Source: Massospora cicadina (Eukaryota > Entomophthoromycota > Entomophthoromycetes > Entomophthorales > Entomophthoraceae). Taken from it: DNA of 64,000 nt. The first letter of the stretch is position 1. Every line of letters starts with the position of its first letter. A program made the translations under genes and the position numbers. Of the stretch, positions 1 through 64,000 are shown in pieces. The stretch spans positions 1 to 64,000 of the forward strand of contig JAKSZP010006627.1 in NCBI GenBank assembly GCA_022478985.1. The letters run 5' to 3'. The notes under the pieces were generated by a model. It was not told the origin of the DNA and did not search any database. It saw nothing but the letters and a program-made list of their open reading frames with translations.

Positions 1-976
1 TGACTTGGGCCCTCAATTATGCATAGGGGAGTTCAAAATGAATACTGTTGCTGATGGTGAGCTCAGTAGCCAAGACAGGGGGTTTGTAGTATTGTCCAAG
101 TCAGAAGAGGAACTCAGGAAGTAAGTCTGACCTGGCAAAAAAGGAGAGATCAAGAGTAAAGGGCATAATTACAGGAGCATCCATGATGATGTTCAGCGCA
201 TCTGCAAAAGGAGCCAAATCCAGGAGAGTTTTGAAACCCAACTCTGAGATTGATGACAGAGGAAGAATTGGCTGCAAGTCATTTGAAACAATCTCTAGCC
301 TGGTTTCTGAAGGGTTGGTTACTGTTCACAGTAATTCCATGGAAGGACTAGCTGCTGGTGCCAGACTAGGCGTATGAGTCCTGGAAGGACCATAGAAAAG
401 GTTCCATTGTGCAAATCAACTCATCCGCTGGAAGAACCAAAGGTCTTGATCAGACAAACTGTTGAGTAGCTGTTGGTACCATGACTTGGAATTTGACATA
501 TGAACTGGATGAGAGGGGGGACGTTGGACTAATATGGAAGTCGACATTATGCACTCTAAAACCCGTTAAGCACCAAAATCGGAGCTTTAATCTCAAAATT
601 AATGGGATAAGCTCTTTAGAGAGAATTAAGAATGATATGAGCAAACAGTTTATGAGAATAATATAACAAGGGAAAACATAGATAATCATTCTTAATTGGG
701 CTGCAAAATGGACATTGATGGCAAGAGTCTACTGTCTAGGATGAGGAAAAAATCAGGAAATTGAGGATGCCAGACCAAGAATCCTGAATATAACAGTAGG
801 TCATATGCCCTGATGAGGGGAAAATGGATCCCAGGATTATTATTGTCATGAGTAAATCAATCAGCCTGGCACAACAGTAGATCATAGAGACCGCACTCTG
901 AGTAGGCAGTAGCAAGGAGGAAGAGGAAGAGAGCCACATGCTGAAGGTCATACTGAGCAGCGTTGAGTATTGATGA
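1..976. other. No recognisable gene (left edge)
   Basis: Short open frames only (for example 64 codons at 183-377 and 61 codons at 481-666 on the plus strand), none resembling a known family. This stretch may be the 3' continuation of the minus-strand family X relic that follows, but I could not match it to the other two X copies. Confidence 0.5.
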
Positions 977-2545
977 TCATACTATGCTTGAGCAAATGAA
1001 GTAATCACCCAAGTGTCCAGAGTAGTGTTCTACTACCACAGTCCTTTTTTTGCAGGAAATATAGGCAAGATGGGGGATGTGTTGAGATTTTTGCCCATAT
1101 TCCCAGCCTGCTAGTTTATCAGGAATTGTATCATGGAAATGGCAGAAGAAGTTTAGACCGGCCTGCCAGTCAGGATGCATAAGCACCCAAAAAACAAGCC
1201 AGAATGCCAGAGGCATTGCCGACTGAATGACTTGATATGGAGCCAGTTTTGGTAAATGACGAATTGTTGGTGAAACACAACAGTGAGTATGATCCTGACG
1301 ACAAACCACAATGAGCCACTCCCAACCCAGGGGGCCTTGCTGCAGGGGGTGGGATCACAGAGATAGTTTCAATAAGTTCATCAGCATATGGGGTCATTTC
1401 AACTGGGGAGGCAAGGAGACGGATTCTCTCTTGCAATTTGTGGACATAAGGCCATAAGATTCCCATGTAATGTTGCCGGAAGTTCATGATAATGGGTTGT
1501 AGAGCCAAAAATATCAGACTCGCTGAATCCAATTGATGACAGAGGTGGCCAATGTGACCATAAGTACTGTAGAGCCCATACGGTGTACAGACTGACAGGC
1601 CACCAGGGAAACGCCATCAGGGATGTGGTCAGGAGGAGTAATACAATAGAAAAAATGTTTGGTTTTTTGGCAAAATTTTTATTGAAGGAAAAGGAAGAAA
1701 ATCGACCAACAATTTTCTCAGTGCACTGCAACTGATTAAATAGTGGTCGTTTGGGGTAGTGATAAGCCAGGATTGGGACCCTCGATTTTGGCCTAACCAG
1801 CAAATTATTTTGAAAGGGCGGGCTTATTCCCTGGGAACTGACACTGAAAAATTTGGTGGCGAGTTGAGTCACTGATGGTTCAACCTCAAATGACTGAACC
1901 GAGGCTCAGCTGCGTTTCTGATGGTTGGCACGATGGCGTTTGGCCCAATGAGCGGCAGGAATCCCCCAAGGTCACCCCACATAGGGGCGGGTCCATTTGG
2001 TTGGGAATGGGTTCAGGACGCCCAACCCACCTGCACTTGGTCGCTGGCCTGTTTGTTCAGTCAGTGGCATCACATCAGCTGCAAGGCCTGAATTGTCCAT
2101 GGGATACTTAAAATCCTCATTGATAACGCCCGATGCTATAGCTTGCCCATCAAGGCTGATCCCTGATGACTTTGGTAGGGAGGTGATTTTTTCAATCAGA
2201 ATATTGATTAAATTAAAACCGTTGGGAGTTCCAACTGATAACTCAGTCTTCATGCCTTTCTAGCCATTTAAGATCCAAACACTGGCCAGATTGCCACTCA
2301 AATTAGATCCAATTGATTTCAATTTGACAATCTCAGTGCAGATTTCACTGATTCCCCATAGCAGTTCTGCTGAGGTGAGTATGGGTACTGGGGGTGGAAT
2401 CCTAAGTGGAAGAGCTGTTACCCAGTGCTTGTCTACTACATGAGCGAGATCACCCTGAATAATGAGGGGTACTGCCATCCTCTTTGGTGCCTTCTTGCTT
2501 GAAAATTGGAAAATGGCCCAATCAACAGCCAGGGGACGTTCCCCC
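977..2545 (-). pseudogene. Family X copy 1: unrecognised retroelement-like protein relic
   Basis: Broken minus-strand coding relic with blocks that recur in the same order near 30.4-32.5 kb and 45.7-47.0 kb. The first block (about 2540-2420) reads DWAIFQF, then a basic KKAPKR patch, then GDLAHVVDKHWVT. A second block (about 2030-1985) contains GVLNPFPTKWTRPYVG. A third (about 1265-1090) contains PLAFWLVFWVL and HDTIPDKLAGW. Several in-frame stops and frame changes separate them. I do not recognise the family. A Gag- or ORF1-like role in a retroelement is only a guess, based on the basic patch and multicopy state. Conservation of amino-acid blocks between copies whose DNA has diverged argues that this strand was once translated. 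Confidence 0.45.
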
Positions 2546-3559
2546 AGGACTTACAAATTGCTAGGGGATAATTCCCTAATGCGAGGTGAATTGGGAATTG
2601 GTTGACCCTGATTTAAGAGTAACTATGTTCAGGGATTTTAGGATATTCGCCTGGTCGGATCTATCAGGGATCAATCTGGATGAATGCTTAAGATCTCATC
2701 AGGCAGAGTTTCTGACAAAATAGGGGCATCTGATAGTGATTAACTATAAGGCGTACCAACTGAGATCAGTCAGGTTTCATCACCAACTGATTAGGAATGT
2801 AAGTAGTAAGCTGTGAGATGAGTGATGCCACCTGCAACTAGAGAATCAATAAGTTGGTTTGTGACCGGCCTTAATGGGTAACAAGTCCCATTTCCAAAGC
2901 ATGTCGCTTGCCAAATATGGTTGGTTCAATTGGATAAAGAGGAAAACGTTAGGGGCACGTTTTCTGACTCTTTACATTTTAGGTTTCAAGGATTTCCAAC
3001 GATGGAATCCTAGCCAGGATGGGGAAGACCATCGCTGCTGAGATGAGGATGGGTGGTTCAACAGCAACAGCTGCCATTTCATTAAAGAGGTGTCAATTGA
3101 GGGTTGAGCGCCAGATACCCCACTTTAAATTCCCTAAAATTCACCAATAAAAAAGAAGTTTTATTCGGTATATAGTTTCAAGTAGTAAACTTTAACAGCT
3201 TTCAATTGTTCTATTCTTTCTCAAGGATATTATTGCTGTGTGCGATAATTGGGAGACTCTTTAAGGAAAAGAGTAAGGATATGAGAAGATATCCAGAGAA
3301 GAAGTGGAAACAAATCAGGGATTGCTGCCAACTGTGTGTTGAACTAGAGAAACTGTCACCAGGGAATCTCAGAGAAGATCAGGTTAGATGGTATAACTAA
3401 AATAATTCCTATTTTAAGACATCTCAAGTAATTTGAGTGGAAATACAGGCTGATCGTTGGACTGAGATTTAGGACTTCCATTCAACTACAGATAATAGTC
3501 ATCATACTATTATCAGCTGATTATATCAACAACAATACAACGCAGATGAATTAAACAAG
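2546..3559. other. AT-rich interval, no recognised gene
   Basis: A 64-codon plus-strand open frame at 3206-3400 (start MFYSFSRILL) has no similarity I can name. It lies upstream of, and on the same strand as, the conserved fragment that follows, so it may be a remnant of the same relic. Nothing else is supported. Confidence 0.4.
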
Positions 3560-3990
3560 GACCAAACCTGTGCAAGTAATAAGTTTATAGGGGTTATTGG
3601 CCGATAATAACCAGAACCATAATTTTTTACACTTGGTAACAAGAAGTCAGAAAACTATGTACATCTGGTTCAAAGGATGCTAAAGGCATTTTGCAATCTT
3701 GGATGCAACATAAGTATCAAGATGCACTTCCTGAATAGTCATCTTGATTAATTTTCTGAAAAACTTGTGGATGTTATCAATGAGCAGGGGGAACGCTTCC
3801 ATCAAGACCTGAAGACAATGGAAGAGAATTATCAAGGGCGATGGGACATACGTATGGTTGCAGACTACTGTTGGGGCATCAAATGAGACCATCCTGAGCA
3901 AGATCACAAATGAAAGAGCTACAAGCGCAAATTCTTGCCTGAATGAGTTTTGCATGCCTCTATGTCACATTGCTGCATTAATTAATTACC
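3560..3990 (+). pseudogene. Fragment of an invertebrate-type uncharacterised protein
   Basis: One plus-strand frame can be followed from about 3620 (LGNKKSENYVHLVQRML) through NLGCNISIKMHF and NEQGERFHQDLKTMEENYQG to WDIRMVADYCWGIK and KSYKRKFLP near 3950. It holds four stops: one TAA after SHLD and three TGA, two of which sit where related proteins have Arg, as expected from CGA to TGA decay. From memory this matches a protein widespread in arthropod, cnidarian and mollusc assemblies, usually uncharacterised and probably transposon-borne (hallmarks EQGERFHQD and YQG..N..MM.DYCW). I cannot name it. A homology search is needed to confirm it. Confidence 0.5.
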
Positions 3991-5040
3991 ATCTTCCATC
4001 TGTAATCACATATTGATGCTATAGTTAAGAAAATTTCATGTTTGTATTTAATAGTGGATTAAGTCATTTTTATGCTCAAAATAAGTGATTTTATTTTTTT
4101 TGTATCTCAAAACCTTATGCATAATTGTACGCCCATTGCATGTTTTTTGTGTTTAAATGACTTATCATCACCATGAAGGTGATTAAGATAATATACCACA
4201 TTTGAAAGTTGAGATAGTGCTGAAAAATTCGAAATTTTACATTAAAATGAAAAATTGTTAAAAACGAATTTGCAAAAACTGGTGCTTACAGAAAAAATAA
4301 CTTTTTATATGAAATCAGCGCACCCAAATTAGTTAAGAACAAGTTTTTTATTAATGCAATTTTATGTTTTCCTATATTATCTGCCATCAAGAAGCCAACT
4401 GATAGGGAAGAAGATTTTGCTATTTTCTGTGACTGATTCTTTGATATTAGTATAAAATTTTGGAGTTGTAGTTGTCTATCTATGGAGAAAATAAACCAGC
4501 AGATTGAGCTCCATAATATAAACTCCATAAATAATAAACCAGATGCTCTATCTCTCTGTTACTACTTATGATATGACTATCCGCCTAATGATATCCCTGA
4601 TCAATATATTAAAGTTCTTAGATTTAATACAACGAAAAACAAGAAAAAGTTAAAAGGTTTTAAATAATGGAAACTGTAAAACTATCAACTGTCCTTCTGC
4701 TGAATTCATTTCTTTATATAGGGTACTTTTGATACTAGCTGCATCTTCTTTCTTAACTCCTCTCCTTGCACCAACACCTAACCAGTGGCTCATGGGCAAG
4801 TCTTTTAGGGTTGAACTCTACATCTTAGGATATATTCTGTACACCAAGCTCTAGCTCTGTGGTTAGATTCCTTATGTTGTAAGGAATTAGCTTTAAGACA
4901 GCAACTTTTCTGATGTGTCTTGGAAAGGCTGCGCTGCCAATCTTATGAACTATGGAAGCATGGAGCCCATAAAATTCAAACCAATAGAATTTATCTTGAT
5001 TGTGTCAATTGAATTTAATTTTTCATAAAAAATTACCTTC
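3991..5040. other. AT-rich non-coding stretch
   Basis: Strongly AT-rich with only short spurious frames (for example 80 codons at 4286-4528, minus, Leu/Ile/Ser-rich low-complexity). No motif, repeat unit or LTR end recognised. Confidence 0.5.
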
Positions 5041-6640
5041 ACCCACCCTTCTCCAGCACAAAACCTAGTTTGTGTTGACTAGATTAACGCCAACTTCCCC
5101 CGCATGGGATGGCGGTGTACCGCCTCCTGGTGTCTATTGGATGCCACCAAAACACCCATGAGCTGGCCCAGCTAGCTCTAAAAAAATTCAGGATGCTACG
5201 TCCCACCTTTTTCCTATCCCACCACCTCACATGCTTCAAGCGGTGCTCAGAAGCCCCCTGGTGCTCCCTCAGGTCAATCTGCATTTTAGCCTTCAAGTCA
5301 AGTATGGATCATCTTCCTCTATGTGAGTGCGGCCATCATTGAGATGGCCACAGCAATCTATAAACCCACCAGTTAAAGGAAATTATCCTCTTAAAGGGGT
5401 ACTTTGATCTTGGCTTTTCTTGTGAAGCGCATGCCATGGCAGCAGAAAAGCTGCCTTTAATATATAAATATACCCTAACCCACCCATATGAACTCACTTG
5501 CCAGATGAGGCCAAACTGGTGGTCCAGTTTTTCAAATTCCCACCCGCCTCTCCCCCTGAACGTCTTTGCCACAAGCTCACAGAGGGCTTGGCTGTCTACG
5601 GCGCTGTTCCTGTGCCATAATTCATGATTCCATATGTGCTAATTGTATTGATGGGCCTTGCGCATTTGCTATGATCTACCAATTCTGTTAGGACACCCAC
5701 CTTGTGATACCTCCCCGCACCATGATCAGGTCAGCCCCTGATTACTCCTTCTGGGCATGCATCAAAAATATGCGCGATCTGTATAGTTTGCTTCAAACTT
5801 GATCATATGAAGTGCTAATGCCCAGAAGATTCAGTGAAAGCTGCTTTTGCCGTTCCTCCATTGGCATAATCCCAACTAATGTCTTTACTAACTCTTTTGA
5901 ATGGGGATAAATTCTCCCTCCACCACACTTGAACACTGTAGTGGCTGCTCCCACAACTCTACCCAATCAAAGTTTGACTGCTATAACCATTCCTGAGCAG
6001 ATGGCTGCTCAGGTATCAGAAAATTTGCTGTGGTCCACTGTGAGTGGCCAATCAGCTTCTGCCACCCCACCAACTTCTGTCTCAGGCTCAGAGATGGCTG
6101 TGTCAAATACATTTGACGCCCTTGAATGGATCAATCATGATGGAATTCTTTACAGAATTAAACCTGATTTTGCCTGGTTGGATTTTTTTACTCAACACCA
6201 CAATTAAACTCCCCCACCAACTCCAACTTTCTCCAAGCCCTCCATATGGTAATTGAGCCACTTTTACAAGGGTTTCCCCATCCTGAATCTCAGAAGTGAT
6301 TTCTTTGAATATGTCAAGTTTATTATTGAAGAGAAAAACATTTGCAGCTGGCTGTGAATGCATTGATGTAGTGAGATCTTTGCTATATGAACCAAACTAC
6401 CCCCAAACGTGACAAAAAACTAAATCATTAATTGTTTGTCCAATTGTATCACCTTTTCTGAATTTCAATTCGCCCTATACATTGAGGTGATGCACACTGC
6501 TGGCCTCAATGATTTGGAGAACCCCCACCTCTTTCTCCTTCTGCTGCACGCCGCTGATACTCCCACCCCTTTTTGTCTGGCTTTGCCCGCCACCTGAAAC
6601 TGGTGATATATGAAAATCCCCTGACCCCTCATCCAATTCT
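5041..6640 (+). mobile_element. LINE ORF1 relic, copy 1
   Basis: GC-rich island of broken plus-strand coding sequence. The segment 5090-5620 aligns in order with 61800-62310. Both encode a block around P-W/L-V/C-S/L-P/R-Q/S followed by a Phe-rich stretch and then a block with HPPLPLNVFA against THLPPEVLHQ. In the better-kept copy that region lies upstream of a CCHC zinc knuckle, so this is the N-terminal part of a LINE ORF1 nucleic-acid-binding protein. Downstream, 5929-6200 encodes a Pro/Thr/Ser/Ala-rich linker-like stretch (TVVAAPTTLPNQ). The CCHC itself was not found here. No endonuclease or RT follows and no LINE 3' end is visible, so the copy is truncated or was ORF1-only. Confidence 0.55.
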
Positions 6641-6721
6641 AGAATAGAATCTTAAGCTAACGCCGTGGCATCATGCTAGGATTTTTTATCTAACTATCCC
6701 TTTATTTAGCACCTCATAATA

Positions 6722-6771
6722 AAGATGCGTGGAAGACCACCCTCTTGGGTTGGGCACCACTAGTACTAGAA
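6722..6771 (+). repeat. Candidate micro-retroinsertion d (no TSD seen)
   Basis: Ends in CTCTTGGGTTGGGCACCAC then TAGTACTAGAA, matching the 3' ends of the three TSD-flanked micro-insertions at 10463, 20114 and 52205. The upstream part GATGCGTGGAAGACCACC also loosely matches the longest of them (GATCTGTGTATCCCCC). No flanking duplication could be found, so its 5' boundary is unknown; it may be a longer or older copy. Confidence 0.45.
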
Positions 6772-6772
6772 C

Positions 6773-8760
6773 ATAGTTTGATTGTAACTCAGTTGACGCT
6801 AAAATCTATTTTGACTTAACCTAAGAGGCCTCCAATAATGGGACATTAAATAAAAAAATTTTATGTGGCTTTCCCAAGGATGTGACTCCCCTTGATTTTA
6901 TGCAATTTAGATAAAGTTGTTGATAAATAGATTGACTATAGAAATAATTATTGGAACTTAATTTCATAGGTGTAAAGCCTTAGTTACAGTCCAATTAATT
7001 GAAAAAACTTTAATTAAGCCAGTCAATTATTCAACAGAAAGTAAAGCATAATAGGTGGCATGAGGTTATAAATGGAACGAATAGAGATTCAAACATTGAA
7101 TATAAACTTGTACTCAACATCAAGATGATAGTAAGTTGGTTCAGGAATTCTTCCCTATCTCATTGGCCAGTGGATCACTAATACGGCGATTTATCTAGTC
7201 TCCACTCCGTTGTGAACTTGGTGATATTATGGAAATAAAATTAGTGCTTTAGAATATAATAATATTGATGTTTTTGGGCTTTATGATCCTTAAAACATTG
7301 ATTGATAAATCAACAATAACAATGATTTCAGGCCTTAGGCCCAATAAAGCATCAGATATAAATCAATATATATATATATTGAAACCCTAAAGTCAAAGCT
7401 TCACTTAAAAAAGAGTAAATTTTACCACTATTCTAAGCTTTAACTATGTACTGGGATTTTAAATATAACACCTAGATAGTTTGGAGATCTTTTATTTAGG
7501 CTTTCCACTTAGAACTAGATTAAAGTTATGTTGCAAAATAAAAAAATCAACAGCATCACTATATGATGTCAGTTCTTATCTACCTATAATTTTAATAATA
7601 CCAAGTGGTAGAAGAAAGATAATAGAACTTAGATAAAGCTTTTTATAAGTTGAGATAAGAATTATGTATAACAATCATATCAATACTTGTTATCACATAA
7701 CAGTACAGTCAAAGATATTCAATATTTTTATTTACTTTGTTATATTGAAGAGCTATTATAAAGAAGCAGGCTTCAATTAGGCTATCATATGGATCTAGTA
7801 TATGTCTATTTATCAAAGTTTTGATTTTACTTATTAAAGAAACACAAGCTAAAATCTAGATTTTAGTATTTAATTATAATAAGAATGTATACTTATAACA
7901 CTAAAGTGCAAACAAAATGGTAGGATGATATATAAAAATTATTTTGAGGTGGGTTGACTTTGGGACAAATATACCACACCGAGAATTTTGCTAGCTAGTA
8001 CAGGTTTAAAATTTGAAACCTGCACTAGAGTGGAAGCAGTTTTACCTGCCAGGCTAACCACCCTTGGTAGGATTATATATACTTTGAATAATTATATATG
8101 TGATTTTATATGTTAAGACATCTTTGTACATGTATATTAAATAAGTTATGGCATAATCTATAACTTACTATAGAACCTAGAGCATGACTTACTAATTTCT
8201 ATTATTTTTATAATCACTTAGTATTGAATTTTTTTTAGTAATAAGTTTAATTAAAATCTAAAAAATGAAATACAACTAAAAGTATAAAAATTCCTGTTGT
8301 ATTCTATAAAACTATACCAAAGTGAACCTATGTTGTTGTGGATTAACAGATTTTTATGTACAAGAAATCTATATACTATATAATTAGTATCTAGCTAATT
8401 ATATATGTTAATATACCTTTTTTGTAGAAATGGTCCCATCCCAAAAGAGGATCATTGCTGTATCAAATACAATAGCTCCCAAGAGATTAAGGTGAGGGAT
8501 ATGGATGGAGAAGTTGGCAAGAAAAGAAAGGAAAATACTTGCTATATCTGTGCTTCAATCATACTGAGCTAGGGAGGGCTTACAACATAGTACATATATT
8601 CAGGACATCTCAAGATGTACCTGGAAGTGGGTGATTAAGAGAGGTACTGTCCACAACAGATTATCAAAGTCAACATGTTGGAATGAGTTGAGAATGCTCC
8701 ATATAGGTGTGGTATAGGTTAAGTATTAAATGATACTGGTGTTATCTGGTAGGGACTAGC
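6773..8760. other. AT-rich stretch without genes
   Basis: No open frame of interest. A short TA run lies near 7365-7380. An isolated GC-richer patch at 7950-8075 has no recognised match. The ACTAGC immediately before the LTR at 8761 may be one half of that element's target duplication. Confidence 0.55.
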
Positions 8761-9370
8761 TGTAATGAACAGGTTCGCGCCAATATCCCAAAAGGGAATT
8801 GGGAAGTAAGAGCCACATAACTGACTCTACTAGGAACCAGCCCACCAGAGCCAATCCGCAAACCCATCCGCCAAGTTCCGCCATTGCCACGTGCCCTCAG
8901 ATCCCTGTCCACACGCTGTAGAAGGATACCAAGTAACATGCCAACGCCACACCATGCCCACTATTGGAGCTCATATCTTCCAATCCAAATATTCTATTTA
9001 AAAATAAAATATTCTTTTAACTTTGCAACCAAGTCTTTATCTGATTTTTAGGGTTATTATAGAAGACTCAACTGGCTATTCAAGCCAGCCTATCCTCAAA
9101 TATATAGTGCATTTGCAAATATAAAATAGGCTTTCCACTATGCCAAGCTCTCCTGAACCATCCCACACATCTCAGGCGAAGATTCAATTCCCCATGGAAT
9201 CTTCATCTGTAACGCTTGTAAGTCTAATGTCATATTGACTCAGATGCAATTCAGCTTTGGTCCAGTAAATTTCCCTCACTCCAATTTCTTATCATTCAGG
9301 TTTCTTTTTATATTTGGATCTAGTACTAACCAATCCGCAGCAATGTATGGATCAGGTACCACCTGATCCA
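8761..9370 (+). repeat. Left LTR of the non-autonomous element
   Basis: Starts TGTAATGAACAGG and ends CTGATCCA. Aligns throughout with 10122-10339 plus 15802-16209. Differences are mostly transitions, several at former CpG sites (for example TG against CG at the fifth and sixth bases). Confidence 0.75.
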
Positions 9371-9444
9371 TTACATCACCCCCTTGTGAAGATCAGAATC
9401 CCTGGGCCATCCCCGGCACTGCGCACTGACATCTCCCATTTGTC

Positions 9445-10170
9445 ATGTCATCTCCTCCTTCAGATCACCTTTCCACTTCACTCATGCACGCGGCTGGCCC
9501 TTTGACCATCTCCCAAATTCTGGATCCGGTGCTCTGCACTTATCTGCCTGTCACTCCCAGTGGGCCCTCGCCTGTTCTAAACAGCTCCATAACTTCTCAT
9601 CGGTATCCATCTGGGCACATGCCATCTCATCTGGCCCTTGGTATGCTCCATCCATGGCTCCTCTGGACGCTCTTCATGGATCCGCCTGTTGCTTCTGGTG
9701 GGCCACCACCCACTCCAAACTTCCCCATAGCTCTTCCTCAAAATCCACTAGGGCGCACATCATCTCGTCCACCCCTCAGCGCACTCCATCCACTGCTCTT
9801 CTGGGTGTACCTCGTGGATCCTCCTGCTGCTCCTGATGGGCCACTGCCCGCGCCATACTCCCCATTAATTCTCCTCGAGATCCACCATGGCCTGCGCCAT
9901 TTCATCCGCCCCCATGGTACACTTCCTTCCCAGTTCCTCCTGACACTTGAGGCAACCACACCTGACACTTTGCTTGCAATACTTCTTTTGGATCACCATA
10001 GATCTATTCCCTTTCTTTCTGAACCTCCACCTCCTTCAACTCACAATCCATTCCTCCCCTTCCAAAACATCCACCTCCTTCCACTCATGGCTGAACTAAG
10101 AACAAGTTGGGTTGAGTCTAATGTAACGAACAGGTTCGCGCCAATATCCCAAAAGGGAATTAGGAAGTAA
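9445..10170 (+). CDS. Pro-rich repeat ORF inside the non-autonomous LTR element
   Basis: An uninterrupted 241-codon frame, unusually long for this decayed window, starting MSSPPSDHLS and running 49 nt into the right LTR. It is rich in Pro, Leu, Ser and His. It is built on three imperfect in-frame repeats: units begin at 9522, 9678 and 9816 with DP or DPP (LDPVLC, MDPPVA, VDPPAA), spaced 52 and 46 codons. There is no signal peptide, zinc knuckle or catalytic motif. It could be a Gag-like remnant, or an accidental open frame kept by the repeats' composition. Unit spacings are multiples of three, which mildly favours past translation. Confidence 0.35.
   Translation: MSSPPSDHLSTSLMHAAGPLTISQILDPVLCTYLPVTPSGPSPVLNSSITSHRYPSGHMPSHLALGMLHPWLLWTLFMDPPVASGGPPPTPNFPIALPQNPLGRTSSRPPLSALHPLLFWVYLVDPPAAPDGPLPAPYSPLILLEIHHGLRHFIRPHGTLPSQFLLTLEATTPDTLLAILLLDHHRSIPFLSEPPPPSTHNPFLPFQNIHLLPLMAELRTSWVESNVTNRFAPISQKGIRK
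9522..9953 (+). repeat. Imperfect tandem repeats of 156 and 138 bp
   Basis: Each unit begins GGATCC and continues with a Pro-codon-rich segment containing GGTGGGCC or a variant (TGATGGGCC, AGTGGGCC). Starts at 9522, 9678 and 9816; the last is followed by a decayed end. This explains the internal periodicity of the Pro-rich frame. Confidence 0.6.
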
Positions 10171-10339
10171 GAGCCACATAACTGACTCTACTAGGAACCA
10201 GCCCACCAGAGCCAATCCCAAACCCATCTGCTGAGTTCCGTCATTTCCACGTGCCCTCAAACCCCTGTCCACATGTTGTAGGAGGATACCGAGTAACATG
10301 CCAACGCCACACCATGCCCACTATTGGAGCCCATATCTT
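10122..10339 (+). repeat. Right LTR of the non-autonomous element, first part
   Basis: Starts TGTAACGAACAGG and matches the first 220 or so bases of the left LTR. It stops at CATATCTT, the LINE target site. It continues at 15802 after the LINE. Confidence 0.75.
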
Positions 10340-10446
10340 TTTATTTATTTATTTATTTGAGGATGGCCAACCAGGGGACTGACACATCTGATATGTAGGG
10401 AAAAGGAAAGTAAAAGAGGGGAGAGAACACTAAACAACAGAACATG

Positions 10447-10510
10447 AAAGATAAGACATGGTCCTCTTGGGTTGGGATCATCTAGTACTAGAAAAAAGAT
10501 AAAACATGGT
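10447..10510 (+). mobile_element. Micro-retroinsertion b: 32-bp insert with 16-bp TSD
   Basis: AAAGATAAGACATGGT (10447-10462) and AAAGATAAAACATGGT (10495-10510) flank a 32-bp insert, CCTCTTGGGTTGGGATCATC then TAGTACTAGAAA. The duplications agree at 15 of 16 positions. The insert ends in an A tail and lies in the 3' part of the LINE above. Insert 3' end and duplication length match micro-insertions a and c. Confidence 0.75.
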
Positions 10511-10580
10511 ACACTTGAATGTGGCTAGGAGCCACAGGTTGTGGATGACTATGACCTTAAGTGACATGACAGCTCAAGGG

Positions 10581-13287
10581 CTAGTAGGGTGTACCGCCTA
10601 TAGAGATTGTGAGGTTTTCAGTGTCACAACGAAGGAACCAGACTGGTAGCCAGTTACCCATCTGTTGCTTCCATTTGTGTTGTAGTGATCCAAATAGCCA
10701 GGCTTGGAAGTGGTCATCCAAATGGCTGTGGAACCTGACGATAGCTTGGTTGATGTTGTGAAAAATCCCGTTAAAGGCATCAAGGGTAATTTTGTGAATG
10801 GACCATATTGCAATACTCACAAATAAAGCCCTTAGCATCTAAGGGATAGGTGAGCTCATGTTGAATGCCAGGATGTCACGGTATAGTCGGAATTCAGCTG
10901 ATGGTGATTGCTTAAATAAGTACATCACATTGGCACAGATATGCTTGGACGGCGGGCACTCTTCCAGGTGGTGGGCTAGCATGTTGGGTCTGCCAAAGAT
11001 GGCGAATGATTGGAACATTGAGAAGGTGCGGTCAGCTGTCCTAAACGTATGGCGCATGTAGCGCCACACTGTGGAGCTCACTTGTGGGGATAAAAGGGGA
11101 CAAGTGCTGAGGTCCCACACCTTCCTTTGGGTGCGCAAGTCATATGGGACGTCTTGGTAATCTAGATAGTCGATCCAGGATAAAGGAAAGGGTGGTAGTG
11201 AGGCAGGTGCATTGGTCACAGTTTTTCCTCTGTGGAGTCACATATAACCTATTGGAGGGTTATTATCTTCGGTTTACTGTGCATAGGAGAAACTCCAATC
11301 CCCTTGTCTTAGGGTGTACAGGACGCGTTTGAAGTAGCGGTTGGTGTTATGCGGTCCTATGGCTGTTGGATGTGTTGTTAGGTACTTCATCAGTGTTTCA
11401 GGGTTGGAGGGTACCTCAGATGTAGTGCCCTTGCGAAGTTAGTTTGGGCTGCCTTAGCCCAGCGAGGAGATGATGGTTTGGGTGACGTTGTCAGAGCTAT
11501 CCATGAGCCAAGGATTTGCGTAGCTCGTTCCATGAAGTTGATCAGCCCCATCCCGCCTTCATTCCATGGGCCGTACATGGTCTCCAGCCTGACTGGTGCG
11601 CGGTATCCAGATTACAGCCAGTTCTTCAGGAGCTTGTAGACTGCGTTGGTGAAGTTGGAGGAGAAGGGAACAGCGTGAGCAGCAAACCATAACTTTGAAA
11701 AGATCAGGGAGTTGGCTAACACAACCCTTATGGCTAAACTAGCTTTACTCCTCCACATACTTGTCATTCTTTTTGTGATGTTGTTTGATATTTTGGTTTT
11801 AATGGTGTCAAGTGCATATCCACCAGCCTTGAGCCATATTCCCAGATAACAGACTGAGTTGGTAGCGGGGTGGGGTGTGAAGGTTAAACACAGTGGTTTT
11901 ATTGGCTTATATCTTTGTCTTATGGTAGGAGTGCGGTTGGTTGGTTTGGTTAATGGTGGGAGTGTGAGGTTTAATTTGAACTGAATTTACCCATTACAAC
12001 TACCTCTGTTTTCTGTTTGTTCAGCATGACGTTGCTCACTGACTCATATTAGTGAATAATGCGCTCAATTGCTCTGGCATCCCTATTGCCTGAGACTCTG
12101 ACTACGCAGTCATCAGCAAAGGCGAGCATTTTGGATGGTAGTTGGCCCTTTAACCTGATTCCAGAGAGATTTGAGTTTACTATGCGGAGGAGAGGGTCAA
12201 GGCTGAAATTGTATAGTAGGGGGCTAAGCGGGTCGCCTTGTTTAAGGCCCCTTTGTGGGGTGATGGTGTCAGTTAGGAAACCTGGGCCTCAGATTGCAAA
12301 CCTGGCTGAGAGCGTTAGGAGAAGCGCCCAGTTTATAAAGCGGGGTGGTAGGTTGAAGGCCTTTAGACATTGTTCCAAGTAGTCCCAGTGCACTCAGTCA
12401 TATGCTTTCTTTTGGTCCAGGAAAGCAAGGGCGCCTGTGGGGTTAGCTTGGCAGATGTTGGCTATGGTGTGAATGTTATCTCAAATTAAGTGATTGGGGA
12501 TAAAGCTAAACTGATGGGAGGAGAGGGCTGTCTTTGCAATGCAACCCAGACGCTTAGCTAAAATTTTTGTTAGCATTTTAGTATCAGTATTGGTGAGAGC
12601 AATTGGACGCCAGTTGTTTAGGCCTGCCTGATCTCCCTTTTTAAAGAGTGTTCACATATGCATCTTGGCCGCCAGGTAGAAGGGCTTTGTCCTCCAGGCA
12701 CTTGTTCATAGTTGCCAGTAGTACTGGTGCAATGTAATTAAAGTACTTTTTGTAAGATTCATATGGAAGGCCATCAGGCCCAGGGCACTTGTGGCGTGGA
12801 GTTGATTTTATTACGTCCCATAGTTCATCTCTAGTGATGGGTTTGACAAGGTCTGGTTGATCAGCTATATTGTCAATATTAGCAGATGATAAAAATTTTC
12901 CAATTTCGCTAGGTGCCGCAAAATTCGCCGTGTACAGGTCAGTGTAAAATTGGTGTAATTTGGCCAATATATCAGATGGTGTGGATGCCAGTGTGTCATA
13001 TGCTCTTGGACCTATGTGCAAGTCGCCAAAATCAAAATTGGTTTAAAATGGGAGAAGAATTGGGCCATGTGAGTTTCGCTGGATAGAATGTATTTTGACT
13101 TGTAGCATACTTTGATGTAGTGCTGGTGTTTTCTAAAGAGGGAGTTGACCTGTGCAGACAGTTGGAACCACAGGCGTCCCCATTGAGGACTGTATCCCTC
13201 GTGAGGTGTGTTGTTTTCTAAGTGCTGGAGCTGTCTGATAGCCTTGCTGATTGTCACGGACATTGCGGCCAGCTTTCTGGAGTTCAA
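10581..13287 (-). pseudogene. LINE ORF2, reverse transcriptase and C-terminal region
   Basis: The conserved RT block CPGPDGLPYESYKKYF lies near 12790-12740. The catalytic FADDCVVRV motif is visible on the minus strand at about 12125-12095 with both Asp residues present. Downstream are NEGGMGLINF (near 11550) and a C-terminal block with IHKITLDAFNGIF and FHSHLDDHFQAWLFG (near 10800-10680), both matched by the truncated copy at 34239-35420. Stops and frameshifts are spread through the region, so no product is expected. Confidence 0.7.
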
Positions 13288-13356
13288 GTTACAGGCTTTC
13301 TTGGTTACTCTAGCCTTAAAAATTTCCCACTTGGCGATATGGTTCCCATTGAGTGG

Positions 13357-14216
13357 TCAATTTTTTGTCTGTGTTGTTAGCACCATCTCGATCCAAAGTT
13401 TAAGCTCCAGAAGATGGATGGTGCTTGAGTGAACTTTGTGCCAGGTCAGTGGCTTTTGGTATTTTTCCGCGGATGATAACATTATTGAAACCATTTGGTG
13501 AATGGAGAAAGGAACAATTGTTGTTGTAAAATTCGATACACGGTGTTGGAAGTCTACAGGGAGGAGCATCAGGTCAATCCAGGTCATTGAGACCAGCTGG
13601 TTATTGTTGTAGTGGGGCCTCGTCATGTTGGCCAACGTGGTGGCCTGTTTGGGGATAGTGTCATACAGGCCCAGCGTTGCCTTTAGTATGTGTAGTTCCA
13701 TGTGGCCGCAGGGTATAGCCTTTGATTTAGGCCAGCGGTCAGTTATGGCGTTAATCCAGAAATTGAAATCTCCCGCGAGAAACGTTGCCTTGGTGAAAGG
13801 GATCAAGAGGATATTGGAGAAAATTTTTGGCAGTTGTTTGGATCATTTGGGGCATACACACATGCCACAGTGAAAGTTTCTCCGTTCCACTCAAAATCCA
13901 TTAGAAGCAGCCATCCCTCCAGGTGGGAGGATGTGCTTCAGATATTTATTGGAGGATTATGGTTAGATCAAATTACCACCCCACAGTGGTACATCCAAAA
14001 GGATTTAGCTGGAAGGAGCATGGTCGACCATGACTCCTCCTCCCCCGGTGGACAGTGGGGTTCTTGGACGACCAAGATGTCCATGGGGATATTGTGCAGG
14101 AAAGCCATTTTTTTGGCCTGGGACGTGGGGGCCTTGGCTCCTGCAATGTTGATCATCCCTATGGTGATTGCAGTAATTTGCACATCAGGAATGTTGGGGC
14201 GACTCACTGGGGTCAC
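13357..14216 (-). pseudogene. LINE ORF2, endonuclease domain
   Basis: APE-type endonuclease, which nicks the target to prime reverse transcription. The start reads TIGMINIAGAK (the N-containing first motif), then DILVVQEPH carries the catalytic Glu motif (QE). About 110 residues on come TFLAGDFNFWIN (the GDFN motif) and then WIDLMLL. The expected C-terminal SDH motif is degraded to FSIHQ. The domain is split by a frame change near 13870-13960. It lies directly upstream of the RT in the usual order. Confidence 0.65.
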
Positions 14217-14855
14217 CCCATTCCCTAGCAGTGCGGGTCATACTATGAGTTTGGGGCCAATCAGCCAGATTGGTTCCAGCATGTTGATCAGCGGTCATAG
14301 TATTGGTTTTGTTTGGTTTCTTTGGGCTCAGATTACTCCATGGAGTTCAGCTCTGGTGTGGGTTCTATTGTGCCCCATTAACATAAAATGACCGCTGCTT
14401 ACCTGTGGGCTAGATGTGCAGAAACTAGGTGTCAGGGTAATTGGGTTTTGTGCAGGAGCGTTATTGTATTGTGATTGGCTGGGATGATCTTCCATATCAT
14501 ACTCATGAACCACATTATCGCTGATCACATGTGATTGGCTAAGAGGATCCACAGTGGTGCATGGTGGTTCTGCTTCAGTGTGGTTGGAGGCATTTAATTG
14601 GTTGAGTTTGAAAAATTCATCGCTTTTGATTTTGTTGGTTTTATGTGGGGGATCTGTATGTTTATTTCGCTGCGCTGCTATGGCAACCAACTGAATCTGG
14701 TCTAAGGAAATCGTGGTGAGAGCTTGGGTCTCAATAGAACTTGCAGCCTGCTTGCGGGTAGCCTGTGTGCAATGACAATCCTTGCACAAAATGGGTTCGA
14801 CCAAAGTGATTTTGGCTCTTTCGCCCCAATGGAAGGCATAAGTGGCGTCCTTCAT

Positions 14856-15722
14856 TTAGCTGAAGGTTGGGCTCATTTTTTCTATATTGTCCTCACAAAA
14901 TTCCGGTGCTTCAATCCTGCATTTGACAGGGCACACATGGTCTTTGTGGCCTAGAGCTGAGCAGAAGCCGCAGATAGGCAGGGTGTGTTCTGGTGCGATG
15001 TGGAAGGGGCGAGATATGCTGCCATCAGGGAGGTTGATGGTCGCCATGCATGGAATGAGGTGATATCCTCTACCACGTCCTGGTCAGGTTCAATAATGGC
15101 TATTGCCTTCCCTGTACACAGGTGAGGTAGGAGGGGGAATTTTCATATTCAAATTGTTTGATTTCGCCATAACTTTTGAGGCCCGCATGGAGCTCATCCT
15201 TGAGAATTTTATGGTGCACGGTGCTTGGGAGTCAGTCAAATAAGATGAATAGGTCATTTGCCTCATTCCATCGTGTATGCGCCATGCGGATAATGCGATC
15301 TTCATTGTTAATTTTAACAGAAAATTTGGTTTTCACTGCATCCGCCACTTCCTCCACAGTCATGAACCTGACATCCACCCATCCTCTATGTAATTTTTAA
15401 AATTTACTGAAACGGTGTTCAGGAAAGTCGCGGAGAAGGCCTCCCCCATTTTTTCCCACAACTCAAGGGAGGTATTACTGACCATAATTCTAAGGCCGTT
15501 CTTGAGGGAGGACAAGGGTTGGGAGTGTTTGATTTTTATGAAAGCGCCCATTTTTTGCAGAAATTGCAAAACTCCAGGTGTTGCGCTATGCTCACCCTTT
15601 TTTGGGGGAGTTTGTCCCAATGTACTTCCAAGGAATTTTTCCCCAACGGGTTGGGTGGGCTTAGGGCCTTTTGCGCTGGTCACTTTTGACCAACTGGCTT
15701 TGGTGTGGATGAATCTGCTCAT
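14856..15722 (-). pseudogene. LINE ORF1 (CCHC nucleic-acid-binding protein)
   Basis: Begins at 15722 (MSRFIHTKASW), Lys/Ser/Thr-rich at first, then continues through frame changes. The key element is a zinc knuckle CGFCSALGHKDHVC at about 14970-14920, spaced C-x2-C-x4-H-x4-C. LINE ORF1 proteins bind the element RNA and act as chaperones during target-primed reverse transcription. The frame is broken at least twice (15305-15090 and 15047-14856 are in separate frames), so it is a pseudogene. Confidence 0.65.
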
Positions 15723-15801
15723 TTTCCTAATTGATTGTCAAATTCAGATAATTTTTTATAGAATCGTGTTACTTTTAGTGATAGTAATGGGAAAGAAAAG
15801 C

Positions 15802-16209
15802 TCAGAGCCCATGTCTTCTAATCTGATTATTCTATTTAAAAATAAAATATTCTTTTCTACTTTGCAACCAAATCTTTATTTGATTTTCAAGGGTTATCAT
15901 AGAAGACATAACTGGCTATTCAAGCCAGCCTATCCTCAAATATGTAGTGCATTTGCAAATATAACATAGGCTTTCCACTATGCCAAGCTCTCTTGAACCA
16001 TCCAGCACATCTTGGGAAAAGATTCCATTCCCCAAGGAATATTCATCCAAAATGCTTGTAAGTCCAATGTCATATTGACTTGGATGCGATTTGGCTTTGG
16101 TCCATCAAATTTCCCTCATCTGATTCCTTCTCATTCAGGTTTCTTCTTATATTTGGATCTAGTACTAACTGATCCATAGCAATGTATTGATCAGGTACTA
16201 CCTGATCCA
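15802..16209 (+). repeat. Right LTR of the non-autonomous element, second part
   Basis: Continues the LTR after the LINE and matches 8972-9370 through ATTCTATTTAAAAATAAAAT to the end CTGATCCA. The first 16 bp are the LINE target duplication. Confidence 0.75.
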
Positions 16210-17131
16210 AACACTAGCCAAACATCGAGCTTTGGATTGGTTATCTAACACTTGGGTGTGCCCAAAGGAGTGTGCAGACTCTACTACAGAAGGGGTAAAT
16301 ACCTAGGAAGGTTAAAAAGCGGTGAAGATGGGAGTCAATAGATTTAGCAAAGTGAAGACAGCTCTTATGTTTGAGGTGAGACAGTATGGCACGCTGTATT
16401 GTATGAGCAGTGGAGGACCTGCCACAGAGTGCTGGACGCCTTAGGTGAGAAATATTTATAGTTGATGTTTTCACAGTGCCTCTTGTGGTCAACCCTTATG
16501 GAGGATGACGAATCTTGAGGAGTCTTAGCGGATGGGGGTCATTTATATAGGTTGAACCAAGTCATATCAAGCTTTTAATTAATGATCACATGGCGACAAG
16601 CTAAGTCCCAGTTCATCTCTTTTGTAAAGAAAGACGTGATGATGTCATGCACTTACCTGCTATAGGGCTACTAGAGCCTGACTCCAATAGGAGCATAAAG
16701 AAAGTTTGAGCCAATGAACCTGGTAGATTGTCATTATTCTATTAAAAGAAGTTGACGATGCTTTAAGAAGTCTTAGAGATGCCAACGCTGCTTAAAAAAA
16801 GGATTGATCCCATTAGGGCATTGGGAGAATATCAGAAAATGATCATTCATAGGAACTTGAGATAGATGGAGGTGGCGTGGGTTCTTGTGTTCAGAGGTCC
16901 CAGGACCACTCTGTAACATGGTTGGGTTGTGTAGTCAGTGACATGGGATGGTGGTAGGAGCTCTTTATATAACAAAGAAGCACAACGAGCCTTGAGTAGA
17001 AGGTGTATGTAAAGGGGCATATAATGGCGAGGAACTGGACCTCATATAAAAGGAACACATCAGCCTTTTTGAGGATTGTCTCTGAGGGGTTATGATTAAA
17101 TGGCTTAAGCTGGCAAGTTTGGCACTAACCA
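16210..17131 (-). other. Unassigned relic between two LTR elements
   Basis: An 83-codon minus-strand frame at 16241-16492 (MTTRGTVKTS...) is Arg/His/Leu-rich and resembles nothing I can name. The rest has only short frames. It may be a fragment of an older element into which the flanking LTR elements inserted. Confidence 0.3.
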
Positions 17132-17740
17132 CTTTTAGTATTATCTCACGAAAGAAGCTGGATCTTATTTCTTGGGAGTCTGGAGCAGTAGGGAACAGAA
17201 GCCTTGCATTTCTTTGGGATGGCACTGAAGAGCACAATGGCTGTAGAGTGGTGATGGCGAGGCAGTTTTGCTTCTTCAGGGACCAATTTTTGGCAACTAT
17301 TCTGGGTTATAGTAATTTATTAATTTAGCTATGCAAAGAGACGTAAAATAAGTTTAAACTAGATAGAAAGACAATGTTATAGTTTATTAGGATGTCTTGG
17401 TGCCTGTAGGCAAATAGGGCGCCTGGGTCCTCCTCACTAGGATCTTCACTACTCATCCAGTAATGAGGCATATCCAAGATTATCACTTTGGGGCGTCTTC
17501 TGGGTTTTTTCTTCTCATTGTTCTGTGTCTTCAAGATTGCAATCCTGGTAACAGGGTGGAGTTGCATCAGGTGATGATTCTTGAAACCTCTTCATCGATC
17601 CTTACCCATTTAAGGGCAGAGGCCTATTTGAAGACAATACATCCAATTCTTGAAGACTTGATTCTGGTGGAAGACGCTTGAAGGGTTTGTTAGTCTAATT
17701 TCTAGAATTCTTGGACCGTTCTTCACTATGAAAGCCAACA
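17132..17740 (-). repeat. Gypsy F 3' LTR
   Basis: Aligns with 24367-24998; shared landmarks include AGCTATGCAAAGAGACGTAA and TGGAGTTGCATCAG. The inner edge next to the polypurine tract is exact; the outer edge (near 17132) is approximate. Confidence 0.7.
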
Positions 17741-17899
17741 TTGCCCCCTCAAGATCCTGTCATAGGGGGATGTATGGGTGAAAGTACCTATTATGTACGT
17801 AATTAACTACTATAACTTGGATGAAATTGGTGATAGAATCTTAGGAGCCAGCCCTGTATAGCACGCGATAGGCTCCAATCAGGAGTTGTCCAACTAGTT

Positions 17900-18830
17900 A
17901 GGTCACCCACCAGGGCGATGATGGCAGAAAAGTACAAGGTCTTTGATATTGGATGTGGGTAAAGCTGGCTGACTAGCGTTAGATCACATAGTCTTCTTCA
18001 TGGTTGTTGAGACAATCCCTTGAGTGGCGAGTGCATGTATTCTGATTATTTCATTAGAAATCACTCTCATAGTTATCTTGACAGTCTTGGGAGCGGCGAA
18101 ATCAACTAAGGGCTAGACACTACTGGTAATTCAGGGCTCTCTTTCATAAAGATCCTGGAATGGTGAAATTTTATTTACATGATGATATCTTAAATAATAA
18201 GTCAATAAACAATTGGCAGGTAATGGCTCCATTGCATGGGGTACAAGGCTGCCCTCTTACAGAGAATAGAAACCAAAATGCTATTTGCACGTTCTACTGC
18301 CACATTAGTAAAATGATTCTAGGGAGCAGTGAGGTGATGATTAGTAATAAATAAGGAGTTAACTCTCTAACAACTTAGTTTAAAGTTCAGCTTATTGTCT
18401 GAGAGAAAAACATCTGAGAATCTGCTTAAGGTGAAAATGGAATGAAACAGGAAGAAGGCTATGGACTTAACAGTAGTAGCCAGGACGGAAATGGCCTTGA
18501 ATCAATTGGTGAGATGCCTAAATGCAAATTAGAACATAGTAATGACCGTGGAGGCCGATGGTTGGAGGCCCTATGACATCCATGTTAACGACATCAAACA
18601 GTGAAGAGGGAGGTACAACCTCATGCTGGTAGCAAGGGCTCAGCCAATCCTGGGTCCTGACTTTTGGCAAGCATCCAATACTTCCTGTATAGTCTCAAGC
18701 ATTTGGTCCTAATAGCAATTTTCTTAACAACTCATGGATTTCTTACCCGCTCCATATCCTACGCTTAAGTGCCCTTCAAGTATGACCTTGGTTTGAGAAG
18801 AGGTCACATGTAGGGTAACCACATTCCGTT
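17900..18830 (-). pseudogene. Gypsy F integrase relic
   Basis: Minus-strand blocks include an IQEVLDACQKS stretch corresponding to the zinc-binding C-x2-C region (second Cys lost), followed by a block equivalent to the start of the DDE core near 18600. Stops are frequent. It lies downstream of RNase H, the Ty3/gypsy order. Confidence 0.5.
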
Positions 18831-18999
18831 GATTAGATTGTACAACATATCAGCCTGTATCTTTGCGTTTTGAAAATTGACAATAGTGCTTTCATGGTCT
18901 CTGAAGGTTACAATTTCCAATGATCTGCTGGCCAATTAAATAACATAAACGATCTTCTTTGGGCATTAATATTGCCAAGTCCAGCATCCTTAGCAACCC

Positions 19000-20240
19000 A
19001 TCTGCGTTTTAATATACCATAACAGCACGGTGTACAATGGTAAAGTAATAGCTTTGTAGCCTTAGAGCTCAACAGGTCAATCAACCATCATGTTCCTTCA
19101 TTTGTTGAAGCCACTTTAGTGATGTGTTGTCAGTGATGATGGTAAATTGGTTCCCATATAAATAAGGCAATAAGTTCTTATTTACTATTAGTATAGCCAA
19201 ACACTCTCATTGGATGACCCTGTATTTATGTTCAGCCTTTGATGAAGTTTTGCTAAAGTAAGTTAAAGGCCTATCCATTTTCTTCTCGTCTAGTTGGGAA
19301 AGAATAGCCCATGAAAACATCACTGGCATTGGTGGATAGTATGAAGGGTTATAAATTTTTGATGAAATAAACCAGGCTGAGTGACTAGGGCTGTCTGAGG
19401 TCCAATAAAACCTGGACCTTCTCAAAGTTCCATTTTAAGGGGACGTTCTTATGCAGTAGGTACACCAGAGGTTTGGTAAGGTCAGCAAATCACAGTAAGG
19501 ATTGCCTATAATACCCCATCATACCTTGGAACACCTTTATGTCCATAAGACTATGGGTAGTGTCGTCTTTTCTATTGAGATAGATTTTTTGGGTAAAGAT
19601 TAAATTCCTCACTATGTGACCTTTTACCCAAATAATTCCATATCTGGATAATAGGTTTTTATTTTGAGGGTTCAAGTATCTGAGTTGCCACTCAGAGTTA
19701 ATTAAAAACCTAATGAAGGTGCTCTATATGAACATTATAAGTTTTTAGATGACAGTAATACCTTTGAGGTATTCAGGACGCAGGACAACTTCAAGTCACC
19801 CAGGAGTCCGTCCACAGCACGTTGGAATGTGGAAGGGGCATTACATAGCCCTGCGCATGCAGTTTGTTCAAATAACCTCAGGTTCATGATTAGGCGCACT
19901 TGGCTCAATCTTTGGGTGCTAAATTTGATATTCCAGTATCAGATAGCTTCTACATTGCTGAGAATACTGGGCCCAAGCTAGGAGCCATAAAGAGTCATTA
20001 ATTTGTAGGAGGAGAACTATCCTTCCAGGTCACTGAATTGTGCTTACAGTAATCCATAACGACCTGATGCTTCACATTTTTTTCTAAACAAGAGAAGAGG
20101 AGACGCCAGGGACAGATCTGTGTATCCCCCTTTAGGTTGGGACCACCTAGTTCTAAAAAAGGAGACGTCAGGGACGTTGAGAAGGCACCAGCAATCCTGA
20201 AGTTAGGAACTCTTTAATCTCAGTATTAACTTGGGCCTCT
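19000..20240 (-). pseudogene. Gypsy F reverse transcriptase and RNase H relic
   Basis: RT begins near 20230-20180; micro-insertion a sits inside the segment equivalent to the SPWASP motif. The next blocks are VVMDYCKHNSVTWKD (about 20060) and a palm segment down to 19700; the YxDD motif is not visible. RNase H is clearer: ILSQLDEKKMDRPLTYFSK and SKAEHKYRV at 19330-19207, then TIITD and SLKWLQQMKEHDG near 19140-19070 and NADGLLRML near 19000. RNase H degrades the RNA of the RNA-DNA hybrid. Numerous stops. Confidence 0.65.
20098..20175 (+). mobile_element. Micro-retroinsertion a: 46-bp insert with 16-bp TSD
   Basis: AGGAGACGCCAGGGAC (20098-20113) and AGGAGACGTCAGGGAC (20160-20175) agree at 15 of 16 positions and flank a 46-bp insert. 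The insert begins AGATCTGTGTATCCCCC, continues TTTAGGTTGGGACCACC and ends TAGTTCTAAAAA. It lies inside the gypsy F RT: deleting the insert and one duplication restores the expected coding colinearity, so this is a true insertion. It is the longest of the three. Confidence 0.78.
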
Positions 20241-23200
20241 TCTGCCTTGCTTTTCTAATAAGGCTGAAAGAATATTGGCAAGTATCCTTTAATCTTTTGG
20301 TTAGTATACTGCACAGGTTTGAACTTATTGTAGAAATATATAGAAAAGTTGCAAGGCGACAACTAGTAAGTTGAGTCTTCAGTATAAGTGGATTCAACTT
20401 CACTCTGGTAAACTATAACTTGATAGAAACAACTAGAAAATCTTATTTCCATCATCTTTTCAATTTTAGAAGTCAATCTCTATAGGATTAAACATTTAAA
20501 TTATTCTCTTCAAAAAAACTAGGAGTATTTATAGGGATAAAGTTGCACAACTTTTTCAGCTGGCTCACTATGGATTAAGTATTATAATCCACTAAATTTT
20601 ACCTTTGATATTAACTTCTGAACTTATTGAGTTCTGTCGCCTTAGTTAATCCCCTGTAGAGTAAGCTCCATGGTTTGGCAGCCATTTACTAGTGTTAGAA
20701 TTAGACATTAAATGTAAAAGGGCTGCGTTGATAGGTTGCATCCATATACTACTGCCAGAACAAGCGTTAAAAACGCTTTGGTAGCGTCAGAAAAACGACT
20801 CTAATCAATCAGCACCTCTGCCTTAATGATACATAATAGTAATCCAAAAATCAGCTATCAAGCCATCATTAAAATACTTGTTAACATTGTAGAGGATGAT
20901 ATTTAATGAAACATTAGTTAAATCAATCATTAGTTTTACATAATTTGTTAATTGAGAGTAATCATTAAGTCAGCAACCATCGCCAAATAATAGACCTTTA
21001 ATTAACAATCTTTGAAAAGCTTAATTTATAAGCTAGAAATCAATCATACCAAAATTAGAATAAATTTGAGCTAAATATACACTGAGATGGATGGTGTGGT
21101 TAATTTTTATAAAAGTTTCAACACATACCATGTCTACACATTATGTAAAACCCCTTATATTTTGCTAAAGTCATATTTGGATGTGGGGAATAGCTAGGAG
21201 TAACATATAAATGCTCATCAACCTTCTATATTTTTTCTGTGGTGAAGCTTTCTCCTATCAAAGTTGTGACTAGCGCCACAACGAAAGGCTCTTCTAACCC
21301 AAAATTATGAAGGCTCTCAAACCCACGGATAAAATTGATTTTGGTATTGGTTAATAAGTATAATTAGGATATTGGAGTACAGAGTCAAACTGTGCGAGCT
21401 TTCAGAGTTAAGTTGGCCAGCAATATTGAAATTGAGCTGGCATAAGTGGGACAAGAATACCTGGGAAAGTAGAACCTCTTTTGTGGAAGCTTTTTAGCCC
21501 CTTGGATCTCCAAAAGGTTTCCTGATGGAACATATGTGGACCCAGGTGTCTACTATGACCTGTGACCCTAGGGAGTCACTTTAGACTGGTGTTTACACAT
21601 GCATCCCCTTGGCTCCGTTAATTACATGAGGTACTAGTCTTACACGCAAACCTCAGATATGGTAGTCAAGCCAATTGATATAATTTTACATCTCTAATAA
21701 ACAGATTCATTCCTTTACATTCTTTTTACTTTCCTTGGCTGTTTCAAATACCAAGGGAATGTGAGTACTAAGTAAGGATTAATCCAAACATGTAAGAATA
21801 ATGATGTTGTAAACCTGGAGTTTTTAGATTCCTAGCAGTAGATCATAACTGGGGCTATCTAAGGCTATAGCTGGGTTATTTAACAACATATTAATGAACT
21901 TGTTGGGGAGCGCGGAGTATGTCCCTATTAAACTGGTGCACATAGGCCCAGACATGCATACTTAATATAGTGTGTCAGATTTGGTGCGATTTTGATTTTT
22001 TTCCTCATATTTTAAACAGATGACGTTCACTGGAGACCCCTGTCATTTATGGCAACTACATGGTTTCTATGGACCTTGACTGCAACTCAAGTAACTAGAC
22101 TATCAAATTGGGGTGTTAAGGTGAGAAGCATGGGCAACTAATAAGATTAATTGATATCAAAGTGTTTATTATCAGAATTGATTAACTCAATGTCCCAGGG
22201 TTCTCCAGTGACAACCTCGTTGGAAGTATCAGATTTGTATAGAGACATAGTAGGGGGAGCATCAGCATGAAAAGCCTCTCTTCATATGGACCTTACTTTT
22301 CCTGACAACTCGCGTCCCATTTCTTCTGCATGTTGCTTTTATCTTCTCTCTTGTTGTGCTGATGTCCCTTGCTGCAGGAAAAGATAGGCACGTTCTTTTC
22401 TAGTGGTCTTTAGGACGTGTACTCTAGATCTAGGATGAGTCTAAACCAAGGCTGAGTATATATTCAAGGTGACCACTGGTATCTCATATAAAGCCATCTT
22501 AATTTAATAAATAAACCTTAAGGATCATCTAAGGACTATCATGTAAAGTTGAACTTCATGCAAAAATTTGAGGGCAGAGAGAATGGCGATGATTGCGTCA
22601 TCTAAAGAAATCTAATTAGTTTAACTAACAGGTGGGTGCTAGCATAAAATGACGTGGGAAATGGGAGGAGCTTTTCCATTTTCTGAGGTGAATGACCATA
22701 AAGGCTTGTTTTTGATTCAAGAGGGTCTGGTCAATGCCTAACTCTTATACTAGAGCAGTCTTAACCTGGGACCAGGTTTGGCATTCATGTAGATTGGGGT
22801 CATAATTTCTCAGGCATCTTCAGAAAAGCAGGTATTTAATATGATTCACTTTTTTGGCAATTAGTGGCTTCTTCCATAGCGCTCTCATATGCATTTTAAA
22901 ATGGTGCAATGCTTTATTAACTAAGAACAGAATTTTCTTTAAAACTGGGTTTAAAAAGGTGAGCCCGATGGCTCAGAGAGTATATGGATGCCAGTCTCAA
23001 TATTTAGCTTTGTTTGGTAGAATGATTTAGCATATCCTTGAGGACTTGTTGGTCCATTTGTCTTCATATCTTACAAGTCATGCTATAATTTGTAACATAA
23101 TTGGTGATAGTGCTGGCGTTAGCTTTCTGGTTTATCTAACTTTTTAGGCTTAGAACCTTATTTTCACAATGGCTAGCCCAAGCCTCTAGACTAGCATATT

Positions 23201-24366
23201 TCTGCTCCATCTTGCCAATTCATTTATCAGTAAATATCATAAACGCTTGCACATTGCTCATTTTGTTGTCTAAAGCTCCCAAGGTAACGTCAGGATTTTT
23301 ATTTTACCATCAGGGCAAACTACAAATTCTTATGCATTTTCTCAATTTGTTTTCTAAGGGTTTCCATATTTTCAGCACTCTCGCCTCACATGGGATCGTT
23401 GGTACATTCAGTTAAGGGGCATTTAACCCAGGGGGCAGGTGGCCCTTTGAAACTCGGTTTCCCTTCAGCCCCTTTTGGGACCTCTGAGCCCTCTGGATCT
23501 TTAAGCCCTCAGGACTACAGTTCCAGTGGGGTCCTGTGGCCTTTATGTCCTTCAGGTTTTCTTTGTTAATTGTTAGTTCTGCACTTCAATTGGTCAATCA
23601 ACGCTTACACTTAGTTTTAATTGTTGCACTAATACCAATCCCAAAGCCTGGGTCTAGGCGGCGGGTTATGACAAGTTGTGTTGTAATCCACATACATCAG
23701 ATACCATACTTTGTAGTTATTAAGTGAGGTGGGTCTCCATGTAGCTGGAAATCCTTGAGCCCAGAAAGGCGATATAATTTCAAGCAATGTTGTTAAGGCG
23801 ACGGTTATAATTAATAGCTTCACAATTATCAAAAATGTAAGCAAACATGGGGTTTAAAATCCGATTTAATTGTAATTGAGGCCCTGCATTAATCCTAGCT
23901 GGCGTAATATCACAAGGGTGGTATAGAGATACTAGATGTAGGAGATAATGAAGGGCAGGATTTAAAAACTGTTTAGATATGCTTCTGCCACACTGACAAG
24001 CTAATTTCTTGTCAAGGTAGCTGAACCATAGAGTCTCCGCATGTAAGAGGGACAGCAATATCTCATTAATGAATGTCTTGACTCAAGTGGAATAAGCTTT
24101 ATCTAAGAGTTGTTGAATGGTGTCAGCTACATTGTCATCCTGAAGATCGAACAAATTACAATATGGCATGGTAGATTGGATTTAAAGTAGCCCAGTATTC
24201 TAGGCTCTCTGGTTGTAAAGGTTGTACCTCAATTTGGGAAGTACTAATTAAATGAAAGGCTCCTATAATCTTTCTAAGGGAAAATTTTTTTTGCTAGAGT
24301 TATCTTCCATGGTTTGTGATTGACGTTTTCCTAGCTAAAACTTGGAGACCTTGTAGTGAGCACCAA

Positions 24367-24998
24367 GTTTTAACTTTTTCATATGGATGAAGCCAGATCT
24401 CTAATTTTTAGTGTCCTGAGAGCAGTAGGGTTTGGAAGTCTAGAATTTATTTAGGATGTCATTGAAGATTGTAATGGCTGTAGATAGGCAATAGCGAGGA
24501 ACTTTTGCTTTTGCAGGGTCCAATTTTTGGCAGCTATCCTTGACTACAATAAAATATCATTGTAGCTATGCAAAGAGACGTAAAATAAGATAACTTTAAC
24601 AGGAAAAGTATGATAAATTAATTTTTTATAGGTTATGACTTTTATTAGATGTCATAGTGCCCTGTAGAGGATAGGGATAATGGGATCTCCTCATTCAGGA
24701 TATTCACTCCTCATCTAGTAAGGAGGTTGATACATGGCCATCTCTTTTTGGGAAGCTTATAAATTGTTATCTTCCCATTCATCTAGGGCTTGTAGGTTGC
24801 AATCCTGGATACTGGGATGGAGTTGCATCAGATGACCATTTTTAACCCACTCAAGATCCTTTCCCATTTAAGGGCTGAGGCCTATTTGGTGACATCCATC
24901 TGATTCCTGAAGGTTTGTTCCAGAAAAAGGATGGTAAACTGATTTTCAATACAATTTCCATAATTTTCTGGACCATTCTTCAAGTACAGACGCCAACA
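24367..24998 (-). repeat. Gypsy F 5' LTR
   Basis: Bounded on the left by the primer-binding site (TTGGTGCTCACT on the minus strand) and on the right by CGCCAACA, the complement of the LTR start TGTTGGCG. The sequence just outside (24999-25025) also resembles the polypurine flank of the other LTR, so a tandem LTR-internal-LTR arrangement once present is possible. Confidence 0.7.
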
Positions 24999-25070
24999 AT
25001 CACCTCAAGGTTGAAATCCTTAATGTTCATTGTCATAGTTACTTGGTGAGTTTTGTAAGGATGCTAAAGA

Positions 25071-26197
25071 TGTGTTGGTTTCTTGCCCATATTACCAGCT
25101 TCATCACTTATGTTTAATCTGCTGTAGTTCTAGGGGATTCATCTCACTAGTGGTTGTTGGGGTTTAAAAATTTCTATATTATATATATTGTTTGGAGAAA
25201 TATTCCAATGAATATTTATTGATTCACCAGATTGAAATCCGCCAAATTGATGAGTACTTCATCAGGGGATGATCCCTGACAATAAACAAGCGATTAGTGA
25301 GTAAATTATTATCTATTAAACTTAATTGACTTTTATGAGTTGATTGGGTTTAGTTACTAATCAACTAGGGGTTTATGAGTTGTTGGTTAATAATGCCACC
25401 TGTCATCGAGTAACTTTTGAGTTACCATTTTTGGATTGAAATCTGCTGTTTATGGGTAAGAGTCCATTTACCTAAGCAGGTTGTTACTAAGTAAGGGAAA
25501 ATTGATGGGAATTTAGCAAAGACATTGGGACACGTTCTTAATTTCAACTCAGAAGAGGTTGCGGTCAAGTAGGAAGAGAACCCAATTGATTTGATGAGGA
25601 AGATCATTGTTTCATGCAACCCTGGAGGGTTAATTAATTGGTGACAGCTGCTGTTCCCGATAGGGGCACCAACCAAAGAGTTGTGCGCCAAATATCCTAT
25701 AAATCCTATCGATTTTTTATAATAAAAAATCTGTTTGAATATAAAAATATCAATAAAGTTTTATAATTTAGACTGTTTGCTCTTGTGATAGAGTTGGAAG
25801 GAGCAGAAAATCCTTTATCTATATTATTGTTGATTTCTGCGGACTTTGCGTGATGAGAAGGAAGAATAACCTCTGAACCTTATCATAGATTAAGTTCTAC
25901 CCAACGAAATAGGGAAGAAGTCCCTACCATTTCAGAAGAAGACATACTAGGACAAGCACAAGGTTGGCGTTAGACTTAGTTACTACCTTGGCTATTAGTT
26001 AAATTAGAATAGTAGTCTTCATACTCCTATAGTCCATTATAATCTATTATTACCAATAATTTGAACAATGCACATATAAGGAACCTGGGCAGTTTAAAAA
26101 GGGAGCTGAAGTGAGTATTATTTAGAAATTATAATCAAATCATGAACTTTATCGATTTTTGCTTAATTGAGGATTCAAGCTCCCTAAAGTTTTAATA
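25071..26197 (+). repeat. Gypsy A 5' LTR
   Basis: Aligns end to end with 35572-36688; shared landmarks include AATGCCACCTGTCAT, TACCTAAGCAGGTTGTTAC and GAACAATGCACATA. Divergence is high with small indels, so the insertion is old. The 3' edge is fixed by the adjacent primer-binding site. Confidence 0.8.
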
Positions 26198-28260
26198 ATT
26201 GGTGCTCACTACAGGGGGTAGTTGAGTTTAGTTGAATTTACTAAGAAGATCAGATCAAACGTGTCCTATAAGAAAGAAATATGCAAGCTTTGGATGAAGT
26301 TTGAAAATGTCAACAAGAACACGCTTGACTCAGCGTAACAAACTGACCTCACTGCATTGGAAGAACGGGTGATGAAAGACAAGAAAGAGGCCAAACAAGT
26401 GAGAAAATTTAAAAATGACTTCTGTGTCAAAACTTCTTAAAATGAAAGGAGGGTAACTAATCAAAGAAGAATTATATCATAAGATTGAGTGAGAAGCAGA
26501 ATGAGAATGCATTCGCTGGCTTACTGAAGAGATAGCATGACAATTGAAACGTATAGAAGAACTGGAGGACCATAAATGTAATTGTACACAACTGGAGGCA
26601 GAAGAAGCAAAAAATGGAACGCCTAGAACTCCATTTGGGAAGAAAAATCCACCCAAAAATATTCCTGGGTCATTTAGAGCAATTTTAGAGATTACCTCAA
26701 AGTTACTCCCATTGTCAATAAAGTCGTTGGACAGGATACGCCTGTTATTAGAGCCACAGATGAATTTTAAAGCACCCCAAAATTACCCGTGTCCCATCAG
26801 GTTAATGCCCCTGCGTTTTTCAAATTACTTGACTTAACAATGTTCTGTTTCAGTGACCAACAAAAGCAGTGACTGTCATGAACTTCTTGAACACTGATTG
26901 TCAGAATCTGGTGTTACCCCATCTTAATAAGGATAACTGGTTTTATCAGGAAGCCAAGGAAGCCATTATGTTGGAATTTGGAAGCCCTATGCAGATTTTT
27001 AACTGCAAGCAGGAATTTTATAGGGATATGATTCCATAAAGACAAGACTCTAGTAGCTTTTTCTGACTGATTCTACCAGGAATCACAGATCCTATCTGGT
27101 AAAAATTTAATTCATTATGAAACCTGATTATGATGCAAGCGGCGTTACAGCCCTATCATGATTTGCACCAAGCAATGGCTTCAGCGTTAGTAACTCAAAT
27201 GTACACATCTCAAATGGCGGATCTTTGAAGATGGTGGGAGCCACTTTTGAAGCCCCAAACAGAGCAGGAAAAGTGATCCAGACTTGAGCTCAAAATACTG
27301 TAAAATTCGGTGAGACAAATAGGGAGCAACCCAATTAAGTCATGTCAGGAAACAAGCCTAAAGTAAAAAACAAGCAGAAAAGATGCAAATCCGCTTCACC
27401 AGTGTGGAAATCTGGACACATAGCCACCCAATGTAAAGCATGAAGCCCAAGGATCAGATCACCTTAGTCCAGGTAAAAGAGAAGGAAATATTCATAGTTG
27501 CGTAAAGATCCTACAGTCTAGAAAGGAAACACTCTAGCACCGCATATAAACCTTTTCCTCCCGATATTATAAATGATGAGATAGACATTTCCATTCTTTT
27601 TGTAGATAATAAACAATTAATCCACTATATCAGGTCTTTAATATGGACGTAAACAATATCACCTAAGATACAATTAAAGGTATTGAATACGAAATTATGA
27701 TGGAAGTGGCTTGACTGCATGCTTGTAATCTAGCAGACAAGACTAAATCCTCCAAGAACCAGGAGGAGTTACTCAAGATGAGATTAGATGAGGAAAACGT
27801 ATTCATTCTAGTTAGTGCAATAAAGAAATTTTTCACTGATCTATATGAACAACTAATTCTCCCTCTTGATTTTTAAAATAACGCTGCCATTCACTTAGTA
27901 ATTACTCTGTTACAATATTCTAAGTGTACCTATGTGGATATCATAGTTAACAGATTGTGAGTGATGGCAATCATTGACAGTGGAGCACCCATAGATATCT
28001 TTTCAACCAAATTGGTGAAATGAATGAAGATTTTACCAGACCCTGAACACTTAAAAGAATAAGGGATGGCCAGATCAGATATGACAATATCCTGTGGACC
28101 CTATAGAGCGCTGCCACTCGGTTTGATTTCACTTGTGCTATCAGCTCCTGCCATTGATTTCGCAAACCAGAATTACAATATCCTGATCAGGACAGAGTTC
28201 CTGAAAAAACATAGTGTGAAATGTAATTTTTGAGAATACCTTGACCATTCTGTGGCAGAC
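26198..28260 (+). pseudogene. Gypsy A Gag and protease relic
   Basis: After the primer-binding site the Gag reading holds LVLPHLNKDNWFYQEAK near 26910, a capsid-type start, and a degraded zinc knuckle (WKSGHIATQC near 27410, first Cys pair lost). Protease follows near 27960: MAIIDSGAPIDIFSTKLV carries the DSG catalytic triad of retropepsins, and IDFANQNYNILIRTEFLKKH near 28150 matches the C-terminal part. Retropepsin matures the Gag-Pol polyprotein. Stops and frame changes throughout. Confidence 0.6.
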
Positions 28261-28949
28261 CTTGCCTTTGATTAATAAGTGGGAAGGAGAACCGGTACAA
28301 ATAAGAAGAATAATAATGTAAACTTGATTTACAATGACGGCACTTCATCATCCAGTACAAGTTGGTTGGGCGAAAATGGAGAGTAATGCCGAAGGAGATC
28401 CTAAAAAACTTGGGATCCCTTGATAGCAAAAATGTCAAACACTATACTGCCTGGGACGCAAATAGTTGTTAACACAGGATTAACGCTTATGATCCCAGAG
28501 CAACTATATAAAAAGATTGTTGGCCCATGGAGGAAATAAAAAATTGAACTGCTGGTAGCGATAGGGATAATTATGCTTGGACAAGGAGAAATAACGTGAT
28601 ACTGGGTAATCTGGGAAAGAAACCAATAAAGATAGCAAAAAATCAAGTCGTCACATTTCTCCATTTAATCCCAATGGCAGAGATCAGCAAATTCCATAAT
28701 TTTGAATGCTAACTGAAATTGGATTACTAGTGAAAATTCCAGAAGTGCCAATGTCTTAATAGATTGAAAGCAGCTGGTTGAATTGACCAAACAGCAGCAA
28801 AGAAGAGGTTCACCAACTATTTGAGAAGTACTGAGAGATACTTGCCAAAGACAATCATGACCTGGGATGTGCGAAGAACGTGATCCATAAGGTCAACATA
28901 GGGGAATTTGCCAATACAGATGAGACCTGTTTAAAGGTCTAGAGATGCT

Positions 28950-30190
28950 AAAGCTGTGGTCAGCGAAATAATCAGCACATATTTTGGGCAAGGGCTTCTT
29001 GTCCCATCGTTGAGTCCATGAACAAGTCTGTTCCTTATAGTAAAAAAGAAGGATGGACCAATTCAAGTAGTGATCAATTATTGCCAATTGAGCAAAATCA
29101 CTAAGAAGGATTTGTATCCACTGCTGAGGATTAATGACAAATTCAATCACCTGGGTAACGATAAATACTTTTTGGCAATAGACTCAATTTTGAGGTATTA
29201 TCATATCAATTTGCCAAAGGAAAGCCAAGAAAAATGTGCAATCATTACCACACAGGGACTTTACCAGCTGATCTGAATGCCTCAGAGATTGTGTAATGGT
29301 ACAGCCACAATCCATAAACCAATGGACTCTATCCTTAGTGATCTGAAGTTATCTTGTGTTTTAGTATATCTTTATTCTATTAATGTATTCAGGTGGACTT
29401 TCACAGACCATTTGGAGCACTTAGAAGAAGAGTTTAAGTGCTTAGTAACAGTGAATTTAAAAAATCTAGCCGAAGTAATGCCATTTCTTCATGAAGGATC
29501 TTAAGCACTTAGGGTCTGTTATCAACTCCAGAGGTCTGCAACCCCAGCAGTAGAAGATTAAGGCAATCAAATAAATGTTATTCAAAGAGTTATAAGATAA
29601 CTAAGTTTATTTGAGATGGTCAGCTACTATCACCAACTCATAGGGGATTTTGAAAAATAGCAGAGCATTTATTCCTTTTATTAAAGAATCCAAAAAAAAG
29701 ATTTATGTGGAAAAAAGAAGCCCAGGAGTCATTTGATGAATTACGCCAAGATCTAACGACCAGTCCTGTCTTGAAGTACATGAATTTTGATTGGGAGTCA
29801 TCATCCAAACCAATGCATTAATTAAAGTGAATGGAGTTATTTTGAACCAAGTGGATGAAGATGTGGATGAACATCTGGTGGCCTATGTGATTCAAATACT
29901 AACGCCAGCGGATAGGAATTATACCACAACAGAGCGCAGATGCTTTGTGGTAATATATGCATACAAGAAACTCTGAGTCTACGTCCATGGAACGCACTTC
30001 AAAGTGGTGATAGACCGCTCATCTTTACGCTGGCTCCATAATTTGAAGGAACCAGAGGGGCGACTGTCCCGATGGTCTTTAATATTACAAGCATATAATT
30101 TTGAGATACTACACTGGGCTAGAGCAGCACACCCAAACGCTGATGGACTATCAAGATTGCTTGTAGTCATATCGTCTATCAAGTTGATAA
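28950..30190 (+). pseudogene. Gypsy A reverse transcriptase and RNase H relic
   Basis: RT blocks: VVINYCQLSKITKKDLYPL (29070-29125), then the YHINL palm block (about 29200), then VYLYSINVF (near 29365) where active enzymes have YLDDI; both catalytic Asp are replaced. A block DHLEHLEEEFKCL follows. RNase H from about 29700: IIQTNA (the usual catalytic TDA is changed to TNA), ILNQVDEDVDEHLVAY, TTTERRC, FKVVIDRSSLRWLHNLKEP and HPNADGLSRLL ending near 30160. Single frames run up to 67 codons, longer than in gypsy E. Confidence 0.7.
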
Positions 30191-30289
30191 GTTATTCCAA
30201 AGGATGATTGAAGGTAAAGTAAGGGAAAAATTCATGAAATTCAAGGTGCACTAAAGAAAGTGATATTTAACACTGAGATGAAAAATGGA

Positions 30290-30397
30290 CAACTTTATTA
30301 AAACAATTGACAGAAAATGACTCATATACCCCAAAGCCTTCAGAACAAGCGTAAATAATCTAAGCCGCACACAAAGTCATTGGCCATGGTTTTAAGT
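30290..30397 (+). pseudogene. Gypsy A integrase, N-terminal part
   Basis: A short plus-strand block ending AAHKVIGHGFK corresponds to the HH half of the integrase zinc-binding domain. Coding homology stops at the family X insertion and resumes at 32528. Confidence 0.55.
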
Positions 30398-32511
30398 CTG
30401 GGGGAGCATACCCTCTGCCTAGATTGGGCAGTATTTCCATTCCCCATGAAGAAGGGTCCTAAGAGAACAGATGTCCCCCTTGCCAAGCAGGGTGATCTTA
30501 CTCATGTGGTAGATGAGCATTGGGTGACATCCACCCTCTGAAGATTCCCCCACTGGTTCCCACAATTTATTCTGCTGAATTAGATGGCAAATTGAAGAAA
30601 TTTGTGCTGAAATATCTGTAAAGCCTACTCCCATGGTGACGAGGCCCAATGGGTGTGCACATTCAAGTAATGGAGTATTGGGGTCCAATCCTCAGTCACA
30701 CTTGCCAGTGGCATTAAAACACTGAGAAATGATGTGGTCAATTCAAAATCTGCCTTTGAAACTTTGAAAACAATGCCCAACAGGCTTGTACCTGTTTAAT
30801 CAAGAATGTTTAATGTCGAATCTGCAGCAAAGTTTACCAATGGCGTCAGGGCATCATTGGAAGTTGTTATTAACTCGAAACCCTCTCTTCTCACATCAGG
30901 ATCATCACTCAAAAAATCCCGCTTGGTTGAATGAACGCCCAAGCAGCCAGGTGCAGGCAGGTTGGGTATCATGAACCTGTTCTTGACCTCTTGGGACTGC
31001 CCCTATGTGGGGTGGCCTTGGGAGGTTACCATTGCCATCAGGTGAGACACCGTCGTGTTAACCATAAAATGTGAAAAAGACAAAATTTAGGCATCTGAGG
31101 CCAAATTGGCAGCGACTTATCCCTGTATGGATAGTATCTATAACTTGAAAATTCCCAACATGGTGGTGCATGAAGCACAGGACCAGCGCAAGGAATCTAG
31201 TCGTCAAGGTAAAATTAAAGGTAGCCCAGCAGAGGGAGCTTGGGCTAAGGAGATATAGGGAGAGGTTTAGCATGGTATAAGTAATAATAGATGAGCAATC
31301 AGCAAAATTTGGCTGTGCCCAAAGGGAAGTTCATAACCAAGTTTTTTACAGGTTTAGAGTGCATGGGTGACCTGGTTTGGAGGGGACCTTGTAAGCCCAG
31401 CGGTGTACCTGAGGCTTTATTTATTTTTAAAAAAAGTAAATTGCCTAACAAGTCATGAGACCTCCTTGAAGAGGTCTGTGCACAGGTTCACCTAAGTCAA
31501 CATATGGAAAAAACGTAAAATGACTAGGGGTTTATTAAAGGGAAGATGACCAGCGAGAAAAGTTGGTCTCAAGAAAACATATTTAAGCCAACACGGGGAA
31601 ATTTATATCAGAGAAAGTGGTACTAAGCCTTGGTGCACCAATAGGCGCACGCTTCCGTCTAACAGGGTAACATACTTTAAAACTGACTTTACTCAAATGA
31701 TTTATTGAAGTTGAACCTGACCCAAGTTTTTAATTTTATAAATAGAACGGGTTTCTAACCACTGTTCACCAATTAAACATAATGAGCTGTCATTGTTTAA
31801 TAAAAAACTCATCCATTTTAGCATGAGAGCTGAAACAAGGGCTGGGCGTTATGCACTTCGCTTTTACCAACCTGGGCATACCTAGCCTGTACCCAGCGTT
31901 AGTCCAAGATGTGCTTTAGGTCAGGAAGGTCCTGCAATTTTACCCTTTGGACCTGCTGCCTCCCAGCCTTGTTCTTGCTGTTGGTACCCTCAATAAGGTC
32001 ATGTAAACATGACAGCCCACCGCTGACTCTTTTCAATGTTAATTACCATTAGGTTCAATCTTATTTTCCTCCCTCAAAGTTTGCCGTTTTGGGTCGAATT
32101 TCAAGGGCCCCAGTTCTGTGCTTTGATAAGTTTCTCCCAAATTGACCATTATTTAATCAGTCATAATACACTGAGGAAATTGTTGGTAGAATAACTATCT
32201 TTTACTTTTCCAAAAATCCCAATTTCTGAACCAAATATTATTATGATTTTTAACCTCCCATTCAGACTCACTAAACTCAAAAACCCACGGGCTCTGAGGC
32301 CATGTTTTCCTGGTTTGTCGCTAGGCTTATATACACCATTATGGCCCATGGCACCCGCTAGTGAGGTTTTTCCCGTTCTAAAATCAGTAGCTCAAGCAGC
32401 AGTGCCTCGGGCATTCAGACTTGTCATTTGGGTGCTACAGAACTCATCTTGGCAGGTCAGTCTTAACTTAACTGCCGCTTTCATGACAATGGTGACCTAA
32501 GGAAGACCATG
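30398..32511 (+). mobile_element. Family X copy 2, inserted in gypsy A integrase
   Basis: Foreign 2.1-kb block inside an integrase reading. Coding blocks match copies 1 and 3 in the same order: LCLDWAVFPF then KKGPKR and THVVDEHWVTST (30430-30540), a long Ser/Lys-rich segment, then GRLGIMNLF and CPYVGWPWE (30960-31030), and, much further on, AVPRAFRLVIWVLQNSSWQ (32400-32460). The flanks GGCCATGGTTTTAAGT (30382-30397) and GACCATATTTTCCAGT (32512-32527) agree at 11 of 16 positions and may be a decayed 16-bp duplication. The stretch 31050-32230 has no block recognised in the other copies. Function unknown. Confidence 0.5.
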
Positions 32512-32527
32512 GACCATATTTTCCAGT

Positions 32528-33300
32528 ACTATTATTGTAAATTGATCCATTATGATGTCACCAACTACCTGACCTGTTGCATAGAAACCAACTCCACAAA
32601 CCCCATAAGAATATAACATTCTACAGGCTAGTACGCCCTGGATAAATGAGGCACACTGTGTCAATAGAAATGCTGAGACCCCTGAGTATCAGCACAGGAG
32701 GCGCAAAATATATCATAATGGAAATAGACCATCAAACTAATGGGCCAAAATTAAAATCCTGATCAAGGTGGATGCTGTGAGAACAGTCAAGTTTAATTTG
32801 GATTAAATGGTTTATAGGCATGGATGCCCTCATGTAATCTAAAGTGACAATTGAACCAATTTTACCTCATATGTAATCTTAGAGGCTTAATGAATTTATG
32901 GGGATTAAAGGATAGTATCAGTTCCATAAAGACCAGAAACTAACGAAATGGTGGAAAGAGTTAATCAAACGCTAGTCACAAAGCTAATAAAATTGATCAC
33001 AGAAAAAATTCTTCTTGGGAAACTTACTTAAGTTTGGTTATCTTTGCCTTCAACATAGGTCAACATAAAGCGACAAGAAAAACGCCGTTCATATTACTTT
33101 ACAGACAAAGGGCAGCCTTTCCACTAATTTTGTATTCTGACATAGAGCCAGCAATGAGGATTAATGCCAATTTAATTTTAAAAATGACTGGCCAATATCA
33201 TGATTGATCTGCAATTGCAAGTGTTAAATATGCCCTTAAAGAAAAGAATCAAAGTGAAGTCAACGGATGACAAAAGCTTACTGGCAATATAAGAGTACCA
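32528..33300 (+). pseudogene. Gypsy A integrase, remainder
   Basis: Resumes with YDVTNYLTCC (the C-x2-C half of the zinc domain, second Cys altered) near 32550, then KYIIMEIDHQT near 32705, equivalent to the first catalytic Asp strand of the DDE core. The block around MVERVNQTLVTKLIKLI near 32950 carries the catalytic Glu; FAFNIGQHKATRKTPFILLY follows near 33050. Integrase inserts the cDNA into the genome. Interrupted by stops. Confidence 0.65.
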
Positions 33301-34238
33301 TGTGTGGTTAGGGTAGCCTATTGCGACACCCATGAGTTTGAATGAAGAAATAAGCTGGACGTTTTATTTTTTATCCATTAAAGTGATCGCCATGACGGCA
33401 ACTGATGCCTACACAATTAAGAATATTATGGATGGTCGTGTAGAAAACCAGGGCATACAAAATATCTTAAGTGTTGGATCTAAGAGAGAAAAAAGTGCAA
33501 TGTTCCTGAAGGACCAATGAGCCTAGAAAAACAGGTCAAGTCCTAGAGTTGTTCAAGTCCCTGGCGGAGGCCGCTGAACCAAGATAGGTGATTAAGTCTT
33601 AAAATAGACCTCTGAACCATGATAGCTGGTTAAGATCAAAAATGCAGTACTGATCCAGTGCAGGAGAAATTAAAAGATGAACATCTGAACCTAATAAAAG
33701 GTTAAGTCCCATTGCAAAAATACAACATAAAGGGAAAAAACCAAAAAAGAATATAAGATAAAAAAGCATTTTAAAAAATTATATAAAAATATAAAAATGC
33801 AAAAGACATTAAAAATTTGATTTTTATAATATTCACCAAAAAAGCAACTGGTGGTGTCCCCTTATGTCATTGGTAGGACCAACTCAGGTTAAAACTTGGT
33901 TCTGCCGCGAGTAGTCCTGAGGCGCTGAGAGAAGCAACACACATTGGTAAAATCAGGACGGCTTGAAACTTTATTCTTCAGGAGTAGTCCCTTAAGAATT
34001 GAAGCCCAGACTGGAAATACATGGAACAAGGAATCAGAGAAGCCGCCTGAGAATATCCTTTAAATGACAAGGTGTCATAAGACCCCAAACTGGGGAAAAC
34101 AGGTTTTCCAGACCTTTTTATTGTCATGAACAACTGAACTATTCTGGAATGGCATGTGGCCATGAGAAACGCGCTCTGCAGAGGTGGCAGTGAGGAGGAC
34201 GCAGAATGGAAACGCACAAAGAAGAATACTAAACCAAG
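33301..34238 (+). other. 3' region of gypsy A, little recognisable
   Basis: From 33540 the sequence is a low-complexity, A-rich tail-like region (33720-33840) and then a GC-richer patch (33840-34222) with no protein match on either strand. It ends at the LINE target site AAGAATACTAAACCAA (34223-34238). Confidence 0.4.
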
Positions 34239-35420
34239 TGGCCTTGGACCCGCCACTTATATGGGTGGAAACACTCTTTGGCCCACGTTCAAGTGGAGGC
34301 ATGGGCCTAGTGGACTTTAAGGTCCACGCCAACCTTATACTGGGCACCTGGATAAGGGAAGTCCTTGCCCCAGAACTCCCGCAACACTGGTCCAGAGCAG
34401 CGAGGGCAAATTTGCACAGGCGCTAAAACTATCAAACCCACGCAACCCATCCAGTCTGCTCACATACCTCGCAAACCACCCCACTGCAGTGGGACCTCAT
34501 GGAACTCCCCCACACTTCAAACACCTCCTCTGCACCATTCAACACATGGGGTGGACCATCACACTCACAGGCACTAGTCAGGGAAGGGGCAGGCCCAGAG
34601 CCCACTTTACGCTAAGGAACCCAGAGGTCAACCCCAGAGGGACACACACAATGTGGCCCCAGACATAGCAATAATAGACTACCTGGATGCTCTAGACATC
34701 CCATATGACCTCACACAGAAGAAGGCAATATGGAAGCTGACACACCATCCGCTCCTCCAGCCAAGGGTAAGAGTAAACACATGGCGCTGCTTTAGAAGAA
34801 CCTAAAAAAACCGCAGATCGCACCAATTTTCTTCATGAAGAGTGCGCAGTGTGTGGAGGGGATGGCACCCTACACCACCACCTTGAAGAATGCCCCTATC
34901 AAGAGCCATATGGCGGGAAGTTGCGCGCCTGCTTAGGATCAAAATAACCAGGAATTTTCTATCTCCAGGTGCCTCCTTGCACTCCAGCTCAAATCCCCAA
35001 TACCACCTACACTCTGATCCCTAATAGTATCCATCGCAATGTGGACAATCCACACCATTGCTTTGGATACGTTTAAGGGTACCATACCAAACATCCATGG
35101 AATAATCAGTAGATTTCACGTTCATCTACCAGAACACTTCCAAGCCTGGCTTTATGGAAACATGAAGCCAAGGCAGCAAAGGCTCATAGAGTCATGGTTC
35201 CCAGTATTTTTCCACACATGGACCCCTTCCTACACACCTGCTCCATAACAGGGGAAATCCCCTCAGAGTAGTGTACTCAACACCCCACACCTGGTATCAG
35301 CTGGTAATAGGGGTAGCTCATCTACTCTTGGGTGCCTAATTCAGCTCCACTTCGCCTTCCCCTTTCCCCTATATTTTTTCAGTATTGCTCGTCCCCTGGT
35401 TGGCTTGCCTCAGTTAAATA
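34239..35420 (+). mobile_element. 5'-truncated LINE with perfect 16-bp TSD
   Basis: 1,182-bp insertion in gypsy A. AAGAATACTAAACCAA flanks both sides (34223-34238 and 35421-35436), 16 of 16. It encodes only the C-terminal end of ORF2: RSSGGMGLVDF (near 34300) and IHTIALDTFKGTI with FHVHLPEHFQAWLYG (near 35050-35160), matching the LINE at 10340-15801. The 3' end GTCCCCTGGTTGGCTTGCCT followed by CAGTTAAATA is the family's 3' terminus. 5' truncation, AT tail and duplication are the signs of target-primed reverse transcription. Confidence 0.85.
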
Positions 35421-35571
35421 AAGAATACTAAACCAATATGCATTGAGCAAGTAAGGGAGATGAACCAAGAGCACTCCAAATCTAAACCATGCGGGTGGAC
35501 TCAGTCAGAATCCACACAACATACGCCCCCAGAAAATATTCTTCACTGAATAATCTGGTCAAGCGTGGAGA

Positions 35572-36688
35572 TGTGTTAGGACTTTTGCTCACATTAACCA
35601 GCTTTATTAATCATAATTCTCTGATGGTCCACTAGGGGATTCATCCTGCTAGTGTATGTTGAAGGTATCAATATTCTATATGATAACAATTTTTCAGAGA
35701 AATATTCCAGTAAATATTTATTGATCTGCTAAATTATAATCCACCGGATTGATGAGTGTTTCATTGGGGATGATCCCTTAGAATAACAAGTGACTGAAGT
35801 GTCAATTTTTTTGGTAGCTTAGTTGACTTATAGGAGTCATTTGGGTTTTATTGCTGATTGACTTAGGTTATTGTAAGTTGCTGGCGAGTAATGCCACCTG
35901 TCATAAGAGCAACTTTCGAGTTAACCCTTTCTGGATCACAATCTTTTGTTTATTGATAAGATTCCCATTACCTAAGCAGGTTGTTACCAGATATGGGTAA
36001 ATTCTATGGGACTTGAGCGAAGGCACTGGGACATGTTCTTTTTTCAACTCAGAAGAGGTCGCGGTTGAGTAGGAAAGAGAACCCAATTATATTTGATGAG
36101 TATGATCATCATTTTGCGTGACCCTGGATGGTTAATTTCATTGGTGATGGCCGCCATTCCCTATTGTGATGCCAAACAAAGAGTTGTGCACTGAATCCAT
36201 ATAAATTCCCTTAATTTCTTATATTAAAGCAGATTAGATTAAATATACAGTTTATCTGTATAGTTTATAATTAAAGTGTTTGCTCTTGTAATTATTGAAA
36301 GAAGGATAATAAGATCTTTTGTCTATATTATTGTTGATCTCCATGGACTCTTCGTGACGAGAAGAAAGAAGAATCTCTAATTTTTCTTAGTTTAAGTTCT
36401 ACTAGATGAAATAGGGAAGAAGTTTTTACCATTTCATAAGAAATCAATATTAGGACAAGCACCAGGTTTGCGTTTAATCCCTATTTTAGCTATCAGATCA
36501 GCTAGAATAGTAGTATTAATACTACTATTGCCACTAAAAAATAATATCAAGTTGAACAATGCACATACAAGGAACCTGTGTAGTTGAACAAGGGAGCTAA
36601 AGAGAGTATTATTCAGAATCAGGAATCAAATCCTGAACTCTATCAATTGGAACTCAATCAAGGATTTAAGCTCCCTGAAGTTTTAACA
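35572..36688 (+). repeat. Gypsy A 3' LTR
   Basis: Starts TGTGTTAGG after a purine-rich GCGTGGAGA and ends GTTTTAACA. Pairs with 25071-26197. Confidence 0.8.
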
Positions 36689-37979
36689 AAGGGGATGATT
36701 TTTCCATGAAGTTAGATTCAGATGAAGCCTATGTGACAAAATTTGCAAAAATCTGTAATGAGATCTGAGCACAATTGGGCAGATTGAGACTAAAGTCCTG
36801 AAAGGAGCACCAGCCCAGAAATTAATCTGGTAATGATTCATATCTAGGATAAAAGAAAATTGTTTGGAAAATTTGCGAGATATGCTGGCACGCTGGAACC
36901 CCCAACAGAAGCGAAAAATAGACAACAGGACCTGCAAATTGAGGCACCTGCAATGTGCAAGCTGAGCCATGATGCTTAAGTCCTGGAGTTTTTTGAGAAG
37001 ATTCGCGCATCCAGTTGTAAGATATATTTCACAGTTCCTGCCCCTCAATTCCATTCAGGTAATAAAACCCAGTGCTCTGCTGATGGTAGAGTGCTGGGTT
37101 ATTTTGTACAGTCCTTAATAAACCAATAAGCTTGCCAAATAACTTCAAAAAATTTTGTAGTTTTTAACGACTCTGGCTATCCTCAAGGAGCCACCCCAAC
37201 CAATGGAGGGTCCGCAATCATTTGTATCAGCAATGATTGTGGCTGTCATATTGGTTATTTAAGCTATTGCTTAACTCAGCGTGGAAACCCTCAGGAGTTG
37301 TACCCTACAAATTTCACGCAATGACCCTGCTCCAAACAAATATTGAGAATATCATAATTAGTATAACAATCGACTGCTCAACTCTTTTCATCATAATTAT
37401 GAAGAAAATGAAAAGGATTATTTAGTGGTCACTAATCAGTGGGACACTGTTGGGATTAACCTGTATAAGTGATCATCACTCTTAAGTACCAAAAATGTGT
37501 TCAAAAAGATAAGGATCATGACCTGAATTTAAACTGAGGAGGGCGGATCAACCCATTGCTCAATCCAATATGCCATTACAATGAGGAAATGGGAACAACG
37601 ATTCAGTGGACACTATTTAAAGCAAAACTGCTAAAATAAAACTCAACATGATATTTATTGACATATGTTATTAAATGAATATCTAACCAAGTCAGGAGTA
37701 CTAATTGAATGAAAATTATAAATGGACAGAACAGTCTCCTCCCACTGACCCTGGAAGTTTGACACTCATATGTGAAGTGTGGTTAAGATTAATTCCTGCA
37801 CTCAGCCTATGGTCAGAATGGGGATGATGTTCATATACCATTCTTTACATACTTATCCTCGCATGGTTTTTATTTGCGCTTCATCAGAACAACATGACTT
37901 GCAGACTTTAGATATTATTTTGGATGTTGGAGTACCCCTGATGGAAGCCAAGTCTTTCTTTGGCACGTCAATTGTCTGA

Positions 37980-39250
37980 CATATCCATTGAGTGGAAACC
38001 TATAATCATCCCCCAAATCTTGAGCTTATCAGAAGTCTAAAGTAAAGGAAGCTCAAGTGGCTTGCTGATATAAAGAAAATATTGAAGGGTAGACTACTTG
38101 AACCCTCTAAAAAAGTCCTTGGGCTTCCCCTCTACTGGTAATTCACAAAAAGGATGGAAGCTATCAGATTTTTAATGGACGATTGCCGCCTAAGTTCAAC
38201 AACTAAAAAAGATAGTTACCCCTTCACTTGTATAGATTACTCTTTACATCTATTTAATGGTTTGAAGTATTTTTGGAGATGGATCTTCTTACTGGCTAAT
38301 GACAGATTTACCTATCCCCCAAAGATTAAGAAAGTGTGCTCATATTTCCAGTAACGGGTTGTCAAAACCAATGCAGATGCTTTAGTGGCTATGAAATGAC
38401 CCTGCTATCTTTCAAAGAGCAATTGATGGACTATTAAGAGACTTAAACGATCCTGTATTTTGGTCTACCTGATGACAAACATTTTTTTGCTAATTTTCAC
38501 TTTTCATTTCAGCTCACCTTGGGAATGTATTTCAGCGACTATGATAAGCTTCACCTTAAACTAAAATAATCCACATGTTCTTTCTTCTAAATTAAAGTGA
38601 GTCTTCTGGTTAATAACATAAATCAAGATGTTTTTCCAATCAATGCTAAAACCATAATCATCTATCAAAAGCCACACCTAAGACCCTTCAAGTTGTACAG
38701 GTTTCTTTAGGAATGGCCATATACCAACAATTCATTCCTTATTTTCAGATGCATCTGAACCCTTAGTCTATTTAATAAAGAGGATAGTCCTTACCAACGG
38801 GGAAAAAGAACAAAAACGAGTTTTTATGTATTGCTCTTAACTATCACTAATTCTCTGTTATTATGCACTACAACTACTAAATATTTTTTCTTTTCACTGA
38901 TGCTAGCAATGTCGATATAGGAGCTATATTATTGCTACATGATGAAAATTTAGTGGATCATTTATTGATTTTACAAAATAACATTGTCTAAGACTTAATG
39001 CAATTATAATGTTATGAAATGTTAGTGCTTGGCTCTCTTAATGGCAGTAAACATTTATGACTCTACTTATATGAGGCCCAATTCATTAAATTTACTAATA
39101 ATGCATCTTTGCGGTGGCTCCAACAAATGAAAGATCCTAATGGACGTCTGTCTCTTTGGTCTCAAAGGCTCAAAAATATATATTCTTTATAATCCATAGC
39201 CCTGGCTCAAACATGATAATGCGGACTGTTTGTCTAGATTACCTTCTTTA
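37980..39250 (+). pseudogene. Gypsy E reverse transcriptase and RNase H relic
   Basis: RT starts near 38000 with KLKWLADIKKILKGRLLEPS, then LSSTTKKDSYPF and YSLHLFNGLKYF (38190-38275), then FQRAIDGLLRDLNDP near 38420-38455. The catalytic YxDD is replaced by a stop-containing WST segment. RNase H near 38900-39240 keeps TDASNVD-like and GAILLLHDENLVDH blocks, then NNASLRWLQQMKDPNGRLS (usual Asp changed to Asn). Multiple frameshifts and stops. Confidence 0.6.
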
Positions 39251-39639
39251 ACTTTAACCAATTCTGAGGAAGATTGATCCTACAATCTCTTAAGCCAACC
39301 TCAAATGTGGAAAGATAAGCCCATCTCGATACAAAAAGAGCTAGAAAAAGATTGACAAACATAACTTTGTGATGGCCACCTCTATAGGCTAGTGTCAACT
39401 CAGAGTCTACCAAATAATTGTCCTTTCAAATGAACTGATACCCCTTTTAGAAGGGCACCTACAATTTAATCATGGAGAAATTTAAGAAACCCATCAATGG
39501 CTCAAGTTTCAGTGCTATTTGGAAGAGATGCCCCCACAATCCATAATGCATAAGTCAATTTTATTATATAAAAGCTAAGATGATTCTACTCCTCAACTTC
39601 AACCCTAAGTGATACATCCTTCTAAAATAATCACATGTT

Positions 39640-40102
39640 TAGTATCAATGTCTTAGGCCCTCTATCCTTGGAATCTAATGGCCATTGTTCATTTTACTGG
39701 AAATTGATCATTTTACTAAATGGATTAAGGCCATATCTCTTTATTCTGCTTCTGCCAAAGTTACTGCCTCATTTGATATAGTTGTATCATCACCCAACAT
39801 GGATTTTAGAATATTTTTATTGGACAATGCGAAAAACTTTTGTTCATCACTGGTGCAATAATTAAATACCTTAATGGGATCTAATCAAATGTTACCACCC
39901 CTATCAACATGAAACTAAAGGGATAGTAGGTCAAGTTAATGCTGCTTTAATATCAATCCTTTAAATATGGTCTCAACAAACCCCTAAATTTGCCACAATA
40001 ATGAAACAGTGCAATTCTGGCTTGTCAAAATAGATATTATTTTTATAAAATTTCCACTTTCTAAGCTTTTTATGGAAAAATACTCAATTGCTCTTCAAAG
40101 TA
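39640..40102 (+). pseudogene. Gypsy E integrase core
   Basis: Blocks equivalent to HFTKW near 39710, the DNAKNF catalytic-Asp block near 39825, and the segment MGSNQMLPP to YQHETKGI near 39880-39920. Interrupted at the TA target at 40101; the likely continuation (SKY then MLDRVSTKTFEV) lies on the far side of the mariner. Confidence 0.55.
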
Positions 40103-41432
40103 CATGGTGTTTCAAAATGAATGTTAGGGTTTTAAAGCTTTGTAATATTTATTAAATTTAACTTAGAATTATAAATAATACATCAAATGAAAGAGCAACT
40201 AAAACAATTTTCCTTATAAAAATTTAAATGAGAGCACCGTTAGTCACATGGCACAAATTGAGTCAATAGGCGAGTTCTTAACCTTGATCAGTGTGTTTGG
40301 AGTAATTGTTGCAACAACTGCTTCAATCCTGTTTCTTAAGTCGGGTAAGTCATCTGGTAGTGGAGGCGCATACACATGATTTTTTATGAACCCCCAAAGG
40401 TAAAAATTGCATGGCGTCAGATTGGGTGAACATGGAGGCCATGCGAAACAAGCTCTGTCATCTGGCCCCTCGCGGCCAATACAACATTGGGTATAACGTT
40501 GTTTAACCAATTGTGTATTGAGTTATGTCAGAGGAGGTGGCGCACCATCTTGCTGCCAAATAAAGTTTTCTGGTTCAGCTTCTTCCAATTGAGGAAGAGC
40601 CATAGTTCTAGCACATCACAATAAGACACACCAGTTGCTGTTGCTTAACCATAAAAGAAAGGCCCATAAATTTTCCACCGTGATATGACACAAAAGACAT
40701 TTAATTTAGGGGAGTCTCTTTGCAACTGTACCATCTAGTAAGGATTTTCTGACCCTCAGATGCGCACATTATGTGTGTTCACAGTTCCACTTAGGTGAAA
40801 CATCGATTTATCACTGAAGATGACACGATCCAGAAAATCTATATCATCATGCAGCAACATATCATTTGTAAAGTTGGCACGAAAACTGTAGTCTGTAGGC
40901 TTTAGATCTTGTAACAACTGCAAATGATAAGGACGTAGTTGTAAGCGTCCCCTTAAAACTCTCCACACAGACATCACTGGAATTGCTAATTTATGACTAG
41001 CCTTCTGAACTGATTTCTTGGGGCTAGCGTGAAAGACTCTCTCACTCGTTCAACAAGTTCTTCAGACACTCTTGGTCGTCCTGTACTCTTCCCTTTATAA
41101 AGACAGCCGGTGCCTTCAAATTGATGATACCATCTATGGATGTTATTATCATTTAGAGGATCACAATGGAACTTAGTACGGAATGCACATTGCACTATAA
41201 CACCAGATTCAGTCCTTGAAAACTGTAAAACACAAAAAGTTTTTGTTCACTAGTTGCCATCTTTGCTAATAGCGCTTTTTAACGGAAGACACAGGAAATA
41301 GCGCATGCACATAGATATACAAACAAAACTGTTTGAGTAGCTCTTTCATTTGATGCATTATTAATAATGTAAGTTAAATGTAATTAATACTGCAAAGCCT
41401 TAAAACCCCGATATTTGTTTTGTAACACCCTG
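40103..41432 (-). mobile_element. Tc1/mariner-superfamily DNA transposon
   Basis: 1.33-kb element with terminal inverted repeats of about 97 bp. The outer ends read CATGGTGTTTCAAAA on the left and CAGGGTGTTACAAAA on the right (reverse complement), both inside TA duplications (40101-40102 and 41433-41434). Both repeats end inward with CATCAAATGAAAGAGC. It encodes one minus-strand transposase. Tc1/mariner transposases cut and paste DNA into TA sites. Confidence 0.88.
40244..41195 (-). pseudogene. Tc1/mariner transposase, broken
   Basis: The N-terminal helix-turn-helix region is at 41195-40986 (NNIHRWYHQFEGTG, GRPRVSEELVERV). DDE-type core: first Asp in VIFSDKSMFHL (near 40815), second in IWQQDGAPP (near 40560), third position Asn in LTPCNFYLWG (near 40395), where relatives have Asp. 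The last two catalytic positions are about 46 residues apart. The frame is split into at least three pieces by stops and indels. The SPxLTPxD-FFLWG and GRPRVS types of motif are, from memory, typical of a lineage common in arthropods. Inactive. Confidence 0.8.
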
Positions 41433-41434
41433 TA

Positions 41435-42090
41435 TAATACATGTTAGATCGTGTATCAACCAAAACCTTTGAAGTTACCATGATAGCTATTTCTAAGGAG
41501 ATCAATTGGCTTCAGGCTCTGGCCTTGGTTGATTTGTCTAATTTACCATCAAAGAACTAGTCAGTTCATCAGCAAAAATTTCCCCCTAAATACCTTCCAG
41601 CTAGGTCATTTAGTCCTCTTTTAACATCAGAGGTCATATTAAAAACGATAAGATAGCTTTGATTTATTAGGACCTTACAAAGTCAATTATAAGAGGGGAG
41701 AATGAACATTTGTTTTGTCAAGGCTATCCAGGGCATTGTGGTAAATTGGGTACATAGCAACACTTACATCCCTTTACCACTACGTTGAAGTCTAAAAGGG
41801 CGCGTTGTCAGGATTACAGCCCAATCTGAAGACCAATTACCTTTGATAATGAAATTTGAAACCAATCTGGAAAAACAATAACTTCTGACATTAGGATCAA
41901 ACCCAATCCAAAAGATATATTACCTCTACTTAAAAAAGCTCATAAGATCCCTCCTGAATCTTAGGAGAACAAATAAGATTAAGTTACTGTCTTAGAAGTT
42001 CCTGAAATTTACATTTGAAAAACTGGTACGCCATCCTTTATAAATGTCGCTATTTTTGAATCAAGCGAATATTACTTGATATTATTTGGG
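41435..42090 (+). pseudogene. Gypsy E, 3' coding remainder
   Basis: Continues after the mariner with MLDRVSTKTFEVTMIA and then degraded sequence. An LTR was not found. It ends before the LINE ORF1 relic that begins near 42190. Confidence 0.4.
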
Positions 42091-42189
42091 GTAAGTCGAC
42101 CATGGAATGGACATTACTAAAGCTTAAAAGAGCTAAACTAAAACTAAAAAAAGGTTGAAACAAGACAAATGGGTACTTGTACTGACACC

Positions 42190-43900
42190 ATAAACAAAAC
42201 TAAAATAATCCAGCCAAGTCAGAAGTGGTAAATGCCATACAAACATATCAGAGAGTGAAGGGGGATTAGGAGGTCCTTCATCTATATATAAGGTAGACTG
42301 GGTGGCATAAAGCTGAGAGCAAGGCATGGGTTCATTGCGGAGTAGGGGTCAAGGTAGCAGATTGGGACTTTCAATTTGATCTTTGCTATTAAAAGGTGGC
42401 AATGTACTTAGAAAGGGCTTTCTCAGCATCAAGCCGGACTTTGGGAAGGATGGCAAAGGTGGCAATAACGTTGTAGGTGATGAGGGTCTTAAAATGAACT
42501 TTGTGACTGCCACAACTTTTTGCACCACTTTACTAGTCCCCTGAGAAGCGGTGGTTCTCTTTCCTGTGTATTAGGTGCATGGTGGTGGGGAGTTCAGGAG
42601 GGAAGGACCCTCATCAAATATTGTGACTGATTTCATAAAGGCTTTTTAGAGGGGGCAACATTAAGGGGAGGCAAATGCTCATGTAATTTGAGGTCACTTT
42701 AAAATGGGTTAGCATCAGAGCGGAGGCATAATGACAAGATGGTAATTGGGCTGCATACTCTGAATAAAGCTACATTTTTAGGGTGGAGCCTTAAAAATTT
42801 TGTGACAGGAATACCCAATATATCAAACTTCTAGAATTAATCTCATGGATATTGGTTGAAGATGCTAAGGCTATCAGCAAATGGGTGAATTGAGGTGGGT
42901 GAATTGGTAGGGGTTTTATATTTGCTGAGGTCCAATATGATCCCTGATTGGCTGGTTCATAAGAGAAGTCTTGGTGAGAGGGCACCTGATTGGTTGAAGA
43001 AGAAGCAGCTGCAACTAACGTCTTGAGGGGGATGGAGGATTGTGCCCCATTCAAAAAAGTAGTTAAGTTGGTGATGGGATCATCATGAGAGGAGTCATGT
43101 GTGGGGGCCATAACTTGGGCAATGTAAGGGAAACACCATTTCAAATGGTCCAGTTTGAAGAAGGTGAGAAAGATGGTGCGCCCTCTATTCACTCAGGCCT
43201 GAAAGGATAATTAGGGCAGAAGGGATATTGGTATGAGGAGTAAACAAATGGAATTTTAAGTTGAAACAGGGTATATAGTTGCAAAGGCGCGAGAGCCTGC
43301 GAGTCAGGAGGCTTCATTGGGAACCACTAATTGTAAAATGGGTCATAACCTTTGCTTATAATCTGGCAATATGAGATATAGAAAAATATTGTGTGGAGGG
43401 TGGATAGGGAGGCATGAGACCTGAACAACTAGAGTGGTATCTGTGGGAAACTGGAAAATGAGTGGGTGGGAGAGGAGTGCCCTGGAATACCAGGGGAATG
43501 GTTGCTGCTAATGCAGCATCAGCTTCATGAGTGAAGGTGAGATCAAAAGACCCCTTGAAGGGGGGAAGTTGATGAAGCTGGCAGGCTGCATTACCACCTG
43601 TACTAATTTAATAATTGCTTATTATATGGAAACAATTTGTCATATTCTACCCAGAGACCAAATCACATGTTGCTCTAGGGGAGCAAAAAGAACTGCAAGG
43701 TATCACATGCGTTTGTGCAATGTGGAGAGCTGTCCTTAGGCTGAACAAAGTGACCAGAAGATATGAGAGGGCTATCAGAGCCAGCCTGAGTACGTTCTTG
43801 GCAATGGACAAAAAACATTAGGAGGTGGCACATCACTGCCCTGAGAAGGACAGCGAGCATGAAGCTGATTAACATAGTGTATATTATAAAGAATTGCAAC
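42190..43900 (-). mobile_element. LINE ORF1 relic, copy 2
   Basis: Minus-strand relic aligning with the ORF1-only LINE at 61678-63598. Sequence at 43560-43400 matches 62105-62250 (both begin around TCACC.T.TGAAGCTGATGC). GRTIFLTFFKLDHLKWC near 43190 is the zinc knuckle with both first Cys changed to Phe or Thr (intact copy: TICPSCFELDHSKRKC). A C-terminal block (IATFAILPKVRLDAEKALSKY near 42430) resembles KIATSVKLLDARMKAELSLANY of the other copy. 43660-43700 corresponds to the 61950-61985 region. No RT follows. Confidence 0.6.
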
Positions 43901-44289
43901 AAGTGAAGTTGCTCTACAAAATCAAACTAATATTTAACCAAAAGGCTGAATTGAGAGAGATGTCTAAGTGACAATAGTTAATTTCCAGTATATTTAGTTG
44001 TCGTGTATGACTAGCTAAACTCATAAAAATTCAACAGATAAGGACAAAGTTTTCTCAATTGTAATTTTAAAAAATCCTTTTGATATGGTCTTTGTGTACC
44101 CAAACTATTAATTGGTGTTGAATTTTAGCTGATGGTGCATGCTAAAATAAATTATAGGGAAATTGAGGATATAGACTCACTTATGTTTATTCTTACTTGT
44201 AATTGAGAAGGTAGATTCTATAATATTTCACAAAAAAACCAAGTACCTCAGGTAATCTCATCATTCTAATGTCTGCTAGCTACAAAAAT
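43901..44289. other. AT-rich spacer, no recognised feature
   Basis: Only short frames, none similar to a known family. Confidence 0.5.
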
Positions 44290-45620
44290 AATTTTAAGAC
44301 CTTCTGTCTTTGTAAACAATAGGAACCTCTCCTACACAACTAGGACTACTTCTTCGGCAGGAAAAGAAGCTAATTACTTCTCTTTAGGAAGTATAGGCAT
44401 GTGTACCTACTTAACAGATATTGATAACCTTCATTAAACAAGTATCAGATAGGATATATAACAGTGATAATAGATGATGAATTATTAGTTGGCCAGGTGC
44501 AGGTAATTTATACCTCTCAGGCATCTCCTGGCTATACTCGTCTATTAAAGGAGCTCATCTATACCATACTAGAATCATATGCTGGTCATGGCAAAAGCTA
44601 TGGATACTTTCTTCAAGTCAACTCAGCCCTTGAATCGACTTAATGAATATCATTTTAGCCCAATTGAGAGGAAAATTATCCATATTTAGTAATCTTTATG
44701 GTGCAATATTGGCACCAAAAAGATGTGCATTTGCCCAAGGTCAGCTCAATTAGAGTTTCGCCATACAGCTGAAAACAGTAATTAGAGGAAATTACTAAGC
44801 AAAATGATAATTGATGTATCCCTAAATGGGTCATTGCCAGAACTCCTAATAACACTAGATACTCCTTGTTGGGATATCCATGTTGGGTGCATAACATGCC
44901 GATTATATTTAATTGACATAAAATTCTGGCTCAGTACATATTACTGATTTAGGACAATTTGGTGCAACTTAATTATTTCATAAGACCCACATGTTGTATC
45001 CAAGGGGACCTCCTAACTGGGCATAGCTTATTATGTTATAGCTAAATATAGCATTGCTAGTTGAGAAGTGTGCAAGATAGTTAAGGCGGTTCTGGATGAA
45101 CTAATATATCAGGATTATGCTGATAAATTTAAAAAATCAGAGGGATTGATTAATGGGAGTAACCTATCAGCATTGATGATTTTCTCAAATGGATTACTAT
45201 TTGAGACAATCGCCAAATTTTTGCATTTCCCCACTTGACTGGAATTAAGCCCTGATATTCCCAATTAATTATCATTCCCATCAGTAGCTCCACCTCTGTC
45301 TATCGCCGTTACTTAGAAAATCTTAGTACAAAAGAGCAACATCAATTTTTGTGTATGCCTCAGATGATAAGGCTTCAAATTGTCTGTGGTTTCATGCGTG
45401 CATCAGAGCTTGGTCAATTCATCCCTGTGTAAATTATAGTTACTTTAATTCATTTATTTACATAGTGGAGTAAAAGTTATTATCCATAGAACTGCTGACC
45501 ATTTGGCCAATTTAACTAATCATGGGCTACGTTCATGGTCCACCTTTTTTCAGGAGGTTGAACTTTTAGCTTGCATTCCTAACTCTGAGCATCCAAACCT
45601 CTTGGTAAGGCTACTTTAGG
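44290..45620 (+). mobile_element. DIRS-type retroelement, copy 1
   Basis: The stretch 44450-44600 aligns with 63690-63830, where the frame reads YLDDVLLTSQAPVSYTQHLL. This is a reverse-transcriptase palm of the DIRS type; here the same block is decayed (IIDDELLVGQ). Downstream, 45280-45420 reads SSTSVYRRYLENLSTKEQHQ and then IVCGFMRASELGQFI, resembling the start of the tyrosine-recombinase domain (FMRxxEL includes the first catalytic Arg). RT followed by tyrosine recombinase, with no DDE integrase, defines DIRS elements. The terminal repeats were not found. Heavily stopped. Confidence 0.55.
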
Positions 45621-45699
45621 GTGGAGACCTCTCAATTGAGTAAATCTTCATCCTCAATTATTATTTTCTATCTTAGGACTATTCAAAACTTAGGCTCAG

Positions 45700-47010
45700 A
45701 AAATTACCCTCAACATGGCCATTGTTCAAAGGAATTTAGGCCAAACTTGAACATCTTTTCAGCTCAATCTGGAAGACTTTATCTGAGGACACTTCCATCT
45801 GGCCATAAGATCTTCTTCAGGAGGAGGCGCTTGCAGAGGAGGTGCTTGATTCCTGTACATTCTCACTTGAAAATTGTCCTGTATATTCTTCTTTTCTGGG
45901 TTTAAAACACATTATGTGCACAATGTGCATTTCCATCTGACTGGTAGGGCTGCTTTTAAAAAATTTATAATGACAATATGGGTGATTATCCGCCAAAGAT
46001 GGTGTCATAGAGCTTGTTGATTAACTCTGACCAGCCTGGAGCCTTGATGGGTGCACTTCAGAACCCCAGCCATAATACCTCAGGTATAGCTATCTATATT
46101 GACAGATGGGAAAGGCAAAAGGCATCCGTAAGAACTAGCCAGGGATACCCAACAATGAAATAATCACCACTAGATGTCTAGCAGAACTCTTAAACTCAAA
46201 AAAAGTTGGGGTGATATTTAAGGACTTTTTATTTAAATAAAAATGGTGGAAAAGGGAAAAATGGAGCAATAGCGTAACTTGTTGGAAACTGCTGCACTAT
46301 TTGTTTGCTTTATATAAACTGGGACTAAGTGCAATAATGTCAAGAATAGCTTGTGATTAGACTATGGAGGATTAACTTTTTTAAATAATTCCAATTTCAA
46401 CTCAGATCTGACCCTCCCAGATCGTTTGATATCAAACAGCTGGTTAGAATATTCATATTATCACAATTGCACATGGTGCAATGGCGATGACTCCTCTGGC
46501 GGGAAGCAGTTTGCGCCCATGGCCAGGCCACATATGACCAGTTCCATTTAGTAAGGAAGGGGTTTGTCACGCCCATACCTGTCAGGGATGGGCTCATTCA
46601 TAATACCAAAGGCGGGGAAGAGCTATTGGAAATTTTAAAGTTCAAGAATGACTCAATCAATTTAATGTCACCAACCACCAATTAATTAAATTTTGTAATA
46701 CCTTAACTTATTGGAGTCCACCTCTTGGGGACATAAACTACTCGTCTTCTTCTAGCAATGGCTACTAACCACTGCCACCTCCTGACACACCTTCTTAATT
46801 TTACCCACTAACTTTTAGGTTGTGAGCATAGGTGGAAGAGGCGCAAAAATCAGGGGATACACCATTACCCATCTCTCATCTACCACATGGGTTAGTTACA
46901 GGTTTTAAGAATGAAAGCTGCCAGTCTTTTTCCCTTTTTTTGTCTGAAATGGGTATTTCTCCTAATCCAGCCTCTGGGGCTGTTCCCAAAGGCTTACGTT
47001 ACCCTTCCCT
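45700..47010 (-). pseudogene. Family X copy 3
   Basis: Minus-strand relic with X blocks: a KKGKK basic patch and THVVDERWVMV near 46910-46870 (against THVVDEHWVTS), MGVTNPFLTKWNWSYVAWPW near 46570-46510 (against GVLNPFPTKWTRPYVGWPW), and a final block LWLGF to LINKLYDTIFGG near 46060-46000 (against LVFWVL to FCHFHDTIPDKLAGW). Stops are frequent. It abuts the 3' end of chromovirus B; whether that junction is an insertion edge is unclear. Confidence 0.5.
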
Positions 47011-48796
47011 TGTTGAACTGAGGTAGCATCCCCAACAGGAACCTGGGAAAGTGTGATATTCTTTTGCGCCTTGGGCAACTTTATTGTTAAGGTAGCAGCA
47101 ACCTTCAGTTGGGGCGAGAAGCATCTGGATGGTCAGTGTGGAAGGCCTCCACCAAACCGTAGAAATCTCTGCAAGCGCAGGAACTCACTTAACTGTTTTT
47201 GTAGGAAGGAAGACCTTCCAGACCACCAAGTATTGCACTGAGTGACATGATTTCTGAAAAGCCAGAATGGCCTTAATCTCCACTCCCTCTGATCCTCCAG
47301 ATCATCATAAGTTCTGGGTCAGCAGGTGCCTTCCCCTATTGGGTTTCCCCAGATGCGCTAGCTGTTGCTAACACTGGGGAACCCAATAAGAAGGGTGACT
47401 GCATGGGACTAGGGTCAGCTGAGAGGACAGGGGCGGCTCTGGGTGCAACGATGGAAGAGACTTTGGTTATTAGAATATATTAAACTAAAATAAAAATATT
47501 ATATAGTAAATCCTATTGATGAAAGTATTTTTTTAAACTAACATGCAGGGATTTTTATAGGGTATATATGGGGACACCGTGCCTCAAGGATTGTTGTGGC
47601 CCCATCCATGTAGGATCTCTCCTGGTCTTCTGGACTGCCCATTGTTCTAAACTTTACTTGGATCTCGCCGCCCTCATGACCAGGTCAATGGATACCCCAT
47701 TTCACATGACTAAAGGAATGGGGATGTAGACGTTTTCCCAAATTTGGAGTAATTTATAAAAAGCCCCAAATTTGGTATTTGCTAACAATATTGATTTGAA
47801 CCCTATTCTCAAAACTTATTGAGCCATTTGGATTTATGCCCCTTGAATGGAGGTATTGATCTTTCCCCTGGACAAAGCTTTCACCTACCCAGGGAAAAAT
47901 CCTGACATCCCCTGAAATGGGGGCAATTGGGAAGCATGGAATACCGGGGCTGCTTCCAATGCATGGGAAGGGCCAACTGGAAGGCTATATTCCTAAACCC
48001 TATTCCACCACATGAGGACTGGAACGTTTGCTTCCATTTTCTGCAAGGAAACTTCAAATGCAGATGTCACATATCCAGCATCTTCTGCTACCCCAACATA
48101 ATCTCATGTGTGGAAGGACGTTTGAAATCCGCAAACTGCTTATAATTAATTATTGCCTTTATCAGGTGCTCCTGAATCAGAGATTGGGTATTCTGAATCC
48201 ACCACATCTGATTTTCAGCAGTGGGGACTTTGGGTTAAGGACAAGGACCAACAAAGATTGAGGGGTTGTATCCCAGGGCAGTCTCAAAAAGGGAAGAACC
48301 GCATTGATGAATGAGTGGCGTTGTCAAATGCAACCTTTGCAATGGGAAGATCAGCATCTCAGGTATATTGCATGGTGGAAGCATGATATTGGAGGTACCA
48401 TTAAGGACCTTCTAACCCTCTCCGTCTGCCCATTCCACTGGGGATTTGCCATAGACCAGCAAAACTTGATCTCTAAGATAGCTAAACCAGCAACCAAAAC
48501 TGAGCTTTAAACTGCATCCCCCAATCACTTACCACCTCCTGGGTTATGCCAAACATTGAGAAGACATGGCAGACATAAAGCTGAATTATCTCCTCAGAAG
48601 TAATGTCAGACATAAAAGGAATAAAGAGGGAGATCTTCTTAAAATAGTCTAAGTCCATCATAATTGTGTCAAACCCATTGGAATGGGGAGCTCAACCATG
48701 AAGCCAATCACACCAAATTCCACGGCCCCAGTGCCTGCTGCAGGGGATGCAGGAGGCCATTCCTCCCTTGATCAATCTGACTTGACATCCAAGCAT
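47011..48796 (-). mobile_element. Chromovirus B, 3' half (integrase core to chromodomain)
   Basis: Minus-strand continuation of the element whose other half lies at 60528-61395. It opens with GLLHPLQQALGPWNL near 48750, then FMVELPIPMGFDTIMM (start of the DDE core), ITSEEIIQLYVCHVFSMFGI, EVVSDWGMQF (catalytic Asp) and NGQTERV near 48440 (catalytic Glu). KVAFDNATHSS (near 48330) and LHLKFPCRK to FRNIAFQLALP (about 48065-47965) are the integrase C-terminal parts. A chromodomain-like EIKAILAFQK and VQYLVVWKVFLP lies near 47270-47200. Chromodomains steer integration towards particular chromatin. Cut on the right by the gypsy C LTR at 48797. Confidence 0.75.
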
Positions 48797-49486
48797 TGAT
48801 GTAATCCTGGCGATATGCTCACAGGTGCTTAGACACAGGAACTCAACAATAAACAGATGTAAGAGCGTTGAAACTCTTTGCATCTGTTTTTAGATTTTTA
48901 GAATAAAGAGGTAAACTACAAATAGAATTTATTTTAATATTTTTAGAAAGTGGGTATAACAAGCAAAAATTAATCATAACAATGCCTCCCAATACTCAGG
49001 GTACTCATAGGCTAATGTGAGATGTGAAAGAGGATCCATTATTGGCAGAGGGTAACGAGATTTAATAAAATGACCAACCAACTAATCAGAACTCCAAAAA
49101 AATTCACCCCAATTTGGCTTCACCCTTGGTGTTTGATTGACAGCAGGTATGGAACTTCCATACGGTGAAGACTTAATATAACATCCAATCATCCATCTAA
49201 AATATTTATCTCAACCATTTACCGGGGTTTTAAGTCTTGATTATTGGGTAAAATATTTTCACCCTCTGGAACCCCCTTCAGGTCATAAAATGGGGCTGTT
49301 TTCTCTTAAGATGTATCACTAAATTTGAGCTAGTGCACGGGTGAGCTTCCATTTCAGTTTGCTTATTCTTACAGGAGTTTGAAGTAAATTATTACTCTGG
49401 TCCAAACTATTTTATTGAGTGCAATTCGTGGAATTGCTAATATTTTTAGAACAATTTGACGCTGATACATTCTTATCAACTAGTCA
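48797..49486 (-). repeat. Gypsy C 3' LTR
   Basis: Pairs with 54256-54952; landmarks GCACATT-free stretch CACAGGTGCTTAG, AAGTGGGTATAACAAGCAA and GTGAGATGTGAAAGAGGATCC. Plus-strand edges TGATGTAATCC (against TGTTGGAATCC) and ACTAGTCA. Confidence 0.78.
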
Positions 49487-49929
49487 AAAATCCAGTTGTC
49501 TGACATTAAATCCTTCAATAATGTTGGGAGGGAGATTAGGGACGTAGAAATCTTACTGTACTCTGTTTATAGTGACTCCAAAGGCAAGAAACTTAATAGA
49601 CTCTCATCGCCTCTCTTATAAGTGGTGATAAAAGGTCTTTCCCAGTTGGACCCAAGTTTACCACTTCCAGGAGTGATACAATTATTATAATAAGAGACCA
49701 AGTCTGATATTTGAAAAGGAGATAAAAGTGACCTGAACTCATTAGCTGCTTGGCCCTCTTTAGTAAAAATTTACTTAAATTGGTCATGACATCAGATTAT
49801 AGTTAAATGCTGTGCTGAGCCAGCCCCCTCATGGCTTTGTCAGGATCGTCAGTCCTAGCAGAAAACATCTTTAGCTAAGATGATGGGACCCCGAGTTCTC
49901 ACCCATATATAGCGTAGAAAGGAGACATT

Positions 49930-50472
49930 TTAGGATCCAGTAATTTCTGATACAATATGCCGTAAAGACACTAGGCACAAATTGATCTTCAGTATTGAGG
50001 GTCTGTAGCAGCTATTTTTTAAAAATATAGATACCAAGGTCCCAATTAATCTTTCTATGGGACCATTTGTAAAAGGGTCATAAAGGACCAAAAAGAGTTG
50101 TTTTACACCCATGGAGGAAGCCAGGACCTTTAACAGTATGGAGGTGAAATTTTTTCTGTTATCACAGAGTAGAATCTGGGGGAAACCATAGCGAGTAAAG
50201 ATATAATGATGAAGAAAAGTTGCGTTAGATTTAGTAGTTTGGACTGGAAGAGCCACATCTTTGACCTATTTTGTAAAGTGATCAATTCCTACAGTATGTA
50301 CTAATTCCCACTGGTGATCTGGGGCAGGGGACCTACCACATTTAGACTTTTTGTGTGGAATATTTGTTGAGGGGTAGTAGGTTGATAATATATTTGGTCT
50401 TAAAATGGATTTCTTTTTGCAGGTTGAGAAGGTATTAAGTCTTTTATAATGGATTCCATAACTCCCTCCCAA
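49930..50472 (-). pseudogene. Gypsy C integrase relic
   Basis: VHTVGIDHFTK near 50280 is the start of the DDE core (usual first Asp still readable). The next frame, 50256-49930, reads HYIFTRYGFPQILLCDNRKNF (second Asp) and FTNGPIERLIGTLVSIFLKN (catalytic Glu in IER). It is a canonical Ty3/gypsy integrase core broken by a frame change around 50260. Confidence 0.7.
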
Positions 50473-50821
50473 TAGTAAGGATCTCTAATCCAAGAATAAT
50501 TTTCCGCAATCCACCAGGCCCAGAGGTAGAGTGGCCCTCAGGATAACAGGTATCCGTTACAAAGGTTGAAGATAAGGAAAACAATAGGCCCTTACCTTTT
50601 ATATAGCTTCCCACTCTCCACTTTGGTGTTGCGGGAGTGTCACACTAGAATTCAATATATAGGTCCTTCCTCATAGTCCCATGAACCAGGGGTCATCAAG
50701 AAGTCATGCAATCTCTTAGCCTCACTATTATTTAAGTGAAAAACATGCAAACAAGTAAGCCCATTGACATTCATATGTTGAGTTCTTACTTGGTGTTCAA
50801 AGTTCACATCATAATGGAGTT

Positions 50822-52023
50822 TTAAGGCCCTATGAGCCAACCGTTCAGTGTGATCCTACATGTTTTTAACCATTCTAAGGAGGCGTGGTCAGTGATCATG
50901 GTAAATGAAGTTCCATATAAAAAAGGGAGGTAATATTTAATGATGAGTAAGATAGTAAGGCACTCTTTTTCTGTGACGCTGTAGTTGTGTTCTGCTTTTA
51001 AACATCTTGTTGAAGTATAAAGCTGGATGATCCACACCGTTATCATCCAATTGAGTCATGATGGCTTCAACGGCGTTATCAGATGCATCAGTAAATAATA
51101 TGAAAGGTTTACTATAGTATGGGTGACCTAGGATAGGACGTTCCAGAAGCAATTTTTAGCATCTCAAACGCAGCCTTTTGTTCAGCACCCCAATAAAAAG
51201 GAGATTTTTAGCCAATAGTCAAATGAGAGGCGTAATGAGCTGAAAGAACTTTGGGATAAATTGATGGTATTACCCCATCATAATTGGAAACACCCAGATA
51301 TCCTGTAGGATTTGAGGTGGAGGCATTTTTGATATCGCTTTAACCTCATTTTGTAAGGGTTTAATTCCTTCCTGTGAGATAGCATGTCCAAGAAAATCTA
51401 AACATATTTTAGTAAATACGTTCCAATGGTTTCAACTTTATGCTCGACTCATGAAGGTGTTGAAGAACTTCTTTTAGATAAGTAAAATGTTCGTTCAAAG
51501 TTTTTTAAAAACTGTTATTTCATCAAGATAGACGATCACATAACTTAGTTTAAGATCCTGTAAGATAAAATCCATCGCTCATTGGAATGATGCGGCGCAT
51601 TACACAACCCCCTGAAGTAGTCAAGTGAGCTGAAAAAGGCCTTACTAAAAAGAGAGCATCTTTTTATAAACTTGTAGGGAAAGGTCCATTTGCCAATATC
51701 CGCTTTCTAAGTCCATAATCAAAAGTTTTTTGAGCCAAAGAGTTGTACAAGAGCATGATTAATGCGTTCAATAAAACAACTATCTTTTTTGATAAGGTTG
51801 TTCAATTTTAGGTAGTCCATGACCACCCAATGACCTCCATTTCTCTTTTTGATAAGCAAGCGAGGAGACGCCCAAGGGCTTTAGAAGGTACTAGTAACCT
51901 AGCGTCTAGTAACTGTTTGAGCTTTGTTACCATTTGTTGCTCTTTGACCTTTGATTTATGATAAGGTTTAGATTGGATAGGACTAGCATCACCAACGTCA
52001 ATTGTGCGGCTCCAGTCCATCAT
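50822..52023 (-). pseudogene. Gypsy C reverse transcriptase and RNase H relic
   Basis: RT begins at 52023 with IDVGDASPIQSKPYHKS and LLDARLLVPSKA. Its catalytic motif near 51530 reads YLDE, so the second Asp is Glu. RNase H: FILFTDASDNAVEAIMTQLD (catalytic TDA intact, near 51095) and AEHNYSVTEKECLTIL with FTMITDHASLEWLK (near 50980-50880). The two parts overlap in different frames. Better preserved than gypsy E or F. Confidence 0.7.
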
Positions 52024-52188
52024 GTGCCCAGAGCAGTATCTTATTTAGAGTTTATATCACTATGGACACCTTATAAGTAGAAAGCTTTTTTCTATGTCGT
52101 CTGGGGTTAGTTCATATAAAATATAAACGTTAGGCAGAGTACATAACAGTTTGTTAATAGGGAGGCCAATACCTAAAATTGAACTGAT

Positions 52189-52236
52189 AAAGTGAATTTT
52201 TCAACCATCTAGTACTAAAAAAAGTGAATTTTTCAA
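52189..52236 (+). mobile_element. Micro-retroinsertion c: 16-bp insert with perfect 16-bp TSD
   Basis: AAAGTGAATTTTTCAA occurs at 52189-52204 and 52221-52236, 16 of 16. Between them is only CCATCTAGTACTAAAA, identical in its first 12 bases, apart from one position, to the 3' part of micro-insertion b and ending in an A tail. Inside gypsy C. Confidence 0.75.
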
Positions 52237-52325
52237 TTTCCTCAATTGGGATCAAAAGGCCTTTCCCCATCTCCTGATGTTTTTTCATGATGATGTACTT
52301 ATTAGTGAGGTTACTCAATATAATA

Positions 52326-54254
52326 TTAATAGGCCGCTAGGAAACAGGGTCCAGTATACCAGGAAATAATCAGGGCTTTAAAAGGACCAACTCCATCATA
52401 GGTTGTTAGGTATAATAAGCAGCGTTGGAAGCTTTGTAAAGTAATATTGGTGTCAATCATTTGTTGTTCACCAGCCTTGATTAAAACCTCCTCAGATGCA
52501 TAAAAGGTAACACCCTCTGAAGCGTCCACTGAATTAGGAAGTTTCTTTGTGTTTCACCAGGACGTTGTGTAATACAAAGATAATGCAGAAGAAGGGTATT
52601 CATCCAAAATAAAAGTACTTTTATTGGTGATATCTTTATTTTCTAAAGCCAGAGGAACCTCAAAATTGAGCAAGGAGATAACCCTGTTTCATGTTGATAA
52701 TTCGTTGTACTCAAGTTGAATGAGTGCCAATAGGCATATCTTAAGTATAGTTATCCAAGGCCATAGTGGGTGCAGACAAAATAAGCTTCCCAAATCAAAT
52801 GGGTAATTAGTTTATGCCCCAATAGCGCGAGTACTGTTTGGACCTTTATTTCCATATTTTTGGGAGTATTTTTGAGTCTAGTGCCAACTTGATTTTCTTG
52901 ATAAGCTCTGAGGAGACCATATTGATTGTGGAACCAGTGTCAAAAATTGCCATAATCCGTACCTTTTTAGATGATGACCTCTACCTTGGTTATAGTTCCA
53001 CTAAAGTTAAATGGAAGAGCTAGAATCTCCTTAAGATGGAAAGTGAAGGTAAGTCTTTAATCTGTCTCAGGATATCTCTCCTTGATAAATTGAAAGGTAT
53101 GAACCTGCTGAATAGGTCGAATCAACAAGGCAATAAACTTATAAGCATCAATAGTGGTATAGATAACCTCTGGGAACCCCAGAACTTGGCTTAGATAAGT
53201 TTCCTTGGGTATCTTGACCTTATCTATTCCTCCAGCACTAAAGCGACCTGGAATTTCAACTTCAGCTGAGCTCATAAGCCATGATATCCAACATTCTTAT
53301 AGCCCCCTTCAGATTCTTCATTGGAGGAAATATCTATATAGGTCAAATGACCAATAGAATAAAGGGTCAAAGTCAGCCACGTCAGGTTCATTGGCTTTAT
53401 TGTTATGATTCACATTATCAACATGCCCTTCCTTGGTGCAGGAGATGACCTTAGGGCGCTCAGTTGGCTTTAGCTGTGGATCCTTAAGGGTCAAGACTTG
53501 GGATTTTATCACTAATCCTTGGTAATCCCAAGTTTGTAGGAATTGGTAACCTCTTGAAGATCATCTTTAATATCTCGAATATTCCAGAAAGAGCATTTCA
53601 CTGAAATAATATGCATAGCCAAGGTAGGGCGAGAAGCCAATTCAGTCATGATGGCAGTAAAGGCATCGTCAAAAGTTAATGTCTTAGAAGTTGACAGCGT
53701 CAGGGCTTCAATGCAGAACCAATCACCATAAGCAATTGATTCTCCCTTTTGCATAATAAGGCGCATAGAGGCCTGTTTTTATCTAAACTCCTCTTTGATC
53801 CAAATTTTTCCATAAGCGCTTCCTTAACCTCCGCCCATGTACTAAGGGTGTCCATATGAGGAACTAATACCTATTATTCCATGAAATTTAGACAAGTAAG
53901 GATGTGCTTGATTTTCTGGTGATTGGTCATCCCTTCCATAGCAGAACATAGACGTGTATAAAAAGAGAAAATGCTAACCCCACCTGGAGTAAACTTGTTT
54001 TTAAAGGTAGTTCAAAGGTGACAGGTTTTCATTTTGAGGGCGTGGACAGCAGAAATGGCCCCATGAGAATCTTGAAAGGGACTCTGTTTGGGCTTCTCAA
54101 GATGTGACAAAGCTTTAGCTAGTTGGTGTTCTAAACCGGCTATCATTAATTCATCTCCAACAGTGAGGCTAGTAAGGCTATCAATCTGAATGCCATCCAT
54201 TATAATTTTATCTGATAGATTGTTGTGTACAGGTACCCCTACAGTGAGCACCAC
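52326..54254 (-). pseudogene. Gypsy C Gag and protease relic
   Basis: Gag begins right at the primer-binding site (frame from 54254, MVLTVGVPVHNN) and continues through 53766-53512 and 53275-53057 in different frames; no zinc knuckle is readable. The protease is at about 53000-52840: MAIFDTGSTINMVSSELIKK with the DTG catalytic motif. Product would be the structural shell and its maturing enzyme. Confidence 0.6.
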
Positions 54255-54255
54255 T

Positions 54256-54952
54256 TGTTGGAATCCTGGAATATATTACTCACAGGTGCTTAGGCATAGG
54301 ATCTCAACAATATAAAAGATTAAAGAGTGTTGAAACTCTTGACAGCTGTTAAAGATTTTGAGGTAAAAGGTAAAACCTGAATATCTTTTTTATAATTTTG
54401 AAAAGTGGGTATAACAAGCAATACTTTATTAAAACAATGCTCCCAGTACTTAGGGTACTCAAAGGCTGATAGTGAGATGTGAAAGAGGATCCAGTATAGG
54501 CAGGGGTTAATGAGATATAGTAAAATGACCAACCAGCCTATCAGAACGCTCAAAATTTGTTTCACCCCAATATAGCTTCATTCTTGGTGATTGGTCAACA
54601 GAAGGTATGCCGAATCCATGTGGTAATAGCTTAATGTATCTAAATAGTTATCACTTTGAAAATGTTTTCATCTCAGATGATTATCAGATTTCCTAGGTCT
54701 TAATTGGCAAGTAAAAATACCCAACTTCCAGAACCTGCTTCAGGTCTATGAAAGGGAGTTGTTTTCTCTTAAGAGTTATCACTAAATTTAAGTTAGTGCA
54801 CAGTTGAGCCTCTAAGTCTGTTTGTCTATTCTGTCAGAAATTTGAAGTAAAATTATTACTCTGGCCTGAACTATTCCTCTAGAGTTAGTTGGGGTATTGC
54901 TAATATTTTTGGAATGATTTGAAACTGAGACATTATTACCAACTTTTTTACA
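54256..54952 (-). repeat. Gypsy C 5' LTR
   Basis: Starts (plus strand) TGTTGGAATCC beside the primer-binding site and ends TTTTTTACA. Only nine bases separate it from the LTR of gypsy D, which inserted at its outer edge. Confidence 0.78.
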
Positions 54953-54961
54953 TATTATGGT

Positions 54962-55632
54962 TGTGACAGATCAGGGTCAGCCTGACCCGCACATTGACCT
55001 CATGAATATTGATTCAAATTTGTGTACAAATTTAGAAGTCGAATTGGGGGAATCAGACCAATTTGAAAAATCTTTAGATAAAGTGATCAAAGGTAAGGAT
55101 TCGAGGACCCACAAACAAGGACTGATCCAGCATATCAAATGACTGGTGTCCCAAATCTTCTGAATGGTCGTTATGTGGGATATGGGACTTTCCAAAACCA
55201 CAATTTGGATGTCTCTTGAGAGCCAAAATTAGGGTTTGGGTTGAAATACTTTAAATTATCAGAAATGCTTTAAAACGAGGAAATGGTAACTGAAGTTACA
55301 GTTTCATATCTCAAAAAAAATTATCAAAATAAAATCACATTGCTTGTTTTAAAATTTATTTAAAAAATTATTTCAATTGGAAGCCAGAACAATGAGCTCA
55401 GCAAGTGAGCTAGGCCAGGCATTGGCCTCATTTGCAGTCCTAACTTGGGTTCAGGCTATGCTGCTTGCTTGTAGCATTGCCAGAACCTTGGTCTGCAAAT
55501 ATGTCGCAAATTCTGAAAATGGCGCATGGGTGAGAGGGTGGTTTTCAGCGGGATTATCAGTCATATGATTTGTGACATGGCTGGTGCTGCCCAACTTATT
55601 TGTCTCATATTGGAAAGAGCCCATGCGTTACG
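54962..55632 (+). repeat. Gypsy D 5' LTR
   Basis: TGTGACAGATCAGGG to GCGTTACG. Against the 3' LTR most differences are transitions, many being CA against TG at one dinucleotide, as expected from an ancestral CpG. Contains a 63-codon open frame of no known meaning. Confidence 0.88.
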
Positions 55633-55811
55633 TAAAACAAACCTCAAATACATTCCTCTCCATTTTGTGGGGGCCCCAGGAAGAAGCGGTGGTTGCCAAT
55701 GGAGAAGAATGGAACTGACATGTCTTAACTGTGGTTATGGTGGGATTTTTGTTGGCATTTTTGCTGCGTGAAATAGGACTATTGTGGGGGGCATCCACTC
55801 AGCAACCTATA

Positions 55812-56489
55812 ATGATCCAAGCAAAACCTAAATCTACCACTGGCTGGGTGGCGTTATCCATGGAGGCGCTGGATAAACTTCACCAGGTAATAGCGCGGGT
55901 CCGCTTCCAGGCGCAGTTGGCACAAGCAATGGGGGATCCCCTCTCACAAACCCAAATCGCCCAGGTGGTGGATGCCTTATCTCCAGAACTGGCAGGATGG
56001 TTTCAAGAATTCATCGAGGAAAAGGAAAGCTTGCCTAGTTTGATGGAGGAGTGTGTAGAGTTGGTTGACTGGGCAACGTGTCTGGACAAAGCCAAAGATG
56101 AGGCCTGGTCAGTGTTATTAAAGGTCAGCCAGTGCTGTAGTTTGGTAGAGGAGTATGCGCGGGTCTTCCAGCCACTGGCAAAAGCGGCTCAGGTTACAGA
56201 TTTCCAAAACTTATGGATGTTCCTTCAGGGGTTGCAACCGGATTTGCTGGCAGCCTTGGCAGCAGCAAAGATCCAAGCCATGCTGGGGGGAAAAGTAGCT
56301 TTAGCAATTCAAGTTGAGAAACAATTAACATTGGCACGGGACTGGTGGGAGGAGTCAATGTCACCAGGGAAGGGAAAGTCTCTGGTAAGCAGTCATTCCA
56401 GTCTGGGGGTGGCACCCTGCCCTGAGAAATGTGGGAAATGTTCAAAGCGGAGGGCGTCCAGGCTATATGCTGATACCTCCATTATTTAA
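55812..56489 (+). pseudogene. Gypsy D Gag
   Basis: Open for about 225 codons from MIQAKPKSTTGW, helical and Ala/Leu/Glu/Gln-rich like a capsid (ELAGWFQEFIEEKE, LWMFLQGLQPDLLAAL). It ends in a Cys-rich segment CPEKCGKCSKRR, possibly a decayed zinc knuckle. The Met at 55731 of the longer open frame lies in the leader and is probably not the start. Gag packages the element RNA. It overlaps the protease frame by about 60 nt. Confidence 0.65.
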
Positions 56490-56966
56490 TTCACAAATGA
56501 AAGACTCATATAAAAATAAATCGCCTACTTTGCTTTATTCTCATCTGTTTATCCCCATGGAGATGCACACGGATGGGGGAATGGAGAGGGCCATGGCCCT
56601 AATTGATACCGGGGTGGAAGAAAATTATATTGAACTGGCACTAGTGGAGCATTTGAAGTTGCAGGTGTGGGAAGGACCAGTGGTAGTTTTTGCTGATACC
56701 ACACGAAGAGCGCCATCATGGCGTGTAAGCCCTTCAATGAGAATACATCAGGCCCCATTAGGTTTTGGACGCATTTTTGCGCAATTGAGAACCTGACCCA
56801 CCCTGTAGTGTTTGGGATGTGGTGGTGGCATCAGTTCAGACCACAGATCGACATGCCTTCCAGTACCATAACCTTGTACCCCAGAAGGGGTCCACTGATG
56901 AGGTGGAGGTTGCTGGTGGGTGACCAGAAGTTTGTAGGGTCTGGAACTCTGGCAAGCTATGCATGA
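56431..56966 (+). pseudogene. Gypsy D protease region
   Basis: ALIDTGVEENYI near 56600 carries the DTG aspartic-protease motif, followed by VVVFADTTRRAP. The relic continues through frame changes to about 57120, the linker before RT. Cleaves the polyprotein. Confidence 0.65.
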
Positions 56967-57156
56967 GGAGGGCTTCCCTGCGGAATACCAAGACTTTGTG
57001 GGGGTCTTTGGTCCCAAAAGGGATTCGCCATTTTTCCCTACTGGGCCATTTGCATTTTCTTTCCATTTCAAAGAAGGGTTAGAGCTTCCCCAAGGATGCT
57101 CAATGTACCCGCTGAATGAATGAGCCAAAGCCGCATTAGAGGATCACGTATACTCC

Positions 57157-57830
57157 ATGTTGAGCGAAGGCTTGATTGAGCCATCAAAATCTGCCGTGGT
57201 ATCTCCGGTGCTACTAGTGCCCAAGGCAAGCAGCGAGTTACGGCCATGTGTGGACTACCAGAGATTAAATGCAGTTACCAAACCAGATCCTTACCCAATG
57301 CTGCTTATGGAAGATATCCTACTGATGGTCACAGGATGCAACATCTTTAACAAGCTCAATTTGGCCGATGCATTCAACCAGGTGCCTGTGAGGCTGGAGC
57401 ATCAAAGGTACATGACATTCAAGTGCCACCTGGGAATGTTTCAATACCTAGTATGCCCTTTGGGCTGCGCAATGTCCCGCAGTCTTCCAATGAATGATTG
57501 ACCAGGTACTCAGTCATTTGATTGGCTGGTGCTGTATTGCTTATATGGATGACACCCTGGTGTTTTCACATTCCAAGGAGGCTCATGTACGGGATGTGCA
57601 AGAAGTCCTAAAGGCACTAGCTGGGGCGGGGTTATGGCTGAAACCATCAAAGTGCAAGTTTGATCAAGTGTCAGTCAAGTTCCTAGGGAATGTGGTATTT
57701 GGGGAAAGCCTAGGGATATGCCCAGATAAAATTCAGGTGGTATGCGCCTGGAAGGCGCCAACGGATCAGATGGGTGTTCAAAGCTTTTTGGGGACCATAA
57801 ATTTTCTCTGGCAGTTCAACAAAGACCTAT
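57157..57830 (+). pseudogene. Gypsy D reverse transcriptase
   Basis: First frame 57157-57501: LSEGLIEPSKSAVVSPVLLV, LRPCVDYQRLNAVTKPD and NKLNLADAFNQV. A frameshift near 57480 leads into 57494-58027 with IAYMDDTLVFSHSKEAH, the intact YMDD catalytic motif (about 57540), and LWLKPSKCKFDQVSVKFLG. Copies RNA into DNA. Confidence 0.8.
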
Positions 57831-58340
57831 TGAAGATGGCCTTGCCACTTACGCAATTAACGCGGAATGTAGCATTCATATGGGAGAAGGAAGAGGAGCG
57901 GGCGTTCAAATTTATTAAAAGAAAAGCTCATCTTGGCACCAGTCCTTGCCCACCTCAATCCAGGGAAGCCTTACGTGGTCAAAATGGATGCATTGAATTT
58001 TGCCGTAGGAGTGGTACTCCTACATAAGGGGGAAGATGGGTTAGAACACCCAGTGTGTTATTTCAGCCAGAAAATAATTTTGGTGGAAATGAATTACCCA
58101 ATCTATGACAAGGAGCTTCTGGAAGTGGTTGTGGCGCTGCAGGAGTGGCAGCACCACTTGTATGCCCATCACCCTTTCTTAGTCCATACTGATCATTGGG
58201 CGCTAGAATAATACTGAGAGCCAAGAAAAATGAGTCAGTGCCAAGCCCGTTGGCATGTGGAGCTGGCCTAGTATGACTTTTGAGTAGAATACCATCCAGG
58301 AGCAATTAACACCATAGCAGATTGGTTGAGTCAGGATGCG
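57831..58340 (+). pseudogene. Gypsy D RNase H
   Basis: A second frameshift near 57930 leads into VVKMDALNFAVGVVLLH (catalytic Asp), YPIYDKELLEVVVAL (catalytic Glu) and FLVHTDHWALE (catalytic Asp). It then becomes stop-interrupted through the QARW and DWLSQD blocks to about 58340. Confidence 0.75.
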
Positions 58341-58499
58341 GGGTTGGCATATGAGAAGTCCAAGTTAGAAAAATACAACTTGGAAAACATGTTCTGGGAA
58401 GACCAATTTGCAATGATGGTAAGTGAGGAGAATGAGTTGGAAAGGGAGATCCAAAGTAAGCAGAGGAGGATGCTATTTGGAAGGTGATTATGGGAAAAA

Positions 58500-59530
58500 A
58501 TGGCTGAAGGTCAGCAGCATAGCCATCATCAGACATATGGAAAGAAAAATGGAATTTTATGCCACAACTCGTAGATATGGGTACCAAACCCATCACTGCA
58601 GCGGGAAGTGCTGTGGGCGTTGCACAACCATCCGTTGGTGGGACATCAGGGGGTGGCGAAGATGATTGACCTGGTGCGGCGGAAATATTTGTGGGCTGGC
58701 TTTCAAAAGGATATAAAAAATTATGTAGCATAATGCTTGGTTTGTGCACATTTGTAGCCTTCACTAAAGCAGCTGGTGGGTAAGTTAGTTCCACTCCAAA
58801 TTACAAATTGGCCGCAGGGCTTGGTTAGTGTGGAATTTATCACAGGATTACCTAAGAATCAGGTGAAGGATGCAATAATGGTTGTGGTCAACTGGTTAAC
58901 AAAAGATGCCAAATTTTTCTCATGTACTTCAAAATTCTCAGCCAGTGACACTGCAAAGATTTTCATTGACAAGATCTTTGCCCATCATGGCTTACCAGTG
59001 GAAATCATCTCGGACTGCAGTCCACAATTCACATCAAAATTCTGGTCGAGCCTGCTCAGTAATTTGAAGATCTGGCCATGTAGGGCTTCAGCTTACCATC
59101 CTTAATCTGACGGCCAAATGGAAATAGCAAACCAAATATTGGAGCAATACCACTGATGCTACATTTCAGATCAGCAGAATGATTGGGTCTCTTGGATCAG
59201 ACTCGCTCAGTTCACTTATAATACCCACCACCAATCATTGATAGGGATGTCTCCATTCTTTGCTAATCATGGATCAAATTCAACGCTGGGTGGAGGATCA
59301 AACAGTGGAGTATGTTAGGGGGTGGACAAATAATCCCAGAAAATGACTGAAATTGGGAAAAGATTGCAGAATAACCTTGAGCGCGCCACAGCATGACAAA
59401 AAAGATATGTGGATTGGTGGAGAGCGCCAGACCCATCGTTTGCTTCAGGGGAGTGGGTATTAGTGGCGACAAAAAATTACATGGTACCGGTGAAGAGCCA
59501 GAAACTCAGACAGAAGTTCTTGGGCCCTTG
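58500..59530 (+). pseudogene. Gypsy D integrase
   Basis: The zinc-binding HH-CC region spans about 58610-58750 in broken form. The DDE core begins WPQGLVSVEFITGLP near 58820, with Glu at the position of the first catalytic Asp, then EIISDCSPQFTSKFW (second Asp, near 59010) and GQMEIANQILEQY (catalytic Glu, near 59115). QQNDWVSWIRLAQFTYN and IGMSPFFANHG follow. The first-Asp change alone would disable it. Confidence 0.75.
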
Positions 59531-59689
59531 TAAGGTGATCTAGGCTGTTAACAAGGAGGCGTTCAAATTAGATCTCCCAGAAGGGTCTAAGGCCCATCCA
59601 GTGATTCACGGTTCTCAACTCTGAGGATTTTGGGGGCGGGGACCAGAGCGACCTGAGCCACTGAATCCATGGGAGGAGTACAGCCAAGA

Positions 59690-59845
59690 GTATGAGGTCA
59701 AGCGGATTTTGAAGGAGTGTTGGGTCAGGGGTCACCAGCAGTTCCTGGTGAAATGGAAGGGATATCCGGTGAAGTAAGCGACCTGGAAAACTCCAGCGGA
59801 GTGCAAGCGATGCCTCAAGAAGATCCAAGAGTTTCTGGATTTGTG
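59690..59845 (+). pseudogene. Gypsy D chromodomain
   Basis: YEVKRILKECWVRGHQQFLV then KWKGYPVK and a stop, then ATWKTPAECKRC and IQEFLDL. The aromatic residues Y, W, Y typical of methyl-lysine-binding chromodomains are present; a single TAA interrupts it. Sits at the C-terminal end of Pol, as in chromoviruses, immediately before the 3' LTR. Confidence 0.78.
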
Positions 59846-59854
59846 AGGAAGTGA

Positions 59855-60522
59855 TGTGATGGATTGGGGTCAACCTGATCCACACATTGACCTCATGAAT
59901 ATTGTCTCAAATTTACGTACAAATTTGGAGGTCAAATTGGGGAAGTTAGACCAATTTGAAAAATCTTTAGATAAAGCAATTGTAAGTAAGAATTCAAAGA
60001 CCCACAAATAGGACTGATCTGGCGTATCAAACGACCAGTGTCCTGAATCTTCCAAATGGTCGTTATGTGGGATATGGGACTTTCCAAAACCACAATTTGG
60101 ATGTCTCTTGAGAGCCAAAATTAGGGTTTTGGTTGAAATACTTTAAATTATCAGAAATGCTTTAAAATGAGGAAATGGTAACTGAAGTTACAGTTCATAA
60201 CTCAAAAAAATTATCAAAATAAAATCACATTGCTTGTTTTAAAATTTATATAAAAAATTATTTCAATTGGAAGCCGGAACAATGAGCTCAGCAAGTGAGC
60301 TAGGCCAGGCATTGCCCTAATTTGTGGCCCTAACTTTAGGTCAGGCTATGCTGCTTGCTTATAGCATTGCCAGAACCTTGGTCCGCGAATATGTCGCGAA
60401 TTCTGGAAATGGCACATGGGTGAGAGGGTGGTTTTCAGCGGTATTATCAGTCATGTGGTTGATGACATAACTGCTGCTGCCCAACTCGTTTGTCTCATAT
60501 TGGCAAGAGCCCGTGCGTTACA
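59855..60522 (+). repeat. Gypsy D 3' LTR
   Basis: TGTGATGGATTGGGG to GCGTTACA, followed by the duplication ATGGT. Confidence 0.88.
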
Positions 60523-60527
60523 ATGGT

Positions 60528-61395
60528 CTGATACACATATCACACAATTGGTAATCTATGTCCACACATTCTTGGTGATGCCTGGCCAGTTGGACTTTCA
60601 ATTTTATTATATCAAGGCACTTTTTATGCCCAGGGTGACCCATCGCTGGTGGATCATGGTGAGAGGAGATTACTTCTTCTTGGAGTTTGGGAGACACTCA
60701 AACCTGGTCACAGAACACAAGATGACCCTTATTAACAAGTACTGAAAATACTTTTGTGCTAGTGCACCCAACAGGTCAAACATTTTGAACCCCTCACACA
60801 GGAGGTTTAACTCGCCAGCACCTGAGATATTAACAGCACATCCAGCGCCCAGTTGGCCCTCAAAATTGTGGGAAGAGTAATCATTAAAATCTAGTTAGAA
60901 GGAATCACCACTGTCACCTCCTTCATCTCCTCCTCCATCAGACTCAAGGAAGGGTTGTGACTCAGAAAATCATGGATAATATTTGACGCCCTTTTTATGA
61001 ACTCATACTTAAATTAAAGCTGCACAAGCTTCAAAAGTCTAAGATTAGCAGTGTGCCAACTTCTGGGGTATTTAGAATTACACCAGAGACTGATAATCCA
61101 TCTGCACAATCACCTCATAGCCCCCTGAAGAAGGTGCCACCAGTGAGTCAGCGACCACATTACTGCGGCCAACTCCTTATCATAAATGGCCCAGGACTGT
61201 TCAAATTCAGTGAATTTGCACAAAAATTACGCTACTGGGTGTTGCACCCCATCATGCGCTTGAAGCAGCATAGCTCCCACAGAGGCTGATGAAACGTCAC
61301 ACACTATAATAAAAGGCTTGGTGTGGTCAGCATGGTGAAGAACAAGAGGTGTCACAAACACTTCCTTGATGGTGAAAAGTTTTTAGCCAATGGTG
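60528..61395 (-). mobile_element. Chromovirus B, 5' half (RNase H to integrase zinc domain)
   Basis: Minus strand. RNase H near 61330-61120: FIIVCDVSSASVGAMLLQAH (catalytic Asp), FEQSWAIYDKELAAVMW (catalytic Glu) and LTHWWHLLQGA. Near 60690-60530 lies the integrase zinc-binding domain: MGHPGHKK, HHQECVDI and QLCDMCIRP (C-x2-C). The next protein segment is found only at 48790, on the far side of gypsies C and D, so these are halves of one element. No RT is found further right; the element seems truncated at about 61.4 kb where DIRS sequence begins. Confidence 0.7.
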
Positions 61396-61677
61396 GATGC
61401 TACATGACAAACAAGGGAAATCAAGGATATATACTCGCTTTTTTAAGGAAACTCCTGCTCTTAATAAGGAGGCAGATACTCCAATAATCCCTAATAGTAA
61501 ACCAATTAACTCTATTATGCTTACCGTTCTTAAGTCTTCTGGCTATAGAAAATAAGAGACTTTATGTTTTCTTATTAAAAATAGGAAAAACTCCAGAATA
61601 ATCAGGATACTTCTCTGGCAGGTGTATAGCTGTTTACTTTCCTTTGGGAAATATGTACAGCACTACTTATATAATCT
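61396..61677 (+). mobile_element. DIRS-type retroelement copy 2, first part
   Basis: Degraded plus-strand sequence whose continuation lies beyond the LINE. It ends in the 16-bp LINE target ACTACTTATATAATCT (61662-61677). It resembles 44300-44440 of DIRS copy 1 only weakly. Confidence 0.4.
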
Positions 61678-61704
61678 AACTCTCTTTCCACTCAGCGTAA
61701 CTTT

Positions 61705-62736
61705 ATGAGCAAATTATACAGAAAACAAGAAAATAAATTTGAATCATCCGCCATAGTCTGGCTCCAATGTTCACAGATTCTCCTCCAGCTGTTCCAGTGT
61801 GGTGCAGCGACAAAACTCCCCCACCATTTTCCGTCCAAAAGGAAAATGCGCTTGGACTGGCTCTCCCAGTCATACCAAACCCTGAGACGATTTGTTCCTC
61901 CCAAGGATCTTGACGCCCACCTCGCAGGAACCCAAGTGGTACCCCATCGCCCCCTGGTGCTCCCCCAGAGCAACACGCATTTTGGCCTTAGGGTCAACTA
62001 TTAAAAACTTTATCCATACCATGACCAAGCCATTATTGAAATGGCTCAGGCAGTGATGCGTCACGCCAGTTTTATTGAATTCCGCCCCTATAAGGGATTT
62101 TTCAACTCAGCTTCACCTGTGAAGCTGATGCCGCCACTGCAACAACTGTGCTCCTGGTTTTCCAGGATATCCCTCTCCCCACAATTCAGACCTGGCACCC
62201 AGTGGATAACACTTTAATGGTTCAGTTCTCTGGTTTGCCCACCCACCTTCCCCCTGAGGTGCTCCACCAGAAGCTGATGGAAGGTTTGGCAGCCTATGGC
62301 TCTAACACCATCTTGTAATTTGTGGTCCTAAATGGGCCACACGCCTTACTGGCCTCAGGCATATGCAATAATCAGCCCTGAATCAAATAAAATTGCCCTG
62401 TCGATTCCCCCTCATGCCATTATCCCCTCTGCCCCCAACCATCTGTTCTGGACCCACATCGAGGGTGGACGGACGATCTGTCCATCCTGTTTTGAATTGG
62501 ACCACTCAAAACGCAAGTGCCCATCCATAGCTGCTACCAATGGCTCTGATTTTTCGTCCACCAGCTTCCAATCCACCGCCCACCCCACGCCAGCTTTGGT
62601 ATGGGGTATGACCCTACATCTCCCTCCCCCTAAGCCTGTTGCTGCAGCTGTGCCAATAGCCACCAATCAGCCTCCTTCTCGCCTCAGCGCCACAAACGCT
62701 CCATCCAATCAAGCACAGGATTGGACCCCAGTTTGA
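61705..62736 (+). pseudogene. LINE ORF1 with CCHC zinc knuckle
   Basis: Two main frames (61705-62004 and 62332-62736) joined through a frame-changed middle (62100-62320). The second carries TICPSCFELDHSKRKCPS, spaced C-x2-C-x4-H-x4-C, near 62475-62525, then a Pro/Ala/Thr-rich tail. The N-terminal part is basic (FPSKRKMRLDW). RNA-binding ORF1 role inferred from the knuckle and LINE context. Confidence 0.65.
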
Positions 62737-62819
62737 TCCCATGCATCCTCTAACAAACCAACAAACATCAGTAATATGCTGACTTCCCAAATCAATTCAA
62801 CCAAAATCCTTGAGATCTA

Positions 62820-63437
62820 TTGGCTGAAATTGATGAGTCCAGGAATATAATTGAAGGCCACAATATACAAATTGAGTGGTTTATGTTTATCTACCAAGAC
62901 GTTGATCTACCCCCTCATTTATACGCCCCCATCAAAATGCCAAAATGTTCCGTGGCAACTACCAGCTGGCTGTTGAAGCAACGGCCAAACCAGATTGTCA
63001 TCCTCTCCGCAAAGCTGCCGCCAAATCAGTGGTGATTCTTGCAGGAGGAATCCCTCCTCCCTTTGTTTCCTCCAAAGCCAATAAGGTATGAATAAATATG
63101 TTGATAAAAGCCCACAAAGGCGCCAATGACACCATCCGGCATGTGGCAGTGGTAGCACAGAATTTCTGAATCAAAAATATAACCTGTTCCAAAATTGCCA
63201 CATCTGTAAAGCTACTTGACGCACGCATGAAAGCTGAACTATCTTTGGCAAATTACGTCAGAAATCTTATGTATAATGGCTATATTCCTACCACCCCAAC
63301 CATCAGAAATATATCTCAACATCCTGCTGATTCCCTGATGCCCCTGCTCTCCGCTGTAGCCCAAGCCCTGCTTTGGGATGAAGTAGAGGCTGAGGATGAG
63401 CCCCCTGATACCGCCTCCCCTTCCGCCATGATGATAT
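62820..63437 (+). pseudogene. LINE ORF1 C-terminal domain, unrecognised
   Basis: Nearly continuous coding-like sequence (two stops and a frame change) after the zinc knuckle, ending in an acidic DEVEAEDEPPDTASPS tail and a stop at 63437. Contains KIATSVKLLDARMKAELSLANY-type helical sequence (no more than weakly matched in copy 2). I do not recognise a fold. Confidence 0.45.
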
Positions 63438-63614
63438 AAGTGGTTCCCGCTGTCCCACCTGGTTGGTTGAGTTTGCGTTATATGTGTCATCCGCTCATTT
63501 TGGGCGGTTTGTTCGTTTTATTAAGTGGGGATTTATTTTTAGGTTTTGAGTTTTGGTAATGTCTGTCCCATGGTCAGCTTACCTAAGTTGAATAAAAAAC
63601 TACTTACCTAATCT

Positions 63615-64000
63615 GGACGATAAATTGCTGGTAAGAACAACAAACAGACAATAAATGGCAAACAATGATTAATAAACATTAACACAGTAGTTATCAATTA
63701 CCAATATTTAGATGATGTTTTATTAACTAGCCAGGCACCAGTATCATATACTCAGCATCTCCTGGCCAAACACATCTTTCTAGATGAGTCCATTCATATT
63801 ATTCCAAGTCCCTGATGGTCTTGGCAATAGATTTGAAAATCCTTAAGTCAATTTAACCCTTATTGCCTAAATGCCAATCATATCACCCCAAAATAGAAGG
63901 CAAATTTACTCTCATAATTGGGAGGATTTTGGGTGTAATAATGACAATAAAAAATGAAGGATTGTCTAAGAGGCTGCTCAATTAGAGCTAAGTCATATCT
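63615..64000 (+). mobile_element. DIRS-type retroelement copy 2, second part
   Basis: YLDDVLLTSQAPVSYTQHLL near 63700-63765 is an RT palm with both catalytic Asp, of the DIRS type, and aligns at the DNA level with 44450-44600. It continues degraded to the window edge; the tyrosine recombinase would lie outside. Confidence 0.6.

Follow-up and report, generated by a model that had tools for sequence, protein, structure and literature searches.

Very short inserts with a common 3' end and target-site duplications appear to be LINE-type retroinsertions in the fungus Massospora cicadina

What kind of process leaves a piece of only 16 bp, ending in an A run, between two identical copies of a 16-bp target site? 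The question is raised by a locus of Massospora cicadina lying in a 64-kb stretch of DNA, hereafter the window, where the micro-insert m52 (CCATCTAGTACTA plus an A run, 52205..52220) stands between a left duplication at 52189..52204 (AAAGTGAATTTTTCAA, 16/16) and its right copy at 52221..52236, all on the plus strand. A preliminary description of the window had placed two more such inserts at 10463-10494 and 20114-20159, and all three were found exactly there, with lengths of 32, 46 and 16 bp for m10, m20 and m52, respectively, and with 16-bp duplications matching at 15/16, 15/16 and 16/16 positions, as it had said. Both of the other inserts are likewise read on the plus strand. The 46-bp m20 (20114..20159) lies between duplications at 20098..20113 and 20160..20175 (AGGAGACG[C/T]CAGGGAC, 15/16) in a Ty3-type pol region in minus-strand reading, a host assigned because its DNA resembles that of the 50-52 kb copy, and the 32-bp m10 (10463..10494) lies between duplications at 10447..10462 and 10495..10510 (AAAGATAA[G/A]ACATGGT, 15/16) in the 3' UTR of the LINE that we call LINE A. 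The common 3' end claimed for the three inserts is present in all of them, but the "RACCAY" form given for it fails at m10, since that copy reads GATCATCTAGTACTAG. When the window was scanned blindly for direct repeats matching at 15/16 or better and abutting an insert of 8-60 bp, five pairs came up, namely m52, m20, m10 and two from one tandem repeat, the three inserts being 3 of the 4 independent short duplication pairs, while 50 first-order Markov windows gave a mean of 0.06 pairs and a maximum of 1.

The sequence read comprised the window together with positions 1-210000 of C1 and 1-90000 of C2 of the same genome, the extra 300 kb having been picked by number and not by content, and amounted to 364 kb of 1.47 Gb. 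With T2 standing for a 3' end that reads GGGACCAYCTAGTACTA and continues in an A run, we found 12 independent micro-insert events in these 364 kb (three in the window, nine in C1 and C2) that have in common the T2 3' end, variable 5' starts, inserts of ~9-46 bp and duplications of 14-20 bp. The duplications adjoin the insert at both ends in 12/12 events with 0-1 mismatch, a complete score that follows from how the events were called. The pair scan used 13-mers with at most one mismatch and gave 650 rows on both strands, 15 of which enclosed no more than 60 bp and had AGTNCTA followed by A or G at the end of the insert, and these 15 rows become 12 events once the strands and one duplicated locus are merged. 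Run on the same pairs of the 364 kb, 150 permuted-letter motifs averaged 0.41 rows with a maximum of 11, and the high-scoring control motifs presumably overlap the palindrome TAGTACT.

As measured by the pair scan, the C1 inserts are of 8 bp (78385, minus strand), 9 bp (177924, minus strand; a segmental copy at 184337 was left out of the count), 14 bp (177631) and 20 bp (175950), those of C2 are of 16 bp (49564), 19 bp (11542, minus strand), 26 bp (14640, minus strand), 33 bp (55000, minus strand) and 45 bp (31386), and those of the window are of 14 bp (52205, or 16 bp by the boundaries of the preliminary description), 32 bp (10463) and 46 bp (20114). Because A's or single mismatches lie at some of the junctions, the lengths of inserts and duplications can be read a few bases longer or shorter, and the two shortest C1 inserts become ~12-13 bp if their duplications are taken as exact. 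Counted from the CTA end, the inserts reach 7 (or 9), 10, 11, 13, 15, 16, 16, 20, 28, 31, 41 and 42 nt upstream, where the 7 nt at C1 177924 needs one mismatch in the duplication and the overall range is otherwise ~9-42 nt.

The same picture was obtained from the motif alone, with no selection for duplications. The sequence CTAGTNCTARRA occurs at 15 sites in the 364 kb, 12 of which (11 events) are bare inserts flanked by duplications, so that the motif does not belong to a larger repeat everywhere, the finding that would have spoken against the original proposal; two other sites (window 6760 and C2 37064) terminate longer elements, and no convincing duplication was seen at the remaining one, C2 60324 (60334-60312). 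With CTAGTACTAAAAA, 9/9 sites in the 364 kb, representing eight events, are flanked by duplications (four in C1, two of them being one duplicated locus, four in C2 and one in the window). The genome-wide search for the tail proposed in the preliminary description gave 39,550 exact copies of CTAGTACTAAAAA vs 143 of the reversed control, and 32,347 exact copies of CCAYCTAGTWCTARAAA vs 1 of its reversed control. The density in the sequence read is ~1 micro-insert per 30 kb, and genome-wide there is one exact tail per 37 kb.

Several of the events sit in older repeats, and relatives of these repeats therefore display the site before insertion. The comparison covered 6 of the 12 events, two of them clean: for C2 11542 and C2 55000, the relative aligns cleanly without the insert and the second duplication. 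An insert-free relative also aligns at C2 14640 and C2 31386, where small matches are scattered through the gap, and the alignment is looser for m20 and m52; when the flanks of m20 are joined, the match to another Ty3 copy rises from 39.7 to 54.0 bits.

Are these inserts simply truncated copies of the resident LINEs? The preliminary description had held that the template differs from the local LINE, and this view is borne out, because the LINE tails carry another 3' end, T1 (about GTCCCCTGGTYGGCTTACCTCAAATAAA), which is common to LINEs, E elements and SINEs in the 364 kb, and the T1 profile misses the inserts. T1 was found in 5/5 LINE loci whose 3' ends were inspected (LINE A, LINE B, one in C1 and two in C2), with a sixth, weak reverse-transcriptase match (C1 197890) outside these five. 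In the window, LINE A (10340..15804, minus strand, ~5.46 kb, 12/13 duplication) is the target of m10, LINE B (34238..35420, plus strand, 1183 bp, 16/16 duplication) is 5'-truncated, two E elements lie at 61678..63598 (plus strand, 1921 bp, 14/16 duplication, ORF1-type by eye) and 42074..43919 (minus strand, 1846 bp, 13/15 duplication), and a SINE with a tRNA-like head by eye and a T1-type tail lies at 7935..8064 (minus strand, 130 bp, 16/17 duplication); the two LINEs and two E elements end in T1.

The T1 tail matched 28 times in the 364 kb, 16 times with a duplication of E <=2e-3, and 14 matches were counted as confident, two having been dropped before counting (C1 167215, a minisatellite, and C2 82706, AT-rich). 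The 12 matches below the duplication threshold were left out and include LINE A and the E elements at 61.7 kb and 43.9 kb, which are also long. The 14 confident T1 inserts measure 124, 130, 242, 277, 279, 286, 289, 290, 294, 1183, 1917, 1918, 3859 and 5255 bp, and this set is disjoint from that of the 12 T2 inserts of at most 46 bp (T1 124-5255 bp; exact 1/C(26,12) = 1e-7). A single 49-bp T1 insert, at C1 44941 with a weak duplication, turned out to be the end of a 1.93-kb E copy, and a loose T1 motif search was set aside as too permissive. Duplication lengths are alike in T1 and T2 events. With hand-set boundaries, 10/12 T2 duplications begin with AA vs 5/14 T1 duplications (P 0.02), a contrast that could mean a different endonuclease.

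The T1-tailed families can be described a little further. The E elements are ORF1-only, CCHC-type by eye and 1.85-1.95 kb long, with a LINE tail, and resemble half-LINEs; copies on C1 lie at 1470-3386, 93986-95900, 162168-164109 and 44905-46831, and a Pfam search with one E fragment gave no match. One SINE family of ~280-294 bp has the T1 tail, duplications of 15-20 bp and a head that looks tRNA-like by eye (GGTTCGATTCCCGC), as seen at C1 38219-38512, 186319-186597 and 7655-7943 and at C2 83751-84036. A second family of ~240-290 bp (C1 58607-58848, 153585-153874 and 175514-175790) and a third of 124-130 bp (C1 59616-59744 and window 7935-8064) also have tRNA-like heads by eye, and their tails resemble CCCAGGTCGGCCCACCTCGAATAAA. 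A small LTR element of ~2 kb occupies 8748-9370, 10110-10339 and 15805-16209 of the window, its second LTR being split by LINE A, which produced a 13-bp duplication (12/13).

Where, then, does the T2 tail come from? A fourth micro-insert had been suspected at 6722-6771 of the window; this has no convincing duplication and forms instead the 3' terminus of a longer, decayed element, E2, which is probably a single element at 5071..6771 (plus strand) ending in a T2 tail at 6739..6771 (plus strand). Positions 5071-5956 strongly match the E profile (E 2e-76 in 364 kb), positions 6459-6628 give a weak colinear match to it (7.7 bits, E 2.7e-5) only in a candidate-restricted search, and positions 6217-6768 match C2 36514-37072 over ~560 bp at 64%; C1 200609-200484 in turn matches this E2-like copy of C2 over 133 bp at 71%. 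An LTR origin considered for the 100-bp relative at C1 200484 was rejected, as the LTR match stops before it. Judged from these alignments, T2 forms the tail of an old element, since E2 copies match each other and end in T2, and E2 is probably an E-type, ORF1-only relative of the E elements. Its last 34-40 nt align with the inserts (blastn 82-83% for m20 and C2 31403, E 0.001-0.004), but E2 reads GGGCACCACTAG where the inserts carry GGGACCAYCTAG or GGGATCATCTAG; the young inserts have GGGACCAYCTAG there, so that no direct source of them was seen. The E2-like copy of C2 is possibly a 682-bp insertion with a weak 14/16 duplication (E 0.013), the sole hint of a longer T2 product, and because of this copy long products with the T2 tail may have been made in the past; the 364 kb showed neither a young T2 copy of any great length nor a LINE with this tail.

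A relationship between T2 and the T1 tail of the LINEs looked plausible by eye and was rejected as unsupported by the profile and not convincing by scores: the T1 profile gave no match to the T2 tail, and out of 8,628 null segments (segments preceding A runs), 42 attain the best of the 18 pairwise T2-T1 scores, which belongs to the E2 tail, and 104 attain the best for an insert. As this homology is not demonstrable, the enzyme of the T1 LINE acting on T2 RNA would be a candidate source only. A conserved tail hairpin, as a possible site of enzyme binding, was also discarded, its fold energies being no better than those of shuffles. The preliminary description had further suggested a SINE or a host RNA as template, and a Pol III promoter or an RNA match as its sign; neither tRNA nor Rfam searches gave a match above threshold in the window, one weak unrelated match (E 3.6) lying near m20, and the inserts are at most 43 nt long. 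Scans of viral contigs gave one chance phage match and, in two further scans, none, and prokaryote contigs gave no match.

Most likely, the inserts arise by target-primed reverse transcription carried out by LINE-type machinery, from a template that is slightly more likely to be short than long; we give this reading about four chances in five, and target-primed reverse transcription taken alone is well supported. Its signs, already pointed out in the preliminary description from the first copies, recur in the 12 events: a common 3' end, an A run, a variable 5' start and duplications of 14-20 bp. In the proposed sequence of steps, an endonuclease would nick the DNA in such a way that the duplicated site mostly begins with A's, an RNA ending in GGGACCAYCTAGTACTA-An (T2) would pair through its A run with the T's at the nick, which would serve as primer, reverse transcription would halt after ~9 to 43 nt, and joining of the second strand would leave the 14-20 bp duplication. 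The acting machinery would be the LINE-type machinery of the fungus itself, and we infer both the supplying LINE and the template. The earlier suggestion of a very short or nearly always truncated template is compatible with 12/12 events, and the two halves of that suggestion lead to different expectations about how far the copies extend.

One half would have the enzyme abandon a long T2-tailed RNA, an E2-like or T2 LINE transcript, usually falling off within 45 nt. E2 copies carrying the T2 end, matching over ~560 bp and perhaps 1.7 kb long, would provide such an RNA, the truncation points are scattered over roughly 9-42 nt, and the 12 lengths give a constant hazard of 0.07 per nt as an estimate without a fit test. 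The genome-wide block counts, which follow one sequence variant and are lower bounds, do not decay so steadily: blocks joined to the tail number at least 9,664 at -24, 7,574 at -33 and 6,226 at -41 (controls 0), and the loss per nt across successive blocks is 0.094, 0.027 and 0.025, a plateau. Loss thus drops from 0.094 to 0.025 beyond -24, yet about one-sixth of the copies (16%) reach -41, as do 2/12 in the 364-kb sample, and copies that reach -41 on a long template should run on, whereas the two found in the sample, m20 and C2 31403, stop at -41 to -43. In these block counts an apparent 5' end would also result if other subfamilies had another base at -42. The sequence AAACATCGATGAATCCCC occurs at least 2,654 times in the genome, and the AA that precedes -41 in the C2 copy, together with an exact GAATCCCC, is present in 36/100 among the matches listed at -41, where, by our own estimate, a uniform template that ran on should give ~95% and random flank ~10%. 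T2-like ends with inserts of 47-450 bp in the 364 kb amount to two rows only, an AT-rich 248-bp pair (C1 200066) and a 450-bp pair overlapping the C2 49564 event. Abortive copying of a long RNA is a possible reading that we hold to be less likely than not. A short derived template is slightly more likely, and a short RNA of ~43 nt is favoured because of the plateau in the block counts and the coincident 5' ends; because the shorter 5' ends are spread, early stops would be frequent as well. The young template would then be a short derived RNA of ~41-43 nt plus A's, an A-tailed RNA ending in CUAGUACUA, copied fully in about one-sixth of the events and partly in the others. Tentatively, and with odds that we place just under even, we would see here a family of retroposons in which the full unit consists of ~41-43 nt and an A run and is hardly more than a 3' tail that has become independent of the parent element; the family would number ~40,000 copies, and most of these would be truncated still further. 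If this unit is real, we know of no smaller independently multiplying retroposon.

Explanations that dispense with early-terminated reverse transcription fare much worse. Filler DNA at break repair, in which a short piece of a genomic T2 copy would be copied into a staggered break with no reverse transcription involved, might in principle put short inserts between duplicated overhangs, but 12/12 events have one 3' end and an A run that meets mostly A-starting duplications, and other short non-tandem pairs, such as C1 127803 and window 48566, lack such an A run or common end; we consider it very improbable. Slightly less credible still is the idea that full-length T2 elements were inserted and later deleted down to their last bases, because, despite the existence of old longer T2 copies, each of 12 deletions would need to halt precisely where the left duplication lies, and 124-5255 bp are retained in T1 inserts whose duplications are similar. 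Least probable of all, and next to nil in our estimation, is that the motif is a coding part of a transposon gene: a frame reading ...HLVL[K/E] runs through four inserts (the longest being PLGWDHLVLK), with third-position-like variation by eye among the first inserts, but duplications flank the bare motif, and in E2 the motif stretch lies, by eye, ~130-170 bp past the last codons that two copies have in common. As the motif in E2 lies beyond the conserved codons, the coding origin was dropped once E2 had been found.

How do the micro-inserts relate to known systems? The HAL1-type half-LINEs are presumably the counterpart of E and probably of E2, which are likewise ORF1-type, E having a LINE tail; E2, however, is a likely relative of the source of the tail and is distinct from the micro-inserts themselves. 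SINEs are likewise non-autonomous, mobilised by LINEs and provided with a shared 3' tail, but no tRNA, 5S or other head is seen in the at most 43 nt of a micro-insert, and local SINE inserts measure 124-294 bp. In tailless retropseudogenes the 3' ends are variable. These retropseudogenes of truncated tRNAs (Schmitz et al., as described in PMC3747384) are the nearest case to ours, being likewise short RNAs probably inserted by a LINE enzyme; they lack a poly(A) tail, in contrast to the micro-inserts, whose 3' end and A run are constant. The 5'-truncated LINEs, as represented by the well-studied human L1, share with the micro-inserts a constant 3' end with an A run, a variable 5' start and duplications of ~15 bp (PMC2912911). 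The published account of that L1 survey describes a duplication peak of 14-16 bp for full-length L1 and a preference for the target TT/AAAA, and collected insertions of 50-10,000 bp only; the micro-inserts, all of roughly 9-46 bp, form a size class outside it because of this 50-bp floor. The account of a maize survey (PMC2774510) describes the use of the last 30 LINE bases as anchors and a careful separation of SINEs from severely truncated LINEs. In the open-access literature searched, we recognised no description of micro-inserts of this kind.

As for the genome itself, published accounts give 1.488 Gb with 92% transposable elements, mostly Ty3 (PMC9584336), and 6.3% L1 LINEs; the main text of the paper on Entomophthorales genomes (PMC11105155) did not yield the word SINE, and its overview presents M. 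cicadina as effectively without DNA transposons. At 40101-41434 of the window there is an apparent decayed mariner-like element by eye, with 118-bp inverted ends of 81% identity, and one fragment of it gave no Pfam match. A 32-bp insert with a 14/15 duplication and neither T1 nor T2 lies at C1 127803-127864, and could be either another source of micro-insertions or a chance pair.

In summary, the genome of this fungus seems to contain LINE-type inserts of ~10-45 bases by the tens of thousands, far shorter than the adjoining retrotransposon copies, that is, a size class of retroinsertions below ~50 bp that the L1 survey excludes by its length limit (PMC2912911, as described there) and that repeat annotation would probably miss. 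Small changes made of an insert plus its duplication (~25-62 bp) could be mistaken for slippage. Given that T1 and T2 yield two separate product lengths in one and the same genome, 5' truncation, template length and enzyme processivity can be compared directly in it, and the micro-inserts would give tens of thousands of short markers.

Follow-up and report, generated by a model that had tools for sequence, protein, structure and literature searches.

Three very short inserts bounded by direct duplications raise the question of which RNA served as their template and how they came to be so short. They lie in a window of 64,000 nucleotides from Massospora cicadina (contig JAKSZP010006627.1), the whole stretch of DNA analysed here. 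An earlier note had attributed them to target-primed reverse transcription (TPRT) of a very short or nearly always truncated RNA, a SINE or a host RNA. Direct reading located the three inserts where that note had placed them, each between 16-bp target-site duplications (TSDs), and the relevant features of the window are as follows.

52189-52204, plus strand: first TSD copy, AAAGTGAATTTTTCAA, 16/16 against 52221-52236
52205-52220, plus strand: micro-insert of lineage A, the final 13-14 nt of the LINE (CCATCTAGTACTA) and an A tail
52221-52236, plus strand: second TSD copy, 16/16 against 52189-52204
10447-10462, plus strand: first TSD copy, 15/16 against 10495-10510
10463-10494, plus strand: micro-insert, about 29 template nt and an A tail, similar to the 3' terminus of the older copy at 6740
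10495-10510, plus strand: second TSD copy, 15/16 against 10447-10462
20098-20113, plus strand: first TSD copy, 15/16 against 20160-20175
20114-20159, plus strand: micro-insert of lineage B, 42 template nt and an A tail, beginning AGATC
20160-20175, plus strand: second TSD copy, 15/16 against 20098-20113
6680-6771, plus strand: 3' end of a longer, diverged lineage C copy (fourth candidate), AATAAA about 48 nt before the end
16209 to 10122, minus strand: L1-like LINE of about 6 kb with reverse transcriptase and endonuclease-like fragments

The three inserts have one 3' end in common, carry an A tail and TSDs and differ at their 5' ends, which are the signs of TPRT that had been recognized before. 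A motif-blind scan of the window for 15-bp direct repeats (at most one mismatch, gap 8-150) returned six pairs, three of which were these same inserts, while ten dinucleotide shuffles gave 0-2. A gapped search of the window recovered four copies of the family 3' end, the fourth being at 6722-6771, which had been proposed as a further candidate. The motif is present there; the best TSD (13/16) was unconvincing and over 44-94 bp the segment aligns with longer copies at their 3' ends, and this site is therefore not a micro-insert. A possible fifth copy on the minus strand at 8418-8455 (profile search, E 0.0086) showed no TSD by eye and was left uncounted.

As for the template, the L1-like LINE at 10-16 kb in the window ends in a different 3' sequence and was correctly set aside from the start. 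A copy of about 600 bp at 8761-9370 (minus strand) keeps just the two ends of that element and is apparently an internally deleted derivative. The window also holds a Ty3-type LTR element at 54962-60521, with two LTRs of about 670 bp (89% identical) and a reverse transcriptase fragment at 57494-58027. An insert of about 130 bp at 7918-8081 lies between copies of TGGTAGGATKATATATA (16/17); one side is A/T-rich, and the insert may be a retroelement of a different family on the minus strand. A 5S rRNA of the host was considered as template because GGTTGGG..TAGTACT looked similar to 5S by eye; when the longest insert of the window was scanned against Rfam, the two matches were at chance level and neither was 5S, and the idea was dropped. 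Signs of Pol III transcription were sought in the window with tRNA and Rfam models, and both scans were empty.

The family was then followed in 354 kb of the same genome, consisting of the window and 290 kb in 29 loci of 10 kb. Micro-inserts with TSDs of their own recurred in the sampled loci, for example L012, L015, L016 and L019; weaker profile matches were left uncounted except L018:6539, which carries a TSD. Of 5,263 A-runs of at least four tested, 15 reached a TSD score of at least 13: seven belonged to the micro-insert family, one was the 52205 copy read in reverse, and seven (L007, L011 twice, L027 three times and window 10063) resembled tandem or low-complexity repeats. No second A-tailed template yielding such stubs was found in the 354 kb at this score, and the window LINE was the source of none of the 15. 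In the same sample a tandem array of a unit of about 32 bp, ACACCTAGC, and, in several loci, one of a unit of about 75 bp, AGTAAAATCTTTTCACCTC/GTGGTAATGATT, were recorded (L011:1660-1930; L027:1250-1550, L013:8850-9070, L020:3857), and the CpG observed/expected ratio was 0.35, which suggests CpG methylation in the host. The motif gave 0 matches in IMG/VR, and its letters 0 in PMC text.

The genome-wide search proposed in the earlier note was carried out with the 17-mer CCAYCTAGTACTARAAA, which had 32,232 exact matches in the 1.47-Gb assembly and none when read backwards; this pattern cannot detect inserts shorter than about 11-13 nt, and exact-match counts vary with copy age. The first 46 matches listed span C1 to C3:361,399, each with the sequence CCATCTAGTACTAAAAA; the 10-kb loci L012, L013, L015, L016 and L019 contain five of them, 40 were taken as 197-bp stretches, and L071 completes the set. 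Among these 46, most were TSD-flanked: 38 were short with a TSD score of at least 11 (34/40 of the 197-bp stretches, 4/5 in the 10-kb loci, 0/1 for L071), five were long (L013, L032, L034, L041, L042) and three short places fell below the threshold (L055, L061 and L071, the last with an imperfect, gapped duplication by eye). With five long copies among the 46, the motif is not part of a larger repeat at every locus, which the earlier note had named as an objection to its own reading. When the 38/46 proportion is applied to all 32,232 matches, the short TSD-bounded inserts are estimated at about 27,000.

Short duplications, slippage or chance without any retroinsertion might be invoked for sequences of this size, the more so as three of the first 46 matches listed are short and lack a TSD at the threshold. 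Nonetheless, exchanging the 3' flanks among the 40 stretches gave a TSD score of at least 11 in 0/200 cases against 34/40 for the real places, and neither the common 3' end with its A tail nor the absence of the backwards pattern agrees with such an origin, whose probability we consider negligible.

The extreme shortness of the inserts was confirmed on the 34 TSD-supported copies of the sample, whose median length was 20 nt before the A tail. Measured from TSD to A tail, a distance that in a few copies contains 1-8 untemplated nt, the 38 inserts comprised 12 of 11-16 nt, 10 of 17-20 nt, 4 of 21-28 nt, 1 of 29 nt, none of 30-36 nt and 11 of 37-43 nt. The longer class starts at or within a few nucleotides of AATAA^ACATCG, its 5' end being nearly fixed in lineage A, and the 27/38 inserts of 11-29 nt have other 5' ends. 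The TSDs averaged 17.1 bp (42 copies, all sources), with ends blurred by the A tail. They were perfect in 22/34 copies and, past the first four positions, differed at 8/444 positions; the few mismatches suggest that the insertions are young. The duplicated targets are A-rich with the consensus start AARA, and A occupied TSD position 1 in 33/34 and position 2 in 31/34, an enrichment partly due to construction, since A's matching the tail determined where the boundary was set. At the 34 5' junctions, raw counts gave a target overlap of at least 1 nt in 14, no overlap in 12 and extra nucleotides in 8; the additions between TSD and template include 8 nt in L036, 6 nt (an A run) in L068 and 4 nt in L035.

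The long copies identified the template of lineage A. They have CTCAGGCTCTTAGGAGCCCAGGCGTAATTCAATAAACATCGATGAATCCCC in common ahead of the motif, L042 retaining just its final part, apparently after a deletion. L032 and L011 are parts of one copy of about 6.45 kb with poly(A), at C1:~346,480-352,930 (C1:350,001-352,773 lies outside the sequence covered), which is bounded by the duplications AGATTGGTCATGGCA (15/15) and contains long open reading frames at L011:6543-7403, 7325-9064 and 9269-10000. In the relative L013, 92-95% identical to L011 over the compared parts, we found an endonuclease (Exo_endo_phos 2.7e-6, L013:2097-2624, a region over which L011 is 94.8% identical), a reverse transcriptase (RVT_1 7.2e-27, L013:3350-4411, whose L011/L032 counterpart lies outside the sequence covered) and a zf-RVT domain (1.7e-6). 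L013 ends in the lineage A 3' end, and its 5' 16-mer is located at C1:379,660, about 6 kb earlier. A protein similarity search returned 47 matches at 24-36% identity. A ~6.45-kb copy with a 15/15 TSD, the three domains of L013 and the same 3' end together indicate that the lineage A template is a LINE. This element and the window LINE both have a reverse transcriptase fragment and C-terminal regions comparable by eye, whereas their 3' ends differ.

Thus, the part of the earlier note that looked to a SINE or host RNA does not hold for lineage A and the 52205 insert, which derives from the 3' end of another LINE. The lineage A micro-inserts have a 3' end identical to the parent, variable 5' ends and TSDs, as 5'-truncated LINE copies do, and they are subsets of the LINE 3' end, with no independent short source RNA of the kind that defines a SINE. 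A self-standing micro-SINE of about 41 nt, mobilised in trans from its own short RNA, would account for the fixed 5' starts of the 37-43-nt copies, and in the 354 kb L013 and lineage C provided the only long copies with a visible 3' end. We find it highly improbable, since a long LINE with an identical 3' end occurs in about 2,000 places, most inserts fall in the 11-29-nt range with other starts, and the window scans returned no Rfam family or tRNA.

The remaining two window inserts were placed by sequence comparison. The 20114 insert is assigned to a sister lineage B, and the full-length parent of this lineage is absent from the sequence covered. Three lineage B copies (window 20114 and two in L003) begin at AGATC, the base aligned with the lineage A start, and window 20114 alone among them has a TSD score of at least 11; an AATAAA next to this start is presumed from lineage C (AATAAAGATG). 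The 10463 insert resembles an older lineage, its full parent likewise being absent from the sequence covered. Lineage C groups older copies of greater length, with 3' ends like the micro-inserts and again no full parent in the sequence covered, and it may be the same LINE as lineage A at greater age. The alignment of window 6680-6771 covers 93-94 bp in L006 and L007 and 44 bp in L004, whose boundaries are uncertain; weaker homology (67%) precedes this window segment at 6465-6568, and the true 5' end of the copy is uncertain. L006 is a copy of about 370 bp inside a Ty3-type pol (RNase H 6.6e-20; RVT_1 8.2e-7, just under the curated cut-off), with a TSD seen by eye with a 1-bp gap and none in the automated scan, and L007 is a copy of about 740 bp with a 14/16 TSD.

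In lineage A the AATAAA sits about 41 nt ahead of the A tail, and copy numbers change abruptly at this point. Of two exact 16-mers placed 9 nt apart, the one just 3' of AATAAA had 6,725 matches (backwards control 0) and the one across AATAAA 2,193 (control 2); a 32-mer across the region had 1,733 matches, and a 16-mer near the LINE 5' end had 2,598 (backwards control 0). Among the first 100 AATAAA-crossing places listed, 70 had a correctly oriented 5' 16-mer 6,000-7,144 bp upstream; the other 30, lacking an exact 5' 16-mer, pool mutated and truncated copies and contig ends. Paired full-length copies mostly showed one of two 5'-to-3' 16-mer distances, about 6,005 or 6,380 bp, which suggests two subfamilies differing by about 375 bp. 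Taking 70% of 2,193, about 1,500, and the 5' count of 2,598, the full-length copies were estimated at about 1,500-2,600. The step at AATAAA together with the 5' counts and pairing indicates that most detectable insertions end within about 45 nt, and the pairing that most copies past AATAAA reach the 5' end. Lengths between about 45 nt and full length thus appear rare. The 5' truncation described in the earlier note is variable as stated; however, it is not smooth, the copies forming two short classes, of 11-29 and 37-43 nt, and a full-length one. This split between early abortion and full length is the new part.

A common 3' end, A tail, TSDs and A-rich targets fit TPRT by a LINE. With a probability of about 0.87, we conclude that the 52205 insert consists of an A tail and the final 13-14 nt of a ~6.4-kb LINE present in this genome, that the 52205, 10463 and 20114 inserts are likely products of TPRT usually stopping within about 45 nt, and that copies past AATAAA are mostly full length. 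The same stubs might have been copied from short 3' RNA fragments, produced by decay or cleavage of the LINE mRNA, for example starting beside AAUAAA, instead of by a stopped reverse transcriptase. The nearly fixed 5' end of the 37-43-nt class in lineage A, at the aligned place in lineage B, would be expected from such fragments, and two RNA pools would likewise give an all-or-nothing split in size; the scattered 11-29-nt ends, however, would require RNAs of just such sizes with poly(A), and on the whole we regard this origin as unlikely. The 14/34 junctions with overlap were also weighed against it. This is a raw count, lower than the almost 80% with microhomology given for truncated L1 copies in human (PMC2912911), and the junction evidence decides little here.

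For the preferred reading, TPRT that stops early, the following course can be proposed. The LINE endonuclease would nick A-rich sites, in agreement with the AARA consensus observed, and the T-rich 3' end of the target would prime on the poly(A) tail. The reverse transcriptase would then stop at the observed 11-29 nt or around AATAA^ACATCG, about 41 nt in, or else escape and continue to the 5' end, and host repair would seal the stub between the ~17-bp duplications. A favoured block in the first 45 nt might hypothetically consist of RNA structure and/or a protein remaining on AAUAAA. A candidate stem (GATG..CATC, TCCC..GGGA) can be drawn in the 3' end. Its stability did not exceed that of shuffles (z +0.3 to +0.5), which gives no support to the hairpin as the block, and covariation was mixed, shuffles scoring as high in 2 of 500 for paired cells, 8 for the covariation score and 85 for two-sided changes; an alternative stem for lineage C was unsupported. 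Stopping may reflect a protein on AAUAAA or a reverse transcriptase that must escape from a 3' docking site, or the stubs may have been copied from RNA fragments. Tentatively, and at somewhat below even odds, TPRT by this LINE may contain an abort-or-complete switch, comparable to the abortive initiation of RNA polymerases and their escape from the promoter: roughly at least nine in ten detectable insertions would end within 45 nt, at a 3' structure or at AAUAAA held by the polyadenylation machinery, and a reverse transcriptase clearing the hexamer would usually copy about 6 kb.

The system is like human L1 in having an EN+RT LINE, A tails, TSDs (peak at 14-16 bp in human L1; PMC2912911), truncated and full-length copies and some 5' junctions with microhomology or extra nucleotides. 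In contrast to the median of 20 nt in Massospora, somatic human L1 insertions have a median of 394 bp and germline ones of 1,240 bp (PMC12016303, Table 1). In Cryptococcus neoformans the LINE CNL1 also gives insertions of varying length, ascribed to premature termination (PMC12810828); these extend from 180 bp to about 3.5 kb, and their TSDs measure 0-13 bp, whereas here the insertions are 11-43 nt or about 6 kb long with TSDs of about 17 bp. In the available parts of the open literature searched, including PMC2912911, PMC12016303, PMC13009371 and PMC12810828, no LINE was described as giving mainly insertions of 11-45 nt.

Stubs of 11-43 nt probably fall short of the sizes that repeat finders list, and such mutagenesis may be overlooked elsewhere. 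The cause of LINE truncation is a long-standing question. In this single genome TSD-bounded stubs, estimated at 27,000 or more and of near base-pair resolution, stand beside an estimated 1,500-2,600 completed copies, so that the initiation, pausing and escape of reverse transcription by a LINE could be read from genome sequence, and the abrupt fall in copy number at AAUAAA points to a possible connection of retrotransposition with the processing of mRNA 3' ends.
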